From NCBI RefSeq assembly GCF_037975245.1, contig NC_092568.1, positions 31,652,501 to 31,716,500 on the forward strand: a stretch of 64,000 bases of DNA, written 5' to 3'. A model generated the notes under the pieces. That model searched no databases and was not told the DNA's origin. It saw nothing but the letters and a program-made list of their open reading frames with translations. This document shows, piece after piece, positions 1 through 64,000 of this stretch. How positions within the stretch are numbered: position 1 is the first letter of the stretch; the number at the start of each line of letters is the position of its first letter. The stretch comes from Apostichopus japonicus (taxonomy: Eukaryota > Echinodermata > Holothuroidea > Aspidochirotida > Stichopodidae). The translations under genes and the position numbers were made by a program.

Positions 1-310
1 AGTCGATACCGACTAAGAAAGGTTAGTCGGGAGAGGCACCATCCTGACTAATGTAAAACCTGCTATAAACTAGTCGGTGGCTCATATAAATTAGTCGGTA
101 AAGACCGACTGATGTCACCAACTAATGTAACTGACTAATATACATTTACCGACTAAGAAATTGTTGATCGACAAAGCTGACGGACTAAGATGACAGACTA
201 AGAAATCCAACTGACTAAGGAATAAATTAGTCGGTATAGCAACTGACTAAGGCTATGTTAGTCGGGAGAGGCACCAGATGGACTAACGTTATGTTAGTCG
301 GTGAACCAAT
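1..310. repeat. cluster of short GACTAA / TTAGTCGG repeats
   Basis: The first 300 bases are built from short, degenerate, alternately oriented copies of GACTAA and its complement TTAGTC. A longer shared phrase, TTAGTCGGGAGAGGCACCA, occurs near 22-41 and again near 264-283. It may be the end of a foldback element that continues left of the window. No gene is seen here. Confidence 0.6.
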
Positions 311-443
311 TTAAGTTTTGTGTGAACGAATATGTTGAACAAACTAAACTCTGTAAAAGCCCAAAGACTTATACATATGCTTTGTTACACATAATAGCTG
401 CATGTGAATAGTGAATACCTTTACATACCATTATAACACAGTC

Positions 444-446
<3 letters not shown>

Positions 447-496
<50 letters not shown>
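447..496. repeat. (TA)n microsatellite
   Basis: Uninterrupted TA dinucleotide run of about 50 bp. The flanking 310-440 and 500-620 hold nothing recognisable. Confidence 0.95.
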
Positions 497-498
<2 letters not shown>

Positions 499-623
499 CC
501 TATATATGTATATTCCACGTGTTGTATAGAAATAATAGTAGAAAAGATAAGGACAACATGTAATGCCTTTAAGTCCAACATAATGTTTACAATGGAAGAG
601 ATAAAACTACACGCTACACAAAT

Positions 624-649
624 TTTCGGACACCCTGGTCCTTCGTCAG
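624..649 (-). ncRNA. hammerhead-ribozyme-like core near the Penelope-like 3' end
   Basis: Read on the minus strand, CTGACGA is followed by a hairpin (GGAC / GTCC arms) and then GAAA. This is the order of a hammerhead catalytic core: CUGANGA, stem II, GAAA. Penelope-like elements are known to carry small hammerheads in their terminal repeats, and this copy lies just downstream of a Penelope-like endonuclease fragment. There is one extra A between the core and stem II, and I could not place the cleavage triplet or stem I. It may be degenerate or inactive. Confidence 0.3.
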
Positions 650-766
650 ACGTAAAAAGAGTGATTGAAATTACGTTGGTCTACCGTAAGCCCCAGACTG
701 CTCAAAGTGCTTGAACCCGGAAAGAAAAGCCAGATCCCTATTGAGACCATGACAGTGTGAACGTAC

Positions 767-1020
767 TTAAAGGATCAATGCGACTTCCTTCAAGGTTCTT
801 TTATTATGGTCAGACAAATTACCCATGATTATGGCAGTCGATATTGTGTTGCGGAAGATTAAAATGTTCAACCACTGGAAAACTGGTTTTGTTGAGTCTG
901 ATTGTGCTTTTGTGATTATTAAGTCGTAAACAAAAGGGAGTGGAGGTTTGGCCAATGTATTGTATATCAGGACAGAGAACACAAGTGATAAGATATATCA
1001 CAAGGGAGTGGCACAATTGT
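767..1020 (-). pseudogene. Penelope-like element, GIY-YIG endonuclease fragment
   Basis: The minus strand encodes a decayed GIY-YIG domain. A YLITCVLC segment leads into QYIGQTS, then LNNHKS and VVEHFNLPQHNI, in the order found in the C-terminal endonuclease of Penelope-like elements, where the YxxxC..C motif precedes the GIY-YIG fold. The frame shifts near 830-840. The remaining C-terminal part continues in a neighbouring frame (about 767-830) and has no counterpart to the usual final motif. No start codon belongs to it; this is the tail of a longer reading frame whose reverse-transcriptase part lies at 2124-2513. The two parts are separated by the inserted element at 1038-2115. Non-functional. 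Confidence 0.75.
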
Positions 1021-1098
1021 AAGGACCTGGATGTAAAGGGTACCGGTACACGTTGTCAGTCCGACACGTTTTCAGTCCGAAAATAAAATCCACGTTTT

Positions 1099-1236
1099 TA
1101 GTCCGAAAAAACGAGTTTTCAGTCCGACACGTTTTCAGTCCGAAAATAAAATTCACGTTCTCAGTCCGAAAAAAACGTGTATCTTAATTTTCGGACTGAA
1201 AAAGTGTCGGACTGAAAACTCGTTTTTTTCGGACTG
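1099..1236. repeat. foldback within the left arm
   Basis: The segment near 1099-1131 (AGTCCG, AAAAAACGAG, TTTTCAGTCCGACAC) is repeated in inverted orientation near 1196-1236, so the left arm alone can form a long hairpin. Confidence 0.6.
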
Positions 1237-1315
1237 GCCTAGTTGATTAGGGTGTCCGCGTACAAAGTGGGAGACTCGGGTTCGTTCGAATCCTGGTGGA
1301 GGCTGGAAGCTTTTT
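1236..1315 (+). repeat. tRNA-like SINE head
   Basis: An A-box-like stretch (TAGTTGATTAGGGTG) is followed 35-40 bp later by a B-box-like stretch, GGTTCGTTCGAATCC at 1279-1293, then a poly-T run at about 1311. GCCT at the left and AGGC at the right could pair as a short acceptor stem. The B box contains an extra TTCG, and the cloverleaf is poor, so this is a tRNA-derived SINE promoter rather than a tRNA gene. Confidence 0.5.
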
Positions 1316-1345
1316 CATTGTCCTGGATTTTCCTTCTCATTACGT

Positions 1346-1349
<4 letters not shown>

Positions 1350-1435
<86 letters not shown>
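1350..1435. repeat. (TA)n microsatellite
   Basis: Pure TA run immediately after the SINE-like head. Confidence 0.95.
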
Positions 1436-1437
<2 letters not shown>

Positions 1438-1445
1438 TTATCATA

Positions 1446-1609
<164 letters not shown>

Positions 1610-1640
1610 AGGAGTAAGGTTTTAAAAAAAAAAATGGAAT

Positions 1641-1667
1641 TTTCGGTCCTCCAGGGACCTTCGTCAG
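1641..1667 (-). ncRNA. second hammerhead-like core
   Basis: On the minus strand: CTGACGA, then a five-base-pair stem (GGTCC / GGACC) closing a CTGGA loop, then GAAA. The sequence differs from the copy at 624-649, but the stem is preserved by compensating changes. As in that copy, one extra A sits before the stem, and stems I and III are not clear. Confidence 0.35.
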
Positions 1668-2123
1668 CAATACTTGGCAGTCGAATGAAAAGTACAAATG
1701 TAACACAATGTAAGTAAGACGCTAAGTAAGTGTAAATTGAATTGATGGAATTAGAACCAAATAAACCATGACTATACAGGAAGCGGATAAAGGAGCAAAG
1801 AACGGATTACATACTTTGTAGAACTGATAGTCGTTTAGGGGTCCTAAGTCTTTGCTGAGGCCGGTGATGTGAGACTTAATAAAAAGATTCAATCGATTTC
1901 TTTACTACCAGTTCGGGCTGTCACTGTTTATTGGTGATATTATGGCATTAAAACTGCATGCCTTCATTCCCCAACTGAAAACTTGTATCTCATTTTCGGA
2001 CTAAAAACGTGTATTTTATTTTCGGACTGAAAACGTGTATTTTATTTTCGAACTGAAAACTTGTCAGACTGAAACTTGTCGGACTGAAAACTTGTCGGAC
2101 TGAGGGGTGTACCCCGATGTAAA

Positions 2124-2513
2124 CACACCCCTGAAGGAGAGAGCTGAATGTCAGGGTCCGTGATCATGTGATGACAGACCTTACACCGGGGTTTACCACA
2201 TTTAATATTCCCCTTGGGTTGGGGAGTGTCGGTGGAGGATAAACGACTCCTAACAAGGATGTTGCGAGGCTGGGAGGTTGTCTTCTAGCAACTACAGGGG
2301 GGTTAATAAATATTGTTACCCATGTCCCAACTTGTTCGACGTGTTCCATTCATTTTTGACCAGCCTAATGAATGGATCGACCTGATCGCTGTGTGTAACG
2401 ACAAATGGAATACGATGCTCTTTCACCTCCCTATGCTGACTTTGAAGCAGTTTCTCCCTGGGAATCCTACGGACCTTATTAAGGGTTCTCTTCAATAATT
2501 TGTAGGGAATCAA
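2124..2513 (-). pseudogene. Penelope-like element, reverse-transcriptase C-terminal fragment
   Basis: Minus-strand frames resemble the C-terminal part of Penelope-like reverse transcriptases. A segment with RIPFVVTHSD and a following LVKNEWNT is followed, after a frameshift, by INPPVVARRQPPSLATSLLG. The latter matches the usual 'PP..AyRR..nL...L' motif that follows the polymerase core. Then comes a degenerate Cys/Pro-rich linker with a further frameshift near 2165. The polymerase catalytic motifs themselves would lie upstream (right of 2513) and are not recognisable. It belongs with the endonuclease fragment at 767-1020. Non-functional. Confidence 0.65.
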
Positions 2514-2555
2514 GAAAGTGACTTATTAGGGTGGTTGATTGAATACTAAACTGTA

Positions 2556-2620
2556 GGCAGGGGCGGATCCAGGGGGGGCCGACCCTGCCCCGGCCCCCCC
2601 TTTTTGGAAATCAGTTGCGT
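2556..2620. mobile_element. solitary hAT-type terminus
   Basis: CAGGGGCGGATCCAGG followed by G- and C-rich tracts resembles the end of a hAT-type non-autonomous element. No matching opposite end or duplicated target site was found. From here to 3350 I see no gene or clear repeat. Confidence 0.4.
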
Positions 2621-3780
2621 TTTTTTTTATGTGGGAGTACTTCAAATTCCTAATAGGCATAACTTGGTGAAAGAAAAGCCTAATATATATCCAGCTGCTC
2701 TTCCCTGAAACGCGATCGTTTTTATTCCAAATTTGAAACTAAGGCAATTACCAGGCCTACGCGACATCACCTATTAATTAGATACGGTTCAGTACTATAG
2801 TGCTGACTATTACTGTCAGGGTAAATCAATGCACAGTTAGCAAGTATATCATAATTATCTGAATGAAACGGGGTATAGGCGGTTTTACACTATCTAACGC
2901 AACGTAGTCGCCAAGAACCTGAAGTATTTTTAAGGGAGGGCCCGAGGAACATGAACTTATAGCATGCTCCTCGTGGTGGAACATAATTGCACCTATTAGG
3001 TGAATTGAGTGTACTGTTAATAGTAGGAGAGACTAGTGTAGGTTCTTATGACCAACTAGACCGGTTTCTGCTCTCAAACTTTATAGGAGGAGCTTCATCA
3101 GTAGTAGCCTTTGAATATTTTATATTCGGCCTGGGCGTCTCGTCACTCAAAATGCATCTATTTTGTGTGCACGAGTTTTTATGGACTCATAGTGCAGCTA
3201 TAAGATCATCTAAAAGAGCTTCGTGTGAACCTTGAGAGTCAGCTGATTCTTCGTTAGTATGAAACCTTGAGTTAACAAGTAAACCTTTAAGATTTTGGGC
3301 CCTTTTGTATAGGCTAGAATCGGTTCTTTTGGAAACAGTTTGGATAATTCCGCGTGCAGGGGCGTAGCGAGCGGGGGGGGGGTGTGGGGGTGTATATAAT
3401 AATTTGGTCGCTGTCGGCAAATTTTGGGTCTGTCGGCAAAAGGAGAAAAGGTGAAGAGAGCGGAAGGGGAAGAAAGAAGGAAAGCTGAATAGAGAAAAGG
3501 AGAACGGGAGCTTCTTTATCGGGTATTTCGATTTTCCAGTTCTTCATCTGATCAACTCTTTCACCAATCCAATCACCCGACGCCTGCAAGTTAAAAACCT
3601 CTCGGCAAATAACTGATAGTGTCACGGCCGTCAGTATAGCTACTGTAGCCAGGCTCAGCTAGACGAGTGCCAGAATCGCCGGCAACTCATTGAAAGAAAT
3701 GGAATTAAAGGCTTCCGTATAGGCCGCAGCCCATGAGTCGTGCTATCGTGTGATAACGTGTTGTTATTATGCTTTCTAGT

Positions 3781-3961
3781 CACTTCGCCCAACAACCATT
3801 TCGCCCAACTGCCATTTCGCCCAACCAGCCTGGTCATTTCGCCCAACCAGCCTGGTCATTTCGCCCAACCAGCCTGGTCATTTCGCCCAACCATCATAGT
3901 CATTTCGCCCAACCAGCATGGTCATTTCGCCCAACCGTGTTGGTCATTTCGCCCAACCTTA
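3781..3961 (+). repeat. 22-bp tandem array, left arm (TTTCGCCCAACC)
   Basis: About eight units based on CATTTCGCCCAACCAGCCTG. The first units are variant (CACTTCGCCCAACAACC, then CATTTCGCCCAACTGC). The same order of variants is seen, inverted, at the outer edge of the array at 6285-6453, so the two arrays are the arms of one foldback element. Confidence 0.85.
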
Positions 3962-5929
3962 TTTTTTATAATATTCAGTCAGAATGACATTACTTTTTCT
4001 ATTCCACTAGTTTAATTTGATTTATTTTGGGCTAGGTTACTTCGTAATAGGTAAATAAAAAAGTGAGGTCCGCTCGATATCGATCGGATTCCGAGCAGTT
4101 ATTTCGGGTATAATGGGAGGATTACACTACTTTAGGCGTTTACGCATACATGAAAGTTATATTATTTTACAAACACAGGGGAATCGGTCTTCATAAAAAC
4201 CTATCAAACCTAACCCCTAAAACACTGATCCATCCTACTGACTAACAATTCCCGAACGTTTCCTTATTAAATTGGAAAAAAAAAACAATATAAAACCCGT
4301 CCGTAATATTGAATTACTATATTTAATCAATGTAACCACTTTATCAATGTAACCACATATGTAATCACATACAGTGTTCGATTTTTCCGGTATCGCATCG
4401 CAAAATGCGATCCAAAACGACAAACTTGCGAGACGTTTCCAAATCAGCATCGCACATTGTGCCGATTTGTGCGATACAAATTCCTAGTCAGATTTGGGAG
4501 CAAACACTCAAACATTAACTTAGGAACTGTCGATCACAATGTAGAAGTTATACTTTATTGTACAACTTATTCACTTGACCGTATAGCGAAAAAAAACCTG
4601 AAAAAATATTATCCTACCATAGTTAAGTGTAAAGCAAATAGCCTAACCACCTCGGCGGTAACGGATCTCACGTAACTAAACTCCCTGGCAACGTGCCAAA
4701 AAAAAATGTTAACAAACAGGTGTTACACAGGGGATGAGCTCACAGTTGTTGGGAAGGTACCTGGGCAAATTCGCAGCACATGTACCGTGGTACAGTAGTT
4801 GGGTATAGGGTTAAACACTGCAGTTGTAAAAATGTACGCATAGTGCACGCTATTCATTGTTAGGCAGTCTAGAAACGGGGCTTTGCTGAACGTTGTTTAT
4901 TTCATAATATCGGAAGTTTTGTAAGTTGCACTTTTTAAAGATTGAAAGACAGATCAAATCTCTTTTCATTTTATAACATAATATAGCTACTTTAACTTGT
5001 CATTTTAAAATTTTCATCAGTTTCGTGACAATTTAAATAAAAAAAGTTGTCAGTATTTTGCATCCTCAACTGCGAATTTTTTCATCGCCAGACATCGCAA
5101 AAAATGACAATTTTCGGGGGCTTTCGTCCCCAGGATCCCCACGAGGGGTTCTAACCCATGACCCCACCATAGCCCTAAGACGGGCCCCTGGACACCACGC
5201 CTTTATGCTCGCACGTTACGCGTGCTAGGCAGGCGAACACCGGCGGGAAATCGGCAGTGTGTTCGCGGGAAATTGAACAAGGTTTTCCAACACTGCTGAA
5301 CTGTGCAGTTACTGTATGCATCATGTTCAAGGTTTTCACGGAGGCCTTTGAGGAAATGAATGGTTAGTACAGTGTATATATGCTGCACTAATGCTGTGTG
5401 TAGGCCAAGGTTCACGAATGTCATTGGTTATATTCGCGCGCCGTAGACGTGTTTTTAGATGTTACGGAGAGTCAGGTTTCCATGGATATTAATCGAAAAT
5501 GAATCTGAGTTTAACTGACGCTAAAGAAATGGATCGTCTTGGGCAGATTAACAAATCATTGCAAGTATAAATAAGTACAGGTAGCTCTGCTGTTAAAAAG
5601 AAAAGTTCAATATCGGTTTGCTGTTATCGGCAATTAGGCAAAATTTTACCGATACCGATATGCTGCCGATATTGCAAATATCGGCCGATACCGATATTGA
5701 AAACGATTATCGTAGCAACACTAGTATAAATAATAATAATAAACAAACATTTTGTAGTTAATACATTGATCGCCAACATTTGGTCCGTTTTGTGGTAATT
5801 TCAAAACTGCTATTCAATATTGGGGAACTGCTATGCAACAAAAATATTGTATAGCAATTGTCGAAATTTGTTGCTATGCAATTTTTTGGCCATAAGTCGA
5901 ACCCTGATCACATATGTTATCAATTTAAC
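3962..5929. other. interior of the foldback element, no gene recognised
   Basis: AT-rich interior. CTATCAAACCTAACCCCTAA near 4200 recurs in the repeats near 6000. A short run of ATCGGCCGATACCGATAT-type palindromic motifs lies at 5640-5715. On the minus strand, 5100-5200 has a weak tRNA-like B box (GGGTTAGAACC). No credible coding region. Confidence 0.5.
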
Positions 5930-6260
5930 CACGACTTCAAGTTTCCTTAATACTCGGTTCGTATCCCGTAACGTTAACAATTCCCGAACGTTTACTATAT
6001 CAAACCTATCAAACCTAACCCCTAAAACACTGATCCATCCTCAAGATTCCTTAATATTCGGTTCGTAATCCTGTAACGTTAAAAATTCCCAAACGTTTCC
6101 TTACTAAAGCTATACAAAGTAAAGGACTTCAAGTTTCCTTAATATTCCTTGATATTCGAACATTTACTATCAAACCTAACCCCTAACACACTGATGAATC
6201 CTCAAGTTACCTTAATATTCGGTTCGTATCCTGTAACGTTAACAATTCCCGAACGTTTCC
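5930..6260 (+). repeat. about 130-bp tandem repeat, three copies
   Basis: Three imperfect copies of a unit containing TTCCTTAATATTCGGTTCG, CCTGTAACGTTAACAATTCC and CGAACGTTTCC lie next to the right-hand 22-bp array. Confidence 0.7.
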
Positions 6261-6284
6261 TTTTGAAATATCATATTTAATCAA

Positions 6285-6453
6285 GGTTGGGCGAAATGAC
6301 CAGACTGGTTGGGCGAAATGACCAGGCTGGTTGGGCGAAATGACCAGGCTGGTTGGGCGAAATGGTAAGGTTGGGCGAAATGACCAGGCTGGTTGGGCGA
6401 AATGGTAAGGTTGGGCGAAATGACAGTTGGGCGAAATGGTTGTTGGGCGAAGT
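6285..6453 (-). repeat. 22-bp tandem array, right arm (GGTTGGGCGAAATG)
   Basis: About eight units of GGTTGGGCGAAATGACCAGG, inverted relative to 3781-3961 and ending in GTTGGGCGAAGTG, the mirror of the left start. With the left arm it bounds a foldback element of about 2.67 kb. Open frames across it are repeat artefacts. Confidence 0.85.
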
Positions 6454-7454
6454 GTCCTGCTTCCGTTATTATCCTCTGTTCAGAATGACGTCATCGCAGA
6501 TGTCATTCGTTCTCCGTGGAAAACTTAAGGACACGGCTCACGAATTGTACACAATTTTTAACGTTTCTCGCTTGTATAGCAATGAATGTTGTTATTTCTC
6601 ATTACCGGAAAGTTTTCTGAACATTTTCATCACGAAGTTTCACTATTTCAACGATCGGTGAAAGAGAAAACACAGTTCGATAATTGGTGCCAATTAATTC
6701 TTCTTCTGCCGACTGCCATAAAAATAATATCGAAATGGAAATTCTACGGTGCCAAATTTGACTTAAAATATGCACCAGATTGCATCTAAGGACGTTTCAA
6801 AACTAACAATTTTCCAAAGGGGAGGGGGAGACCCCCTCCCCTTAGACCCCTCCCCCATTTCAGTCACCACTTCCAGATCCGTCGGCAAATCAAATTCTCC
6901 ACACCCCCCAACAAAAGCCCCTTCGCTACGCCCCTGACAGTAGGCGATGCTTGGAAAAGTTCCGTCAGAAGTAACTTTACTTCTAAAAAGCCCTTATATT
7001 TTGTTCTATTGTGTGGGTGAACCAGTGTTGTTTACGTTTGGATCAACGGATACATTACAATGAGCCGGATCTTGCTACACCTTCCATTTGATATAACTGT
7101 CGTAAAGAACAAAAAACAAACATTTAACTTAGTTATAAAATGAACTAAGTAATAACATACTTACCAGGCAGATAATTTACAGAAACATTTCTTATTGTCA
7201 AATTTAACATTCCTCAATATTTCAGAATCTCGGAGTCTCCGAAGGTGCTTTCGCAAACTTACGTGCACTAAAAATCTGGCCTGTTCTGACCAGTGGCGTC
7301 ACCAGACTTTTCAGTCTGGGGGGGGGGGCACAGGGGGCACCAGCATTTGATGGGGGCACTTAGTTGGATACGGATCGCCGTCCTGGGGAGGGGTCTAAGG
7401 AGAGGGGGTGCCCCCTCCCCTTTTGAAAATTTTCGCATACGGAGGATGGACTAG

Positions 7455-7640
7455 ACAGGGGCGTATCCAGGATTTTCTAACCCGGGGGCGCGAATTACTA
7501 TCTAAGCGGAGCGCCACCATCGGTTGGCGCGCAGCGTACAAGAAAATTTCTGGTTTTGATACCCTCCAGATCACCGGAAACGGCACTTCTCGGGCTTGAA
7601 AATGACCAACCAGATATACACTTTTGCCCGAGAACCAAGT
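7455..7640 (+). repeat. GCGCCACC-family repeat fragment
   Basis: Begins CAGGGGCGTATCCAGGATTT and carries the near-palindromic core GCGCCACCATCGGTTGGCGC, then AGATCACCGGAAA and CGGGCTTGAAAATGACC. Closely related copies lie at about 8525-8710, 33830-34030, 34711-34900, 51780-51921 (inverted) and 55500-55620. Confidence 0.75.
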
Positions 7641-8024
7641 ATTTCCCAATAGTTTGTTTTCCATCCATAACTTTTTTGAAGACACCCCCATCTTTCAAGG
7701 TTTTCAGCCCATTATTTTGTTCAGAATTTGAAACTTCACATTTCTCGTGAATAAACTCACTTCAAAACATACCCATAATGTTGCAAAAATGTCATTTATG
7801 GACAACCAATATAGAAAAACCTCCTCCAACCCCTAACAGACAGGTCAAAATTGCACGAGTAGAGGGAAGTATGATGAAGAAGAATGTTGGTCAGGGAATT
7901 TTCGAAAATTCAGACACAGTTAATTTATTGGTGTACAATATTAATCCCTCTTGTAACGGCTATTATAAACTTGGTTTAAGGAAATGAAAAAAACCCAGAT
8001 ATTTTTGGAACCGAACACTACACA

Positions 8025-8433
8025 CATAGGCGTAGGAGGCGGGGAGGGGGGGGGGCTCTTACTGAGAGAAGACATAAATTGCAATGATGTAGCTAAAGGA
8101 AATGAATAGTTTACAAAATATCTCCATGATAATTAAAATAAAGTTCTAAGCCATTCGCCATTACTAATGTAAAAGAGAATTTGATATAATTGTACCTCCA
8201 TGCTTTATCTCAATCTACATAAGACATTTCGTTGTTTACATCAGCATCCCGCGGTTAACTGCGCTATTTCCACTGACCGTACGGTACACATTTGCATGCG
8301 ATGTAATAACCGATGCTTGCTTATATGATATTGACACCAACACGTTGAACGCGCGCGGGGCGCGTGAAAAATTTAGGTTTTATATTTCGGGCAAGTCGTT
8401 ACAGCCCCCCAAATCAATGATTGGGTTCCTATG
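8025..8433. mobile_element. CATAGGCGTAGGAG-family element, 409 bp, nested
   Basis: Left end CATAGGCGTAGGAGGCGGGG, right end (reverse complement) CATAGGAACCCAATC. The flanks carry a perfect 8-bp duplication, ACTACACA, at 8017-8024 and 8434-8441. The right part contains TTTCGGGCAAGTCGTTACAG, shared with the larger family members at 55171, 60187 and 62596. It has no coding capacity and lies inside the element at 7291-9705. Confidence 0.8.
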
Positions 8434-9713
8434 ACTACACACATCGACAGTTTTGAGGCAGTTTATCTTGGAACCGCCATTTTCATTGATATCATGTGAC
8501 ATCTGCTGTTTGCTTTACAAATTCGAACAGGCGCGTAGCGAATAATTTGCCAAGGGAGGGGCGAAGTCTGTAGGCAAACTATCTAAGCATATTGCGCCAC
8601 CTTGAGTTGGCGCGAAGCGTACAACAAAATTTTGTCCGAAAATGCCTCCCAGATCGCTGGAAATGACACATCCCAAGCCTTGCCAGTTGCATCTAAGCAT
8701 TTCTATTTGAAATTACTAGCGATATCATAAAAAAAAATATGCTCGGGGGGGGGGGGGGCTGTCGCTCCCTTCCCGAAATGCGTCATGTTCCCCGACGACT
8801 CGGTCGAGTTCGAGACCATCCACATTTAGTGGTTTCATAGCAAAATTTATTGTTTAAGGCGTCCATACACACACACGCGTTTTGATATAGACCAAACATA
8901 GTATATATATAGATACATTAGTGAGAGAAGAAAAATGGAAACGTCAAAAATGAAGTTGTCGGTGTAAGGGGTAGGGTGAGGCGCAAGCCCCTTCCGAAAT
9001 CCTCGATCAGTCACTGGCTACGCGGCCATGTGTATATAATAGAGATCAGCACTGCAATGATGTCACTGTTCCTCTTTCTCTCCCCCTTTCTCTCTCTCCT
9101 CTTTTTTCCCCTCTTTTTTCCCTTTTTTCTTCTCTTTTTTTCCTCTCCTCTTTTTCTTACCCGGGGGCGCGCGCCCCCAACTTCCCCCCTGGATACGCGC
9201 CTGCTAGATGCAAAATGGTGCCACATTTGATGCTAACTTCGATCTGAAGATATCTTCAGAAATTGCTATTTTTAGGTAATGATTTTAACAACGCGCAGAA
9301 TTTTGCAGAGGATATGAACCACATGCTACCGATATTATGCCTAACCCTATCAATAGAACCTACATTTGTTGAATTAATGTGTGCATGACCCCCTACTCCT
9401 TTCTTGTCCTTCTCGTTTTCTCCCATTGTCTATTAAGATGTAACAGGTTCCAGCATCGTTATTAGCTCCTATCAGGGATCTCACCATGCAATCCAAAGTT
9501 TGAGTTTGATCACACATCGAGTATGGCGGCGAAGCGAAGCGGACGTGTATAACCGCTGGTATGGCGTGAGCACTGTCACATTCAATGTAAATATCGACAC
9601 CTGATGTGATGGCGCGGGTTACGACTTCGGTACCCGACGGTCAAGGATAAACTTTTTCATTTTTTCGCAGCTCATTCCCCCCCCCCCCCCTTGGCGACGC
9701 CACTGGTTCTGAC

Positions 9714-10440
9714 ACCCTTGAAAGTGTTGGCTTTGTTTGCTTGATTCAGCTTTTAAGTGAAAAGGATCGAAATTTTCTTTTGCGTGATTTCTTTCTAATA
9801 CCAGTTTCTAATACTACATATAAGCTAAGGATTGTGATGTCTTCTTACGTCTACTGATATCTCTTGAGATCTACTTGGGCGTTCTAACGTAACATATGGT
9901 CTAGTTATGCCTTCCGAGTCTTCTGATGTATCATATAGTGCCATCTAAGGTCTTCCAACGTCCTCTGATGTCTTTTATGGTCTTGTGATGTATTGTATTG
10001 TCATCTAGGGTCCTTCCTCACTTTACTAGCACAGTGAGTTTGATAACTTTGCGATGCTTAGCATGCTCAACTCTTTAACCCTATCGAAAAAGTATATGAT
10101 GTTAACCTTGGGTCGTGGCACTGATGTACTAAACCAGAATGCAAAATGCATTGAGGTTTCGATGACTTCAATGCACTAGACTTCTGCTTGTTAGTGTAAC
10201 CAGAAGTAGCTGTTACAATAACACTATGGCATGCTAACACAGGTCAGTCTACTGTACGTGGTTATACACACCTCCATCAAAAGCAATAGGGTTATTGTAC
10301 TCAATGTTATGAATACACACACCAAGTATTACAAAACCAAACCAAATCTCTAATAACTTCGCACATTAGGGTTGCAGAGGAGTCCACTTATGGACAAGTT
10401 AGATTGGAATATGCCCACGAAACTTCAAAGAATCAACTTG
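9714..10440. other. no gene recognised
   Basis: Unique-looking AT-rich DNA with a loose array of GTCTTCTGATGT-like phrases at about 9836-10020. No coding region or RNA gene is supported. Confidence 0.5.
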
Positions 10441-12030
10441 AAAGAAGCTAATACAGGTCACTGGAGGTCAACCTGAGGTCAAAGGTCACCCAAATGCAGT
10501 TCGACTATTGTATTACAATAGCGTAACTCTCAACCCTGTCAGTGGTAGTTTCACAAGTTATCGGGAAAAAACACATTTTGACCCATAAATGACCTTTGGT
10601 GACCTTGGATCACATCACGGTTATTTTTGAAAATGTGTCCCTACTTCATTCACAACTTGTCCTAATATACCAGCCATGTCAGACTTCGTGACTAGAAGTT
10701 GTTGCAAAAATTAGCATAAGTTGGGAGTTTTTGGCACTTAATCAACCTTGAATGACCTTGAATGACCTAATGGTTTTTATCAAAAATGTTCCTCTTGATG
10801 ATGTGCACTCTGTCCTAAAATCCCAACCTTGATGGACATATGGTTCTCACGTTATTGCAAAAATACTAGTTTTTGACCCCTAATTGACCTTTTTTGACCT
10901 TGGATCATATTACCGTTATGTTTTGAAACGATCCTTTACCCCATTCACAACTAGTCCCAAAATATCAACCATGTCGGACCCTGTTAGTGGTAGTTTCACA
11001 CGTTATTGAGAAAAACAACACATTTTGACCCATAAATGACCTTTGGTGACCTTGGATCACATCACGGTTTTTTTGAAAATGTGTCCCTACTCCATTTACA
11101 ACTCGTCCTAATATACCAGCCATGTCAGACTTTGTGACTAGAAGTTGTTGCAAAAATTAGCATAAGCTGGCAGTTTTTTGCACATAATCAACCTTGAATG
11201 ACCTTGGATGGCCTGATGGTTTTTATCAAAAATGTTCCTCTTGATGAGGTGCACTCTGTCCTAAAATTTGTTTGGCTTACAATATACACACATAATGTTA
11301 TTGCTAGAAATGTATCAAAACCAACCTTTGGCCCCTCATAACTTGAGAACTGGGTGTCCGATTGAAGCGGGAGTTGGTTTCCTATATTCAGCACAAAAAG
11401 CTCTATCATATGTCAACAAATTTTTAAACTTATCTTTGTTCTGTTTTGTTTTGCCCCGTATCTCCTAAAATGAGCATATTTTTTAAGATTTGACCTTTGA
11501 CCTTTTGACCTCGCGGTCAGATGTAGTTTGACACGCTGATTCCAAAAAGCAACATGACAAGTCTGTGCGACCATCCTAACTGTACTTATTAAAAAACAAA
11601 AACATTGACCTCTGATAACTTCGCACACGAAGGTCGCACAGGGGTCAACTATGGATCATTTTGATCGGAAGGTACCTTTGAGATCCGATTATGGCCACGA
11701 AAATTCAAATAACCCAAAAAACTGATAAAGGTCACCGGAGGTCAACCTGAGGTCAAAGGTCACCTAGATGCGGCTCGACTCCCTGATTACAATAGCGTAA
11801 CTCCCAACCTTCACGGACATTTGGTTCTCAAGTTATTGCAAAAATACTAGTTTTTGACCCCTGATTGACCTTTGTTGACCTTGGATCACATGACCGTTAT
11901 GTTTTGAAATGATCCCTTACCCCATTCACAACTGGTCCCAAAATATCAACCATGTCGGATCCTGTTAATGGGAGTTATTGCTTGTTTTAATATTTTGGTT
12001 TTTGGCCTCTAACTGACCTTTGGTGACCTT
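10440..12030 (+). repeat. repeat field rich in AGGTCA half-sites
   Basis: A segment of about 285 bp at 10535-10825 is repeated at 10979-11265 (444 bp apart). A second pair of about 160 bp occurs at 10826 and 11804. The units are dense in TGACCT / AGGTCA hexamers. At 10455-10488 four AGGTCA copies follow each other with spacers of 4, 5 and 1; the same arrangement recurs at 11729-11762. TGACCT pairs spaced by four lie at 10590-10605, 11037-11052 and 12014-12029, and a one-spaced then two-spaced trio at 11491-11511. This looks like transposon-derived sequence; no coding region is seen. Confidence 0.8.
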
Positions 12031-12145
12031 CACAGGCAACACAAAAAATAGGGCACATCTACTCAATGTGGCACTCATATACACCAAATATTAGATTGGT
12101 CCAAGCTTCCCTACTTGAGATACCGTGTTTACAAGCCAGGCGTCA

Positions 12146-12162
12146 CACACACACACACACCC
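12146..12162. repeat. short (CA)n run
   Basis: About eight CA dinucleotides. Confidence 0.8.
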
Positions 12163-12329
12163 ATACATGTAAATGCCCTCAATCGGGGACCATATGTTGA
12201 TACTATGCAAGTGTGGACGTCTTCATATCAAGTTATTGTTTACAGGTTACAAGCGTACTTCCTTGATTGTTAATAAAACATTATGTAAATACCTGATTTG
12301 TTTATTTTTGTCATCATTTACGATCAATT

Positions 12330-13260
12330 ATCATTATGTGATTTTCCACATGCAACTGTGGACATAATGAAAATATATTATCCAATCGTGGACACACAAT
12401 AATGTGTGTACTTTCCACATACCAACTGTGGATGCGAAGGTAATTCTATCCAATTGTGGACACATTAGCGTAGAGTTTTCCCAACTCTAACTGGGGACAT
12501 GTGTGCATAGCATCTGTATATGCCAGGTACTTGCAACACATGACAGCTCAAACCACCACCCTATAATTTCCGAACACAAACATTAGGAATAGTCATTATT
12601 TATTATCAAATACCAATATGTGATATTCCACAATTCAACTGTGGACATCATGGGAATACCGGACTATCCAATCGTGGACAGGGTATAGTGTGAATTAGCA
12701 CATTGCAACTGTGGACACAACGGGAAGGCAATCCAATGCTGGAAACACCGTAGTAGTTTTCCCAATTCTAACCAGGGACATGTTTGCATATCCTCCATAT
12801 GCAAGATATTTTTAACACGTGACAGCTCAAACCACCACCCTACTGTTAAAGGCATATTTTCTGTACATGTAAATAACACAAGTGCCACGTTAACATCATA
12901 ATTAGTCATCACTGGCGATCAACGTGATTTTCCATATCTCAACTGTTGAAATATTGACACTGAATACCGTACTATCCAACCGAGGACACGGTAGCTTATA
13001 GTACGGTGTTTTCCCATATCAACTGTGGATATGAATGAATACTATCCAACTGCGGACATGCTGTGTCTTTAGTGTGGAGTTTCCATATATTAACTGTGGA
13101 TTTGAATGAATACTATCCAATTGTGGACACAGCGTTTATAATGCGGAAGTTCCCAATGTCAACTATGAACTTAATGAATACCATCCAATTGTGGATGTGC
13201 ACACTTAAGCAGAGGGTTTTCCAAAATCTAAGCGGGGACGTGTTTGCACAACCTCTGGAT
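12330..13260 (+). repeat. degenerate tandem field based on ATCCAATTGTGGACAC
   Basis: Alternating phrases TATCCAATTGTGGACAC and CAACTGTGGA(C/T) recur every 50-70 bp. A longer block (TTTTCCCAACTCTAACTGGG ... ACAGCTCAAACCACCACCCT) appears near 12475, 12755 and, more diverged, 13215, giving a higher-order period of roughly 280-460 bp. Non-coding. Confidence 0.7.
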
Positions 13261-13379
13261 ATCACAGCTATTTGTAACATATGGCTGCCTAAAGCATCCT
13301 ACAAACATGGAAGTATTACATTGCTGAAAGGTTTTATTTCTGTACATATATGTAACAGATAATCATTTGTTTGTCTAAA

Positions 13380-14200
13380 CTATATTGAGCTGTAAACTTT
13401 TGTGTAGTTTAGAAAGACATATAAAACAGCTAACCAGTGAAGCCTCAGAAATTAATCTGACATTCTCATGACACAATCAGTGGCGGGGTCCAAGTCTACA
13501 AAATGTTAAAGCTCAGTAGGAAATAAAACATCTCTTCAGAATTAGGTTTGAGCTCCAATGTTGACCTTTACCGATGCAAAGAATCATGAAATGTACAGCA
13601 TAGACAAAAAACAATGTACAAATAGACAATAAACAATGTACAAATTGTTGTTCCAGTTCACATGTATTGTCATGTAATGCAGCTCCTTTAGAGTATTTAC
13701 CATATCTATAGAGACTTTACACATGGTAACGTCACATCTCACTTGTTCTTTGCATGTATGCACTGTGAACAATGCAGAGGCTTCTTAAAAAGTAAACTAC
13801 AATGAATCATACATGACAACACTATATTTGGGCCAATACAGCAGATCTACAAGTTGCAGAAAGTGACTTGTGGCGCTACATGCCTTCATCATTGTCGTAT
13901 GACCTGTTGCTATTCTATGTGAATAATTCATTACAGACCACAACAAGTATAGGCCTACCAACAGCAATAAAGTAGTAAGAGACATTATATGATATGCCAA
14001 CTATGCAAGCAAACACATGAACAAGCTCAGGTACAATGTCCCTTTAATATCTCACAAAAGTGAATCCTTGCTCAGGTTGGCAATCCATCAGCACAAGTCC
14101 TACTTGTATTTAATATTGAAGTAATGAGATAAACTACCACTTGTTGTCATGTTAAAGAGCAGGGTATGGTAACCACATACTAGGGCTATTCTTAAATGCC
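13380..14200. other. no gene recognised
   Basis: AT-rich DNA between repeat fields. Small open frames here lack recognisable domains or flanking splice sites. Confidence 0.5.
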
Positions 14201-14204
14201 ACTT

Positions 14205-15965
14205 AATGAAACAAAATTAAAGTTTTTCACTTGGTGAACTTTATAACATTAAACTTCACTTTAAAGGAACAAATCTGCAATCCTGTCAACTTCAATTAGA
14301 GTAACGCACCCACCCCTCTCACTTTTCCACACCCCCCTCTAGAAAGTGACTGGTAAAATAAGTAAATAAAACAACTTGCTAAACTTTAAAACACTTTATC
14401 TTCAACTTTTGAAACATGTTATCTTTAACTTTAAAACACTAAAACTTTAAAACTATATAAACAACTATATAATCTTTAATTACAGTTAAGCACCCACCTC
14501 TCTTACTTCTCCACCACCCCCCCCCCTCCTCACACACTCCTTGCTTCACCCACCATATTGAAGGGATGATGCTATCACTTACAGATGAAACCATATCGTA
14601 TGCTTATTTCACAAACTATTTGTTCTTGTATTGATAACAATTTCACTGTAAAATTAAAAGGATATCTAGAAAGGTGACTGGTAAAATGTGTAAATAAAAC
14701 AACTTGCTAAACTTTAAAACACTTTATCTTCAACTTTAAAACATGTTATCTTTAACTTTAAAACACTTTAACTTTAAAACTATATAAACAACTATATAAT
14801 CTTTAATTACAGTTAAGCACCGACCTCTCTTACTTCTCCACCACCCCCTCCCCCCTCACACCCTCCTTGGTTCACCCATCATACTGAAGGGTTGAAGCTA
14901 TCACTTACATATGAAACCATATCGTATGATTATTTCACAAACTATTTGTTTTTGTATTGATAACAATGTGACTGTAAAATTAAAAGGATATCTAGAAAGG
15001 TGACTGGTAAAATGTGTAAATAAAACAGCTTGCTAAACTTTAAAACACTTTATCTTTAACGTAAAACATGTTTTCTAAACACTTTAACTTTAAAACTATA
15101 TAAACAACAACATTTACTTTAATTAGAGTTAAGTACCCACATCTCTCACTTCTCCACCATCCCCCCCCCCCCCTCCTTCACACCCTTCTTGGTTCACTTA
15201 CCATATTGAAGGGATGATGCTACCATCTACAAATGAAACCATATCATAGGATTATTTCACAAACTATTTGTTCTTGTATTGATAACAATGTCACTGTAAA
15301 ATTAAAAGGATATCTAGAAAGGTGACTGGTAAAATGTGTAAATAAAACAACTTGCTAAACTTTAAACACTTTATCTTTAATGTAAAACATGTTATCTAAA
15401 CACTTTTACTTTAAAACTATATAAACAACAACATTTACTTTAATTAGAGTTAAGCACCCACCTCTCTCACTTCTCCACCACCCCCCCCCCCCCTTCACAC
15501 CTTTCTTGGTTCACCCACCATATTGAAGGGATGATGCTACCATCTACAGATGAAACCATATCATATGATTATTTCACAAACTATTTGTTTTTTTGTTGAT
15601 AACAATTTCACTGTAAAATTAAAAGGATATCTAGAAAGGTGACTGGTAAAATGTGTAGATAACACACCTTGCTAAACTTTAAACACTTTATCTTTAACGT
15701 AAAACATGTTATCTTAACACTTTAACTTTAAAACTATATAAACAACAACATTTACTTTAATTAGAGTTAAGCACCCACCTCTCTTACTTCTCCACCATCC
15801 CCCCCTCCTTCACACCCTTCTTGGTTCACCCACCATATTGAAGGGAAGGGATGATGCTACCATCTACAGATGAAACCATATCATAGGATTATTTCACAAA
15901 CTATTTGTTCTTGTATTGATTACAATGTCACTGTAAATTTAAAAGGATATCTAGGACAAGTTGAC
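14205..15965 (+). repeat. about 320-bp tandem array, about 5.3 copies
   Basis: Successive copies of the anchor AGAAAGGTGACTGGTAAAAT lie near 14341, 14668, 14994, 15316, 15633 and 15953, giving periods of 317-327 bp. Each unit has a C-rich tract (CTCCACCACCCCCC) and the phrase CCATATTGAAGGGATGATGC. The copies diverge only modestly, so the array is fairly recent. It lies just downstream of the SET-recombinase gene's polyadenylation signal. Confidence 0.9.
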
Positions 15966-16235
15966 TGTTAAAATGTTACTGGTAAAATACTCCACCCATC
16001 ATTTTACTTATACATATTAACTACCAATACTATAATTGGTAAACTAATCATAGTGTATTACAAAATCACCATTGTCACCAACGCAACTGATAAACCTTTA
16101 ATGCATAAAACAACTTAAAAGGTACTCATCAATATAGACCTCAATGAATGCATCAAAGACTTGACTATTTGCATGTTAAGTTTTGGAAGGTCTTTCACAA
16201 TCTTTTTCTCTGGGATTGAGCAGGAACAAGAAGGC

Positions 16236-16241
16236 TTTATT
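16236..16241 (-). terminator. AATAAA polyadenylation signal of the SET-recombinase gene
   Basis: Minus-strand AATAAA lies 60 nt after the stop codon at 16302, a normal distance for a short 3' UTR. Confidence 0.7.
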
Positions 16242-16301
16242 TGAAAGAAAGTATAAGTGTAGTATATAGTAACAGTAATGCAAAGACCATGATCAAAGGT
16301 A

Positions 16302-19300
16302 CTATAGTGTCACAAAACTCAATGGATCGCTTTTTCTATTTTGGTTTCGAATGAAGTCTTTGATGTTCCTCCACGTCCTAGATTGTAGTGTTGGCTCAGC
16401 ATGTATAGCTGTCATGATCTTGTCTTTTCCAGGAAGATTGTTCTTTAAAAAGCAGCTCTTGAATATTCTTGCTACAACTTGCTTTTCTTCTGTGGTCCAT
16501 GGCTTCTTCGTTGTGTTTTGTTTTGTCTTCTTTACACCTGATCAATTTAATAACATGTATATATAATGAGATTTATAAAAGATTGTGTGAAAGTTTTTTC
16601 ATGATCTTGTTGCAAATTGAAGTTCTCACACATTACAAAAGACAACTTGTAATAACCTTTAAAATTCACAATTGATAGCATTTGCATACCTTCACTTGCT
16701 TTGACCTTGGAGTCTGTGTAATCGGATGCAGTGGATGACACCGCAATAGTACTGTAATCATCTTCAACGTCTTCATCACGTGGGACCTCTGGAAAGTGGA
16801 TAATTGTTACCAATTAGCACATCATCATTAGTACTGTTTGGCAAAAAGTTTAGTTCAAATTATTTACAGTTACTTGCAATGCATGTGAGATCACTTCATA
16901 AAAGAAATTTAATGAAGTTCTTACTACCATGGCTGTTCGTTAGACAAAGGTGCAGCTTAAAGCTGAAGTGTTTCAATATCATGTTTAAAGGTCATCATTG
17001 AAATGACTGAACGCCGAGTTCTCATGTTCCAAGGCTAGACATTACAGTCACAAACTAACAGATACCTGATAAGCATTAATGCAGGTAGATAAATATGTGT
17101 TCAGATCAATTACACCTCTCTAATGTACTGATGAATAATGTAATGAAGGGTGTAATGATGGATTCTTCTAACATACAGGACAAATCATCGCTCTTCCCAT
17201 TACTACTTCGAGTACAGAATTTAATATAATAAAACAGTCTGCTGCTTTTTCCAACTAAAAACAAGAAAGTATTATCACCTTCATCAGGCTGTATTTGGAT
17301 TTCATCCAAGCTCTTTCCAACTACATTTTGGAGGTTGCCATTTTCTATGTTGAACAAGACTTTAGACACTTTTGCCACTTGCAACGTCTGATCAGGTAAT
17401 CTGTAGTATTCTCTGTGTGTCCTAATGTCGTGTCCCATGAAACGAGCAATGATGTCAAGTTCATTGTCTTTTAAGTTCATTATTTGGCAAACTGTCGCAA
17501 TGTGCTTGCGAAGGCTTGTCGATGTTACATACTCAGGATGGATCGCCCCACAATTCCTGGCATGTGTTCTAATCACATCAGGTCCTCTGATATGACCTTC
17601 ACTGTGCAATGTTGCAAAAATGTACGGATTTGTCTCCAAAACACCAGCCTCTCTTCTTCTCTGGTAGAGTAGATCCAATGCTTCCTTCAACTCGTTTGTC
17701 ATTAACACTGGAACAGTTCTAGTTTTCTTTCCGATTATCTCTACTCGCCACAGTACTTTGCATAGCTCCTGTTCCAATTTTGATAATCCTTCCACCGCAA
17801 CTCCATTACCACCCTTTGTGCATTTGGTTAGGTCTGATGTCGTCATTTTTGCAACTTCACCTGATCGCTTTCGGTTGAACACTATCAAGGAGGCGAGGGT
17901 CACTTCAGCTAGGTCTTTCCAGGTATGTTTTGCGTCATTTGGTTTACTTGTTGACTCATTCTTCAGTACATTCACTCCACATGCAACTTTGTCTTTGAGG
18001 TACTTGGTTAGTTTGACAATATCACTTGTGACTGGGAGGTACTTTGGTTCATTTCTCTTGTTCTCATTTAGAGTTCTCAAAGCATGCGTTGAAACAAGCT
18101 CTTCCCACTTCATGTTATACAGCTCAATAAAGGCTTTGCTTCGCTTTTCAAGGTCAAAATCACCTTTCATTAGAGCATCACCTTTTAAGATTTCTGCAGA
18201 CTTCTTCAGGCTGTGACCAATTTTTAGTGCTAGACTTGGTGTCTCATAAAGGTGGCTATCAGCATCAAAGCCTGATGTCTGGCGTGTGGCGTTTACAACA
18301 GCTACAAACTTCTTTGGATCGATCAAGTCGGTTAATGATGCATTACTTTCACCAGTCAATTGTCTGTATTCAACTACCATGCGGCCAACTTCTCTTAATT
18401 TCGTTCTAATATATGTATACTGGTCTTTATCATGACCAAGTTTCAAGGCAAGCTTTTCTGCCAGCTGTCTGGTTAACGTGTCTGCTTTAATGAAACGTGC
18501 AACGCCTTCCTCATCACATCTAAGACTCGAAAAGATTTCTGAAGTTATCTTGGTTAGGCCAAATTCAGGCAACATCATTTTCCCTTCTTTAATGTAATTC
18601 CTCCTCTTTGCTGGTTTTGCATTTTGTGCGCCTACATGCTTTCTAAATGGACAACGGTGTTTCCACAGATCACTTTTGGCATAATAGCCAAAGCAATCAC
18701 TGCATGGTAAGTAATCATCTGGGTCTGCCGTGAAATTTGGCCGGTAAACTGGAATCAAAACTCCTTGGTTTTCTTTCCTTACTTTTGCATTGTGTACAAA
18801 GTTTCCATAATTTCTCATTTTTGTAAGTCTTTTAGCCTTCAGCTCTGGATCTTTAGTTGCCAGCCATTGAATAACTTCTGGCTCATCCTTATGTTCCTTA
18901 AATTCAGAGAGATGTCGAGGCAATTTTGCTTGGCTTGTTTGGCAAAATGGGCAATATGCACTCTTATCATATTTCCTTTTTCTACCATTATTTGTTTGCA
19001 ACACCTGAATCCCACATGATCTGCTTGATGATGCTGAGTTACAACTGGTTTTTTCCTGAGAGCATTGGTTGATAATGTCTGATGAGCTGGATACACAATC
19101 AGTTTCTTCTTCACAGTTCTGTTTTGTATTGTGAGATGAACATTTTCTGCTTGAAGAGCTAGATACACAACCACTCCTCTGTGTGAATCGAGGTAAGGGT
19201 ATGACATAACTTTCTCCATCCTCAGAATAATCAGATTCAGGCACATAGTCATCACTATGAGAAGACTCAGATTCTGACTCACTGGTTGAGGCATCACTTT

Positions 19301-22300
19301 CAGAGACTTCATTGTCCATGACTAAGGAACATGTTTCAGGCCCTTTAGCAGGTATGTCCTGAGTCATGAGTTGAGAATCAATGGTTGAGGCATTGCATTC
19401 CAAGGAGTCCTCAGTGTCCATGATCAGGGAACGTATTTCAGATCCTATGTCTGACATATACTTTTCCAAAGAAAGTGGACTCTTTTCATTGAGTAATTGA
19501 GATGCATCTTTTAAAACGTTTTCAGTTTCCAAGTTCAGGACCAAAGAGCTTACTTCAGTATGCTTCATTGGAGTCTCTTTCATCAAAATCTTTGGTGCAA
19601 ACTTCATATCATCAGCAGTCATGGGTTGTGAATCAGATGTTAAAGCAGAGCTGTCTGAGGGGTCTTCAGGGTCCATGAGTAATGAACATATTTCAGGTCC
19701 TTCAACTGTTATGTCCTTGTCTGGAGATGATGATCCCTTTTTATTTCGTTCCGAAACAGTCATGGGTTGTGGGCCAGAGTTTAAGGCATTGCTGTTTGAG
19801 GGGTCCTCAGTGTGCATTACCGATGAACTTATTTTAGTTCCTATAGTTGATATGTCCTTTTCCTGAGATGATGATCTCTCTTCGTTTTGTTCATTAGCAT
19901 TCATGGGTTGTGAGTCACTAGTTGAGACATCGCCATATGAGGGTTCTTTAGTGTCCATCACCAACGAAAATGTTTCAAGTCCTTCAGCTGATATCTTTGT
20001 GGGAGATGATGATTCCTTCTCATTTTGTTCACTCTCAGTCATTGGTGTGGGGTCACTGGTTAATGCATTGCTCTCTGGTGAGTCTTCTGTGTCTATGACT
20101 GACGAAATTAACTCAGAGTGTTGATCTGTAACTCTCTTTTCCAGCGATGACAAAATATCCTTTTTGAGAGATGCTGATATCCCCGTTGCCACAGATGATG
20201 TTGATCCATTTTCATTATGTGCCTGTAATATTCAGCAAAGTTAGTATACATCCTTAAGTCTGAGTAATGTGAGTTCGTTCGGTGATGATCATAGTTTCAA
20301 CATAGTTTCACCTGACTGAATTATTGTCTGAGTTGATAAATCAGTCAGAACTACTTAATGCTGATGAATAAAGTCAATAACTTAAGAAACAAAACTCAAG
20401 TAGGTTGTTTCTTTACTGTCTGTCTACATTACCTGAGCACATTTTATATTATATTGACACAATCAGCATACATACACAGCAAATATTATAGATTATTCTC
20501 AAAGTGATGCAACTAAATGAGATGTCTTTGAATATCCTAGAAATTCAATTAAAAGTGAAAGACGAGTTGCAACGTTGATTGGTTCCATATATTTGCTCCA
20601 CTACTTTGCTGTATGAATGTGCTAAACACAAAGCCAGATAGCATATATACTATGGCAAACTATAAAGTTATAACTTTGGTGAGAACTATGTACAAAGTTA
20701 CCTATCTTACAGTTGAGCTGAGAATAGCTTCTTCATAATAATTAACATTATAATGAATACAATAAACAAAGCAAACTGACATGAAAGTAAACTTCATATG
20801 TTACTTCAAGCAACAACAAGAATATTAAAGAATAGCAAACGTTTTGAAACATTCACTTTCATGAAGTAGAAGACTACTTATACTGGGTTGCATTTTATTC
20901 ATAGAAAAGCAAAGGAATTTCTCACAAAGGTATTCTAGATTTAAAGTTGCAATGTGAAGTGTTGAACACTTGTTTCATTCTCATGATTCCCAGTAACAGA
21001 AGTCTTCCTTATGGTATAACCTCAATTTTTACCTTAGCTTGCTGCTTCCAGGGTAGATTAGACACACCGTAATCGTATAGCAGCTCCTCACCTTCTGCTA
21101 TGTCAGTGAGGGCAAAAAGGCATATTACTGGTGTGCCTTCAAAATCAAGAATAGATGGCTTCACGTTTACTTCATTTTTCTCTCCGTGGTTTACCAACCG
21201 TCCCAATATAGGCCCTGTCTCTCGTTCTTCTGTTGCATCAATACTATTTAAGAAAATAAGGTCCATATTATGAAATATCATCAAGTCTACTCTTGATTAA
21301 TCCTGTCACTTTAAGGATTAATAGTTTGATTAGAAGATGAGTGATTGTTGACATGTCACTTACTACAGACACAAATGTAAAACGTTAATGAAAACTCAAC
21401 AATTTCAGGATTACAATTTACTTCAGAGATTGGAGTTTGGGTTTCATTGCTTTGACTACTGTATAAATATGGAACAGCTAATATGTCTTCAGGCTTATGC
21501 ATGTGAATTATTTACCCATATTTGAACTGTTTAAACCACAAATTACATATGTTTAGTGCTATTATTTCTGTATTTGACCATGTTGACTCGACTGTAGTAC
21601 TAGAAGTATGCAGCAAACAATTTTGCATGCAAACAGTGTTTCAAATATATAGCATGCTGTTCAAGATGAATTGGCGAACTCCTTTACATTTGCACTCAGG
21701 CAGACAATTTAACAATTTGTTAAAGAGTAGAATAGTACATGTTCTCACAAAAGAATCATTTGGTATTCAACTCACCAGAACTCCTTTCCTTTACATGAAA
21801 TGAAAAATCTAAAGCCTGATGACCCTTCTTCCTCTTCAAGCTTATCTCCTTCATTAACTGACAGAAGTGACCCAGCATACTGCAGTAGAAACTCTCCTTT
21901 GGTAAATTTGACCTTCGCAAACACTCCTCTGCCTAGAACAGAGAAGAAAATCCAAGTTATTTTTTACAAAATTCACTGCTCATTCTATCAAGATCACTAG
22001 CTGCACCTTCCCAACATTCAACAAAATGAACCCAAATTGGGAAAGAGTTTCAAAACCACACAATTTCAAAACCCAGCTGTAAATTTTAATAGCCACTCAT
22101 TCTGTGCCTCAGTCGAAAGGGTGTGCAATAATATGCCTTCACACCACATCCATACTACTTGAACATCCAAGAAGAACATCTTTTCCTTAATTCTCCAATG
22201 ATCCTTTCCCCTCCTCGCCCCATTCTTCACTTAGGTTCATTGTCACTCTCCTGTTGTTTTCACTCACTATTTATGCCATTGCTAAATAGTCCTATGTTAA

Positions 22301-22496
22301 ATGTGAATATGTCACTACACAAACTTGTGGGTACTTCTGTCAAGGTATTCTTACTTTATTACAGCACAAGAAGTATAAAACTGAATTTGATACCTTTTTG
22401 TGGTATTTCTTTTACATAAAATCCATCTCTATCAGTTTTTCGTTTAACCATGGAAATGGCAACATCTTCTGGTTTCTCTCTTCTTTTCCTCCTCAT
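16302..22496 (-). CDS. SET domain / zinc finger / tyrosine-recombinase-like / SANT fusion protein, six coding exons
   Basis: Predicted exons (minus): 22496-22394, 21932-21776, 21243-21033, 20222-17279, 16788-16690, 16537-16302. All junctions are GT-AG, phases match, and the sum is 3,750 nt (1,249 residues plus stop). Residues 36-146 form a SET domain like KMT5A: RGVFA, GRLVNHG (101-107), GEELLYDYG (138-146); the family methylates lysine. Residues 198-478 hold five to six acidic Ser-rich repeats of about 47 residues. Two zinc-binding-like motifs follow: C581, C584, H594, H601 and C664, C667, H679, C681. Residues 900-1100 resemble a tyrosine recombinase, with R943, K989/990, R1062, H1088 and Y1096/1097; the first box II His is Thr. 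The C-terminus (KKPWTTEEKQ, RTWRNIKDF) is SANT/Myb-like. The 2.9-kb fourth exon suggests transposon ancestry, perhaps Crypton-like. The start codon in the first exon has A at -3. Probably nuclear. Which activities survive is unknown. Confidence 0.85.
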
Positions 22497-22857
22497 TTTG
22501 TGTGTCAACCTGAAAAAAATAATTCATTTAATTGCAGCATTTTCAAATTTACTTTTCACAGAAGTCATAATGTATTTTAGATTAGATTGAGGTACAGTAG
22601 TTTAAAGGTAATCCATATTTCTTCTTTTCCTGTAGAAAATGGTAGCTCATTCAAACACTCACTGCAGAACATGATGATAAAATGATGATAGAAGTGGGGA
22701 AAGTTAACAATATACTTGGATATTACTGTTACTAAATAAAAAAAAAAACTAGAGAAATCAAACTTTCGGAGGTAGTTTCAGCATCATCCCTAAATAAATT
22801 TCCTTCCTACTTATACAAACACAAGTGTACACAAGTGATGGGATACTATTTTCTTAC

Positions 22858-22974
22858 CAGGTTTGATGGCAACTTCAATGTATATTATCATCAAGTAGAC
22901 TATGATGATTATCAGACTGATGAGTAAGGCGGCTAAACTGATGACCAATGTCCATTCACCAGCACATTTCATTC
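22858..22974 (-). CDS. upstream exon with a transmembrane reading frame (candidate uORF exon)
   Basis: A 117-nt interval is bounded by a pyrimidine-rich AG acceptor and a CTG|GTAAGA donor. Only one frame is open through it: it starts MKCAGEWTLV and has a run of about 22 hydrophobic residues (VISLAALLISLIIIIVYLMI). The exon is symmetric, phase 1 to phase 1. If spliced to the SET exon acceptor at 22509 this frame meets TGA at 22507-22505, eight nucleotides before the SET start codon. It is therefore not fused to the SET protein. It could be a short upstream ORF, an exon of another product, or a chance open frame. No homologue recognised. Confidence 0.4.
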
Positions 22975-23599
22975 CTTGCATTGCAGAGAAAAAGAAGAAG
23001 AAATGGAAAACTCAAACAAAATCTAGTCAAACTGTACTACTATTAGGTCCAATTCATGTTAATACTAATATTATCTGAATAGAAACATCATTGCTAAATT
23101 AAGCTTGCCATGCAGTATTGTTCTATGCAAATACACATCCATTGAATTTTAGTCATTACAAATTTACCATTTGTCTATAAAGGGAACAAGCAATCTGAAG
23201 GGTAAAATCATTTTACATGGCAACCCCAGCACTTTCCATTTTGGCTGTATATTAAGTGTCAATACTCAATGTGTGATAGTGTTCTCACTGTATAGGACTT
23301 TAATATGCTAACTACAGGTGCTTGTTACTATCCATCTGACCAAAGACCTACGTACTGCTGGGTACAAATCTGTATTTCAGAAAATTAAAGGTATTTTACC
23401 TAGAGCTGTCTAAAATATAACTGACAATACATCTTTATTCCTATGAATACATGAACACTGTTATATGAACACTGTCAGTACAGTAGAAATGTATTCTTGA
23501 ACCAGCGGTTAAGAGTGGTATTAACCAGCAAAATCAGTGAACTGTGTTAGTTTGAACACACACATACCAAAGGCACACATCACACAGAAAGTTCATGCA

Positions 23600-26460
23600 G
23601 CAGATGGGAAAACATTCCTAGTTTAGACCTATGTACTGTAGTGTAGCCATGCAATTATTACATAATGAAAAGGTGAATATAGCTTAAACATTTAAAATAC
23701 AATAGTTAAGTGTTCCAATTTCCAATGAAACATCAACACTGTCAAGATTGACTATCTAATAGGGGACATATATCTACAATAATGTACCATAGCAACACAA
23801 CACACAGATAGGTGAAGCAGCAAAAGGGAAAACTGTGCTAGTTTAGACTTACTGTACTGTATCCCAGGTAATTATTTGCTAATGAAACAGATTAATTGAC
23901 TTACCATTAAACATAAAATAGTTAAGCATTCCTGTAAACATTCCACAAAGTGAAAGATTGACTATCTAATAGGGGACATATATCTACAATAATGTACCAT
24001 AGCAACACAACACACAGAGAGGTGAAACAGCAAAAGGGAAAACTGTGCTAGTTTAGACTTACTGTACTGTATCCCAGGTAATTATTTGCTAATGAAACAG
24101 ATTAATTGACTTACCATTAAACATAAAATAGTTAAGCATTCCTGTAAACATTCCACAAAGTGAAAGATTGACTATCTAATAGGGGACATATATCTACAAT
24201 AATGTACCATAGCAACACAACACACAGAGAGGTGAAACAGCAAAAGGGAAAACTGTGCTAGTTTAGACTTACTGTACTGTATCCCAGGTAATTATTTGCT
24301 AATGAAACAGATTAATTGACTTACCATTAAACATAAAATAGTTAAGCATTCCTGTAAACATTCCACAAAGTGAAAGATTGACTATCTAATAGGGGACATA
24401 TATCTACAATAATGTACCATAGCAACACAACACACAGAGAGGTGAAACAGCAAAAGGGAAAACTGTGCTAGTTTAGACTTACTGTACTGTATCCCAGGTA
24501 ATTATTTGCTAATGAAACAGATTAATTGACTTACCATTAAACATAAAATAGTTAAGCATTCCTGTAAACATTCCACAAAGTGAAAGATTGACTATCTAAT
24601 AGGGGACATATATCTACAATAATGTACCATAGCAACACAACACACACAGAGGTGAAACAGCAAAAGGGAAAAACTGTGCTAGTTTAGACCTACTGTACTG
24701 TATCCCATGTAATTATTTGATATTGAAACAGATTAATTGACTAACCATTTAACATAAAATAGTTAAGCATTCCTGTAAACATTCCACAAAGTGAAAGATT
24801 GACTATCTAATAGGGGACATATATCTACAATAATGTACCATAGCAACACAACACACAGAGAGGTGAAACAGCAAAAGGGAAAACTGTGCTAGTTTAGACT
24901 TACTGTACTGTATCCCAGGTAATTATTTGCTAATGAAACAGATTAATTGACTTACCATTAAACATAAAATAGTTAAGCATTCCTGTAAACATTCCACAAA
25001 GTGAAAGATTGACTATCTAATAGGGGACATATATCTACAATAATGTACCATAGCAACACAACACACAGAGAGGTGAAACAGCAAAAGGGAAAACTGTGCT
25101 AGTTTAGACTTACTGTACTGTATCCCAGGTAATTATTTGCTAATGAAACAGATTAATTGACTTACCATTAAACATAAAATAGTTAAGCATTCCTGTAAAC
25201 ATTCCACAAAGTGAAAGATTGACTATCTAATAGGGGACATATATCTACAATAATGTACCATAGCAACACAACACACACAGAGGTGAAACAGCAAAAGGGA
25301 AAAACTGTGCTAGTTTAGACCTACTGTACTGTATCCCATGTAATTATTTGATATTGAAACAGATTAATTGACTAACCATTTAACATAAAATAGTTAAGCA
25401 TTCCTGTAAACATTCCACAAAGTGAAAGATTGACTATCTAATAGGGGACATATAATGTACCATAGCAACACAACACACAGAGAGGTGAAACAGCAAAAGG
25501 GAAAACTGTGCTAGTTTAGACCTACTGTACTGTATCCCATGTTATTATTTGCTAATGAAACAGATGAATATTACTTACCATTTAGCGTAAATAAGTTACA
25601 CATTCCTATGAAACGTCAACACAGTAAAAGATTGACTATCTGATAGGGGACATATATCTACAATACAGCATCACAGGCACTGAACACACAGGAAGCAGTT
25701 CTAGTTTACATCTACTGTAGAAATGCAATTATTTGATAATTTAACAGATGAATATGAATTGCCATTTAGTGTAAAATATCATCACAGGCACACACAGAAG
25801 TGAACCAGCAGTTGGGAAAACTGTGCTAGCCTTTTAAACCTACTGTATTAATGCCATGCAATTATTTAATAATGAGACAGTTGAATATAACTTAAACATT
25901 TAACATAAAATAGTTGGTCATTCCTATGAATATCAACATAGTAAAGATTGACTATCTAATAGGGGTTGTATCTTCCAAACATTATCGTAGGAAAACAGCA
26001 AACAGAGGTGAACCATCAGGAGGGAAAATTGTGCTTGTTTAGACCTACTGTACTATAGCCCATGTAATTATTTAATGAGACAGGTGAAAATGACTTAACA
26101 ATTACCATAAACTAGGACATATATCTCCAATACTATAGCAACACAGTACACAGAGAGGTGAACCAACAGAAAGGAAAATTGTGCAAGTTTAGACTTATAC
26201 AAGTTACTGTACTGTATCCTTTGTAATTATGTGATATAGAGAGCAGATAAATACAACTTAATTACCATTTGGCATTGAATAGTTAAGCATTCCTCTACAC
26301 ATTCCACCAATTAAAAGATTGATTATCTAATAGGGGAGATACACATCCATTAATGTACCATAGGAACACAGAACATAGAGAGGTGAACCCACAGAAGGGT
26401 TCAGTGCTAGGCTGGTTTAGACCTACTGTACTGTAGCCATGTAATTATTTGATAAAGAAA
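23600..26460 (-). repeat. 210-bp tandem array, about 12-13 copies, with embedded microexon-like cassettes
   Basis: Anchor AGGGGACATATATCTACAAT recurs at 23761, 23971, 24181, 24391, 24601, 24812, 25022, 25232, 25443 and 25645, so the period is 210-211 bp in the core. Flanking copies out to 26460 are more diverged. The core copies are almost identical. On the minus strand each core unit contains AG, a 27-nt segment (GAATGCTTAAC...TTTAATG), then GTAAGT. These 27-mers lie at 23905-23931, 24115-24141, 24325-24351, 24535-24561, 24746-24772, 24956-24982, 25166-25192, 25377-25403 and 25579-25605; a diverged one lies near 26266-26292. The array sits between the putative first exon and the SET coding exons. 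Confidence 0.9.
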
Positions 26461-26876
26461 CGAGTGAAACAAACTACACTATGAATTCAACTTGCTGAAA
26501 AATACTAGGCCTGCACCTAGCTTCTTCAGTCTTATCTTTTCTAATCGCATTTAGAAAGTCCTACTTGATATATTTGAAATTCGAGGCCTAAAGCCTCGGC
26601 CAAAAATAGTCAATCAATGATAGCCTCAATTAGACTAGAGTTAGACTATGCCTAACAGTGATACTGATAGAGGCCGGCCACGGAAGTAGTAATAGTACTA
26701 ATAGTAATACTATTACTAGGCCTAGCCTTCAATGAAACTTAAAATACTAAGTTCTTACAATTAGAGTTAGGTAGCACTGTTATTTTCGGCTGACAGTGCT
26801 GCACATCGGAATCATATCAAACCGAGACACTCCAAAAAAAAAAAAGACATTCTGTTCATTACTCACCGAATAACTG

Positions 26877-27100
26877 ATGAGGCAAGCGTCTATAGACTCG
26901 TTGTAACTTGTGTAGTGCAGTGCACGGAACGGGTACGTAACTTGTAACATACAATCTTTGCTTGTAACAAAAACGCGCGCAAACACGCAGCTTGCCTGGA
27001 CCAACATACTGTGGAAGTGTATGAGGGCGCTGTTGATACACAATGTACTATTGACAGACATAACATACACACTGGATACACTGCAACATACGCTGTACGG
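26877..27100 (-). other. putative 5' non-coding first exon of the SET-recombinase gene
   Basis: A strong minus-strand donor, TTATTCG|GTGAGTAATG, ends an exon-like segment at 26877. The open frame ending in the right phase has a stop upstream and no ATG, so it would be untranslated. The transcription start is not defined; no TATA box is evident. Assignment to the SET gene is by orientation and the lack of another candidate. Confidence 0.35.
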
Positions 27101-27639
27101 TTCAATCGTGGACCAGCATTACAGGCACGAAATAATTAAATAGCGCCACTATTAGGTCCAAAATATACTGTTCCCATTGTAATAACAATCGGGGACCGTC
27201 CGCGTTTCCCGAGGCGTCCGCGATTGACGGGTGTGTATTCACATTTTCGTCCGCGGTTGAGGGTAATTGCTAACGCACACACACGCACACATACACACAC
27301 TCTCCGCCTGCATGAATGCATAGGTTACGATTTCATCGAAACCAAAAAGGAGAAGCCAACTATAGAAGGGTTTATTTTAAAAAGAGCCCAACAGGCACTA
27401 TGAGTCCTTCCTTAGTGGAATGTTAAAGTGTTGTATGTCATTACGCAGTTTCATGGAATGGACTCGACACAATTATTAAAAGTACTCGGCCCGAAAAATT
27501 GGGGCCGAGAGAATGTGTCCCAAAATGCATTTGAGGTGGAAATAAAATATGGGTCCACCCGGCCCTAAAACGGGCCCGAAATTTTGATGTTCCCAAAGCT
27601 TTCAGACCTACATGTACCAGGTATTCCAAACTCTAAGCT

Positions 27640-28460
27640 GGTGTTTCAGCCTAGATATAGCTTCTGCTCATAGTTTAAGCGAAAGAGATCGTTACCCTTG
27701 TGAGTAAAGTTGATACCGAGATATCTAATAGGAGCATTAGTAATCAAAATATTGAATTCACTGACATGAGCTGGATTATTTGAAATGAAAGGACCAAGGG
27801 GAAGAAACTGGGATTTGCTGAGATTAATTTTGAGACCTGATGCTAGTCGAAAATTCTCTAAGGGTATTCAGCACCTTAACAGTGCTGTTGCGGGTACCGT
27901 CTAAGAAGAATGGGGTGTCGCCGGCATACTGCAGTACTTCAATCTCCCGGCCAAATATGTTTATTCCCTTGACTGTGTTGGCACAAATATTTTTTTTGGC
28001 TAAAATATCTGCACATAGAATAAAGAGGTACGGGCTAAGGGGACAACCTTGCCTTACTCCTCTCTGAATAGGGAAGAAACCTGTCGAATGACCATTATTT
28101 AGAACACAGGAAAACTACCAGTGTAGAGTGTTTTTGATCCATCGTCGAAAACTGTTCCCAAAGTTGAAATAAATAAGAGTGTGGTCAATAAAATCCCAAT
28201 CGATACAATCAAAAGCTTTTTCTAAATCAATAAAGAACAAAAGACCCGGAATGTTATTTGTGGTAGTGTGATCGATTAGGTCCAGCACAAAACGAATTTT
28301 TTCCCCAATAAACTTATTTTTGATAAAACCAGTCTGGTTATCCCCAAAAGTATTGTCGACGACCCGTTTTAACCGGATAGCTACTGCTTTTGCTCCAATC
28401 TTGTAGTCAGTGTTAAGGATACTAATTGGTCTATAGTTAGCTATAACGTTATGCATGGTC
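27640..28460 (-). pseudogene. L1/Tx1-like LINE reverse-transcriptase fragment
   Basis: Minus-strand reading shows ordered reverse-transcriptase motifs: NYRPISILNTDYKI, GFIKNKFIGE, LLFFIDLEKAFDCIDWDFI, then (after a frameshift or stop near 28115) RQGCPLSPYLFILCADIL and QYAGD in place of YADD, then SGLKIN and IRYLGI. The catalytic Asp pair is changed to GD and the frame is interrupted, so the copy is dead. No endonuclease domain remains. The motif style is closer to L1/Tx1 than to the CR1/L2-like element at 30 kb. Confidence 0.8.
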
Positions 28461-28490
28461 CTTATACGGCTTAGGAATCAGAGTAATGAA

Positions 28491-29482
28491 GTAGTGGTCA
28501 TTTGAATTGGTCAAGCACTCTTTGGATCGGGAAGACGCATAATGGTACTCTTCTTCATTGTCATAAGAGTTCATATGAACCATTGGCTAGGTGGTCCAAG
28601 TCGTGCTGTTTTTGATTAGGGCCTTAAGGGTTTTTTCAGGTCCCGTTACACTAATTTAAGAAGTGATGATGTAGTGGTCATTTAAATTGGTCAAGCACTC
28701 TTTGGACCAGGCAAGACGCATTATAGTACTCTTCTACATTGTCATTAGAGTTCATATGACCCATTGATTATGTGGTCCTAGACGTGCTGGTTTTGATTAG
28801 GGCCTTATGGTGTTTTTCAGGTCCCGTTACATTAATTTACGAAGTGATCATTTAGTGGTCGTTAAGATTGGTCAAGCACTCTTTGGATCGGGTGAGACGC
28901 ATTATGGTACTCTTCTAAAATGTCCTTAGAGTTCATGTTACCCACTGTTTGGGTGGTCCAAGGCGTGCTGGTTTTGATTAGGGCTAATTTTTTTCACGTC
29001 CCGTTACATTCATTTAAGAAGTATTGATGTAGTGGTCATTTAAATTGGTCAAGCACTCTTTGGACCGGGCAAGACGCATTATGGTACTCTTCTACAATGT
29101 CTTAGAGTTGATATGATTCATTGGTTGCGTGGTCCAAGGCGTGCTGGTTTTGATTAGGGCCCAAATGCTTCTTATTCGTGGTCCCGTTACACCACTTTTA
29201 AAGTGATGATGTAGTGGTCATTTAAATTGGTCAAGCACTCTTTGGACCGGGCAAGACACATTATGGAACTCTTCTACAATGTCTTAGAGTTGATATGACC
29301 CATTGGTTTAGGTGGTCCAGGCGTGCTGGTCTTGATTAGGGCCTAAAGGGATTTTTACAGGGCCCGTTACATTAATTTAAGAAATGATGAAGTATTGTCA
29401 TTTGAATTGGTCAATAACTTTTTGGACCGGGCAAGATGCATTATGGTACTCTTCTACATTGTCATTAGAGTTCATATGACCC
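28491..29482 (+). repeat. 180-bp tandem array, six copies
   Basis: Anchor GTAGTGGTCATTTAAATTGG starts at 28491, 28671, 28852, 29029, 29211 and 29391 (periods 177-182). Each unit contains CAAGCACTCTTTGGACCGGG, GTGCTGGTTTTGATTAGGGC and GGTCCCGTTACA. The last unit stops about half way. Non-coding. Confidence 0.9.
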
Positions 29483-29574
29483 AAAGATAAACCTCTCTTC
29501 CACGACCAATTGTTGAACATCTTGTAAGATAGCATTCGTCTTGTCATATAATGTATGGTGTTACGTCGATACGA

Positions 29575-29889
29575 GCTATCAAAGGGCGCTATCAAAGGGC
29601 GCTATCAAAGGGCGCTATCAAAGGGCGCTATCAAAGGGCGCTATCAAAGGGCGCTATCAAAGGGCGCTATCAAAGGGCGCTATCAAAGGGCGCTATCAAA
29701 GGGCGCTATCAAAGGGCGCTATCAAAGGGCGCTATCAAAGGGCGCTATCAAAGGGCGCTATCAAAGGGCGCTATCAAAGGGCGCTATCAAAGGGCGCTAT
29801 CAAAGGGCGCTATCAAAGGGCGCTATCAAAGGGCGCTATCAAAGGGCGCTATCAAAGGGCGCTATCAAAGGGCGCTATCAAAGGGCGCT
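29575..29889 (+). repeat. perfect 13-bp minisatellite, 24 copies
   Basis: The unit GCTATCAAAGGGC repeats 24 times with no mismatch that I can find, ending in a partial unit. Because 13 is not a multiple of three and the unit has no in-frame stop on this strand, all three frames are open and encode the same 13-residue repeat. The resulting long ORFs are therefore artefacts. It directly precedes the LINE at 29890. Confidence 0.95.
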
Positions 29890-32800
29890 GCTCCGCGGCA
29901 GCCAGGACTTACGAGCTCTCGCAAATTTTCAAGTTTTTAACTACAATTGGACTCATCCAGTCTGCAGTCGTTATATATCTAGTAGCTTCCAAGGTGGTGA
30001 AGGATATTATCACTCCACTCAGAACTTTCGGAGGTAATTGCATCAAAACTGGTCTGTTTTATCTGTAAACTTTTTCATATCCTTTAGCCTAGCCGCCTGT
30101 TTGCATTACGTGTGTACACGTACATATCATCACGTACAGCGTACAATACGCGGGGAATCAATTATTGTTTGACACTATGCCTGTACGGTATACAAGAGAG
30201 CAGCTACTGGCACTACGTAATCACAAAGCCACACACAATAGTTATCTGAAATCCGTTTACGAGAACTGTGATGTGCTATTATTGAAATCCATTCGGCGGA
30301 AACTACGAGGTGTACGCGGTGGTAGAAGGGAAAAGTTCCGAAAAATCCCGATTCCTTCAATAACATTACTCAATGCACAATCGCTCAACAATAAATACGA
30401 CGAACTTGTTGGAAATATCAAAGCGATCCAGAAAATACGCGATTCCTGTATCATTGCAGTGACCGAATCATGGCTACGAAGTTCGACCCCGGACACTTTG
30501 GTGAACATACCGGGTTATCATCTATGCAGGGCCGACCGTGACCCAGGTAAAAGCGGGAAAACCAGGGGTGGAGGACTTATAACGCGGATTAATAAAAAAT
30601 GGTGCAATAACGTCTCGATAAAACAGACGTTTTGCTCTGAACACTTGGAACTTTTAAGAATTATTTGCCGTCCCTTTTACCTACCTAGAGAAATCAGTGC
30701 AATAGACATTTTAGTTGTTTACATTCCACCAAGTGCAGAGAGTAAGGTTGCTTTGGACACCATTAGTGACGTAGTTAGGGTCTGTGAAGCACAACATCCC
30801 GATGGAATTATCATATCATTGGGAGATTTTAACCGGAGAATTTTGAAGGGCCTTTTTCCGCAAGTTACACTCCATACAAGAGGCAATCAGACTCTGGACC
30901 AATGTTTCACTTCAATTGAGAACTTGTATCGGTGTTCGGTGTTGCCACCTTTGGGAGGATCGGATCATTCTACTGTTCATCTCAAACCGGATTATATTAC
31001 AAAATTCAAAAGGGACAAGCCTGTCGTCAAATCCCGTCTCATGTTTAATGACCAGGAGTCATTAGACAAGTTACGTCATATGCTGGAAACGACAGTTTGG
31101 AACTGCTTAACTGACTGGAACGATTTTGATCACACCATGAATGTGATTACGGGATATCTTCAGTTTTGTATCGAAACAACTATGCCGGTGAAGTACTTCA
31201 AGACATACCCAAACAATCACCCATGGATGAACAACAAAGTTAAAAATCTACTGAAAGAAAAACATGGATTACTGGGAACCAATATTGATCTGCGGACAGT
31301 TAATGCTAAGATCAGAAGCGAAATTCGTTCTGCCAAACGGCAATATAAAGATAAAGTCATGTCCAAGGCATCAACAAATCCAAAGGAAATGTGGAATGGA
31401 CTGAAGCTCATGATGGGTTGTAATGACGTAGAAGCCGATCGCACAACTGTTGATGCTGGTGACCTAAACAAGTTTTTCTGTCGATTCGAACGACCAAAAC
31501 AACCTATCGACCTCCCAGAAGTGGACGGAACCCTGGAACCACCCTTCACGCTGGATGACGTCACTTCCGTTCTAAGATCGTGTAAGGCATCTCCATCATG
31601 TGGCCCGGACAATATTCCCGGATGGTTACTGAAATATTGCCACTCTGAACTCGCACAAGTTGTTTACATGTTATATGCTCATTGTTTTAAGACTGGTTAT
31701 ATACCTTGTGATTGGAAAAAGAGCAAGATCATACCATTACCGAAACTATCTCGCCCAACTGGAAATAAGGATTATAGACCTATTGCACTAACCAGTGTTT
31801 TAATGAAGTGTTTCGAGAAACTTCTTCGTAGCGAAATATTGAACTGTATTCCATCACTGGACAAATACCAATTCGCATACCGCAGTGGCAGATCGACGGA
31901 GGATGCCTGCCTGCTTCTGGACACTATTCTACGTCAACATGTGGACACTCCTAGTAATTATGCAAGGATTTGTTTTATGGACTTCAGTTCTGCATTTAAT
32001 ACCATTTGCTGTTCTAAATTACTGGACATTATGAAGGCGTATGTCAGTAACAATGTAATTATTCTTCTTTATAACTTCCTGTTTAATCGTACACAGTTTG
32101 TTCACTGTAACAGTGTCAACAGTGATACTCTCGTAATTAACACTGGTGTTCCACAGGGTTGTTGCTTGTCCCCATTACTTTTTGAAATTTATACTGATTC
32201 ATTAGTCTCTTGTTATGACAATGTTTATATCTTGAAGTATGCAGACGATACTGCCATAATTGGGATGTGCACCGATAAAAACCCACAATGTCTAACAAAT
32301 TATTTTGCAGCCATAGAGTATACTGTGAATTGGTGCAAGGATAATTATATGCTTATTAATGGTAAGAAAACCAAGGAAATGATTGTTGATTTTCGTGCAG
32401 TGCAAAGTCATGCCCCATTGTACATTGACAATAATGTGATTGAGGTTGTGTCAGATTTTAAATATCTTGGATTAACCTACAACAGCTCGCTTACTTGGAA
32501 TACCCACGTGAATAATTTGGCAGCAAAAGCTAAACAGAGATTATATTGTATTCGTAGGCTCGCCGGCTTTGGCTTAGATTTTGATAAGCAGCTTTGGCTT
32601 TTTCAGACAACGGTGCTGTCTTTCCTTGTGTACTGTGGCCCAGTTTGGTTATCATCCTGTTCTAAAGGACAATTAGACTACTTGAATAAATCCGTCAAGT
32701 TGTATTCTACCATCACGGATGATTTTATTGAACGTATCATATGTCTATGTGCTTCTTCTATAGTCGAGGATTCCGAACACCCTCTTTTTGATTTTTATAT

Positions 32801-33010
32801 GAAACCACGTAGATTTTACACGATCCCACGTATGCGAACAGAACGGTTTAGGCGATCATTTTTACCTAGAAGTATTAAAACTTTGAATTGTATGATACAT
32901 AGATAACATTTTTTAACCTATTTTTGAGATGCTGTAGTCCATTTTATTATATTGTCATTTTATGATGAATATCAATAAATTTTACTTTACTTTACTTTAC
33001 TTTACTTTAC
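29890..33010 (+). mobile_element. CR1/L2-like non-LTR retrotransposon with (TTTAC)n tail
   Basis: The element contains a roughly 275-bp leader after the minisatellite, one long ORF (30165-32906), a short 3' UTR with AATAAA at about 32974, and a 3' tail of about six TTTAC units ending at 33010. Short 3' microsatellites are typical of CR1/L2-group LINEs. The 5' boundary is not sharp; the 13-bp array at 29575 may be part of the 5' UTR. No separate ORF1 is seen. Confidence 0.8.
30165..32906 (+). CDS. intact LINE ORF: APE endonuclease plus reverse transcriptase (CR1/L2-like)
   Basis: A 913-codon uninterrupted frame; a second ATG at 30177 (MPVRYTREQL) is an equally likely start. Residues about 65-275 are an apurinic-type endonuclease with the expected acidic and His residues: N70 in LLNAQS, E101 in TESWL, D221/N223 in GDFN, D267/H268 in SDHS. 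Residues about 470-760 are the reverse transcriptase: DYRPIALTSVLMKCFEKLL, FAYRSGRSTEDA, MDFSSAFNTI, TGVPQGCCLSPLLF and YADD at 692-695. The C-terminus has the family's RTERFRRSFLPRSIKTLN block. Together these nick target DNA and prime cDNA synthesis there. All visible catalytic residues are present, so the copy may be young or active. Length is close to the usual single large ORF of this clade. Confidence 0.9.
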   Translation: MFDTMPVRYTREQLLALRNHKATHNSYLKSVYENCDVLLLKSIRRKLRGVRGGRREKFRKIPIPSITLLNAQSLNNKYDELVGNIKAIQKIRDSCIIAVTESWLRSSTPDTLVNIPGYHLCRADRDPGKSGKTRGGGLITRINKKWCNNVSIKQTFCSEHLELLRIICRPFYLPREISAIDILVVYIPPSAESKVALDTISDVVRVCEAQHPDGIIISLGDFNRRILKGLFPQVTLHTRGNQTLDQCFTSIENLYRCSVLPPLGGSDHSTVHLKPDYITKFKRDKPVVKSRLMFNDQESLDKLRHMLETTVWNCLTDWNDFDHTMNVITGYLQFCIETTMPVKYFKTYPNNHPWMNNKVKNLLKEKHGLLGTNIDLRTVNAKIRSEIRSAKRQYKDKVMSKASTNPKEMWNGLKLMMGCNDVEADRTTVDAGDLNKFFCRFERPKQPIDLPEVDGTLEPPFTLDDVTSVLRSCKASPSCGPDNIPGWLLKYCHSELAQVVYMLYAHCFKTGYIPCDWKKSKIIPLPKLSRPTGNKDYRPIALTSVLMKCFEKLLRSEILNCIPSLDKYQFAYRSGRSTEDACLLLDTILRQHVDTPSNYARICFMDFSSAFNTICCSKLLDIMKAYVSNNVIILLYNFLFNRTQFVHCNSVNSDTLVINTGVPQGCCLSPLLFEIYTDSLVSCYDNVYILKYADDTAIIGMCTDKNPQCLTNYFAAIEYTVNWCKDNYMLINGKKTKEMIVDFRAVQSHAPLYIDNNVIEVVSDFKYLGLTYNSSLTWNTHVNNLAAKAKQRLYCIRRLAGFGLDFDKQLWLFQTTVLSFLVYCGPVWLSSCSKGQLDYLNKSVKLYSTITDDFIERIICLCASSIVEDSEHPLFDFYMKPRRFYTIPRMRTERFRRSFLPRSIKTLNCMIHR

Positions 33011-33409
33011 CATTGTCGAATAAGTAACTGAGTAGGTAGCAGTTACTCATTCGCGAATGTCTAACGAGGAACGCGGAATAAGTATCTAACTTCACACCGG
33101 TTGGGTATCCAGCTCTGGAGAAGTCATCTTGTAATATCAGATCGGGCTAAGTAAGTTAACCGTCTCAACTCTTAATGCACAACAGAAGGGTAGAACCGTG
33201 CGTGCAAATATGCAACTACTAAGAATTTTTTGGGGCCTGCGCGTTACATTCAACGTTAATGACGTAGACGGCACATTCGGCTTACTTCACTGAGTATAGT
33301 ATACTTTTTACAGTAGAATGCAAATACGCATGCGTGAAATAAAAACTTTTTCACACCGAGAACGTACAGCGGGAGATTTCCACATTTCCCGCGTACTGAA
33401 TAAAATATA

Positions 33410-33486
33410 TTGACTCTGAACCCGGATTTCACCTCCATGCTCCCGGGTGGCGGGGAAACTTTCCGCCTCCACGTATCGTTTGAAAT
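33410..33486 (+). repeat. dispersed 75-bp repeat, copy 1
   Basis: TTGACTCTGAACCCGGATTT ... GGCGGGGAAACTTTCCGCCT ... CGTATCGTTT recurs almost unchanged at 35172-35248 in the same orientation. It is a dispersed repeat of unknown class. Confidence 0.7.
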
Positions 33487-33788
33487 ACATCTACCTTCGA
33501 CCTGCATGGTTGATCTTTCTCCAACTTTTAGAAATTCCCACCATCCAAACAACTACCGTCATGATAGTAACGATTGATAAACAGCAGAGTCAGACAGACA
33601 TGACTGATTAGTTCAGAAGAAAAATTTAACAGTATGCCGCCTTCTGACAGTCGACGATCTTGCATGTTTGGTTTCCCATTTACGTAAACAACCAGTCAAT
33701 TACAATGACCGCAAAACATTTGATAAATAATTGGAAGACAAAGTATTGAGCCAAACGATCTTTCTTTTAAAATATTCAGTGATTTTCA

Positions 33789-35039
33789 CAGGGGCGGCGA
33801 TCTGTTTCAAATACTGGGGGGACATTTGCTTGGATGCAGGCAAATTACTATCAGAACGGAGCGCCACCATTGGTTGGCGCGCAGCGTACAAGAAAATTTC
33901 TGCTTTTGATAGCCCCCCAGATCACCGGAAATGGCACTTTTCGGGCTTGAAAATGACCAACCAGATGTACACTTTTGCCTGAGAACAAAGTTTTTCCTTA
34001 TAGTTTTTTTTTCATTCATAACCTTTTTTCAAGATTGTGACCAGTCACACGTACATCATGTTCGACCTCATTGCAACTCCTGTGGATCATTTCGTTTGTA
34101 GGTAATTCTACGTAACGCCCCACAATACCCGTCAGCCCACTTTTCAATGTTTTTAAGCCCATTATTTGTTCAGAATTTGAATAATAAATTCACTTCAAAA
34201 CATACCCATAATGTTGCACAAAATTTCATCTATGGACAACCAATATAGAAAAAAAAAAACCTCAACCCCTAATAGACCGGTCGAAATTGCACGAGTAGAG
34301 GGAAGTATGATGAAGAATGTTGGTCAAGGAATTTTCGAAAATTCAGACACAGTTAAATTATTGGTGTACAAATATTAAAACCTCTTATAACGGCTACTAT
34401 AAAACTCCGATATCATAGAAAATACCAAAAAATATGCTCGAGGGGGAGGGCGGTCTCCACCCTTCACCCCCCCGCCCTCCCTTGGCTACGCACCTACGGT
34501 TAGAAATCTTGTAGGAAATAGGCCAAATGGAAACCCAGTGAACCCATATCGATGTGGATCATATGTATGATTGTACGTACTTACACTACACAAGATGCAA
34601 ACCAAATTTCATTACGTTTGCAGTCCGTCTAGCTATTCATTTCGAGAAAAAAAAGAGTAAAAACTACTTTCGGTCATATATAGTAACAAATTGTGACCCG
34701 GTTAGACAGTCGCCTTGCGAGGAATTTGCCAAGGGAGGGGCAAAGCTTGTACCCAGAATTTCTAATTGTAGCGCCACCATTAGTTGGCGCGAAGTGCAAA
34801 AGAAAATTTCGCCGAAAATGCCTGCCAGATCGCTGGAAATGGCCCTTCCCATGCAGGCCTTGTAAGTTGCATCTAAGCATTTTCTATTTTGAAATTACTA
34901 GCGATATCATAAAAAAATACAAAACATATGCTTAAAAAAACTATGCCACCAAATATTGGGGGGATATTAGATATTATATCCCCCACCTAAAATATTGGGG
35001 GGGGACATGTCCCCCGTCCCCCCATGATCGCCGCCCATG
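33789..35039. mobile_element. hAT-type element, 1.25 kb, perfect 8-bp TSD
   Basis: Termini are CAGGGGCGGCGATC at the left and, in reverse complement, CATGGGCGGCGATC at the right. GATTTTCA is duplicated exactly at 33781-33788 and 35040-35047. The interior is a patchwork: two GCGCCACC-family pieces (about 33830-34030 and 34711-34900) and a stretch ending CCCTTGGCTACGCACC near 34490 that looks like another element's terminus. No transposase. Confidence 0.85.
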
Positions 35040-35171
35040 GATTTTCATAAGTGAGAACACATGACCAACGGTGGATGATGGGAATGAAAAATTGCGAATA
35101 TCTGTAAGACGTACGTTTGTTGATTTTGGCGCTATATAAATGTTTTCTGATTGATTGATTGATTGAAAATA

Positions 35172-35248
35172 TATTGACTCTGAACCCGGATTTCACCTCC
35201 ATGCTCCCGGATGGCGGGGAAACTTTCCGCCTCCGCGTATCGTTTAAA
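35172..35248 (+). repeat. dispersed 75-bp repeat, copy 2
   Basis: Second copy of the repeat at 33410-33486. It is preceded by a short (GATT)n run at about 35148-35165. Confidence 0.7.
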
Positions 35249-35446
35249 ACAAAATAAATGAATACAAATTTATGATGATTTAGCAAGTTCCAAAAATAAC
35301 CAGGGTGTAAAGAAAACTGAAATGAAACCAGCATTTAGACCAATCAAAATCTCGCACGCCTTTATAAAAATTTTAGAAGCAGCATTCAAGGAATTTCAAA
35401 TATTTCCATAAAGGCAAAACTTAATGTCGGGTAAAAGCTTGAAATC

Positions 35447-35545
35447 TATAAAAAGGTGTATATTCGTTGGGTTTTCTATCATACACCCGAAGACGACTGA
35501 ACATTCAAGACATTTCTTTTCATCTTGTCAACCTTTGAGTTTGAG
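35447..35545 (+). promoter_or_regulatory. possible TATA promoter and short first exon
   Basis: TATAAAAAG at 35447-35455 is followed, after a plausible start about 30 nt downstream, by a short stretch ending in a good donor, TTTGAG|GTAAGAA, at 35545/35546. No downstream coding exon could be linked to it. It is offered only as a lead; 35550-37430 is otherwise featureless AT-rich DNA. Confidence 0.25.
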
Positions 35546-38500
35546 GTAAGAAATTTCACCATTATTAAGAAAAATTATATCTATTGTAAATCTTTGAGAG
35601 CTTAAACTTTCTTTTGAGTTTCTTTTCAAAATTCGAGTTTCACCAGTTGAAACCTCCATCATTGTGTTTCACAGGATAGGGTTAGGGTTAATAATTAAGT
35701 TCATACTTTATATTATCAAATTAAAGATAAACTTATTTCAATTATATGATAGTAGAAAATTCTGTTGGTACACAGAGTCAAACTTAATATATGCAAGAGA
35801 AACATATTCTACGCTGTTGAAAACCCTATAATCCGCTAACTCCAGATGTGGATAATTGAATGTAATATACTTTTAACTATAGATAAATTTGCACATTAGG
35901 TGGTCCGTGATGTCTTAAGCAATTATCATTTTCTCGATTGATTTATCCTTAAAAGTTTGGTGTATCTGGTATGTTTGCTTGACATGCATGTTTTCTGCAG
36001 TTTCTATCATTAAACTACAACTGTTTGGTTGATATTTTATGTTTCTCTGTTAGTAACTTATTAATTAAAATATTATAAAGAAAAACAAACTTAGGACATT
36101 TTCAGCTGAACTGACATGATGACATCATTCACTCCGCTGTTGCCAGATGCCTTTACACAAACTATCAATAATTTAAAAAAAAAAACATCTTCGTGATACC
36201 AGCTGCTATGAAGATGTCGTTTTGACTAAAAGATACAGAAAAGTTTCAACGATACATGCTAAGCAAAACGCTTAAGCCACCGGAAGACCGTTATAACTAT
36301 AGTTTTGAATAGAATTTCTACTCACAAACAGAACAGTTATCTATGTTCTTTGCTTTGTATTAGTAACTTAGCAGGATGCTAAGCATTTGTCGTTTTCACC
36401 TTTTATCAAGGCTAACTAAATTTTCACCTGAACTTTCCTTTTAAATAAGTAGTTACGTGTAATGTCCCCTTCTAGGCACTCTCTGGTTCTCGAACTGAAA
36501 ATTTTTATTTGTCTAAGTTATTTATTAGTTAAGGACAAGTTAAGCATGGGAGTAAACTTACGTGTGAGGATGAAAATCTCAAATACAACGTATTAAAATA
36601 TACTAATTTTTGGTAAATCATTCATGAATATTGAAATATTCGTTTTAAGGAAATGTCCGTAGCTTTGCTTGTTTTGTACTGACATAATTCACAGCATGAA
36701 TACCTGTTTCTATTATATAAAGGTTAGTATACCTTTTCACACTTTCAACAGTAAAGAAGTACTTTTGCAGTATAGAGGAAAACCCAAACTTTAACAAATT
36801 AGTTATGTTCATAAACTAAAAATGGCTAAAATGATTGAAATCATTCACAATTTGAACAGGCCCACATTTACACAACAATAATGCCTGCATAGCACAACGT
36901 AAGTTTCGTGGGACTTTATATCAAAATTTCAAATGATCAATATTTTATGGAGTGTGGATGTGTTCCATATAATCAGTCCAAATATTTTTCCTCAAAGTTT
37001 CTATGATTAGTCGAAGTTTGCTGAAACACCGACATCGGTCAATAGTTTGTTTGGATATTTTGTTTACCCTTACATGTATGCACTACGCTATACCACCTAC
37101 AATTAATACTAACCTAATTTCAAAAGTGGATAGTTTTAGATTAAGTTGTCGAACGTTTGGGATCTCAAGGAATAGATGTCGAAGTATCCATTTCATAACA
37201 TTGGAGTATATAGTTGATGTTTTCAGATAAAAAAAATAATTTGAAATTTCCAGACAAACAGGTCGAAAGTTTGAGAACATATACGTAAGTTTGAAAAAAA
37301 ATTTTTTTTAATATAAACAATGTCAAAATAACTAATCACTAGACAATGTTCTACTGCATTGTGCAATATGTGACTTAAATAGTACACACTATCACCTTGG
37401 TAACCACATAAATTATTGGAACAATAGAGAAGAATGTACAGTACTGTGATCGCTTAACGATCGTACAATTTCGAAGAAACGATATTCTGCCATTTTTTAC
37501 GATTTTATTCGACGTTATTCGAAATTATGCGATTTTGCGCGATTTAAAAAATCGTTGAAAAATTCGGACGAAAATTTTTGTACGAAATTCGCACAATTAT
37601 TCACGGTTTTTGCGGTCAGTTTTACAACGTACAAAATCGCACAAAATCGTTGAATAGGCCTTTTAGAATTACAACAGTCTTTTTTTGATATTACGTGTGT
37701 TCAAAGTATACAACACAACTTTCATCTATGGTTCAAAGCACTTAGTTACGAGACTCGATGTCATACATTCAATATGCACAGTCTACAGTACCGCTCACGT
37801 ATAACTGGACATGTGTACGCGCACATGATCGTGTAAAGACGTATATAAACAAGTACAATCGCGATTTAACTCGTTGACAAATAAATTGCCGTGTAGACAC
37901 CACGTAAAATCCATGTTCGAGTTTCTACGCAGGAAATGCTATTGTGCTTAATGAATAGGATTGAAGTCGCCGAAAGAATTTGAAAACCTAGAAGAAAAAA
38001 TAAAGTGTTACTAAGCGTTTCTTGTGTCAATTTTTTATATAATTTACTGTTGGCTCCAACTGAATGAAAAAGAAAAAAATTCCACCCAACCACTGAAAAG
38101 AAAAAAAAAATCCACCAACAACTTTGAGTTTGAAGAAGGGCCTGATAAAAACAAAACATGTTTCTCGTCCGCGCAATGGGCCTCCTTTTTCCTGATTCCC
38201 GAGTTTCTATTCGGATTACAAGAAATCTAAACTATCCTTAAAAATTATTTTGTAAAGGTTGCCACATATTCCAAACTAGTATTAGCGCATGAAAAGAAGA
38301 AAAATGGCCGCCCGTTTTTTCAGATCTCAGTACGAAAAACATGTATTTTATTTGGATAATAGAACAATTTTCGTTAATGTGGTTAAGTTAATATTTTCCT
38401 ACCCTAGCTATATGTCGATTTTATAAAACCTTCATGAAAACAGACTTTTTTGAAAATGGATTTTGAAGCTGTCAAAAATTTAACAAATGCTTACCGTTAA

Positions 38501-38833
38501 GTACTGACGTCAAACAATACATTTCGTATATATTCCGATAAAGATCCACAAAGGATAACAATGCTAAGTAGAGCTTACTAAAGAGAGATAGAAACTGCAT
38601 GTACATGGTCATTTTAAGTATCCAAGTACTATACAAAGAGATTGAGTTCACCGAATCACCCCTTTTCCCTACCACCTGAGGAAAACCGTCTTCTATAAAA
38701 TATAGTACCATACAGTACTTAACATTTGATACAAAAGTTACTTCTACAACAGTATGTGTCCCAATAAGTTTTAACCGCACAGAAAAGTACCATTAATTTG
38801 CATGTTACACTAAAAGTTACACTGGGCGTCAAG

Positions 38834-38971
38834 ATGGCGGGAAAATGTTACATCGTGTTCAATGTATTGAGTCGTTCCCACGGTGCAATGAACTTGGGCA
38901 AGTTGCCAAGTTCGAATGTCGATGACCTACTTATCTTCCGTGACCAATGTCAATGGGAATTAGGTGTGTAA
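38834..38971 (+). CDS. small ORF or possible first coding exon behind a YY1-like motif
   Basis: The start codon lies in CAAGATGGCGG, which matches the YY1 consensus often found at housekeeping gene starts. The 45-residue frame (beginning MAGKCYIVFNVLSR) ends in a stop that overlaps a candidate donor, GAATTAG|GTGTGT. It could therefore be the first exon of a spliced gene rather than a complete ORF. No domain recognised and no following exon found. Low confidence. Confidence 0.25.
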   Translation: MAGKCYIVFNVLSRSHGAMNLGKLPSSNVDDLLIFRDQCQWELGV

Positions 38972-40293
38972 AATCTCGGGTTTTCCACGTGTTATATATA
39001 TATACATATATAGAAGTTTTACGTAAGCGGAGCGAATTTCGGGCGGCTCGTTATTGTGAGGAAGCACTTATCTAAGCATCAATATTTGTGAAAAGTATCG
39101 AACGGGTTTTCTTCAGAAAATATTTTTGACTAGTAATTGGAAACTCAATGTATTAAGAAGTACTGGGTCTAAACATTATCATTGCATTTTGGGGGAAGCC
39201 AGATCTTCAAGTGCAAATATTGTTTTTTCATTTAAGATTATCGTAGTTTTCTCGCGAGGTGTATACGGCGTAACTTTCAATGTAGGCTTTTTGATCATAT
39301 AGCCTACCCTGTATGTCATTCTGCGTAATCTCGTTATCGAATGAGTTACGGTATTGTCTTAGTGGGGAAACATTCAGACTGTCTCCGAATATGTTCGTCA
39401 TTTTTTTTTGGGGGGGGGGGGGAAGGGGGGTGGCACAACAATTCTTGTGTTGGTAGGGGCCCGTTCCCCGTGCCATCCCGTTTTACAGTGCCGTAATTTA
39501 ATAACGTCGTACGTGGTCTCATTTCGTGAACAAGAATTTTTTACTATTTTGGTAAACAATGTCCCAAAGACTCCCAGGGTCCCTATAAACACCTGTTAGC
39601 TCATCCTGCTGCAGTGATTGGATATTAAGTACGCGCGTTCCTCGTTTTTCCTCAGGTAGGCCTACCTCCGTATAGCATTCTGGGGAAAACAAACATTCTG
39701 GACGTTAGTAATATATATATAAGCTAGTCATAGCAAGATCCATGCAAGGAAGACCGTGCTGTAATGTGTACAGGGCTAGCGCTGTTCACATCGGCGTAGT
39801 AGGTAGTTTTAGTCGCAAGGTCGTTTTATTTTTGGGACGGGTGAAGGGAAGTGATGGTCACTCTGTTGAGGCGATTGGTAGTTGGTAAATATCGGTAACG
39901 TATGAGAAAATATCGGTCTGAAGATGGGAATAAGGATAGTGGAATTCCAAGCCCGAGCTTGATCAAGCCCCCTCGTGAGAGGTGGGGTTATAACAACTAA
40001 GCCCGGGTAAACGTTGACCAATGTAAATAAACTATTGCCTTTGGGTGTAAAAGATACGATGGATATTATCAGTTTTGGTTTCCGCCGCTTGCTTATTTCT
40101 GTATCGACATAAACTGTGTCTATTTTCATGCTGGTTGTGCATGTGTATAATGGACCAATGCAGCGAGAATGAAGGAATTACGTAAGGCATTGCTGAGTAG
40201 TACACAGTGTATAGCTGTCCGTGTATATCCGCATACATACAGTATATGAAGTTTGAGTTGCTTTCTTGAAGACGTCCAGATAAACGGAAAGGC

Positions 40294-40295
<2 letters not shown>

Positions 40296-40331
<36 letters not shown>
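40296..40331. repeat. (ATT)n microsatellite
   Basis: About twelve ATT trinucleotides. The Ile- and Asn-run ORFs across it are artefacts. Confidence 0.95.
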
Positions 40332-40332
<1 letters not shown>

Positions 40333-42966
40333 CGATATTTTCCTGTACAATATGTCGCAGAAGTTGACAGAGTAGAGTATGTGGTCGGAAAATGAAGTAT
40401 TCGCATTGCTTGGCATTTGGTGCGACGAAAATAATATGTCGAAAACGCTCCAGACATCTGTATGTATGGGAAAGAAAAGCGTTTAGCCTACACACCATGC
40501 AATACTAGCAAAATATACTGCAGTGGAATTTCTTGTTGGCAACTTGCCAAGAAAAGTTTTTACATCTATGTCTAGTCCAATGGTACAGTACAATGGTACG
40601 GACATCGAGCCCAGTCCAACCATTTTGTGTTAGGGGTCAAATATTTCTTTTGGGTAGCGTGGGCGAACAAATTTTTTCCAGAGTTGTTGGAACATTGTAC
40701 GTACACAAAGTCGGCATATCTGCTAGATATAGGCTAATTGATATGATTATATTTAGGTTTTATCCATTGATTTTTTTTTTCATTTTGGATACTATGAAAG
40801 TTTTTTTTTTAATTAACCCCCGCGAAAAGTCGTACCACTCAAAATATTGCGCTTCAGATACGAACAATGATTTCCCTGCCCAGTGCATTGACTTTTTCAA
40901 AGGTGGTAAACGTTGGCCGCATCGGGAAAGCCCCGGTAGAAAATAGCGTGTGTGTGCGCTGCTTGGATGATATATGCACCCGCGAAAATCTCACTGCATA
41001 GCTGTCGATCGCTGCTCGTATTCTCTATTGCAATAACCTGGTTCGGACGTTTTCCAAGGTTTGCCGCTATGCCCGTGGGAACGGGGTATTTGTGCATGAG
41101 TCATGAGTGACCTTTTTCAGTCGGTAATTGTGGGGAGGGGGGGGATCAACCCAGGCCCCGCGCCCATAACTCGTAATGGTTTAGACTTTAAAAAAAAATG
41201 CAATGTTTCAACTAAACAAAAGGCTGCGTCTTTCTGTAACAAAGCAACTGTCAATCACCCCCAACAAACATTGAATGTCGGCCGTCCGTCCAGGGTATTT
41301 TAACTGTGCACCTGTTGCTAGCCAGCTACATCTGATACAAGGCTAAGGAATTCCGCCTTTTGGTGTAATATGCAAATGATGTCTGGTGCAGTACTGTACT
41401 GTCTGGCGACACACATGTAAACAATCTGTGTAGAGCTAGCTGTTATTAAATAACTTTTGTGTCAATGCACTGTGAGCCTATATGGAACATTTCAAGACGT
41501 TTCTTTTTTTTCTGAGGTGGTCGGGAAGGGGGATTGTTTGGGTTTTCTAAATCTTTTGTATCCTCCTAAATATAAAAGATGGTATTTTCAACATCTAAAA
41601 CGTTAATGTACATGTAGTTTCTAATTTTCATCAGTAAGGCTTACTGAGTGAGAATAAAACTTGTCTAAATTTGCCAGTTTTACCATCATCGTAGTTCGTA
41701 CGCACTTCCTTTTATCCTCCGTCACGGATCTTTATTGGAATATATACGAAATGTGTTGTTTGAACATCATCTGCATTTTACGGTAAGCATTTTAATAATC
41801 GTTGAGCTTCAAAATCCATCATTTGAAACACGATTTCTTGTGCTTGAAATACAAATCCAACAAAGGGCTAGGCTATTGGCGAAATTAAACTGTCAAATGT
41901 TTGAACCTAAGCACTGTAGCGACAGGTGTTATAGACCAAGCAAAATACATGTTGATCTCGTTCAATACTTTACAGAAAAAAGGACGACAAAAACATACAC
42001 AAAAAAGCGGATGCAGACGAGGAACATGTTTACCACCTAGCACTGCATCAAACGCCCTTTATAAGTTTATCATTTCTTCAAAATCTTCCCAACAGTTTAA
42101 AAATGAATTTAAGCTGAATTTTTCCTTCATGGACCACAACCTTTATGTTAGAAAAGGGGAATAAGACCATTGAATAGTTTCCTTATTAAAACATTATATG
42201 GGAAAACACTGTACCATCGTCCTCTTTCCTTCTAGATATATATCATTAACAGTTATCACAGCATCATGCGCTAAGTACGATGTAGGAAATGGCTGTTTCA
42301 AACATCTCACTAATTCTTTCGGCCACTTTAATCTCCATTCATCGAGCACAAAAAATAGCATTTCCTTTTGTCAACGAGTTAATGCTCTGTTGTACTTGTT
42401 TAAATACGCTTTTATACGATCCTTATACGGGAGCGGTACTGTAAATGTTTGCATGCTGACTGGATGAATTGACTGTTTTTAACTTCGATTTTTATTTTTA
42501 CCGGTAAATTACTTTCATGCCCGTTTTTGAAGTGAATTGATTCACACATAAAAATACATTTTTAAAGAAGCATCGGTGGGAAAAACAAATTCAGTGTTTT
42601 TCGCTTTTCAAGATTTCATGAATTCCGCATTTTACCGCGATATTCCGCGAACGCGGAAAACCACTGGCCCTCGACCAGTGAGCGCCTATATGCTTTTCAT
42701 TTCATTGATTCTTTTTCGACATCTTTATTGGAACGGCTCTGAAAATTCTAATCTTTCACCTCGCCCGTTCACAGTTAATTCTCTGCTTCATTAAGCACAC
42801 ATTCCTGTGGTCAAATGTACGATTTTTACATGCGTAGAATTGTGCGAAATTTCGTTGAAAGTTTCGTGTATGAACTTGTGCGAAATTGTGCGATATTACG
42901 CGATATTATTCGAAATTCTGCGATCGTTGAAAATTTTTGTACGATAGTTAAGCGATCACAGTACTG

Positions 42967-44380
42967 GTAATGGACCCAGCACACTTTATATAGTAGATTA
43001 GTATTTTAGTATTACATATTAGATTGAGTAGATTATAAGACTAATTGCAGAATACTGTACCATGTAACTAAATATCATGGTGTATCCTTTAAATTAAATG
43101 CGATAAATTCTGTTGAACATAAAATGGTGGCATTTACAATTATTGGTGACATTGATTTGTTTATGTTGTCCTTGATTTTCTGATTTATAACAACGATGAT
43201 AGCAAACTATCATGTTATGAATGCATCAACATGTGAACAGTATACATCCTTCACTAATTCAACAAAGGAGCCTTTAGAGCTAGTGTAACTTCTTTCTGAG
43301 AAGGCTTTTGAGTTTTGACTTCCATTTGGAAAACTTACTTATATCACTTTACACTACAGTAACCAGGAAATGAGGTAGCCGCGACCGTTTTTTTTTTTAA
43401 GTTACTACCAAGTTGGTGCTATTAGGCAATACTCTATTTTGGGATAGAAAGAGTTTAAATTTATGCGTACATTTTTTTCTTTGCAAGTGAAGAATCATCC
43501 ACAGCTAAAGTGGCTATGCGGATTGACAAACAAGTGAAGCAAAGTAAAAACCCTAGCCTATGCATATTATACTTTAAAAAGTACAAAGAACCAAATGTCT
43601 TAGTAACTTAATTCATCTTGGAGTTGCTCAGCAGATTCGAGGTTATTTCACCATTTCAGAACCCATGCTCAGACAAAAAAAAGACAAAAATGAAATGGCT
43701 ACACAAATTAGTAGTCTATAACTGAGAATCACCATGCAGGCAGATATGCAGTAAATTTTCAAGTTGTCAGACTAATTTATTTGTTGCAAAGAACTCTTTA
43801 ATTGTGCTGGTAAACTAAAGTAGGAAATGAAAACAGTTACTTTATTGAGTATAGGCCCCTGTCCCTCACGTACCTCACTGCATACTAGACTTACAGTTAC
43901 AAAATAAATATGCCCAGACGCTTGATCAAAAAATGCTCTTGACAGGAATAACCACCAAACTGAGGAAGGCCCTGCATGGTGCATCATTGTATAAATCTGG
44001 GTCTGGAGCAAGGCTACAGTAGTTCTACTTTGCTCCGCTCATGAGAACTTGCATTTGTTTCAAGTTTTATTTTTATTTTATTTTTTTCTTGTGGGGAGAT
44101 CTCCCTACCAATCCATGTCCATTTTACACTGATGTAGACTAAGGCCTATTCATATTTGCAAAGCTACCGAATCATAAACCAAACACATTTGATACCGCAG
44201 ACTTTCATACTGATAATGCTCACTGTGCGAATGTAAGTAGAAAAGCATAAATAACACTTCAATAATACAGTACAACGCATTCTTATAACCAACACAACAA
44301 CACCTACAGTGTCAGCTTAGTTCAATTATCAGCGAAATTTTCAGCAAAAAATTATCTTTTCCCTGGAGAAAACCAGCCAT
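42967..44380. other. no gene recognised
   Basis: AT-rich DNA between the 5.5-kb interval and the Jockey-like LINE. No coding region, tandem repeat or RNA gene is supported. Confidence 0.5.
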
Positions 44381-45000
44381 TCATCTTTTTATCTTTCGAG
44401 ATATTTTGTGACCGTTTTTAGAGACTTTCCGAATCAACTTCTCGACTAATTTTGGAGACATTTCGAATCATCTTTTTCAACTTTCCAGGAGAAAGTAACT
44501 CAACTTGTTTTCTTTTGAGATATTTATCCAGACCGTTTTAGAGTTGTTTCGAGACATCTTTGCGAAATTTTTGGAGACTTTTCGAGTCATCTATTAAACT
44601 TTCCAGGTGAAATAAACAATCATTTTTCATCCTTCTTATCACCTAGCCTCATTCTAGGAGTATCCCTGCTCATTTAACATTCTGTTTCGGATTTTACGGT
44701 TAGAGTTTTTTGAGAGCCACTGGCATCATTTTTTCTCCCGCCTCAAAAGTCAGGAGCATTTTCGGGATATCCTTTTAGGCCTATTTGGACCTTTTTCGAG
44801 CCATCCTACCAACCTTCCAGATATTACGGTTAGAGTTTCTTGAGAGCGACTGGCATCATTTTTCTCGAGCCTTACCAGCCAGGATCACTTTTGGAATTAC
44901 CGTTGCACTTTGGTCATTCTGTTCAGGACTTTACGGTAAGAGTTTTTGAGAGCCAATTGGCATCATTTTCTCGAACCACAAAAGCCAGGAGCACTAAAGA

Positions 45001-46192
45001 ATGGATCAGGTAATCCGAAGAACCAATTCCAGAATTCATCGATTTCATCACCGTCACCAACAAGAGGAAGAGATACCAGAGCCGTACCCTACCATCCAAA
45101 CCAGAGAAATTCAGGAACACCAGAGATGCCAGCCCACCAACCAACCAGACACCTATACAGTTACCACCCACACTACCAGAGCCCAGCATCCTAAAGAAAT
45201 CTACCTATTTCACACATGCAGATCCAGACAGCAAAAAGCCAGTTTCCCAACAGCTACAGTTACTTCATTACGTTTATCTAAAACAACAGTAACATCATCG
45301 TAGCAGCAACCAACGCTCATACCCAGAAGGCACTCCTAACACAACCGTGGCCAACCATCAAACCAACCAATTGCCAGCCTACCAACCGCAGTACGAACAC
45401 CAAAGCTAGAAGCAATCATCACCAGAATTCACCCTAACTTTTCAGAAAAAGACATCATCGAAGCAGCCAAGACGAATAGACTCAACACAACAGCGGCAAG
45501 AAGATTTTCCTAAAGGGCTCCTCCACTGCAATCTGGAAAGTCGCCCTTACCTGTCCAAACCAGGAAGACCTTTACAAGGCAGTGGCCAAAGGTATCACTA
45601 TCAACGGACAACACCACTACATAGAGAATATCAGGAAAACCAGAGAAGTCATCCAATGCCACAATTGTCAGCGATTCGGCCACCTAGCGTCAGTATTTAC
45701 ACACCGAACGACATGCATCAGGTGTGCCGGCAAACACAGCCTAGCCAAATGTACTAAACCCAGAGAACGACCGGAATGTGCAAATGTCACAGAGGACACA
45801 AAGCCAGCTACAGAGGATGTTCCAAATACATAAGGGAATTGTCCAGACAGAATCCACCACCCATCAGACGTCAACAACAACAAATCCAGAAACCAATTTA
45901 CGATCGTCGACCACAACCTAAACCAACCAACGTAGCCACCCAGTCTCAGGTTACAAAACTACGAGAGGAGCACCAGAAACAAATAGCAGAACTGAAAGAA
46001 ACGCACACTCAACAACTACTTGAAGTCCAGAGGAAAACAGCCGAAGCAAACTCAGCCATGTTCCAGCAATTGCTCCAAAACACTACAGAGCAATTGAATG
46101 ACATGAAAGGAAACCTTGCCATCCTTATCGCCGAAATTTCTCATCCGTTTCCAGTGATAAGAACATTGTCACAACCATCACCACCAAACTGA
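45001..46192 (+). pseudogene. LINE ORF1, Gag-like with CCHC zinc knuckles
   Basis: A start codon at 45001-45003 (MDQVIRRTNS) opens a Pro/Gln-rich N-terminus. Stops and shifts interrupt it at about 45300 and 45510. The nucleic-acid-binding part is clear at about 45650-45840: CHNCQRFGHL, CIRCAGKHSLAKC, then CANCHRGHKA after a one-base shift near 45780. This is the three-knuckle pattern of Jockey-type Gag. A coiled-coil-like Gln/Glu-rich tail follows (about 45950-46110). In an intact element this protein would coat the element RNA. Confidence 0.7.
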
Positions 46193-46305
46193 AGAAACAC
46201 ATGGGGCTTAACCTGGTAGACTCCGACCTGCAAACAGCCCTTAGACGCCGCTCCATGGAAACTCTACCACCCACCAACATGAGGAAACAGCAGAAGTCGA
46301 AATAA

Positions 46306-48728
46306 ATGGCGGAACAGCTTAAAATAATGCAATTCAACGACAACTCCATCAAAAACAAATTACAAGAAGTACAAGACTACATGAACAATATGGATATCGA
46401 CATAGCCTGCTTCAACGAAACTCTACACAACCGCCGGCCAAACTTTCCAGACTTTAACATCATCACCAGGAGGCCTGTAGACACCAGAGGAATCATCATT
46501 GCAGTCAGGAAAAACATCAATTTCTCTGAAATAAACAACAACATCATCAACACCTACATCGCCCAAGGTGGAGAGGCAGCGGCCATCAACATCACTTTCA
46601 ACAACAGGAAACAGGTCATGGTCCTTTGCGTTTACTTCAGTGCATCAAAACAATTTCCCAGTGATTTCCTCCACTCAATTAGTAGCAACACAAAGAACAT
46701 CATCATCACTGGAGATGTCAACGCAAAGCACACGACGATAGGATGCCGGTCAACCAACAATGCAGGGATCCAGCTCAACAACCTTTTGTCAGCAAGCAAC
46801 CGTATTTGTTTAAACACCGGTGAACCCACCAAATACCTTTACACAGACTACGGGGAACCAGAGCAACTGGATTATTTCCTCATATCCAGCAACATCTATC
46901 AACTTTTCAACTCTCTTCACATCGGAGAAGAGTGACCTCGGTTCAGACCACAGACCAGTAAAATCCTTCATCTCAACACCTCCACCAAAACAAAAGTACT
47001 TCCTCCTAGACCTAACTACAAGGAAGCAAATTGGTCCCTTTACAGGATACACATCCAGACCAATATTAAACAGTACAACAATATCTCTTCTATCCAGCAA
47101 ATTGTGGAGCAGCGGAGGAAATCACCGATCTCATCACAAACGCAAACAAAGTTGCAGTACCTACTCATCCTCCACCAAGGAGATTTCAACTTCCAAGACA
47201 TATCATCAAGATCATCAAACAACGTAGACAACTTCGGAGAGCCTTTCAGAGAACAAGGAATAACGACATCAAAGCTAGACACAACAACATTAAGAGGAAA
47301 ATTGCAGAACTTATCCGCAAACAAAAAGAAGACCAATACAACAACAGGAGCAAACAACTGTCAAACAACAAGGATGCAAAGAGTTTCTGGAAACAGTCAA
47401 CAGAATTTTCTACATCAAAACAAAGCACCAACAAATACCCACCCTGAATTACAACAGTCACCACTCATCGACCGACCAGGAAAAGGCAGAGACCATCAGG
47501 ACTATTTTAGCACCGTGCACTCTGTTCCAGACAATCCACGGTACAACAAAAACATCCTTAGATTAGCCAATTTTATCAAAAGAGGATATCTTCCACCTAC
47601 CATCCCCAAGAAGAGATCTCAGTTGAGGAAAACCAGGGACATGAAAATTATATCAAGATTGGGTACATTCCAAAGATCTGGAAATCAGCCATCACCATTG
47701 TAATTCCAAAACCTGGCAATGATCACAAACACCCTGGCAGCTACAGACCCATCAGCCTCTTACCAGTCCTCGGAAAATGCCTAGAGAAAATCATCGCCCG
47801 TCGTCTTTCCAAGTTCATTAAAGAACACAACATTATCCTTGACAGCCAGTCAGGTTTTCGCCGCAACAGAAGCACAACTGACCAACTCTTCCACCTTCTA
47901 CAAGACACATCAACTCAAAGAACCAAAGGTCACCACACTATTGCAGCTTTCTTCGATGCAGAAAAAACCTTCGACAGGATGTGGCACGAAGATCTCTTAC
48001 TGAAACTCAGAAAGTACAACATTCCAATCAAACTAACAAGATGGATCTCCAGCTTCCTGTCACACTGCTCTACCAGCTTCAAAATAGGATCATCGTTCTC
48101 TTCACCACTTCAAATCAACACTGGTACACCCCAAGGCAGCACCATCAGCCCTGTTCTTTACATCCTCTATGTAGGAGACATCCCTCAACCAGACAACGAC
48201 TATACTAAAATCTCACAATACGCAGACGATATCACCATCTGGACCAGTCACATTCACCCGTACAGAGCCGAAGATTACCTACAACACTACATCAACAGAA
48301 TCCATTGGTGCAAGGACTGGAGAATAGAGCTTAACCCGAAGAAATCCCAGATTCTCTACATCGCCAAACGAAACAGAATTAGAAGAAGACAACTATATCT
48401 CACACTCAATAACACCATCATCCCAGTGACCAACCAAGTAGGATTCTTAGGAATTCACATCGACAATCGGTTAAAACTTGGGTACCAACATCGTCTCAAC
48501 CATAGAAAAGTCAAACAACGTGTCAGACTACTTTTCAGAATTGCCGGAACCGAAGAACACCCTTTAGCATCACCAAGCACTACTATGAAGATCTACAAGA
48601 TGATGATCAGACCACTCTTTGAATATGCGGCACCAGCCTTAGCCCACATACCACCTACAACACAGAACAACTTGCAGCCACACAACGCAGAGCATGCAGA
48701 GTCGCCTTCCACCTGCCACAGGATATAA
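46306..48728 (+). pseudogene. LINE ORF2, endonuclease plus reverse transcriptase, frameshifted
   Basis: The endonuclease starts at 46306 with MQFNDNSIKNKL, then FNETL and ITGDVNAKHT. The frame breaks near 46930, and the SDHRPV motif follows in another frame. The linker 47000-47650 is scrambled between frames. The reverse transcriptase is readable from about 47650: PGSYRPISLLPVLGKCLEKI, SGFRRNRSTTDQL, FFDAEKTFDRMW, GTPQGSTISPVLY, QYADDITIW, then FLGIHID. The YADD catalytic motif is intact (around 48217), but the ORF is not continuous. A further shift near 48670 leads into the C-terminal part. Confidence 0.85.
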
Positions 48729-48922
48729 ACTGTGAAACAGTAACAACCATTGCCAACATTCCATCAGTGAACGAGAGACTAAATCAAGTTAGGGACAACT
48801 TCCTTGACAAAGTCGCCGTTCCTACACATCACCTACACCATTCACCAAGAATCAACTAAAACAGACACCATACGTCCTGGATACGACTCCCCTCACCGGC
48901 CTAGACATGGAAATTTGGGGAC

Positions 48923-49024
<102 letters not shown>

Positions 49025-49199
49025 CGCCACAGGGATATGCAATCCGTCTAGCCTCCAGAACCAGAGCCAACCTTTGATTTCAGCCGCAACTTACCACCAT
49101 CGCCACCACTCATCGCCTCCTCAACCCTAACATGCTACCTTTCCTGTCACCGTCCAGACACATGTCTTTCCGACCCTGCCCACAAAGTTCATATTTAAA

Positions 49200-50450
49200 A
49201 ATAACTCTCAAATTTCCGGTTTATTTACCGGTCAGTGGCTTTCGCCCCTGGCTCGCTGAAGCGCCTTTCGGCGGAAACAGCTAATTACGAGACAATCTAA
49301 GCATCTAATAACACTTCAAAAAATGTTCGGCCTAGGCTAGGCTACAGTAAGTACAGCAGCCTGCACTGCAGTAGCATGGACACTGCGAACTTGTTCGGAT
49401 ACCTATAACCTTAAATAACCCAAAAACTATATCTCATGGTATAAATCACCTGAAAATATACTTGATATGGTTGGGTCATTTTGGAGAGAAAATAACTGTA
49501 GCTTTGTACTTTTTCTTGCAATTGGCTCTTGCTGTAGGTTGTCATGGTGAAATCGTGTATTTCTTAGGAGTGTCCGAACTTCGCAATACTGACTATAGTA
49601 CTAGCCTATGCCTCTCAGTGTATTAGTTGCCTTAGTTTATCGGCCTAGTTACTCCTAAGTATGCCTAGCGTCGATCTATTGAACAATATAACAAGGAAGC
49701 CTACAGTAGACCAAACACTTCGGCCGGTAAACAGTATAATGTAGCCTAAATAGTAAATATATAACGTTAGTCGTTAACATAATTTGCTGCCTACCTTCTA
49801 GTATGATCTGCCAGTAAATGCTCCGCGAAGGTAACATTGGTCATTTGTTCGATCCCCGATCTCTGTTCCAGTAGATCGTTTTTTGGGGACCCAGTCCACG
49901 TAGCACCAGCTCAAATACACTTTTCATGCCTGCAATTCTCTGTCCCTTTTTCGCTCACTGCTTTTGGCATCGGGACCCACAATAAAGCAACCTGTGCCTT
50001 CCACCTAAACAGCGCGGCGACCGCAATATACACGTTACGTGTGTTATGCTTACACTGCATGAAACTGTGCTAAATATTACGTACATTTACATACAGGATA
50101 TACACTGTACAGTAACAGTATATTACATATACCGTATCACGTGACCAAGTCAGAAATTGGAGTAACGGTGTACCAGCGAAACCTATGAAATTGGCCCGCC
50201 CTCTAAAAAATTTCTAGCTGAGAGAATACCTTTTTAACAGAAAGATCTACTTCGGACAAAATGCAACAGCATTTAATGAAAAAATCTATCACATAACATA
50301 GATCTTCGTATTTTGCTCACCCCTTTCACATCCCGTTTATGGTTAATAAAAAGTTACAGGTAATTTGCCTTTCTATGCTAAATTGAGGAGTCTAAAGTAA
50401 CTTTTATACGAAAATTGTATTGACATCTTTGTATATATCGTGTTTATTTT
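49200..50450. other. upstream region of the 282-residue gene, no exon assigned
   Basis: AT-rich DNA. The acceptor at about 50454 implies an upstream non-coding exon in or beyond this interval, but I could not choose a donor. Confidence 0.4.
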
Positions 50451-50458
50451 CCAGCAAA

Positions 50459-51307
50459 ATGGCATCGCATAGTGATTTGGTTGAAAAGGCGGTAAAGGTG
50501 GTTTTGGAAGACATCAGGAAGTATGCTCCTGAGGAATACAAGAAACTGAATGCAGAACCAGCCATGAAAGAGAGGATTATCCTAGCCGCGACAGAAACGG
50601 CTGAAGAAAGCCTGTTGCTTACCGATGAGTTGCGCAACCAGCCTGAAGACATCGCTGCACTACTCAGCAAGCATCTCTCCGACGAAAGAATTCAGCTAAT
50701 TCGAGGAGGGCTTGAGATTCCCACTTTCCGATTGGAAATTGCAAAGAGAGATGACGAGAAGCACTGGTTGGAATTTACCAGGGAAGGAAAACAGTTTCTA
50801 CCCTCGCGAGCAATTTCAACAGCTCTTGATGTCGATTGGGGAAGCGCCATGCAGTTGGGCAGCATCTTGGTTGAGGCCATTCTTCTCGTCATGTCTGCCG
50901 TCGGGATCTCGCCATCTCCAAGTGGAAGAGGGGTAGAGCAGGCGCTCAAGGAAGCAGCTAAAGCGATCGAAGACAGCGCAAAACTGCAGAAGGCTCTAAT
51001 AGATTTTGGTACAGCTTGGGATTCAGCAGACAGTGCCATTGGTAAAGCTAGAGCACTCTTCTTTCTTATCGTGGATATCAACTCATCTGCGGTTATTTGG
51101 ACCATCATCAAAGCTCTGTTTTACAACATAGGATGGTTTGATTGGCTGTTGACTGCTGCGAAAGTTACTGCTATGATTGTAGTAGTTGTCGGAACAGGCG
51201 GGGCTCTTCTGATCGCTGAAGCCGCCATCATTGTGCTGGATGCAGTAGCTTTTGCACGTAAGATTGCCAACGTAATCCTGCTTTCCGAAATAAAGAAAAC
51301 CCTTTAA
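50459..51307 (+). CDS. uncharacterised 282-residue helical protein with hydrophobic C-terminal region, one coding exon
   Basis: The ATG (CAAAATGG, purine at -3) lies five bases after TTTATTTTCCAG, a good splice acceptor. This implies an intron in the 5' leader while the whole coding region is unspliced. AATAAA overlaps the end of the ORF (51305 onward). The N-terminal half is charged and helical (VEKAVKVVLEDIRKY, then ATETAEESLLLTDEL). A central hydrophobic stretch (SILVEAILLVMSAVGI, about 136-151) precedes a Ser/Gly/Pro turn. The C-terminal third has W-x-D-W (GWFDWL, about 231-236) followed by two long hydrophobic helices (IVVVVGTGGALLI, AEAAIIVLDAV). There is no signal peptide. I recall similar W-D-W plus hydrophobic-pair C-termini in uncharacterised bacterial and invertebrate proteins but cannot verify this. 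The ORF looks more GC-rich than its flanks. Function unknown; membrane association is inference. Confidence 0.8.
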   Translation: MASHSDLVEKAVKVVLEDIRKYAPEEYKKLNAEPAMKERIILAATETAEESLLLTDELRNQPEDIAALLSKHLSDERIQLIRGGLEIPTFRLEIAKRDDEKHWLEFTREGKQFLPSRAISTALDVDWGSAMQLGSILVEAILLVMSAVGISPSPSGRGVEQALKEAAKAIEDSAKLQKALIDFGTAWDSADSAIGKARALFFLIVDINSSAVIWTIIKALFYNIGWFDWLLTAAKVTAMIVVVVGTGGALLIAEAAIIVLDAVAFARKIANVILLSEIKKTL

Positions 51308-51639
51308 ATAAAAATTCGTTGATTACACTATATCGGTATACTACCATACTTATACACAACACATGTATTATTCTACGTGGGAACCATTTCATCTACAATT
51401 CCATTAAAAATGTCGTTCATAAAATAATCTAAATGTTAATCAATTGTTTTATAAATTGTAATAACAAAACAAATACATAAGATTTTAACTTCATATCAAG
51501 AGCAGAGCATCATTGGAAGTCTGTTAACACTATTTGTCCTTGAAATGTCTAACACATTATCAACATGTCATTTGAGGCTATAAAAGTCTTGTGTATTTTC
51601 AGTGAGTTTTCTGATACATCTGAGGAACGAAGCTAATAG

Positions 51640-52308
51640 CAAGGGCGGCGGAACCGGGGGGCACAGGGGGCACGTGCCCCCCCCCCACTTTTCCTCAGGT
51701 TAAAAATGTGCCCTTTTTCCACATAAAAATTGATGTGTCTCAAGTTAGCAAGAAGCCAGGGATTCCAGGGAACCAGAATGAACACTCGGGAAGGGCCGTT
51801 TCCGGCCATCTGAGGGGTTTGTAAAACCAAAAATTTTCTTGTACGCTCCGCGCCAACCGATGGTGGCGCTCCGCTCAGATAGTCGTGCGCACAACTTTGC
51901 AAATCCTGGCTACGCCCCTGACTTTTAATGAATTTCTGTGGGTCAAACTCAAAGCTATTTCGAAAGGAATTTTTTTTTTTAAAGATATTAACAAGAAATA
52001 AACTCTAATTAGGAAGATTCCTACATTAGCAACTAGCATGATTTCACCTCATTTTGTCTCAAAAGAAGACTTGTTCCTTGTTTCCCAATTTGCACATTGG
52101 ATATTGCAGTGCTAGTATGCATATTTTCCTTGAGGATGGGGGAGGGGGGGCGTTGATGGAGTGATGTGTATACGCAAATAAGATAATACAATAAGAGTTA
52201 TAAAGGGTACTAAATAGAAGGCTTCATCAGTCGAATCGAATTTTTGCAAAGTGCCCTTTGATGTCGGTGCCCCCCCCCCCCAGATTAAATGTGCTTCCGC
52301 CGCCCTTG
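51640..52308. mobile_element. hAT-type element, 669 bp, perfect 8-bp TSD
   Basis: Ends are CAAGGGCGGCGGAACC and, in reverse complement, CAAGGGCGGCGGAAGC, each followed by G/C tracts. GCTAATAG is duplicated exactly at 51632-51639 and 52309-52316. An inverted GCGCCACC-family piece with a CAGGGGCGTAGCCAGG end lies inside (about 51780-51921). Confidence 0.9.
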
Positions 52309-52319
52309 GCTAATAGTGT

Positions 52320-55160
52320 CCGTAGTATAGACTACATAGTCCAGTCACTTTAATTGATGAACCTCAGCTGTTTAAAGGATCATTTCCAGAAATTAAAAGT
52401 ATGATAGAGAACCAACCTAGACTGATAGAAGAAGCTAGGGTAAATTAACAAGAAGGTTGCAATAACAAAGTGAAGATTTTGATGTATATCTATCGTAATG
52501 GTGCACCTACTGTGACCCATTCCTGCGGAAGAATCTAGTCAGTCCAATATATGAGCTGTACATTTAATCTAGCATATCACGAGTTAGGAACAACATATTG
52601 AATTGGGAGTTTCAACTAACAATGTAGTTTTCTCGGGTTACTGTAAAACTGTGCAGGACCAAGAAGTTATGAATTTTTGTTTATTAAACACAGTGTTTTT
52701 GTTTCAAGGTTCTAGGTTGCTCATTCTTAGACTCGCAATAACATTGTTTGTCATATTTTGAATATTTCTTCCAGAATCCTCCTTTGTGTAGACTTACTGA
52801 TTTAATATACTGCAGCATATAACCCAATATCATATGTTATATTTCATTGTCTCATGACTATAATAACCAATATATTTTAAACAAAGCCAGGGAATGGGAG
52901 GGCATGCTGGGAGTCATGCATTGTTCGTGATAATTCCTCGATCGCGCCGACCCTCCCCCGCCTCCTTCTCCGAGAATTGATGCACGCCTCCTTTCATGTA
53001 ACATGGCATCCCATAGACAATCGGGGGAAATGGTTCAGTCAGGGATTTTAACTTTTAGCCGCGGTCTTCAACCACCCCCGGCCTTTCTTTCAACCTAACA
53101 CAATGTAATAGCATAACGTTACGTTAAGAGCTACTTATATAGACTTAATTCGTAGTCAAAATATGCCTAAGAATGCACGATGATGTCTAAACCTTTATTT
53201 TTCTGGGGGAGGGGAGGATCCCCAGATCCTCTGAATGTGGATCGATTTCAACGACCGCAGGTACCGCACCCTCTGTATAAATTCCTTACTCGCCTCTGGA
53301 ATTTCCATAAAGGTTTATGCCTCAACCTAAATCAGTTGGGGAAAATTTTGAAACTGGCCCCGTGGTGAACGCATGGTAAATGTGATGATAGGTTTGCTAT
53401 ATAGAAAAATTTATAGTTGCAAAATTGAGTCAGAAATGTTCCATACTAGCCATTGTAGCCAGTAAACATGCAAGTGTTTGCATTGTCAATTATATAGGTT
53501 TACTTTACACAAACTCGTTTAGTTTTACACAAACTGTATTCTCTTATGGTCGCGGATCCAGAATATTTGTCGTGTGCACGCTCCATCTTCTTTTTTCTAA
53601 CCTGCCAAAAAAAAAGTAGCTATTGTCCCAACCTTGCGCTAAGACCTAATTTAGAGTCTAAATATACCCCAGAATGCACCATCTGACATCTACACTTTTA
53701 TGTTATTACTTATGGCGGAGTGTTACCAACCCTCAATAGAGTCGGATTCTAAGACACTACTGGGGCCCTCCTTTATAAGATCCTGCGTGTTCTTCCTTGA
53801 TATGTAAATACAAAGGGTTTCAAACAATTTTTATAGAAGGCTCAATGTTAGCTTCACAATGGTTACGAAAACTACACCAGACATTTCAGTCGGTATATAT
53901 CAATGTTACAATGACGCAGTTAAACTGACATAGTTTTCGTAAATCAAATTTAGTAACGACACGACATATTGTTTCAAAATTGTAGACATTAAGAGCTCAA
54001 CCTATTAACAAAGAGACGATTTATTAAGACAATATTCTACGTCCGACTTGAACATTTAAACCCACTTTAGTTTAATATTGTAGATCAGACGGACAGATTT
54101 GAGTTGACACTTGAGACGAAAAGCTGAAATATTTGTCGAAATTTTGAAAAACAATAGTTGAAATATTATAAAACGAAATTGATACAGTCGAAGTTTTGAG
54201 GACAAGCAAAAATGCTATTAAAATTGTAAAAAACACAGTGAAGATTTGTGATGTCCTCTCTGAACCACCGTATTCTTCAAAGCTGAAATTCTTCTATGCA
54301 TGGAAAGATTGTCAACCCCACTAGTTTTTCATCAACCATCACTTAAAATGAAGTACGTTAGTTTGATATAATATATTTAGTAATAACTTGCGTGAAACGG
54401 TATACAGTGATGTTCATACTCCATGGAAATTGTGTTTTGATCTGTACTTGCATACATACAAAAGTATGGGAAAGCTTTGCTTTTTCAGTTTAACATGGAG
54501 TGCAATGCTCTTGATAGTCAGAACCACTTGGATGTATGTATTGCCTGGTCTCGTCTCTCCTTTATTGTAGAAAAATACCTTTACCAATTTCAATGCTCTA
54601 AGATCAACGGTGACCCATGACCATCGATCGATGACCTTTACATTTCATGCAACCGCCGACTTCCTCTCGGGAACTTCATAGTGCAGTAGGGTGCGTATGT
54701 GCTGCATTATAACCAGTGTGTAAATTGAAGTAGTCTGGAAGCCATTTCCAATATAACGAGGTAAGTGTATATGCGTCCGGATCAAGGCATGTCCTGGTTC
54801 ACTGGAAACGCGATCTCCTGATATAGGCCTACAGAGCATCCCGGTGGGAAACAACTTCAGGTCCACTTACTACAGACATTTCCATACACATGGCTTATGG
54901 TGGATAACCAGTTTGCTAATAGCTGTTCTTCTCTTTATATATTAGTTATCTGCCCCAGTAAATAAAGTGACTGTAAATATAGGCCTTGGCTATTACTGAC
55001 GTAATTCCTTGTACATATAACTGAAACCGGGGTCGGTATAAGTTTACACAAGGGCGCAGACATGTTGTTTATCCAGGAAATGGCTGCGATTGGCTGAAAC
55101 CCTAATGTTTTTCTGAGATCTATTTTGATTGGTGCTAACATTGTGTGGCAACGTCGTGGT
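52320..55160. other. no gene recognised
   Basis: Long unique-looking AT-rich stretch. Open frames are short and carry no domain, and no clear tandem repeat was found. Confidence 0.5.
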
Positions 55161-55448
55161 GCCGTACTGCCATAGGCGTAGGAGCCTCATTTGGTTTGGG
55201 GGGGCTGTAACGACTTGCCCGAAAAATACAACCAAAGTTTTCGCGCGCTTGGCGCGCGTTCCACATGTCAATGTGCATATCATATAGGCATTCATTGGTT
55301 ATTACATCACCTACCAATAACATAAAATCATTTTCCGTGTTAGTACCCTTCCATATTGGTTAGAATATTTGGGGAAGTTGTTACAACAATAATGATAATA
55401 ATAATATAAGAAAAACACATTGTAAATTCTTCTTCTTTCAGTAGGTGC

Positions 55449-56757
55449 CAGAGGCGGAGCTAGGGGTATTGGTCGGGGGGGGGGGGGAGAATGGTCTGTA
55501 GGGGCGCTTTTGACACTATCTAAGCGGAGCGCCACCACTGGTTGGCGCGGAGCGTACAGAAATTTTTTGAGTAAAGATCCTCCCTAGATCGCCGGAAATG
55601 ACCCTTTCCGGGCCGCGAAATTATTTTTCCCACTTCGACGCGGCCACATGGGCGTGGCTTATGAATACGTCAGAGGCCGGCAAGTTTGTGACTTCGACTT
55701 CGAGCTCTTACGTATATAGCTCTTTAATTATATACTCAGCTAATATACTCAGGCCCAATATACTCAGGCCTAAGACATGACTTCATGAGATCCATGATGA
55801 TGTGCGACTGCTTCTCCCAGTCAATCGGGTCTTCTTGGAGCTCTTGAGGTAAATTCCATCACAAAATCAAACTGTGTTTGTTTATTAGATGTGTTATGAA
55901 CCTCCCGTGTCAGGAAAAGTTTGGAAAAGAACCTCCCGTGACAGCAGGGTCTGGAAAAGTTATAAATGAACCTCCCGTGGTATTGATTATTACACTTCAT
56001 ATTACACCAGGTAGGCCCACTGACCTTTCAATGCTAAAAACCTACAAAGATACATGTATTGTATTGTGCCCCATATTGTTTTATCCATCATTCTAAATTA
56101 TTTGTTCATTTATAAATGAACCCCCTTTTAAACTGCAGTAAGGAGCCTACGTGCTTTCATCATTAGTTTACGTACGCTACTGGGTATTGTTACGGACTTG
56201 AAATATTCTACCCATTTTATTAAACAGTTGTCACTTGCGTCTGTATTAACTATAACCAGGGAGCTGTTACTGTTAGAGTAGCAGCTCCCTGCTATAACTA
56301 TGACTAAATAGCAATGTCCCTCTGAACTATACTATTTATTATACTGGTACGTGTACTAGAATCCCTGACATGTAACTTAATTGAGAACTTTCAGCACCCA
56401 AACAAACACCCGAGAGATGTCACTGCATAGTCTGTGACGTAGACCAATAAGCCGTAACAACGACCGATAGTCCACGCCCATTATGCTAATATGGCCGCGT
56501 CGAAGTGGGAAAAATAATTTCGCTTCCGGGCCTTGCTAATTTGCAGATATATGAAGAATAAATAGGTGTCATCGCCATTTGTCAGAAAATAGCACCAACA
56601 ATATGTGACAAATGTCAATAGGTATTTGAGAGCGCAATATAAAATCAATAATCGCGAATAAGTAAAAAGTGGTGAAAGCTGAAAAGGGCGCCAGCAGTCC
56701 ATTTGAGTCCGTCAGGGGGCATCCGCCCCCTCTGACTGTATGGACGCTCCGCCACTG
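55449..56757. mobile_element. nested hAT-type element, 1.3 kb
   Basis: Ends are CAGAGGCGGAGC and, in reverse complement, CAGTGGCGGAGCG. The flanking 8-mers GTAGGTGC (55441-55448) and CTAGGTGG (56758-56765) agree at six positions, which fits an aged duplication. A subterminal inverted repeat of about 60 bp (CCCACTTCGACGCGGCC at about 55630, inverted at about 56500) supports one element. It also holds a GCGCCACC-family core at about 55528. No transposase. Confidence 0.75.
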
Positions 56758-56764
56758 CTAGGTG

Positions 56765-57150
56765 GCGCAAAATTCTAAGCATATTGCCCAAATTTTCACC
56801 AAAAGAATTGAAAAAAACACACTGCAAATTATTATTCTTTCAGTAGGTGCCCGAAAAAATTCTCAGTATATTGCCCGAATTTTTACCACAAAATTTGAAA
56901 AACACATTGCCAATTCTTCTTCTTTCAGTAGGTGCTCCAAAAAATTCCCAGCATATTGCCCGAATTTTCACCAAAAAATTGAAAAACACATTGCAAATTA
57001 TTATTCTTTTAGTAGATGCCCGGAAAATTCTCAGCATATTGCCGAATTTTTACCCAAAAAAAAATGAAAAACACATTGCAAATTCTTCTTCTTCCAGTAG
57101 GTGCCCGAAAAATTCTCAGCATATTGCCCGAATTTTCACCAAAAAAAATG
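56765..57150 (+). repeat. about 73-bp tandem repeat, five copies
   Basis: Each unit has AGCATATTGCCCGAATTTTC, AAAAACACATTGCAAATT and TTCTTTCAGTAGGTGCCCG. The same unit occurs three times in opposite orientation at 62640-62885, and once or twice at 60750-60835 and 61635-61690. The array is part of the element family, and copy number varies between insertions. Confidence 0.85.
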
Positions 57151-57215
57151 GTTGGGGGGGGCTGCAGCCCCCCCCCCCAGCCCCCCCCCCCGCCTCCTAC
57201 GCCTATGCGTACTGC

Positions 57216-59290
57216 CTGTCGGCTTGCTAACTGTAATAGCCTACTGTGCGAGAATATTCATGGACCAATATTCATGTCTTACTAAGAAATGCCTTTACAT
57301 CGCCTAATAAGTTGTCGTTTTTATGCAGGTTTTTTTTTCGTCGCGAAGAGTGGGAAGCAGCTGAGATGGCTACTAGCCGCAGAGAGTCTCCAACCAGAGA
57401 TAAGAAACATTCTTAGAAATGTACAAGCAGCACTAAAATTAGCGGAGTGTTACCTGCTAAGTTACTGCAGAATACTGACTACAACAGGTACCAGATCAAG
57501 GGGGTCCAAAACTGCAAAGAGAGAAACTCGCCAGATAACCTATGAAAATAAAACTTGTGCTCACGTCAGTCAATTGAGTGACAGGGGTAACGTTATAACC
57601 CTTACAGGCTGAAACCCCTGATTAATACTTGCTATCTGAATTTTGTCCATGGATTCTAAGCTGTTTTGTACAGTACATAGAATTCTGAACTTAGTGAAAT
57701 AGCGCCATCTATAAAATAGTTCATGCATTATACCACCGTTAATGTCTATACTGTGGAGCATACAAACAGCCATCATATCTTTAAGAATGGGAATATGTAA
57801 GGAAGTATTATACCGCAGAACTGTTGTTTATTTAACTTGACTGCTGTTCTGCTTTTATTACGATTATTCTCTCTATTTTTGGTGGAGAGCTAGGGGAGGG
57901 GGGGGGGGCATAGGGGTGAGGTGTAGGCGGGTGAGTTAGAAGCGGGCAAAGAGCGGGAAGGAGAGAAAGACAATGAAATTATGTACCTTGGAACGGGTGG
58001 GGGGAGGGGGTTAGGTTTTAGGTAAATTGCGGCAAAAATACATCCCATTACATGAAGTGCACGTTACCGTCCGATGGGCTCTGTTGAGTTCCCGACGTTA
58101 CAGAGTAAGCATTTGTTTAGGACCTAACTATATGGTGTTCCGAAAGTTCGTTCCGCCCTAGAGCCCATCTTCCCTTCAGCATCTCAGCCATACTACAAGT
58201 AGCCCCCAAACCGTCTGTGATACTCGGTACGAATTGCCTACGGAACACACACTGTAACGAACTCAGTGAGTAATTAACTTTTCTTGTACGGATACAAAAC
58301 GCACACGTGGTGAGTTGAATAGGTACACAAACCTCAACGCCGAAAAATATGGCGCCTAAGGGAAACAACAGTGGCTTGGAAAAGAAGAGGGAACTTGCTA
58401 GGGAATGGCGGAAGAAAGGGAAAACAAATAAAGAAACTGACTCTACTACATCTATACATATATATGTAGCCTATATAAAACAATAACAATTACCGTATGC
58501 ATGGTGTTTAGTGTATGTTTAAAAATCTTTCTTTTTTTTAAATGGGGCGGAACGAAGGGGTGGTGCCGGGGGAGGTTCAAATCACAAACCAAACCAACTA
58601 ATCTTTTTGCATCTATCATAGTTGCTGCTATCATCACGAAGGGTGATCTTTTACTGTGTTTGAAGATAAATTTGAACTTGTTTGACTTTTTGGTCAGTCA
58701 CCGTATTGCCTCAAATGTGCTTTAAAGTCAAATCATGGTTATTTGATACTTAACATTCAGCCAGATGATCTTACTACGACCTGAAAGCTTTTTCCATCAC
58801 TAGGATATTAAATTATACAGTGTAACAGTTCTTATATAAATAGAGAATTTGAATAATTTAGAGGTCAGAACCTCAAAAGATACGCTTGAAAACTCTTAGC
58901 AATCGTTTAGCTTGCTTAGTATTGGTATTTATTAGTTACTAAAATTAATTAATGGCAAATTAAAAAACTTTTTTTTCACAACTTTGGTTTTCAAGTTTAG
59001 CTAGCTAATATTTGATTGGCGTTACAAATGAGTTTCAGGAATTTATTGTTAAGTTTCAGGGAAGAGGAACCGTTGCGCAGGGGCACGTCACCGTCAACCC
59101 CCCCCCCCACCCACCCCATCATCTTTCAGTTGTGTGAGAATGAAAACATTATTACAATAAAAAGACAAGTCCCCTGTTTTGTTTATATTAAATAACCTAG
59201 CTTAAGCTTTCACTCGTCTGTAATGACTTTATTTGTCAATGCAGAGAGAAGAAAAATTAAAATTTGCCAGACCCTAGCAATAGTCAAAAG
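57216..59290. other. no confident gene
   Basis: A frame at about 57330-57490 (FFFVAKSGKQLRWLLAAESL...) lies between an acceptor-like TTTTTATGCAG and a donor-like ACAG|GTACC, but has no recognisable domain. A second small frame starts at 58349 (MAPKGNNSGLEKKRELAREW) in good context. Both are too short and unsupported to call. A G-rich tract lies at 57890-58010 and a C-rich one at 59095-59120. Confidence 0.4.
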
Positions 59291-59292
59291 CG

Positions 59293-59380
59293 TCCTTCGA
59301 GCCGGAATCGAACCAGCGACCTAGAGATGTCATGAATATCCTTCTACAGTCTCCCGCTCTACCAACTGAGCTATCGAAGG
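59293..59380 (-). tRNA. tRNA-Tyr (GTA anticodon) with a 15-nt intron
   Basis: The minus strand folds into a complete cloverleaf. The acceptor stem is CCTTCGA / TCGAAGG with discriminator A; the D arm is GCTC / GAGC around AGTTGGTA; the anticodon arm is GGAGA / TCTCT with loop CTGTAGA once the intron is removed; the T arm is GCTGG / CCGGC around TTCGATT. The intron (59329-59343) lies after position 37, where eukaryotic tRNA-Tyr introns sit. Mature length is 73 nt before CCA. A TTTT Pol III terminator follows at about 59287-59290. All helices are intact, so it should be functional. Confidence 0.95.
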
Positions 59381-59399
59381 TTCTCATGTTCCGAAGAAA

Positions 59400-60180
59400 G
59401 CAAAATAATACATAAAGTATTGCTACGTATTTCCGGCGTATCCTATATGATTGTACAGTCCGATCTTTCGGGAATTGCTATAATTTCATATTACGAAGTT
59501 TCTGCGTGACTGCAGGGTTTGGGTAATCAATATTTTCAGTTCATGAAGGCTCTCAGCTGTAAAAGACAAGTTATTGGCGACGACGACGACAGTTAGTGGA
59601 ACTTAAAAGTTAGCGAGGTAAGTGACCCTACCATTTGGCTATAGTGTACGTACTGTAACTTTTGAGAGCAGGTGCTATTGTATTGTTGGAAAACAATATA
59701 CACTTCGGTGACACTTCACAGTGCAGCTAACTTGCCGTGCGCTGGGTTTGTTTTCTAGGGGAAGTACCTAACGAGGTACTAACACTGTGACAGTGATAGG
59801 GCCAAGATTTAGCTCGCATACTTGATGACATAACTGTCGAAAACGGTAAGAGACTTACGCTCCTGATGCTAGATAAATAAATAAGCATAAAGCCCAGTAG
59901 GCCCTCGTAGAACTGAAGGTAAATAGTAAAACGAGTATTTTTCATATATTGTGCCGGAGCTGATCAGCTTAGCCAAAAGTCGAACTGTATTCTACCTACT
60001 GCCTACGTACAAACATATTATACTGTTAGGCATAACAACGTTTACTAGCTTAATATTAGGCTGTAGCTAGATCCTCCTGGGATAACTTCGCCAATAATAG
60101 AAAACTAAGAGTAGGCATAACTGACACTATTTAGTCCTAGGTTAAAATATCATCATATGCCATAGGACCAGGCCATTACA
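59400..60180. other. no gene recognised
   Basis: A donor-like GCGAG|GTAAGTGA at about 59618 follows a GAC trinucleotide stretch. No coding exon can be attached to it. Confidence 0.4.
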
Positions 60181-60186
60181 TGAGCA

Positions 60187-60866
60187 CATAGGCGTAGGAG
60201 CCTGATTTGATTTGGGAGGGCTGAAACGACTTGCCTGAAAAATAAAACCAAAATTTTTCGCGCGCTTTCAACATTTTTAAGCAGCATTTTGCGTTTGGTC
60301 GCCATTTTATACTTTTTCGATATGTCCATCGAGGTTTTTAACATATCAATCACCAAACAGCAAACTAAGATATTAGCCAAAAAAATATCTTGGAGAAAAC
60401 AGAGTTGAAAGTTGCAAATTTTCGACTTTTATGCCACCATTTGAAGTAAGATATAAATAGCTAAGCTAGTTATGTATGTCGTTATGGCATAGTGGAGTCA
60501 GTGCGGTTGAGAAAAATCATAGAAAAGGACCCAAAATGCTGCTTTAATGTGCTATCATATAGGCATCCATCGGTTATTACATCACATGCCGATAACCGAT
60601 CAATGCCTATATGCCATGCACAATAACATGTTATATGCGCGCGAAGCGCGCGAAAAACTTTGGTTTATTTTCCCTGTTATTACCCTTCCATATTGGTTAG
60701 AATTATTGGGCAAGTTGTTTCAATAATAACGATAATAATAATATCAGTTTAACCATTGAAAAACACATTGCAAATTATTCTTCTTTCCGTAGGTGCCCAA
60801 AAAATTCTTAGCATATTGCCCGAATTTTCACCCCCCCAAAAAATGACTATAGAGTCCCAGCCTATG
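60187..60866. mobile_element. CATAGGCGTAGGAG-family element, degenerate right end
   Basis: Left end CATAGGCGTAGGAGCCTG, then the shared GACTTGCCTGAAAAATAAAA and TACCCTTCCATATTGGTTAG blocks and one partial 73-bp unit. The right end appears to be CCCAGCCTATG, which is diverged. No matching 8-bp duplication is seen. Confidence 0.55.
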
Positions 60867-61392
60867 ACACTTCCAATTCCAGCTCCAGTGATTAGCTCTC
60901 CAACAAAAAAGATTGAACATAAAATATAATTAGCATACATGTGTGTGTTTTTTTCCTTGTTTTTTCTTTTTGTCCACAAAATCCTCACTTTGTTGGAAAT
61001 GACATGCTTTTGTGACAAGAGCAGAACATCCAATTACTAGGCCTGGAGGTGTTTCCTACAACATTGAATGTACAAATTTTAAATATTTCAGGTCAGGCTG
61101 CAATCATAAATGCTGTTTGAACTTTGAATTAGCATTTGACAAAACTTGAGCAACATTTGCAACAGTGGTTATGTACTGTACGTATTTTCAGAAATTTGGT
61201 CTGACAAATTCAAAATTACAAACACTATGATCCAAAATTTGCAATTAAAATAAGAAAATGTGTTTCATTTTTTATGCTTCTCTGTATCTGTAGTGCAAAT
61301 AGAGTAACACATAGCAATTAACATGCACTTGATGCCCATCCTAGCTGCAGGCTAATATAAACAATGTGGTAATTAGTAAACTGGTCACAGGC

Positions 61393-61706
61393 CATATATA
61401 GACCAATTTGATTTGAGGGGGGGGGGGCTCTAACGATTTGCCCAAAAGATATAACCAAAATTTTTCGCGCAACATCTTAATGTGCATATCATATTGGCAT
61501 TCATCAGTTATTACATAGCATGCCAATGCATACTATCATTTGCCGTGTTATTACCCTTCCATATTGGTTAGAATTATTGGGCAAGTTGTTACAACTTACA
61601 ATAATAATGATAATAATAATATCAGTTTAGCCATTGAAAAACACATTGCAAATTATTTTTTTTACTCAGTAGGTGCCCGAAAAATTTTCACAGGGGCTGC
61701 AGGGGA
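61393..61706. mobile_element. CATAGGCGTAGGAG-family fragment
   Basis: The terminal motif is eroded, but the order of TTTGATTTGAGGGGGG, CTAACGATTTGCCCAAAAG, TACCCTTCCATATTGGTTAG and one 73-bp unit identifies the family. 61710-62590 between this and the next element holds nothing recognisable. Confidence 0.5.
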
Positions 61707-62595
61707 TGTAATATGGCAAACCTTTTTGTGTGTGTTTTAATGGAAAATTATATTTTTAGACAGATTTCAGGGTCTTCTTTGCTATAATCTGACAGGGCAT
61801 ATCTCAAACCACTATTGTACTGTAGATAGAGTAGGTGGGTGCACTGTGACAGGGGCCAAGTCCCTTGCCCAATATTTAAAAAAAAAACTAATGCATTGTT
61901 ACCGGGCAACACAATAAATTTAAATAGTTTAGAATATGTAGTACATTGCATGAATTCAGACAAATACATTTGTAATTTTTAATAAAACATGAAATACTAT
62001 CATTCATTAATCATACATATGGAAACAGAAAAGCATATTAAGTGCTGTAAAATACATTACCACCTAAATTACACTGTAGTTTTCACTCCTAGTTGCCACA
62101 TTTGTATAGCTTTACTTTCTACTGTATATATTCCCCTTAGCTTGAGTGTGTGCTGGGTTGTACAGGGAGTTTTACTGAAAGTAGAAATTGTAGATGTTGC
62201 ACCACAATTAATTGCTCCCATTGACTTACACATGACACTCGTCAATTTCCAAGGCCGCTAGAGTATATTAAGAAGTTTTCAACTGACATGTCCTACCCAC
62301 CATATAAAATAGCTGATGGCTAGAAGAGCTCAAAGTTTATGATAGTGCTCCCCAACCCATCTGCCAGCTGTCGCTGCAGAATCATCTTGTTTCACCCTTG
62401 ATTTTCTAAAATACCTTAAATCACTTTACCTTAAAACCTCCTGATTTTTAGACCATCAGTAGTTTATTTCATCCTCTTCAACATCCAAGCATCAAACACC
62501 TTGTGATGACTCAGAAAATGCCAAAAAAAGTCAATATGTACAGTAGGTCACTTTTAGGGCTATATTCCGACAACGGTTAAACTCTCAGGCGGACA

Positions 62596-63198
62596 CATTG
62601 GCGTAGGAGGCGGGGGGCCTGCAGCCCCCCCAACCAAACTTTTTGGTGAAAATTCAGGCAATATGCTGCGAATTTTTTGGGCACCTGAAAGAAGAATAAT
62701 TTGCAATGTGTTTTTCATATTTGTTTTGGTGAAAATTCAGACAATATGCTGAGAATTTTTCGGGCACCTACTGAAAAGAAGAATAATTTGCAATGTGTTT
62801 TTCATTTTTGTTTTGGTGAAAATTCGGGCAATATGCTGAGAATTTTTCGGGCACCTACTGAAAGAAGAATTATTTGCAATGTATTTTACAGTGGTTAAAC
62901 TAATATTATTATTATCGTTATTATTGTAACGACTTCCCCAATAATTATAACCAATATGAAGGGTAATAACAGGGAAAATATAACCAAATTTTTGCACGCT
63001 CCGCGCATTCAACATCTTATTGTGCATGTCATATAGGCATTGATCGGTAATCGGCATGCAATGTACGATTAACGCCTATATGATAGCACAATAAGATGTT
63101 GAACACGTGCCTGGCATTCGAAAAATTTTGGTTATATTTTTCGGGCAAGTTGTTACAGCCCCCCCCCCCCCAAATCACATTAGGCTCCTACGCCTATG
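62596..63198. mobile_element. CATAGGCGTAGGAG-family element, 603 bp, inverted
   Basis: Ends are CATTGGCGTAGGAGGCGG and, in reverse complement, CATAGGCGTAGGAGCC. Flanking 8-mers GGCGGACA (62588-62595) and AGCGGACA (63199-63206) differ at one base. It holds three 73-bp units (62640-62885), then the shared internal blocks in opposite orientation to the 55171 copy. Confidence 0.85.
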
Positions 63199-63499
63199 AG
63201 CGGACATGCATGCACTACTCTAATTGTGGTGTTATACCTGTACTGATGCACACAGTAGTTGCCATGGAAACTGTTTGTTTCTTTTAAACCCATTTTTATC
63301 TTAATGTTAGCCTACACACCTTAAGAATCAAAACAACAGAAAATTGCTATTTGACCAAAGAAGTAAAAAACATCAGTTCTGTGTCTTAGAATATACAGTT
63401 ATCACGTTGTTTCACCCTTTTAGAGTACTATGATTAAATTTAATCTTGAGTTTGGAAACCTAACAGTTATTTCAGCAAACTGTATACGTACGTATATAC

Positions 63500-63600
63500 A
63501 TGTGCGGCGATCCTGGGGGGGGAAGGGCGGATATATCCCCCCATGAAAATGGGTGGAGGGGATGTAATACACCATATCCCCCCCACCAAATGCCAGGGAT
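63500..63600. repeat. fragment related to the CGGCGATC element end
   Basis: GCGGCGATCCTGGGGGGGG, followed by tracts with ATATCCCCCC, resembles the right-hand part of the element at 33789-35039. From 63600 to the end nothing further is recognised. Confidence 0.4.
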
Positions 63601-64000
63601 AAGAATATTTTCATGCCTACATTTATTCATCATCGTGAATGTACGGCTCTTTTTTAGCTTCATTTCTCGCCTACCATTAACGCAGTGCGATCTTTTCAAA
63701 TAAACCGTCTTTATCTTTATCACGGTATTGATATAGAACATATATGCACCCTCATAGTATTCATATAGGCCCTATAGTAGGCCTACACATGTACAGTACA
63801 TGTTCCCTCGAACAGCTGAGAATCTCATGTTACCAGGGTAATGCTTAATACACGTTTCACCTGGATGCCCTAGCAATCCGTACCTAGGAATGTAACTATG
63901 TGTAATTGTGTATTGCATGTGTATAGGCCTACAATAGCCTGCATGAGGCCATTTTCTTCATCGAATAATATAAAAGAGCTCTCGAACATTCTAACGTAGC

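Follow-up and report, generated by a model that had tools for sequence, protein, structure and literature searches.

A Crypton-like mobile element of Apostichopus japonicus with a gene predicted to join a KMT5A-like SET domain to a tyrosine-recombinase-like domain

We describe a mobile element of about 15.1 kb in the genome of the holothurian Apostichopus japonicus that is very probably an autonomous DNA transposon of the tyrosine-recombinase type, recently active, of the Crypton kind and most like the microsatellite-targeting CryptonV, with a single gene encoding a single protein. In this reading, the protein carries in order a KMT5A-like SET domain, an acidic linker, two zinc-finger-like motifs, a tyrosine-recombinase domain and a Myb/SANT-like tail. 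The mobile unit itself, its ends, its (TG)n target, its empty sites, the stable order of its domains and its recent copies are directly visible in the sequence. The window, meaning the whole 64-kb stretch of DNA analyzed, is C8:31652501-31716500 of a 672-Mb assembly, and the genome searches were run on that assembly. Decoded with the echinoderm/flatworm mitochondrial code, COX1 of this assembly shows at its AAA and ATA codons the amino acids to be expected there, as in GFGNW and PRMNN, which agrees with an echinoderm host; it matches COX1 chains of solved structure at up to 1.9e-239, with the bovine 1occ among the top entries. We refer to the copy in the window as W, to a second copy on C8 as c2, and to the copies on C19 and C14 as c3 and c4; W belongs to subfamily A, and two copies of a second subfamily, B, are named b1 and b2.

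Copies, ends and target of the element

The fourth exon of the gene has at least 48 matches in the genome, 41 of the 48 without an internal stop. Near-identical copies were found at C8:7755036 (100% protein identity), on C19 (99%) and on C14 (98%, from residue 26), together with one decayed copy on C8 and many subfamilies at 34-50%, several of which form sets of near-equal score spread over different contigs. Outside the exon as well, the recent copies are closely alike, with W and c2 matching at 99.49% over 9,173 bp and W and c3 at 98.47% over 9,061 bp, and the sequences flanking these three copies are, repeats aside, unrelated. When the two flanks of c2 were joined and used as a query, 38 of the 41 scored matches ran contiguously through the join and are thus intact empty sites; one empty site was confirmed base by base. 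The same search returned 1,701 first-look candidates, which suggests that the interrupted sequence, a dispersed repeat that we call T, is present in high copy number. As a mobile DNA unit whose ends can be defined and whose empty sites are found, the element conforms to a Crypton.

The ends were read from the comparison of W, c2, c3 and c4 with b1 and b2: (TG)n abuts CGTTAGCAATTACCC... on one side, and ...TTTACATGTATG abuts (TG)n on the other, which places the ends at 27275 and 12162 in the window. An element of 17.2 kb with TTTTTGGTT/CTGGTT at its ends and TGGTT as its core was rejected, since these termini belong to the interrupted repeat T; it was the comparison with c4 and with subfamily B that relocated the ends to (TG)n. 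The features of the element and its surroundings are the following.

12162..27275, minus strand: whole mobile element, about 15.1 kb, at C8:31,664,662-31,679,775, delimited by collinearity with the C8 and C19 copies, by ends common to subfamily B and by empty sites
Element termini: on the left (TG)n followed by CGTTAGCAATTACCCTCAACCGCGGAC, on the right GTCCCCGATTGAGGGCATTTACATGTATG followed by (TG)n
27276..27299, no strand: left half of the (TG)n target microsatellite
12144..12161, no strand: right half of the (TG)n target microsatellite
27300..27348, minus strand: 5' part of the interrupted dispersed host repeat T, outside the element
10132..12143, minus strand: 3' part of the interrupted dispersed repeat T
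27103..27259, no single strand: four left-end iterons CAANYGNGGAC, two on the gene strand facing inward and two on the opposite strand
12180..13128, plus strand: eleven right-end iterons CAANYGNGGAC, all facing inward
23744..25665, no strand: 210-bp tandem array within the element
14338..15976, no strand: 317-bp tandem array within the element

Five copies (W, c2, c3, b1 and b2) are flanked by (TG)n at both ends. The broken copy c4 has it at the right end, where the flank is a TG/TATG run without T; its left end was not found. The leftmost 176 bp of the element are identical across three copies, and because just one more match to them was scored, at 84%, this search gives no sign of a large family of short derivatives sharing the left end. 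The two ends of the element are imperfect inverted repeats of each other. Such terminal repeats are unusual for animal Cryptons, as far as these are characterized in the accessible text of PMC3212892.

All 15 occurrences of CAANYGNGGAC in the window fall within the two ends of the element, where 0.79 would be expected in the window and none of 100 shuffles reached this number, a count that is not fully independent because the motif was itself derived from the ends of A and B. The remaining 62.9 kb of the 64-kb window hold no iteron. The same motif marks both ends of the subfamily B element, which also has an internal array of it, and the 27-kb stretch around c4 holds two iterons outside the element. 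No iteron was found for subfamilies C and D in 10-kb stretches, which may miss the element ends.

A probable single gene for the SET and recombinase domains

The initial annotation had assembled six exons on the minus strand, and its coordinates, splice sites, phases and length were all reproduced: the five introns are bounded by GT-AG with compatible phases, and the joined frame of 3,750 nt encodes 1,249 aa, with a single stop at its very end. The exons are as follows.

22394..22496, minus strand: exon 1, with the start codon, a basic N-terminus and the beginning of the SET region; subfamily B has an ATG-bearing counterpart
21776..21932, minus strand: exon 2, SET domain with the GRGVF motif
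21033..21243, minus strand: exon 3, SET domain with the NH and YDYG motifs, PW and a phase-0 donor
17279..20222, minus strand: exon 4, acidic repeat linker (aa 158-560), Cys/His motifs and tyrosine-recombinase-like domain (aa ~880-1110)
16690..16788, minus strand: exon 5
16302..16537, minus strand: exon 6, Myb/SANT-like C-terminal domain and stop codon

The acidic linker of residues 158-560 is partly tandem, built on a 141-bp repeat. It is followed, at aa ~581-681 in exon 4, by two Cys/His motifs that look zinc-finger-like by eye and that gave no Pfam zinc-finger match of note in the window copy. The structure of the gene is maintained in other copies. All six exons are present in c2 and c3 at 99.5-100% identity, with unchanged splice sites and no internal stop. 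A tblastx comparison of whole elements from A and B found the coding sequence of exons 1-4 and 6 conserved in b1, whose recombinase is only 47% identical, along with the terminal ~140 and ~65 bp of the element; exon 5 was not recovered in b1 by this comparison. Beyond the exons, it yielded no further substantial coding sequence, just three segments of 13-23 residues, and the SET–recombinase gene is the sole gene found in the 15.1-kb element.

That the SET and recombinase exons belong to one gene, as had been proposed from the window alone, is supported by the way in which they are joined in the window copy and by frames shared between the two domains in other subfamilies. In B, L020 and C the SET exon has an in-phase GT downstream of its PW motif. 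Of 20 further SET exons, 17 have one as well, and those of L136, L141 and L142 continue open with no such GT. Subfamily L010 has SET and recombinase within one open frame of 951 aa, with neither stop nor intron between them. At two other loci, on C15 (25753164/25748973) and C16 (29896073/29898176), the SET and recombinase matches give equal frame lengths, of 1,484 aa and 1,429 aa, respectively. The acceptor of exon 4 visible in subfamily B is out of phase with the donor, and a small additional exon may be missing there.

We observed a stable order of the exons along the genome. Among the matches listed, which are lower bounds, there are 46 recombinase loci (48 matches, with two split copies merged); a SET exon lies upstream, on the same strand and within 20 kb, in 31 of them, and downstream or on the opposite strand in none, while a tail exon lies downstream in 28, and upstream or on the opposite strand in none. 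Both partner exons accompany 25 of these listed loci, at least one of the two accompanies 34, and 12 have neither. Taking the listed SET matches instead, the tail exon is downstream in 38 of 125 and upstream in none. The 12 partnerless recombinase loci are 38-40% identical to the window copy, and at one of them, C16:32001416, SET exons were found by direct tblastn. Across nine subfamilies, the distances between SET domains are correlated with those between recombinases (r 0.56, permutation p 0.005). An exception is subfamily A, whose SET exon is 67-68% identical to those of L018/L014, as against 44-46% for the recombinase.

The domains and the competing explanations

Residues 1-157 match the SET domain of Pfam (PF00856, 3.9e-17), and their nearest relatives of solved structure are KMT5A/SET8 (6.6e-22 in PDB), followed by an entry named 'Protein with a SET domain' (2.3e-18) and MLL/HRX (1.4e-11), with SETMAR at E 2e-5. 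This confirms the KMT5A-like label of the initial annotation; the window copy reads GRGV, NH, YDYG and then PW, as a KMT5A-type domain does. Twenty further SET exons all have [YF][DN]YG, and most have PW. The NH motif is kept in 11 of them (L127-L136 and L141) and is ND in the other nine (L137-L140 and L142-L146). The SET fold is thus kept, and methyltransferase activity, which the change of NH to ND in 9/20 exons makes less than assured, may not be present in all subfamilies. Neither c2 nor c3 differs from W by any amino acid in the SET or the zinc finger-recombinase parts, and their linkers differ by 3 and 9, respectively; between W and the broken copy c4 there is one SET change, and pN/pS, which is 0.27 for the recombinase part, rises to 0.82 for the linker, although these numbers are small. 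Judged by the PDB matches only, the SET domain would have been captured long ago from a KMT5A-type gene.

The recombinase domain is far more distant from known proteins. The motifs FNR[RK]RxGE, [YF]YRLP and T-x-[LV]-R-K-[HQ] are present in all of 21 aligned copies. The His of the HxxR motif is Thr in every one of them, and both Arg and the Tyr are retained in every one; GHD is found in 20 copies and SHD in one, and GK likewise in 20, L013 having GN (Lys to Asn). The spacing of the Tyr is that seen in XerD and integrases, and an alignment of nine subfamilies (A1) shows no variation in the columns of Arg, Gly-Lys, Arg, Gly-His and Tyr. The Pfam integrase profile PF00589 matches two of the nine members (6.5e-5 and 8.2e-5), both below its curated cut-off, and gave no match in the other seven, including exon 4 of the window itself. 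We obtained a score of 38.9 (probability 41%, E 2.7e-4) when the nine-subfamily profile was compared by hhalign with 78 phage XerD-like integrases; 100 column shuffles scored no higher than 24.3, and the reversed profile scored 17.9. In that alignment the first Arg, GK, the second Arg and GH are in register, and the Tyr, lying just past the scored stretch, is matched by spacing only. Sequence searches against PDB (by sequence and by profile), PHROGs, phages and IMG/VR returned no match to the recombinase. The protein searches thus bear out the recombinase-like region that had been proposed: its similarity to tyrosine recombinases is real but remote, and an integrase fold is likely. Catalytic activity we infer only, because Thr replaces the HxxR His throughout the 21 copies and the Lys of GK is Asn in L013. 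As in Cryptons, the tyrosine recombinase, a call made on remote similarity, would be the sole enzyme of transposition, acting without a reverse transcriptase; the RVT_1 frames in the window are located outside the element.

The tail exon had been labeled a SANT domain. What remains of this is a weak Myb/SANT-like profile similarity, the C-terminal tail matching c-Myb at E 0.024, and SANT as a firm label was dropped, given this value and the lack of any Pfam match to SANT/Myb for the tail.

The initial annotation had offered two origins for the gene, a domesticated recombinase retargeted as a chromatin protein or a mobile gene with a SET domain acquired by capture. A host-retained regulator, in which a former recombinase has been fused to SET, would agree with an intron-rich gene, a KMT5A-like SET domain and the lack of amino-acid change in the SET and recombinase parts of c2 and c3. 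It is nonetheless barely credible, and for the family as a whole it is contradicted: the gene is multicopy, recently moved and split into many subfamilies, with decayed copies, defined ends, a (TG)n target and empty sites, and terminal iterons would be unexpected in a host gene. The domestication reading is unsupported for these reasons, and the other origin has fared well, the SET domain being stable in the mobile unit across many subfamilies. That the gene is multicopy and inside a mobile element was not visible to the initial annotation. We give only a very slim chance to the possibility that this element holds two genes, one for SET and one for the recombinase, making two proteins. In some subfamilies the SET and recombinase exons are 9-13.5 kb apart, and the acceptor visible in B is out of phase, as a pair of separate genes would allow; but the single frame of L010 spans both domains, apparently as do those on C15 and C16, and the SET exon either stays open past its end (L136, L141 and L142) or has an in-phase GT after PW (17/20).

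Two further explanations accept one mobile gene and differ on what its parts do. The element could be of the cut-and-paste (DDE) type and mobilized in trans, with a recombinase-like domain that merely binds DNA, in which case the imperfect terminal inverted repeats would be at home and the TG at both sides could be a target duplication; the Thr in place of the HxxR His in all 21 aligned copies is also in its favor. We regard this as very unlikely, since R, K, R, H and Y are invariant in nine subfamilies, with the Tyr at integrase spacing, and since A and B share no other substantial conserved coding sequence in tblastx. It is also unlikely, if less so, that SET travels as passive cargo and plays no part in transposition. 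The loss of NH to ND in nine of 20 SET exons would fit such a passenger, but SET lies upstream of 31 of the 46 recombinase loci among the matches listed, in many subfamilies, and all 20 exons keep [YF][DN]YG, mostly with PW.

A possible role for SET, and known systems

For an autonomous Crypton-type transposon, the reading that we prefer, the following steps may be envisaged. The zinc-finger-like parts, the Myb-like part or both would bind the CAANYGNGGAC iterons; the recombinase domain would cut at the element ends, probably via a circular intermediate; and recombination into (TG)n would leave nothing but TG on either side. The SET domain could methylate lysines of histones or of the recombinase, rendering the chromatin of the element or of the target permissive, and the role that we favor for it is anti-silencing, or the opening of the target or donor site. 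In the accessible portion of a 2025 paper (PMC12730594), enzymes carried by transposons and acting on epigenetic marks, with SET genes among the examples, are described as a counteraction to silencing.

More tentatively, we suggest as a possibility that these elements represent an animal transposon lineage with a histone methyltransferase and a site-specific recombinase in one polypeptide, so that the element would itself set a chromatin mark at its sites of integration or excision. The two domains would have co-diverged across the numerous subfamilies, and SET would now and then have been exchanged between lineages, the exchange being proposed because the SET exon of A is so much closer to L018/L014 than its recombinase is. 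If this is true, a transposon would carry its own chromatin writer in its recombinase protein, together with a simple (TG)n target and clear end iterons, and the role of chromatin modification in transposition would become testable with point mutants. Multicopy 'KMT5A-like' genes exist in animal annotations; they are perhaps transposon genes rather than host methyltransferases.

Among known proteins, KMT5A/SET8 have the closest SET domain, sharing GRGV, NH, YDYG and PW with the window copy, but they have neither recombinase nor mobility, and ND stands for NH in 9/20 of the element-type SET exons. SETMAR, a host gene, contains a mariner transposase that is inactive, and Harbinger and MuDR elements use DDE transposases. 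SETMAR, as described in the accessible part of PMC8704517, has in common with the present protein a SET domain joined to a transposon enzyme; the fusion found here is itself mobile, its recombinase is of another class and its SET is of KMT5A type. The HarbingerS and MuDR transposons of Phytophthora, for which the available text of PMC12730594 reports SET histone methyltransferase genes, are likewise DNA transposons bearing a SET gene, whereas the present SET domain and tyrosine recombinase share a single predicted protein.

The label 'Crypton-like', which the initial annotation had given with a question mark, fits the element in kind, but the protein falls outside the CryptonA/DUF3504 group of the same genome. 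The DUF3504/CryptonA-like frames form another group, dissimilar by eye, and keep HxxR in the three frames that cover the region. With CryptonA, CryptonI and the DUF3504 genes, as outlined in the sources accessible to us, the element shares its standing as a lone tyrosine-recombinase transposon of animals, and their domesticated relatives are found in chromatin proteins. Animal Cryptons are reported, in the available text of PMC3212892, to be without terminal repeats or a C-terminal domain; the present element differs in having inverted ends, iterons, SET and a tail domain. CryptonV is a Crypton group in Repbase (PMC5753468, PMC4455052), and some of its families insert specifically into microsatellites (PMC8869645, citing Kapitonov and Jurka 2012, Repbase Reports 12:2034), as far as the accessible portions of these papers go. 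Compared by description only, CryptonV and our element are both animal tyrosine-recombinase DNA transposons that insert into microsatellites, the former reported in these portions from cnidarians and the latter present in an echinoderm. The element is probably CryptonV-like, an assignment made on target preference. In the literature searched, which was partly accessible and has Repbase and most subscription journals outside it, we came across no account of a SET–tyrosine recombinase fusion and no paper that mentions both KMT5A and tyrosine recombinase. In our best reading, this is a Crypton-type element, CryptonV-like by its target, that carries a fused SET domain.

Repeats within and around the element

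Both the element and its subfamily B relative carry tandem arrays, and the element lies in a dispersed repeat, T:
window 23744-25665: tandem array, 210-bp unit, within the element
window 14338-15976: tandem array, 317-bp unit, within the element
b1 (a subfamily B copy) 9447-13118: tandem array, unit about 200 bp, within that element
window 27348-27300 and 12143-10132: repeat T, found also at loci L124-L126

In subfamily B, the array spacing of ~200 bp is that at which the iterons recur. Repeat T, with 1,701 candidates at first look in a genome search of the assembly (G000), begins with a palindrome, TTTTTGGTTCCTTGC...AACCTATGCG, in L126 and around the element copies c2 and b2; the window copy has a variant of this start. 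The repeat has an internal (TG)n tract and a body rich in AGGTCACCAAAGGTCA.

Other features of the window and assembly

Outside the SET-recombinase element we observed frames of other retroelements and a perfect array:
window 30093-32903 (+): reverse-transcriptase frame
window 47562-48725 (+): reverse-transcriptase frame
window 28118-28477 (-): reverse-transcriptase frame
window 29575-29889: a 13-bp unit, GCTATCAAAGGGC, repeated 24 times without mismatch, plus strand open in all three frames

Elsewhere in G000, C29:14745-31219 carries COX1 fragments in addition to the COX1 on C35, and may be a second mitochondrial contig or a nuclear copy.

Further SET exons

Across 20 further SET exons read (L127-L146), ND replaces the NH motif in nine, with [YF]DYG and PW retained. 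Numerous SET exons on C4, C14, C19 and C20 (examples at C14:10622666 and C14:10625815), several of them paired with ~3 kb between, have no recombinase or tail exon close by among the matches listed; the two that were read (L144 and L145) are both of the ND type. These exons point to another multicopy KMT5A-like family, possibly representing host arrays or other elements.
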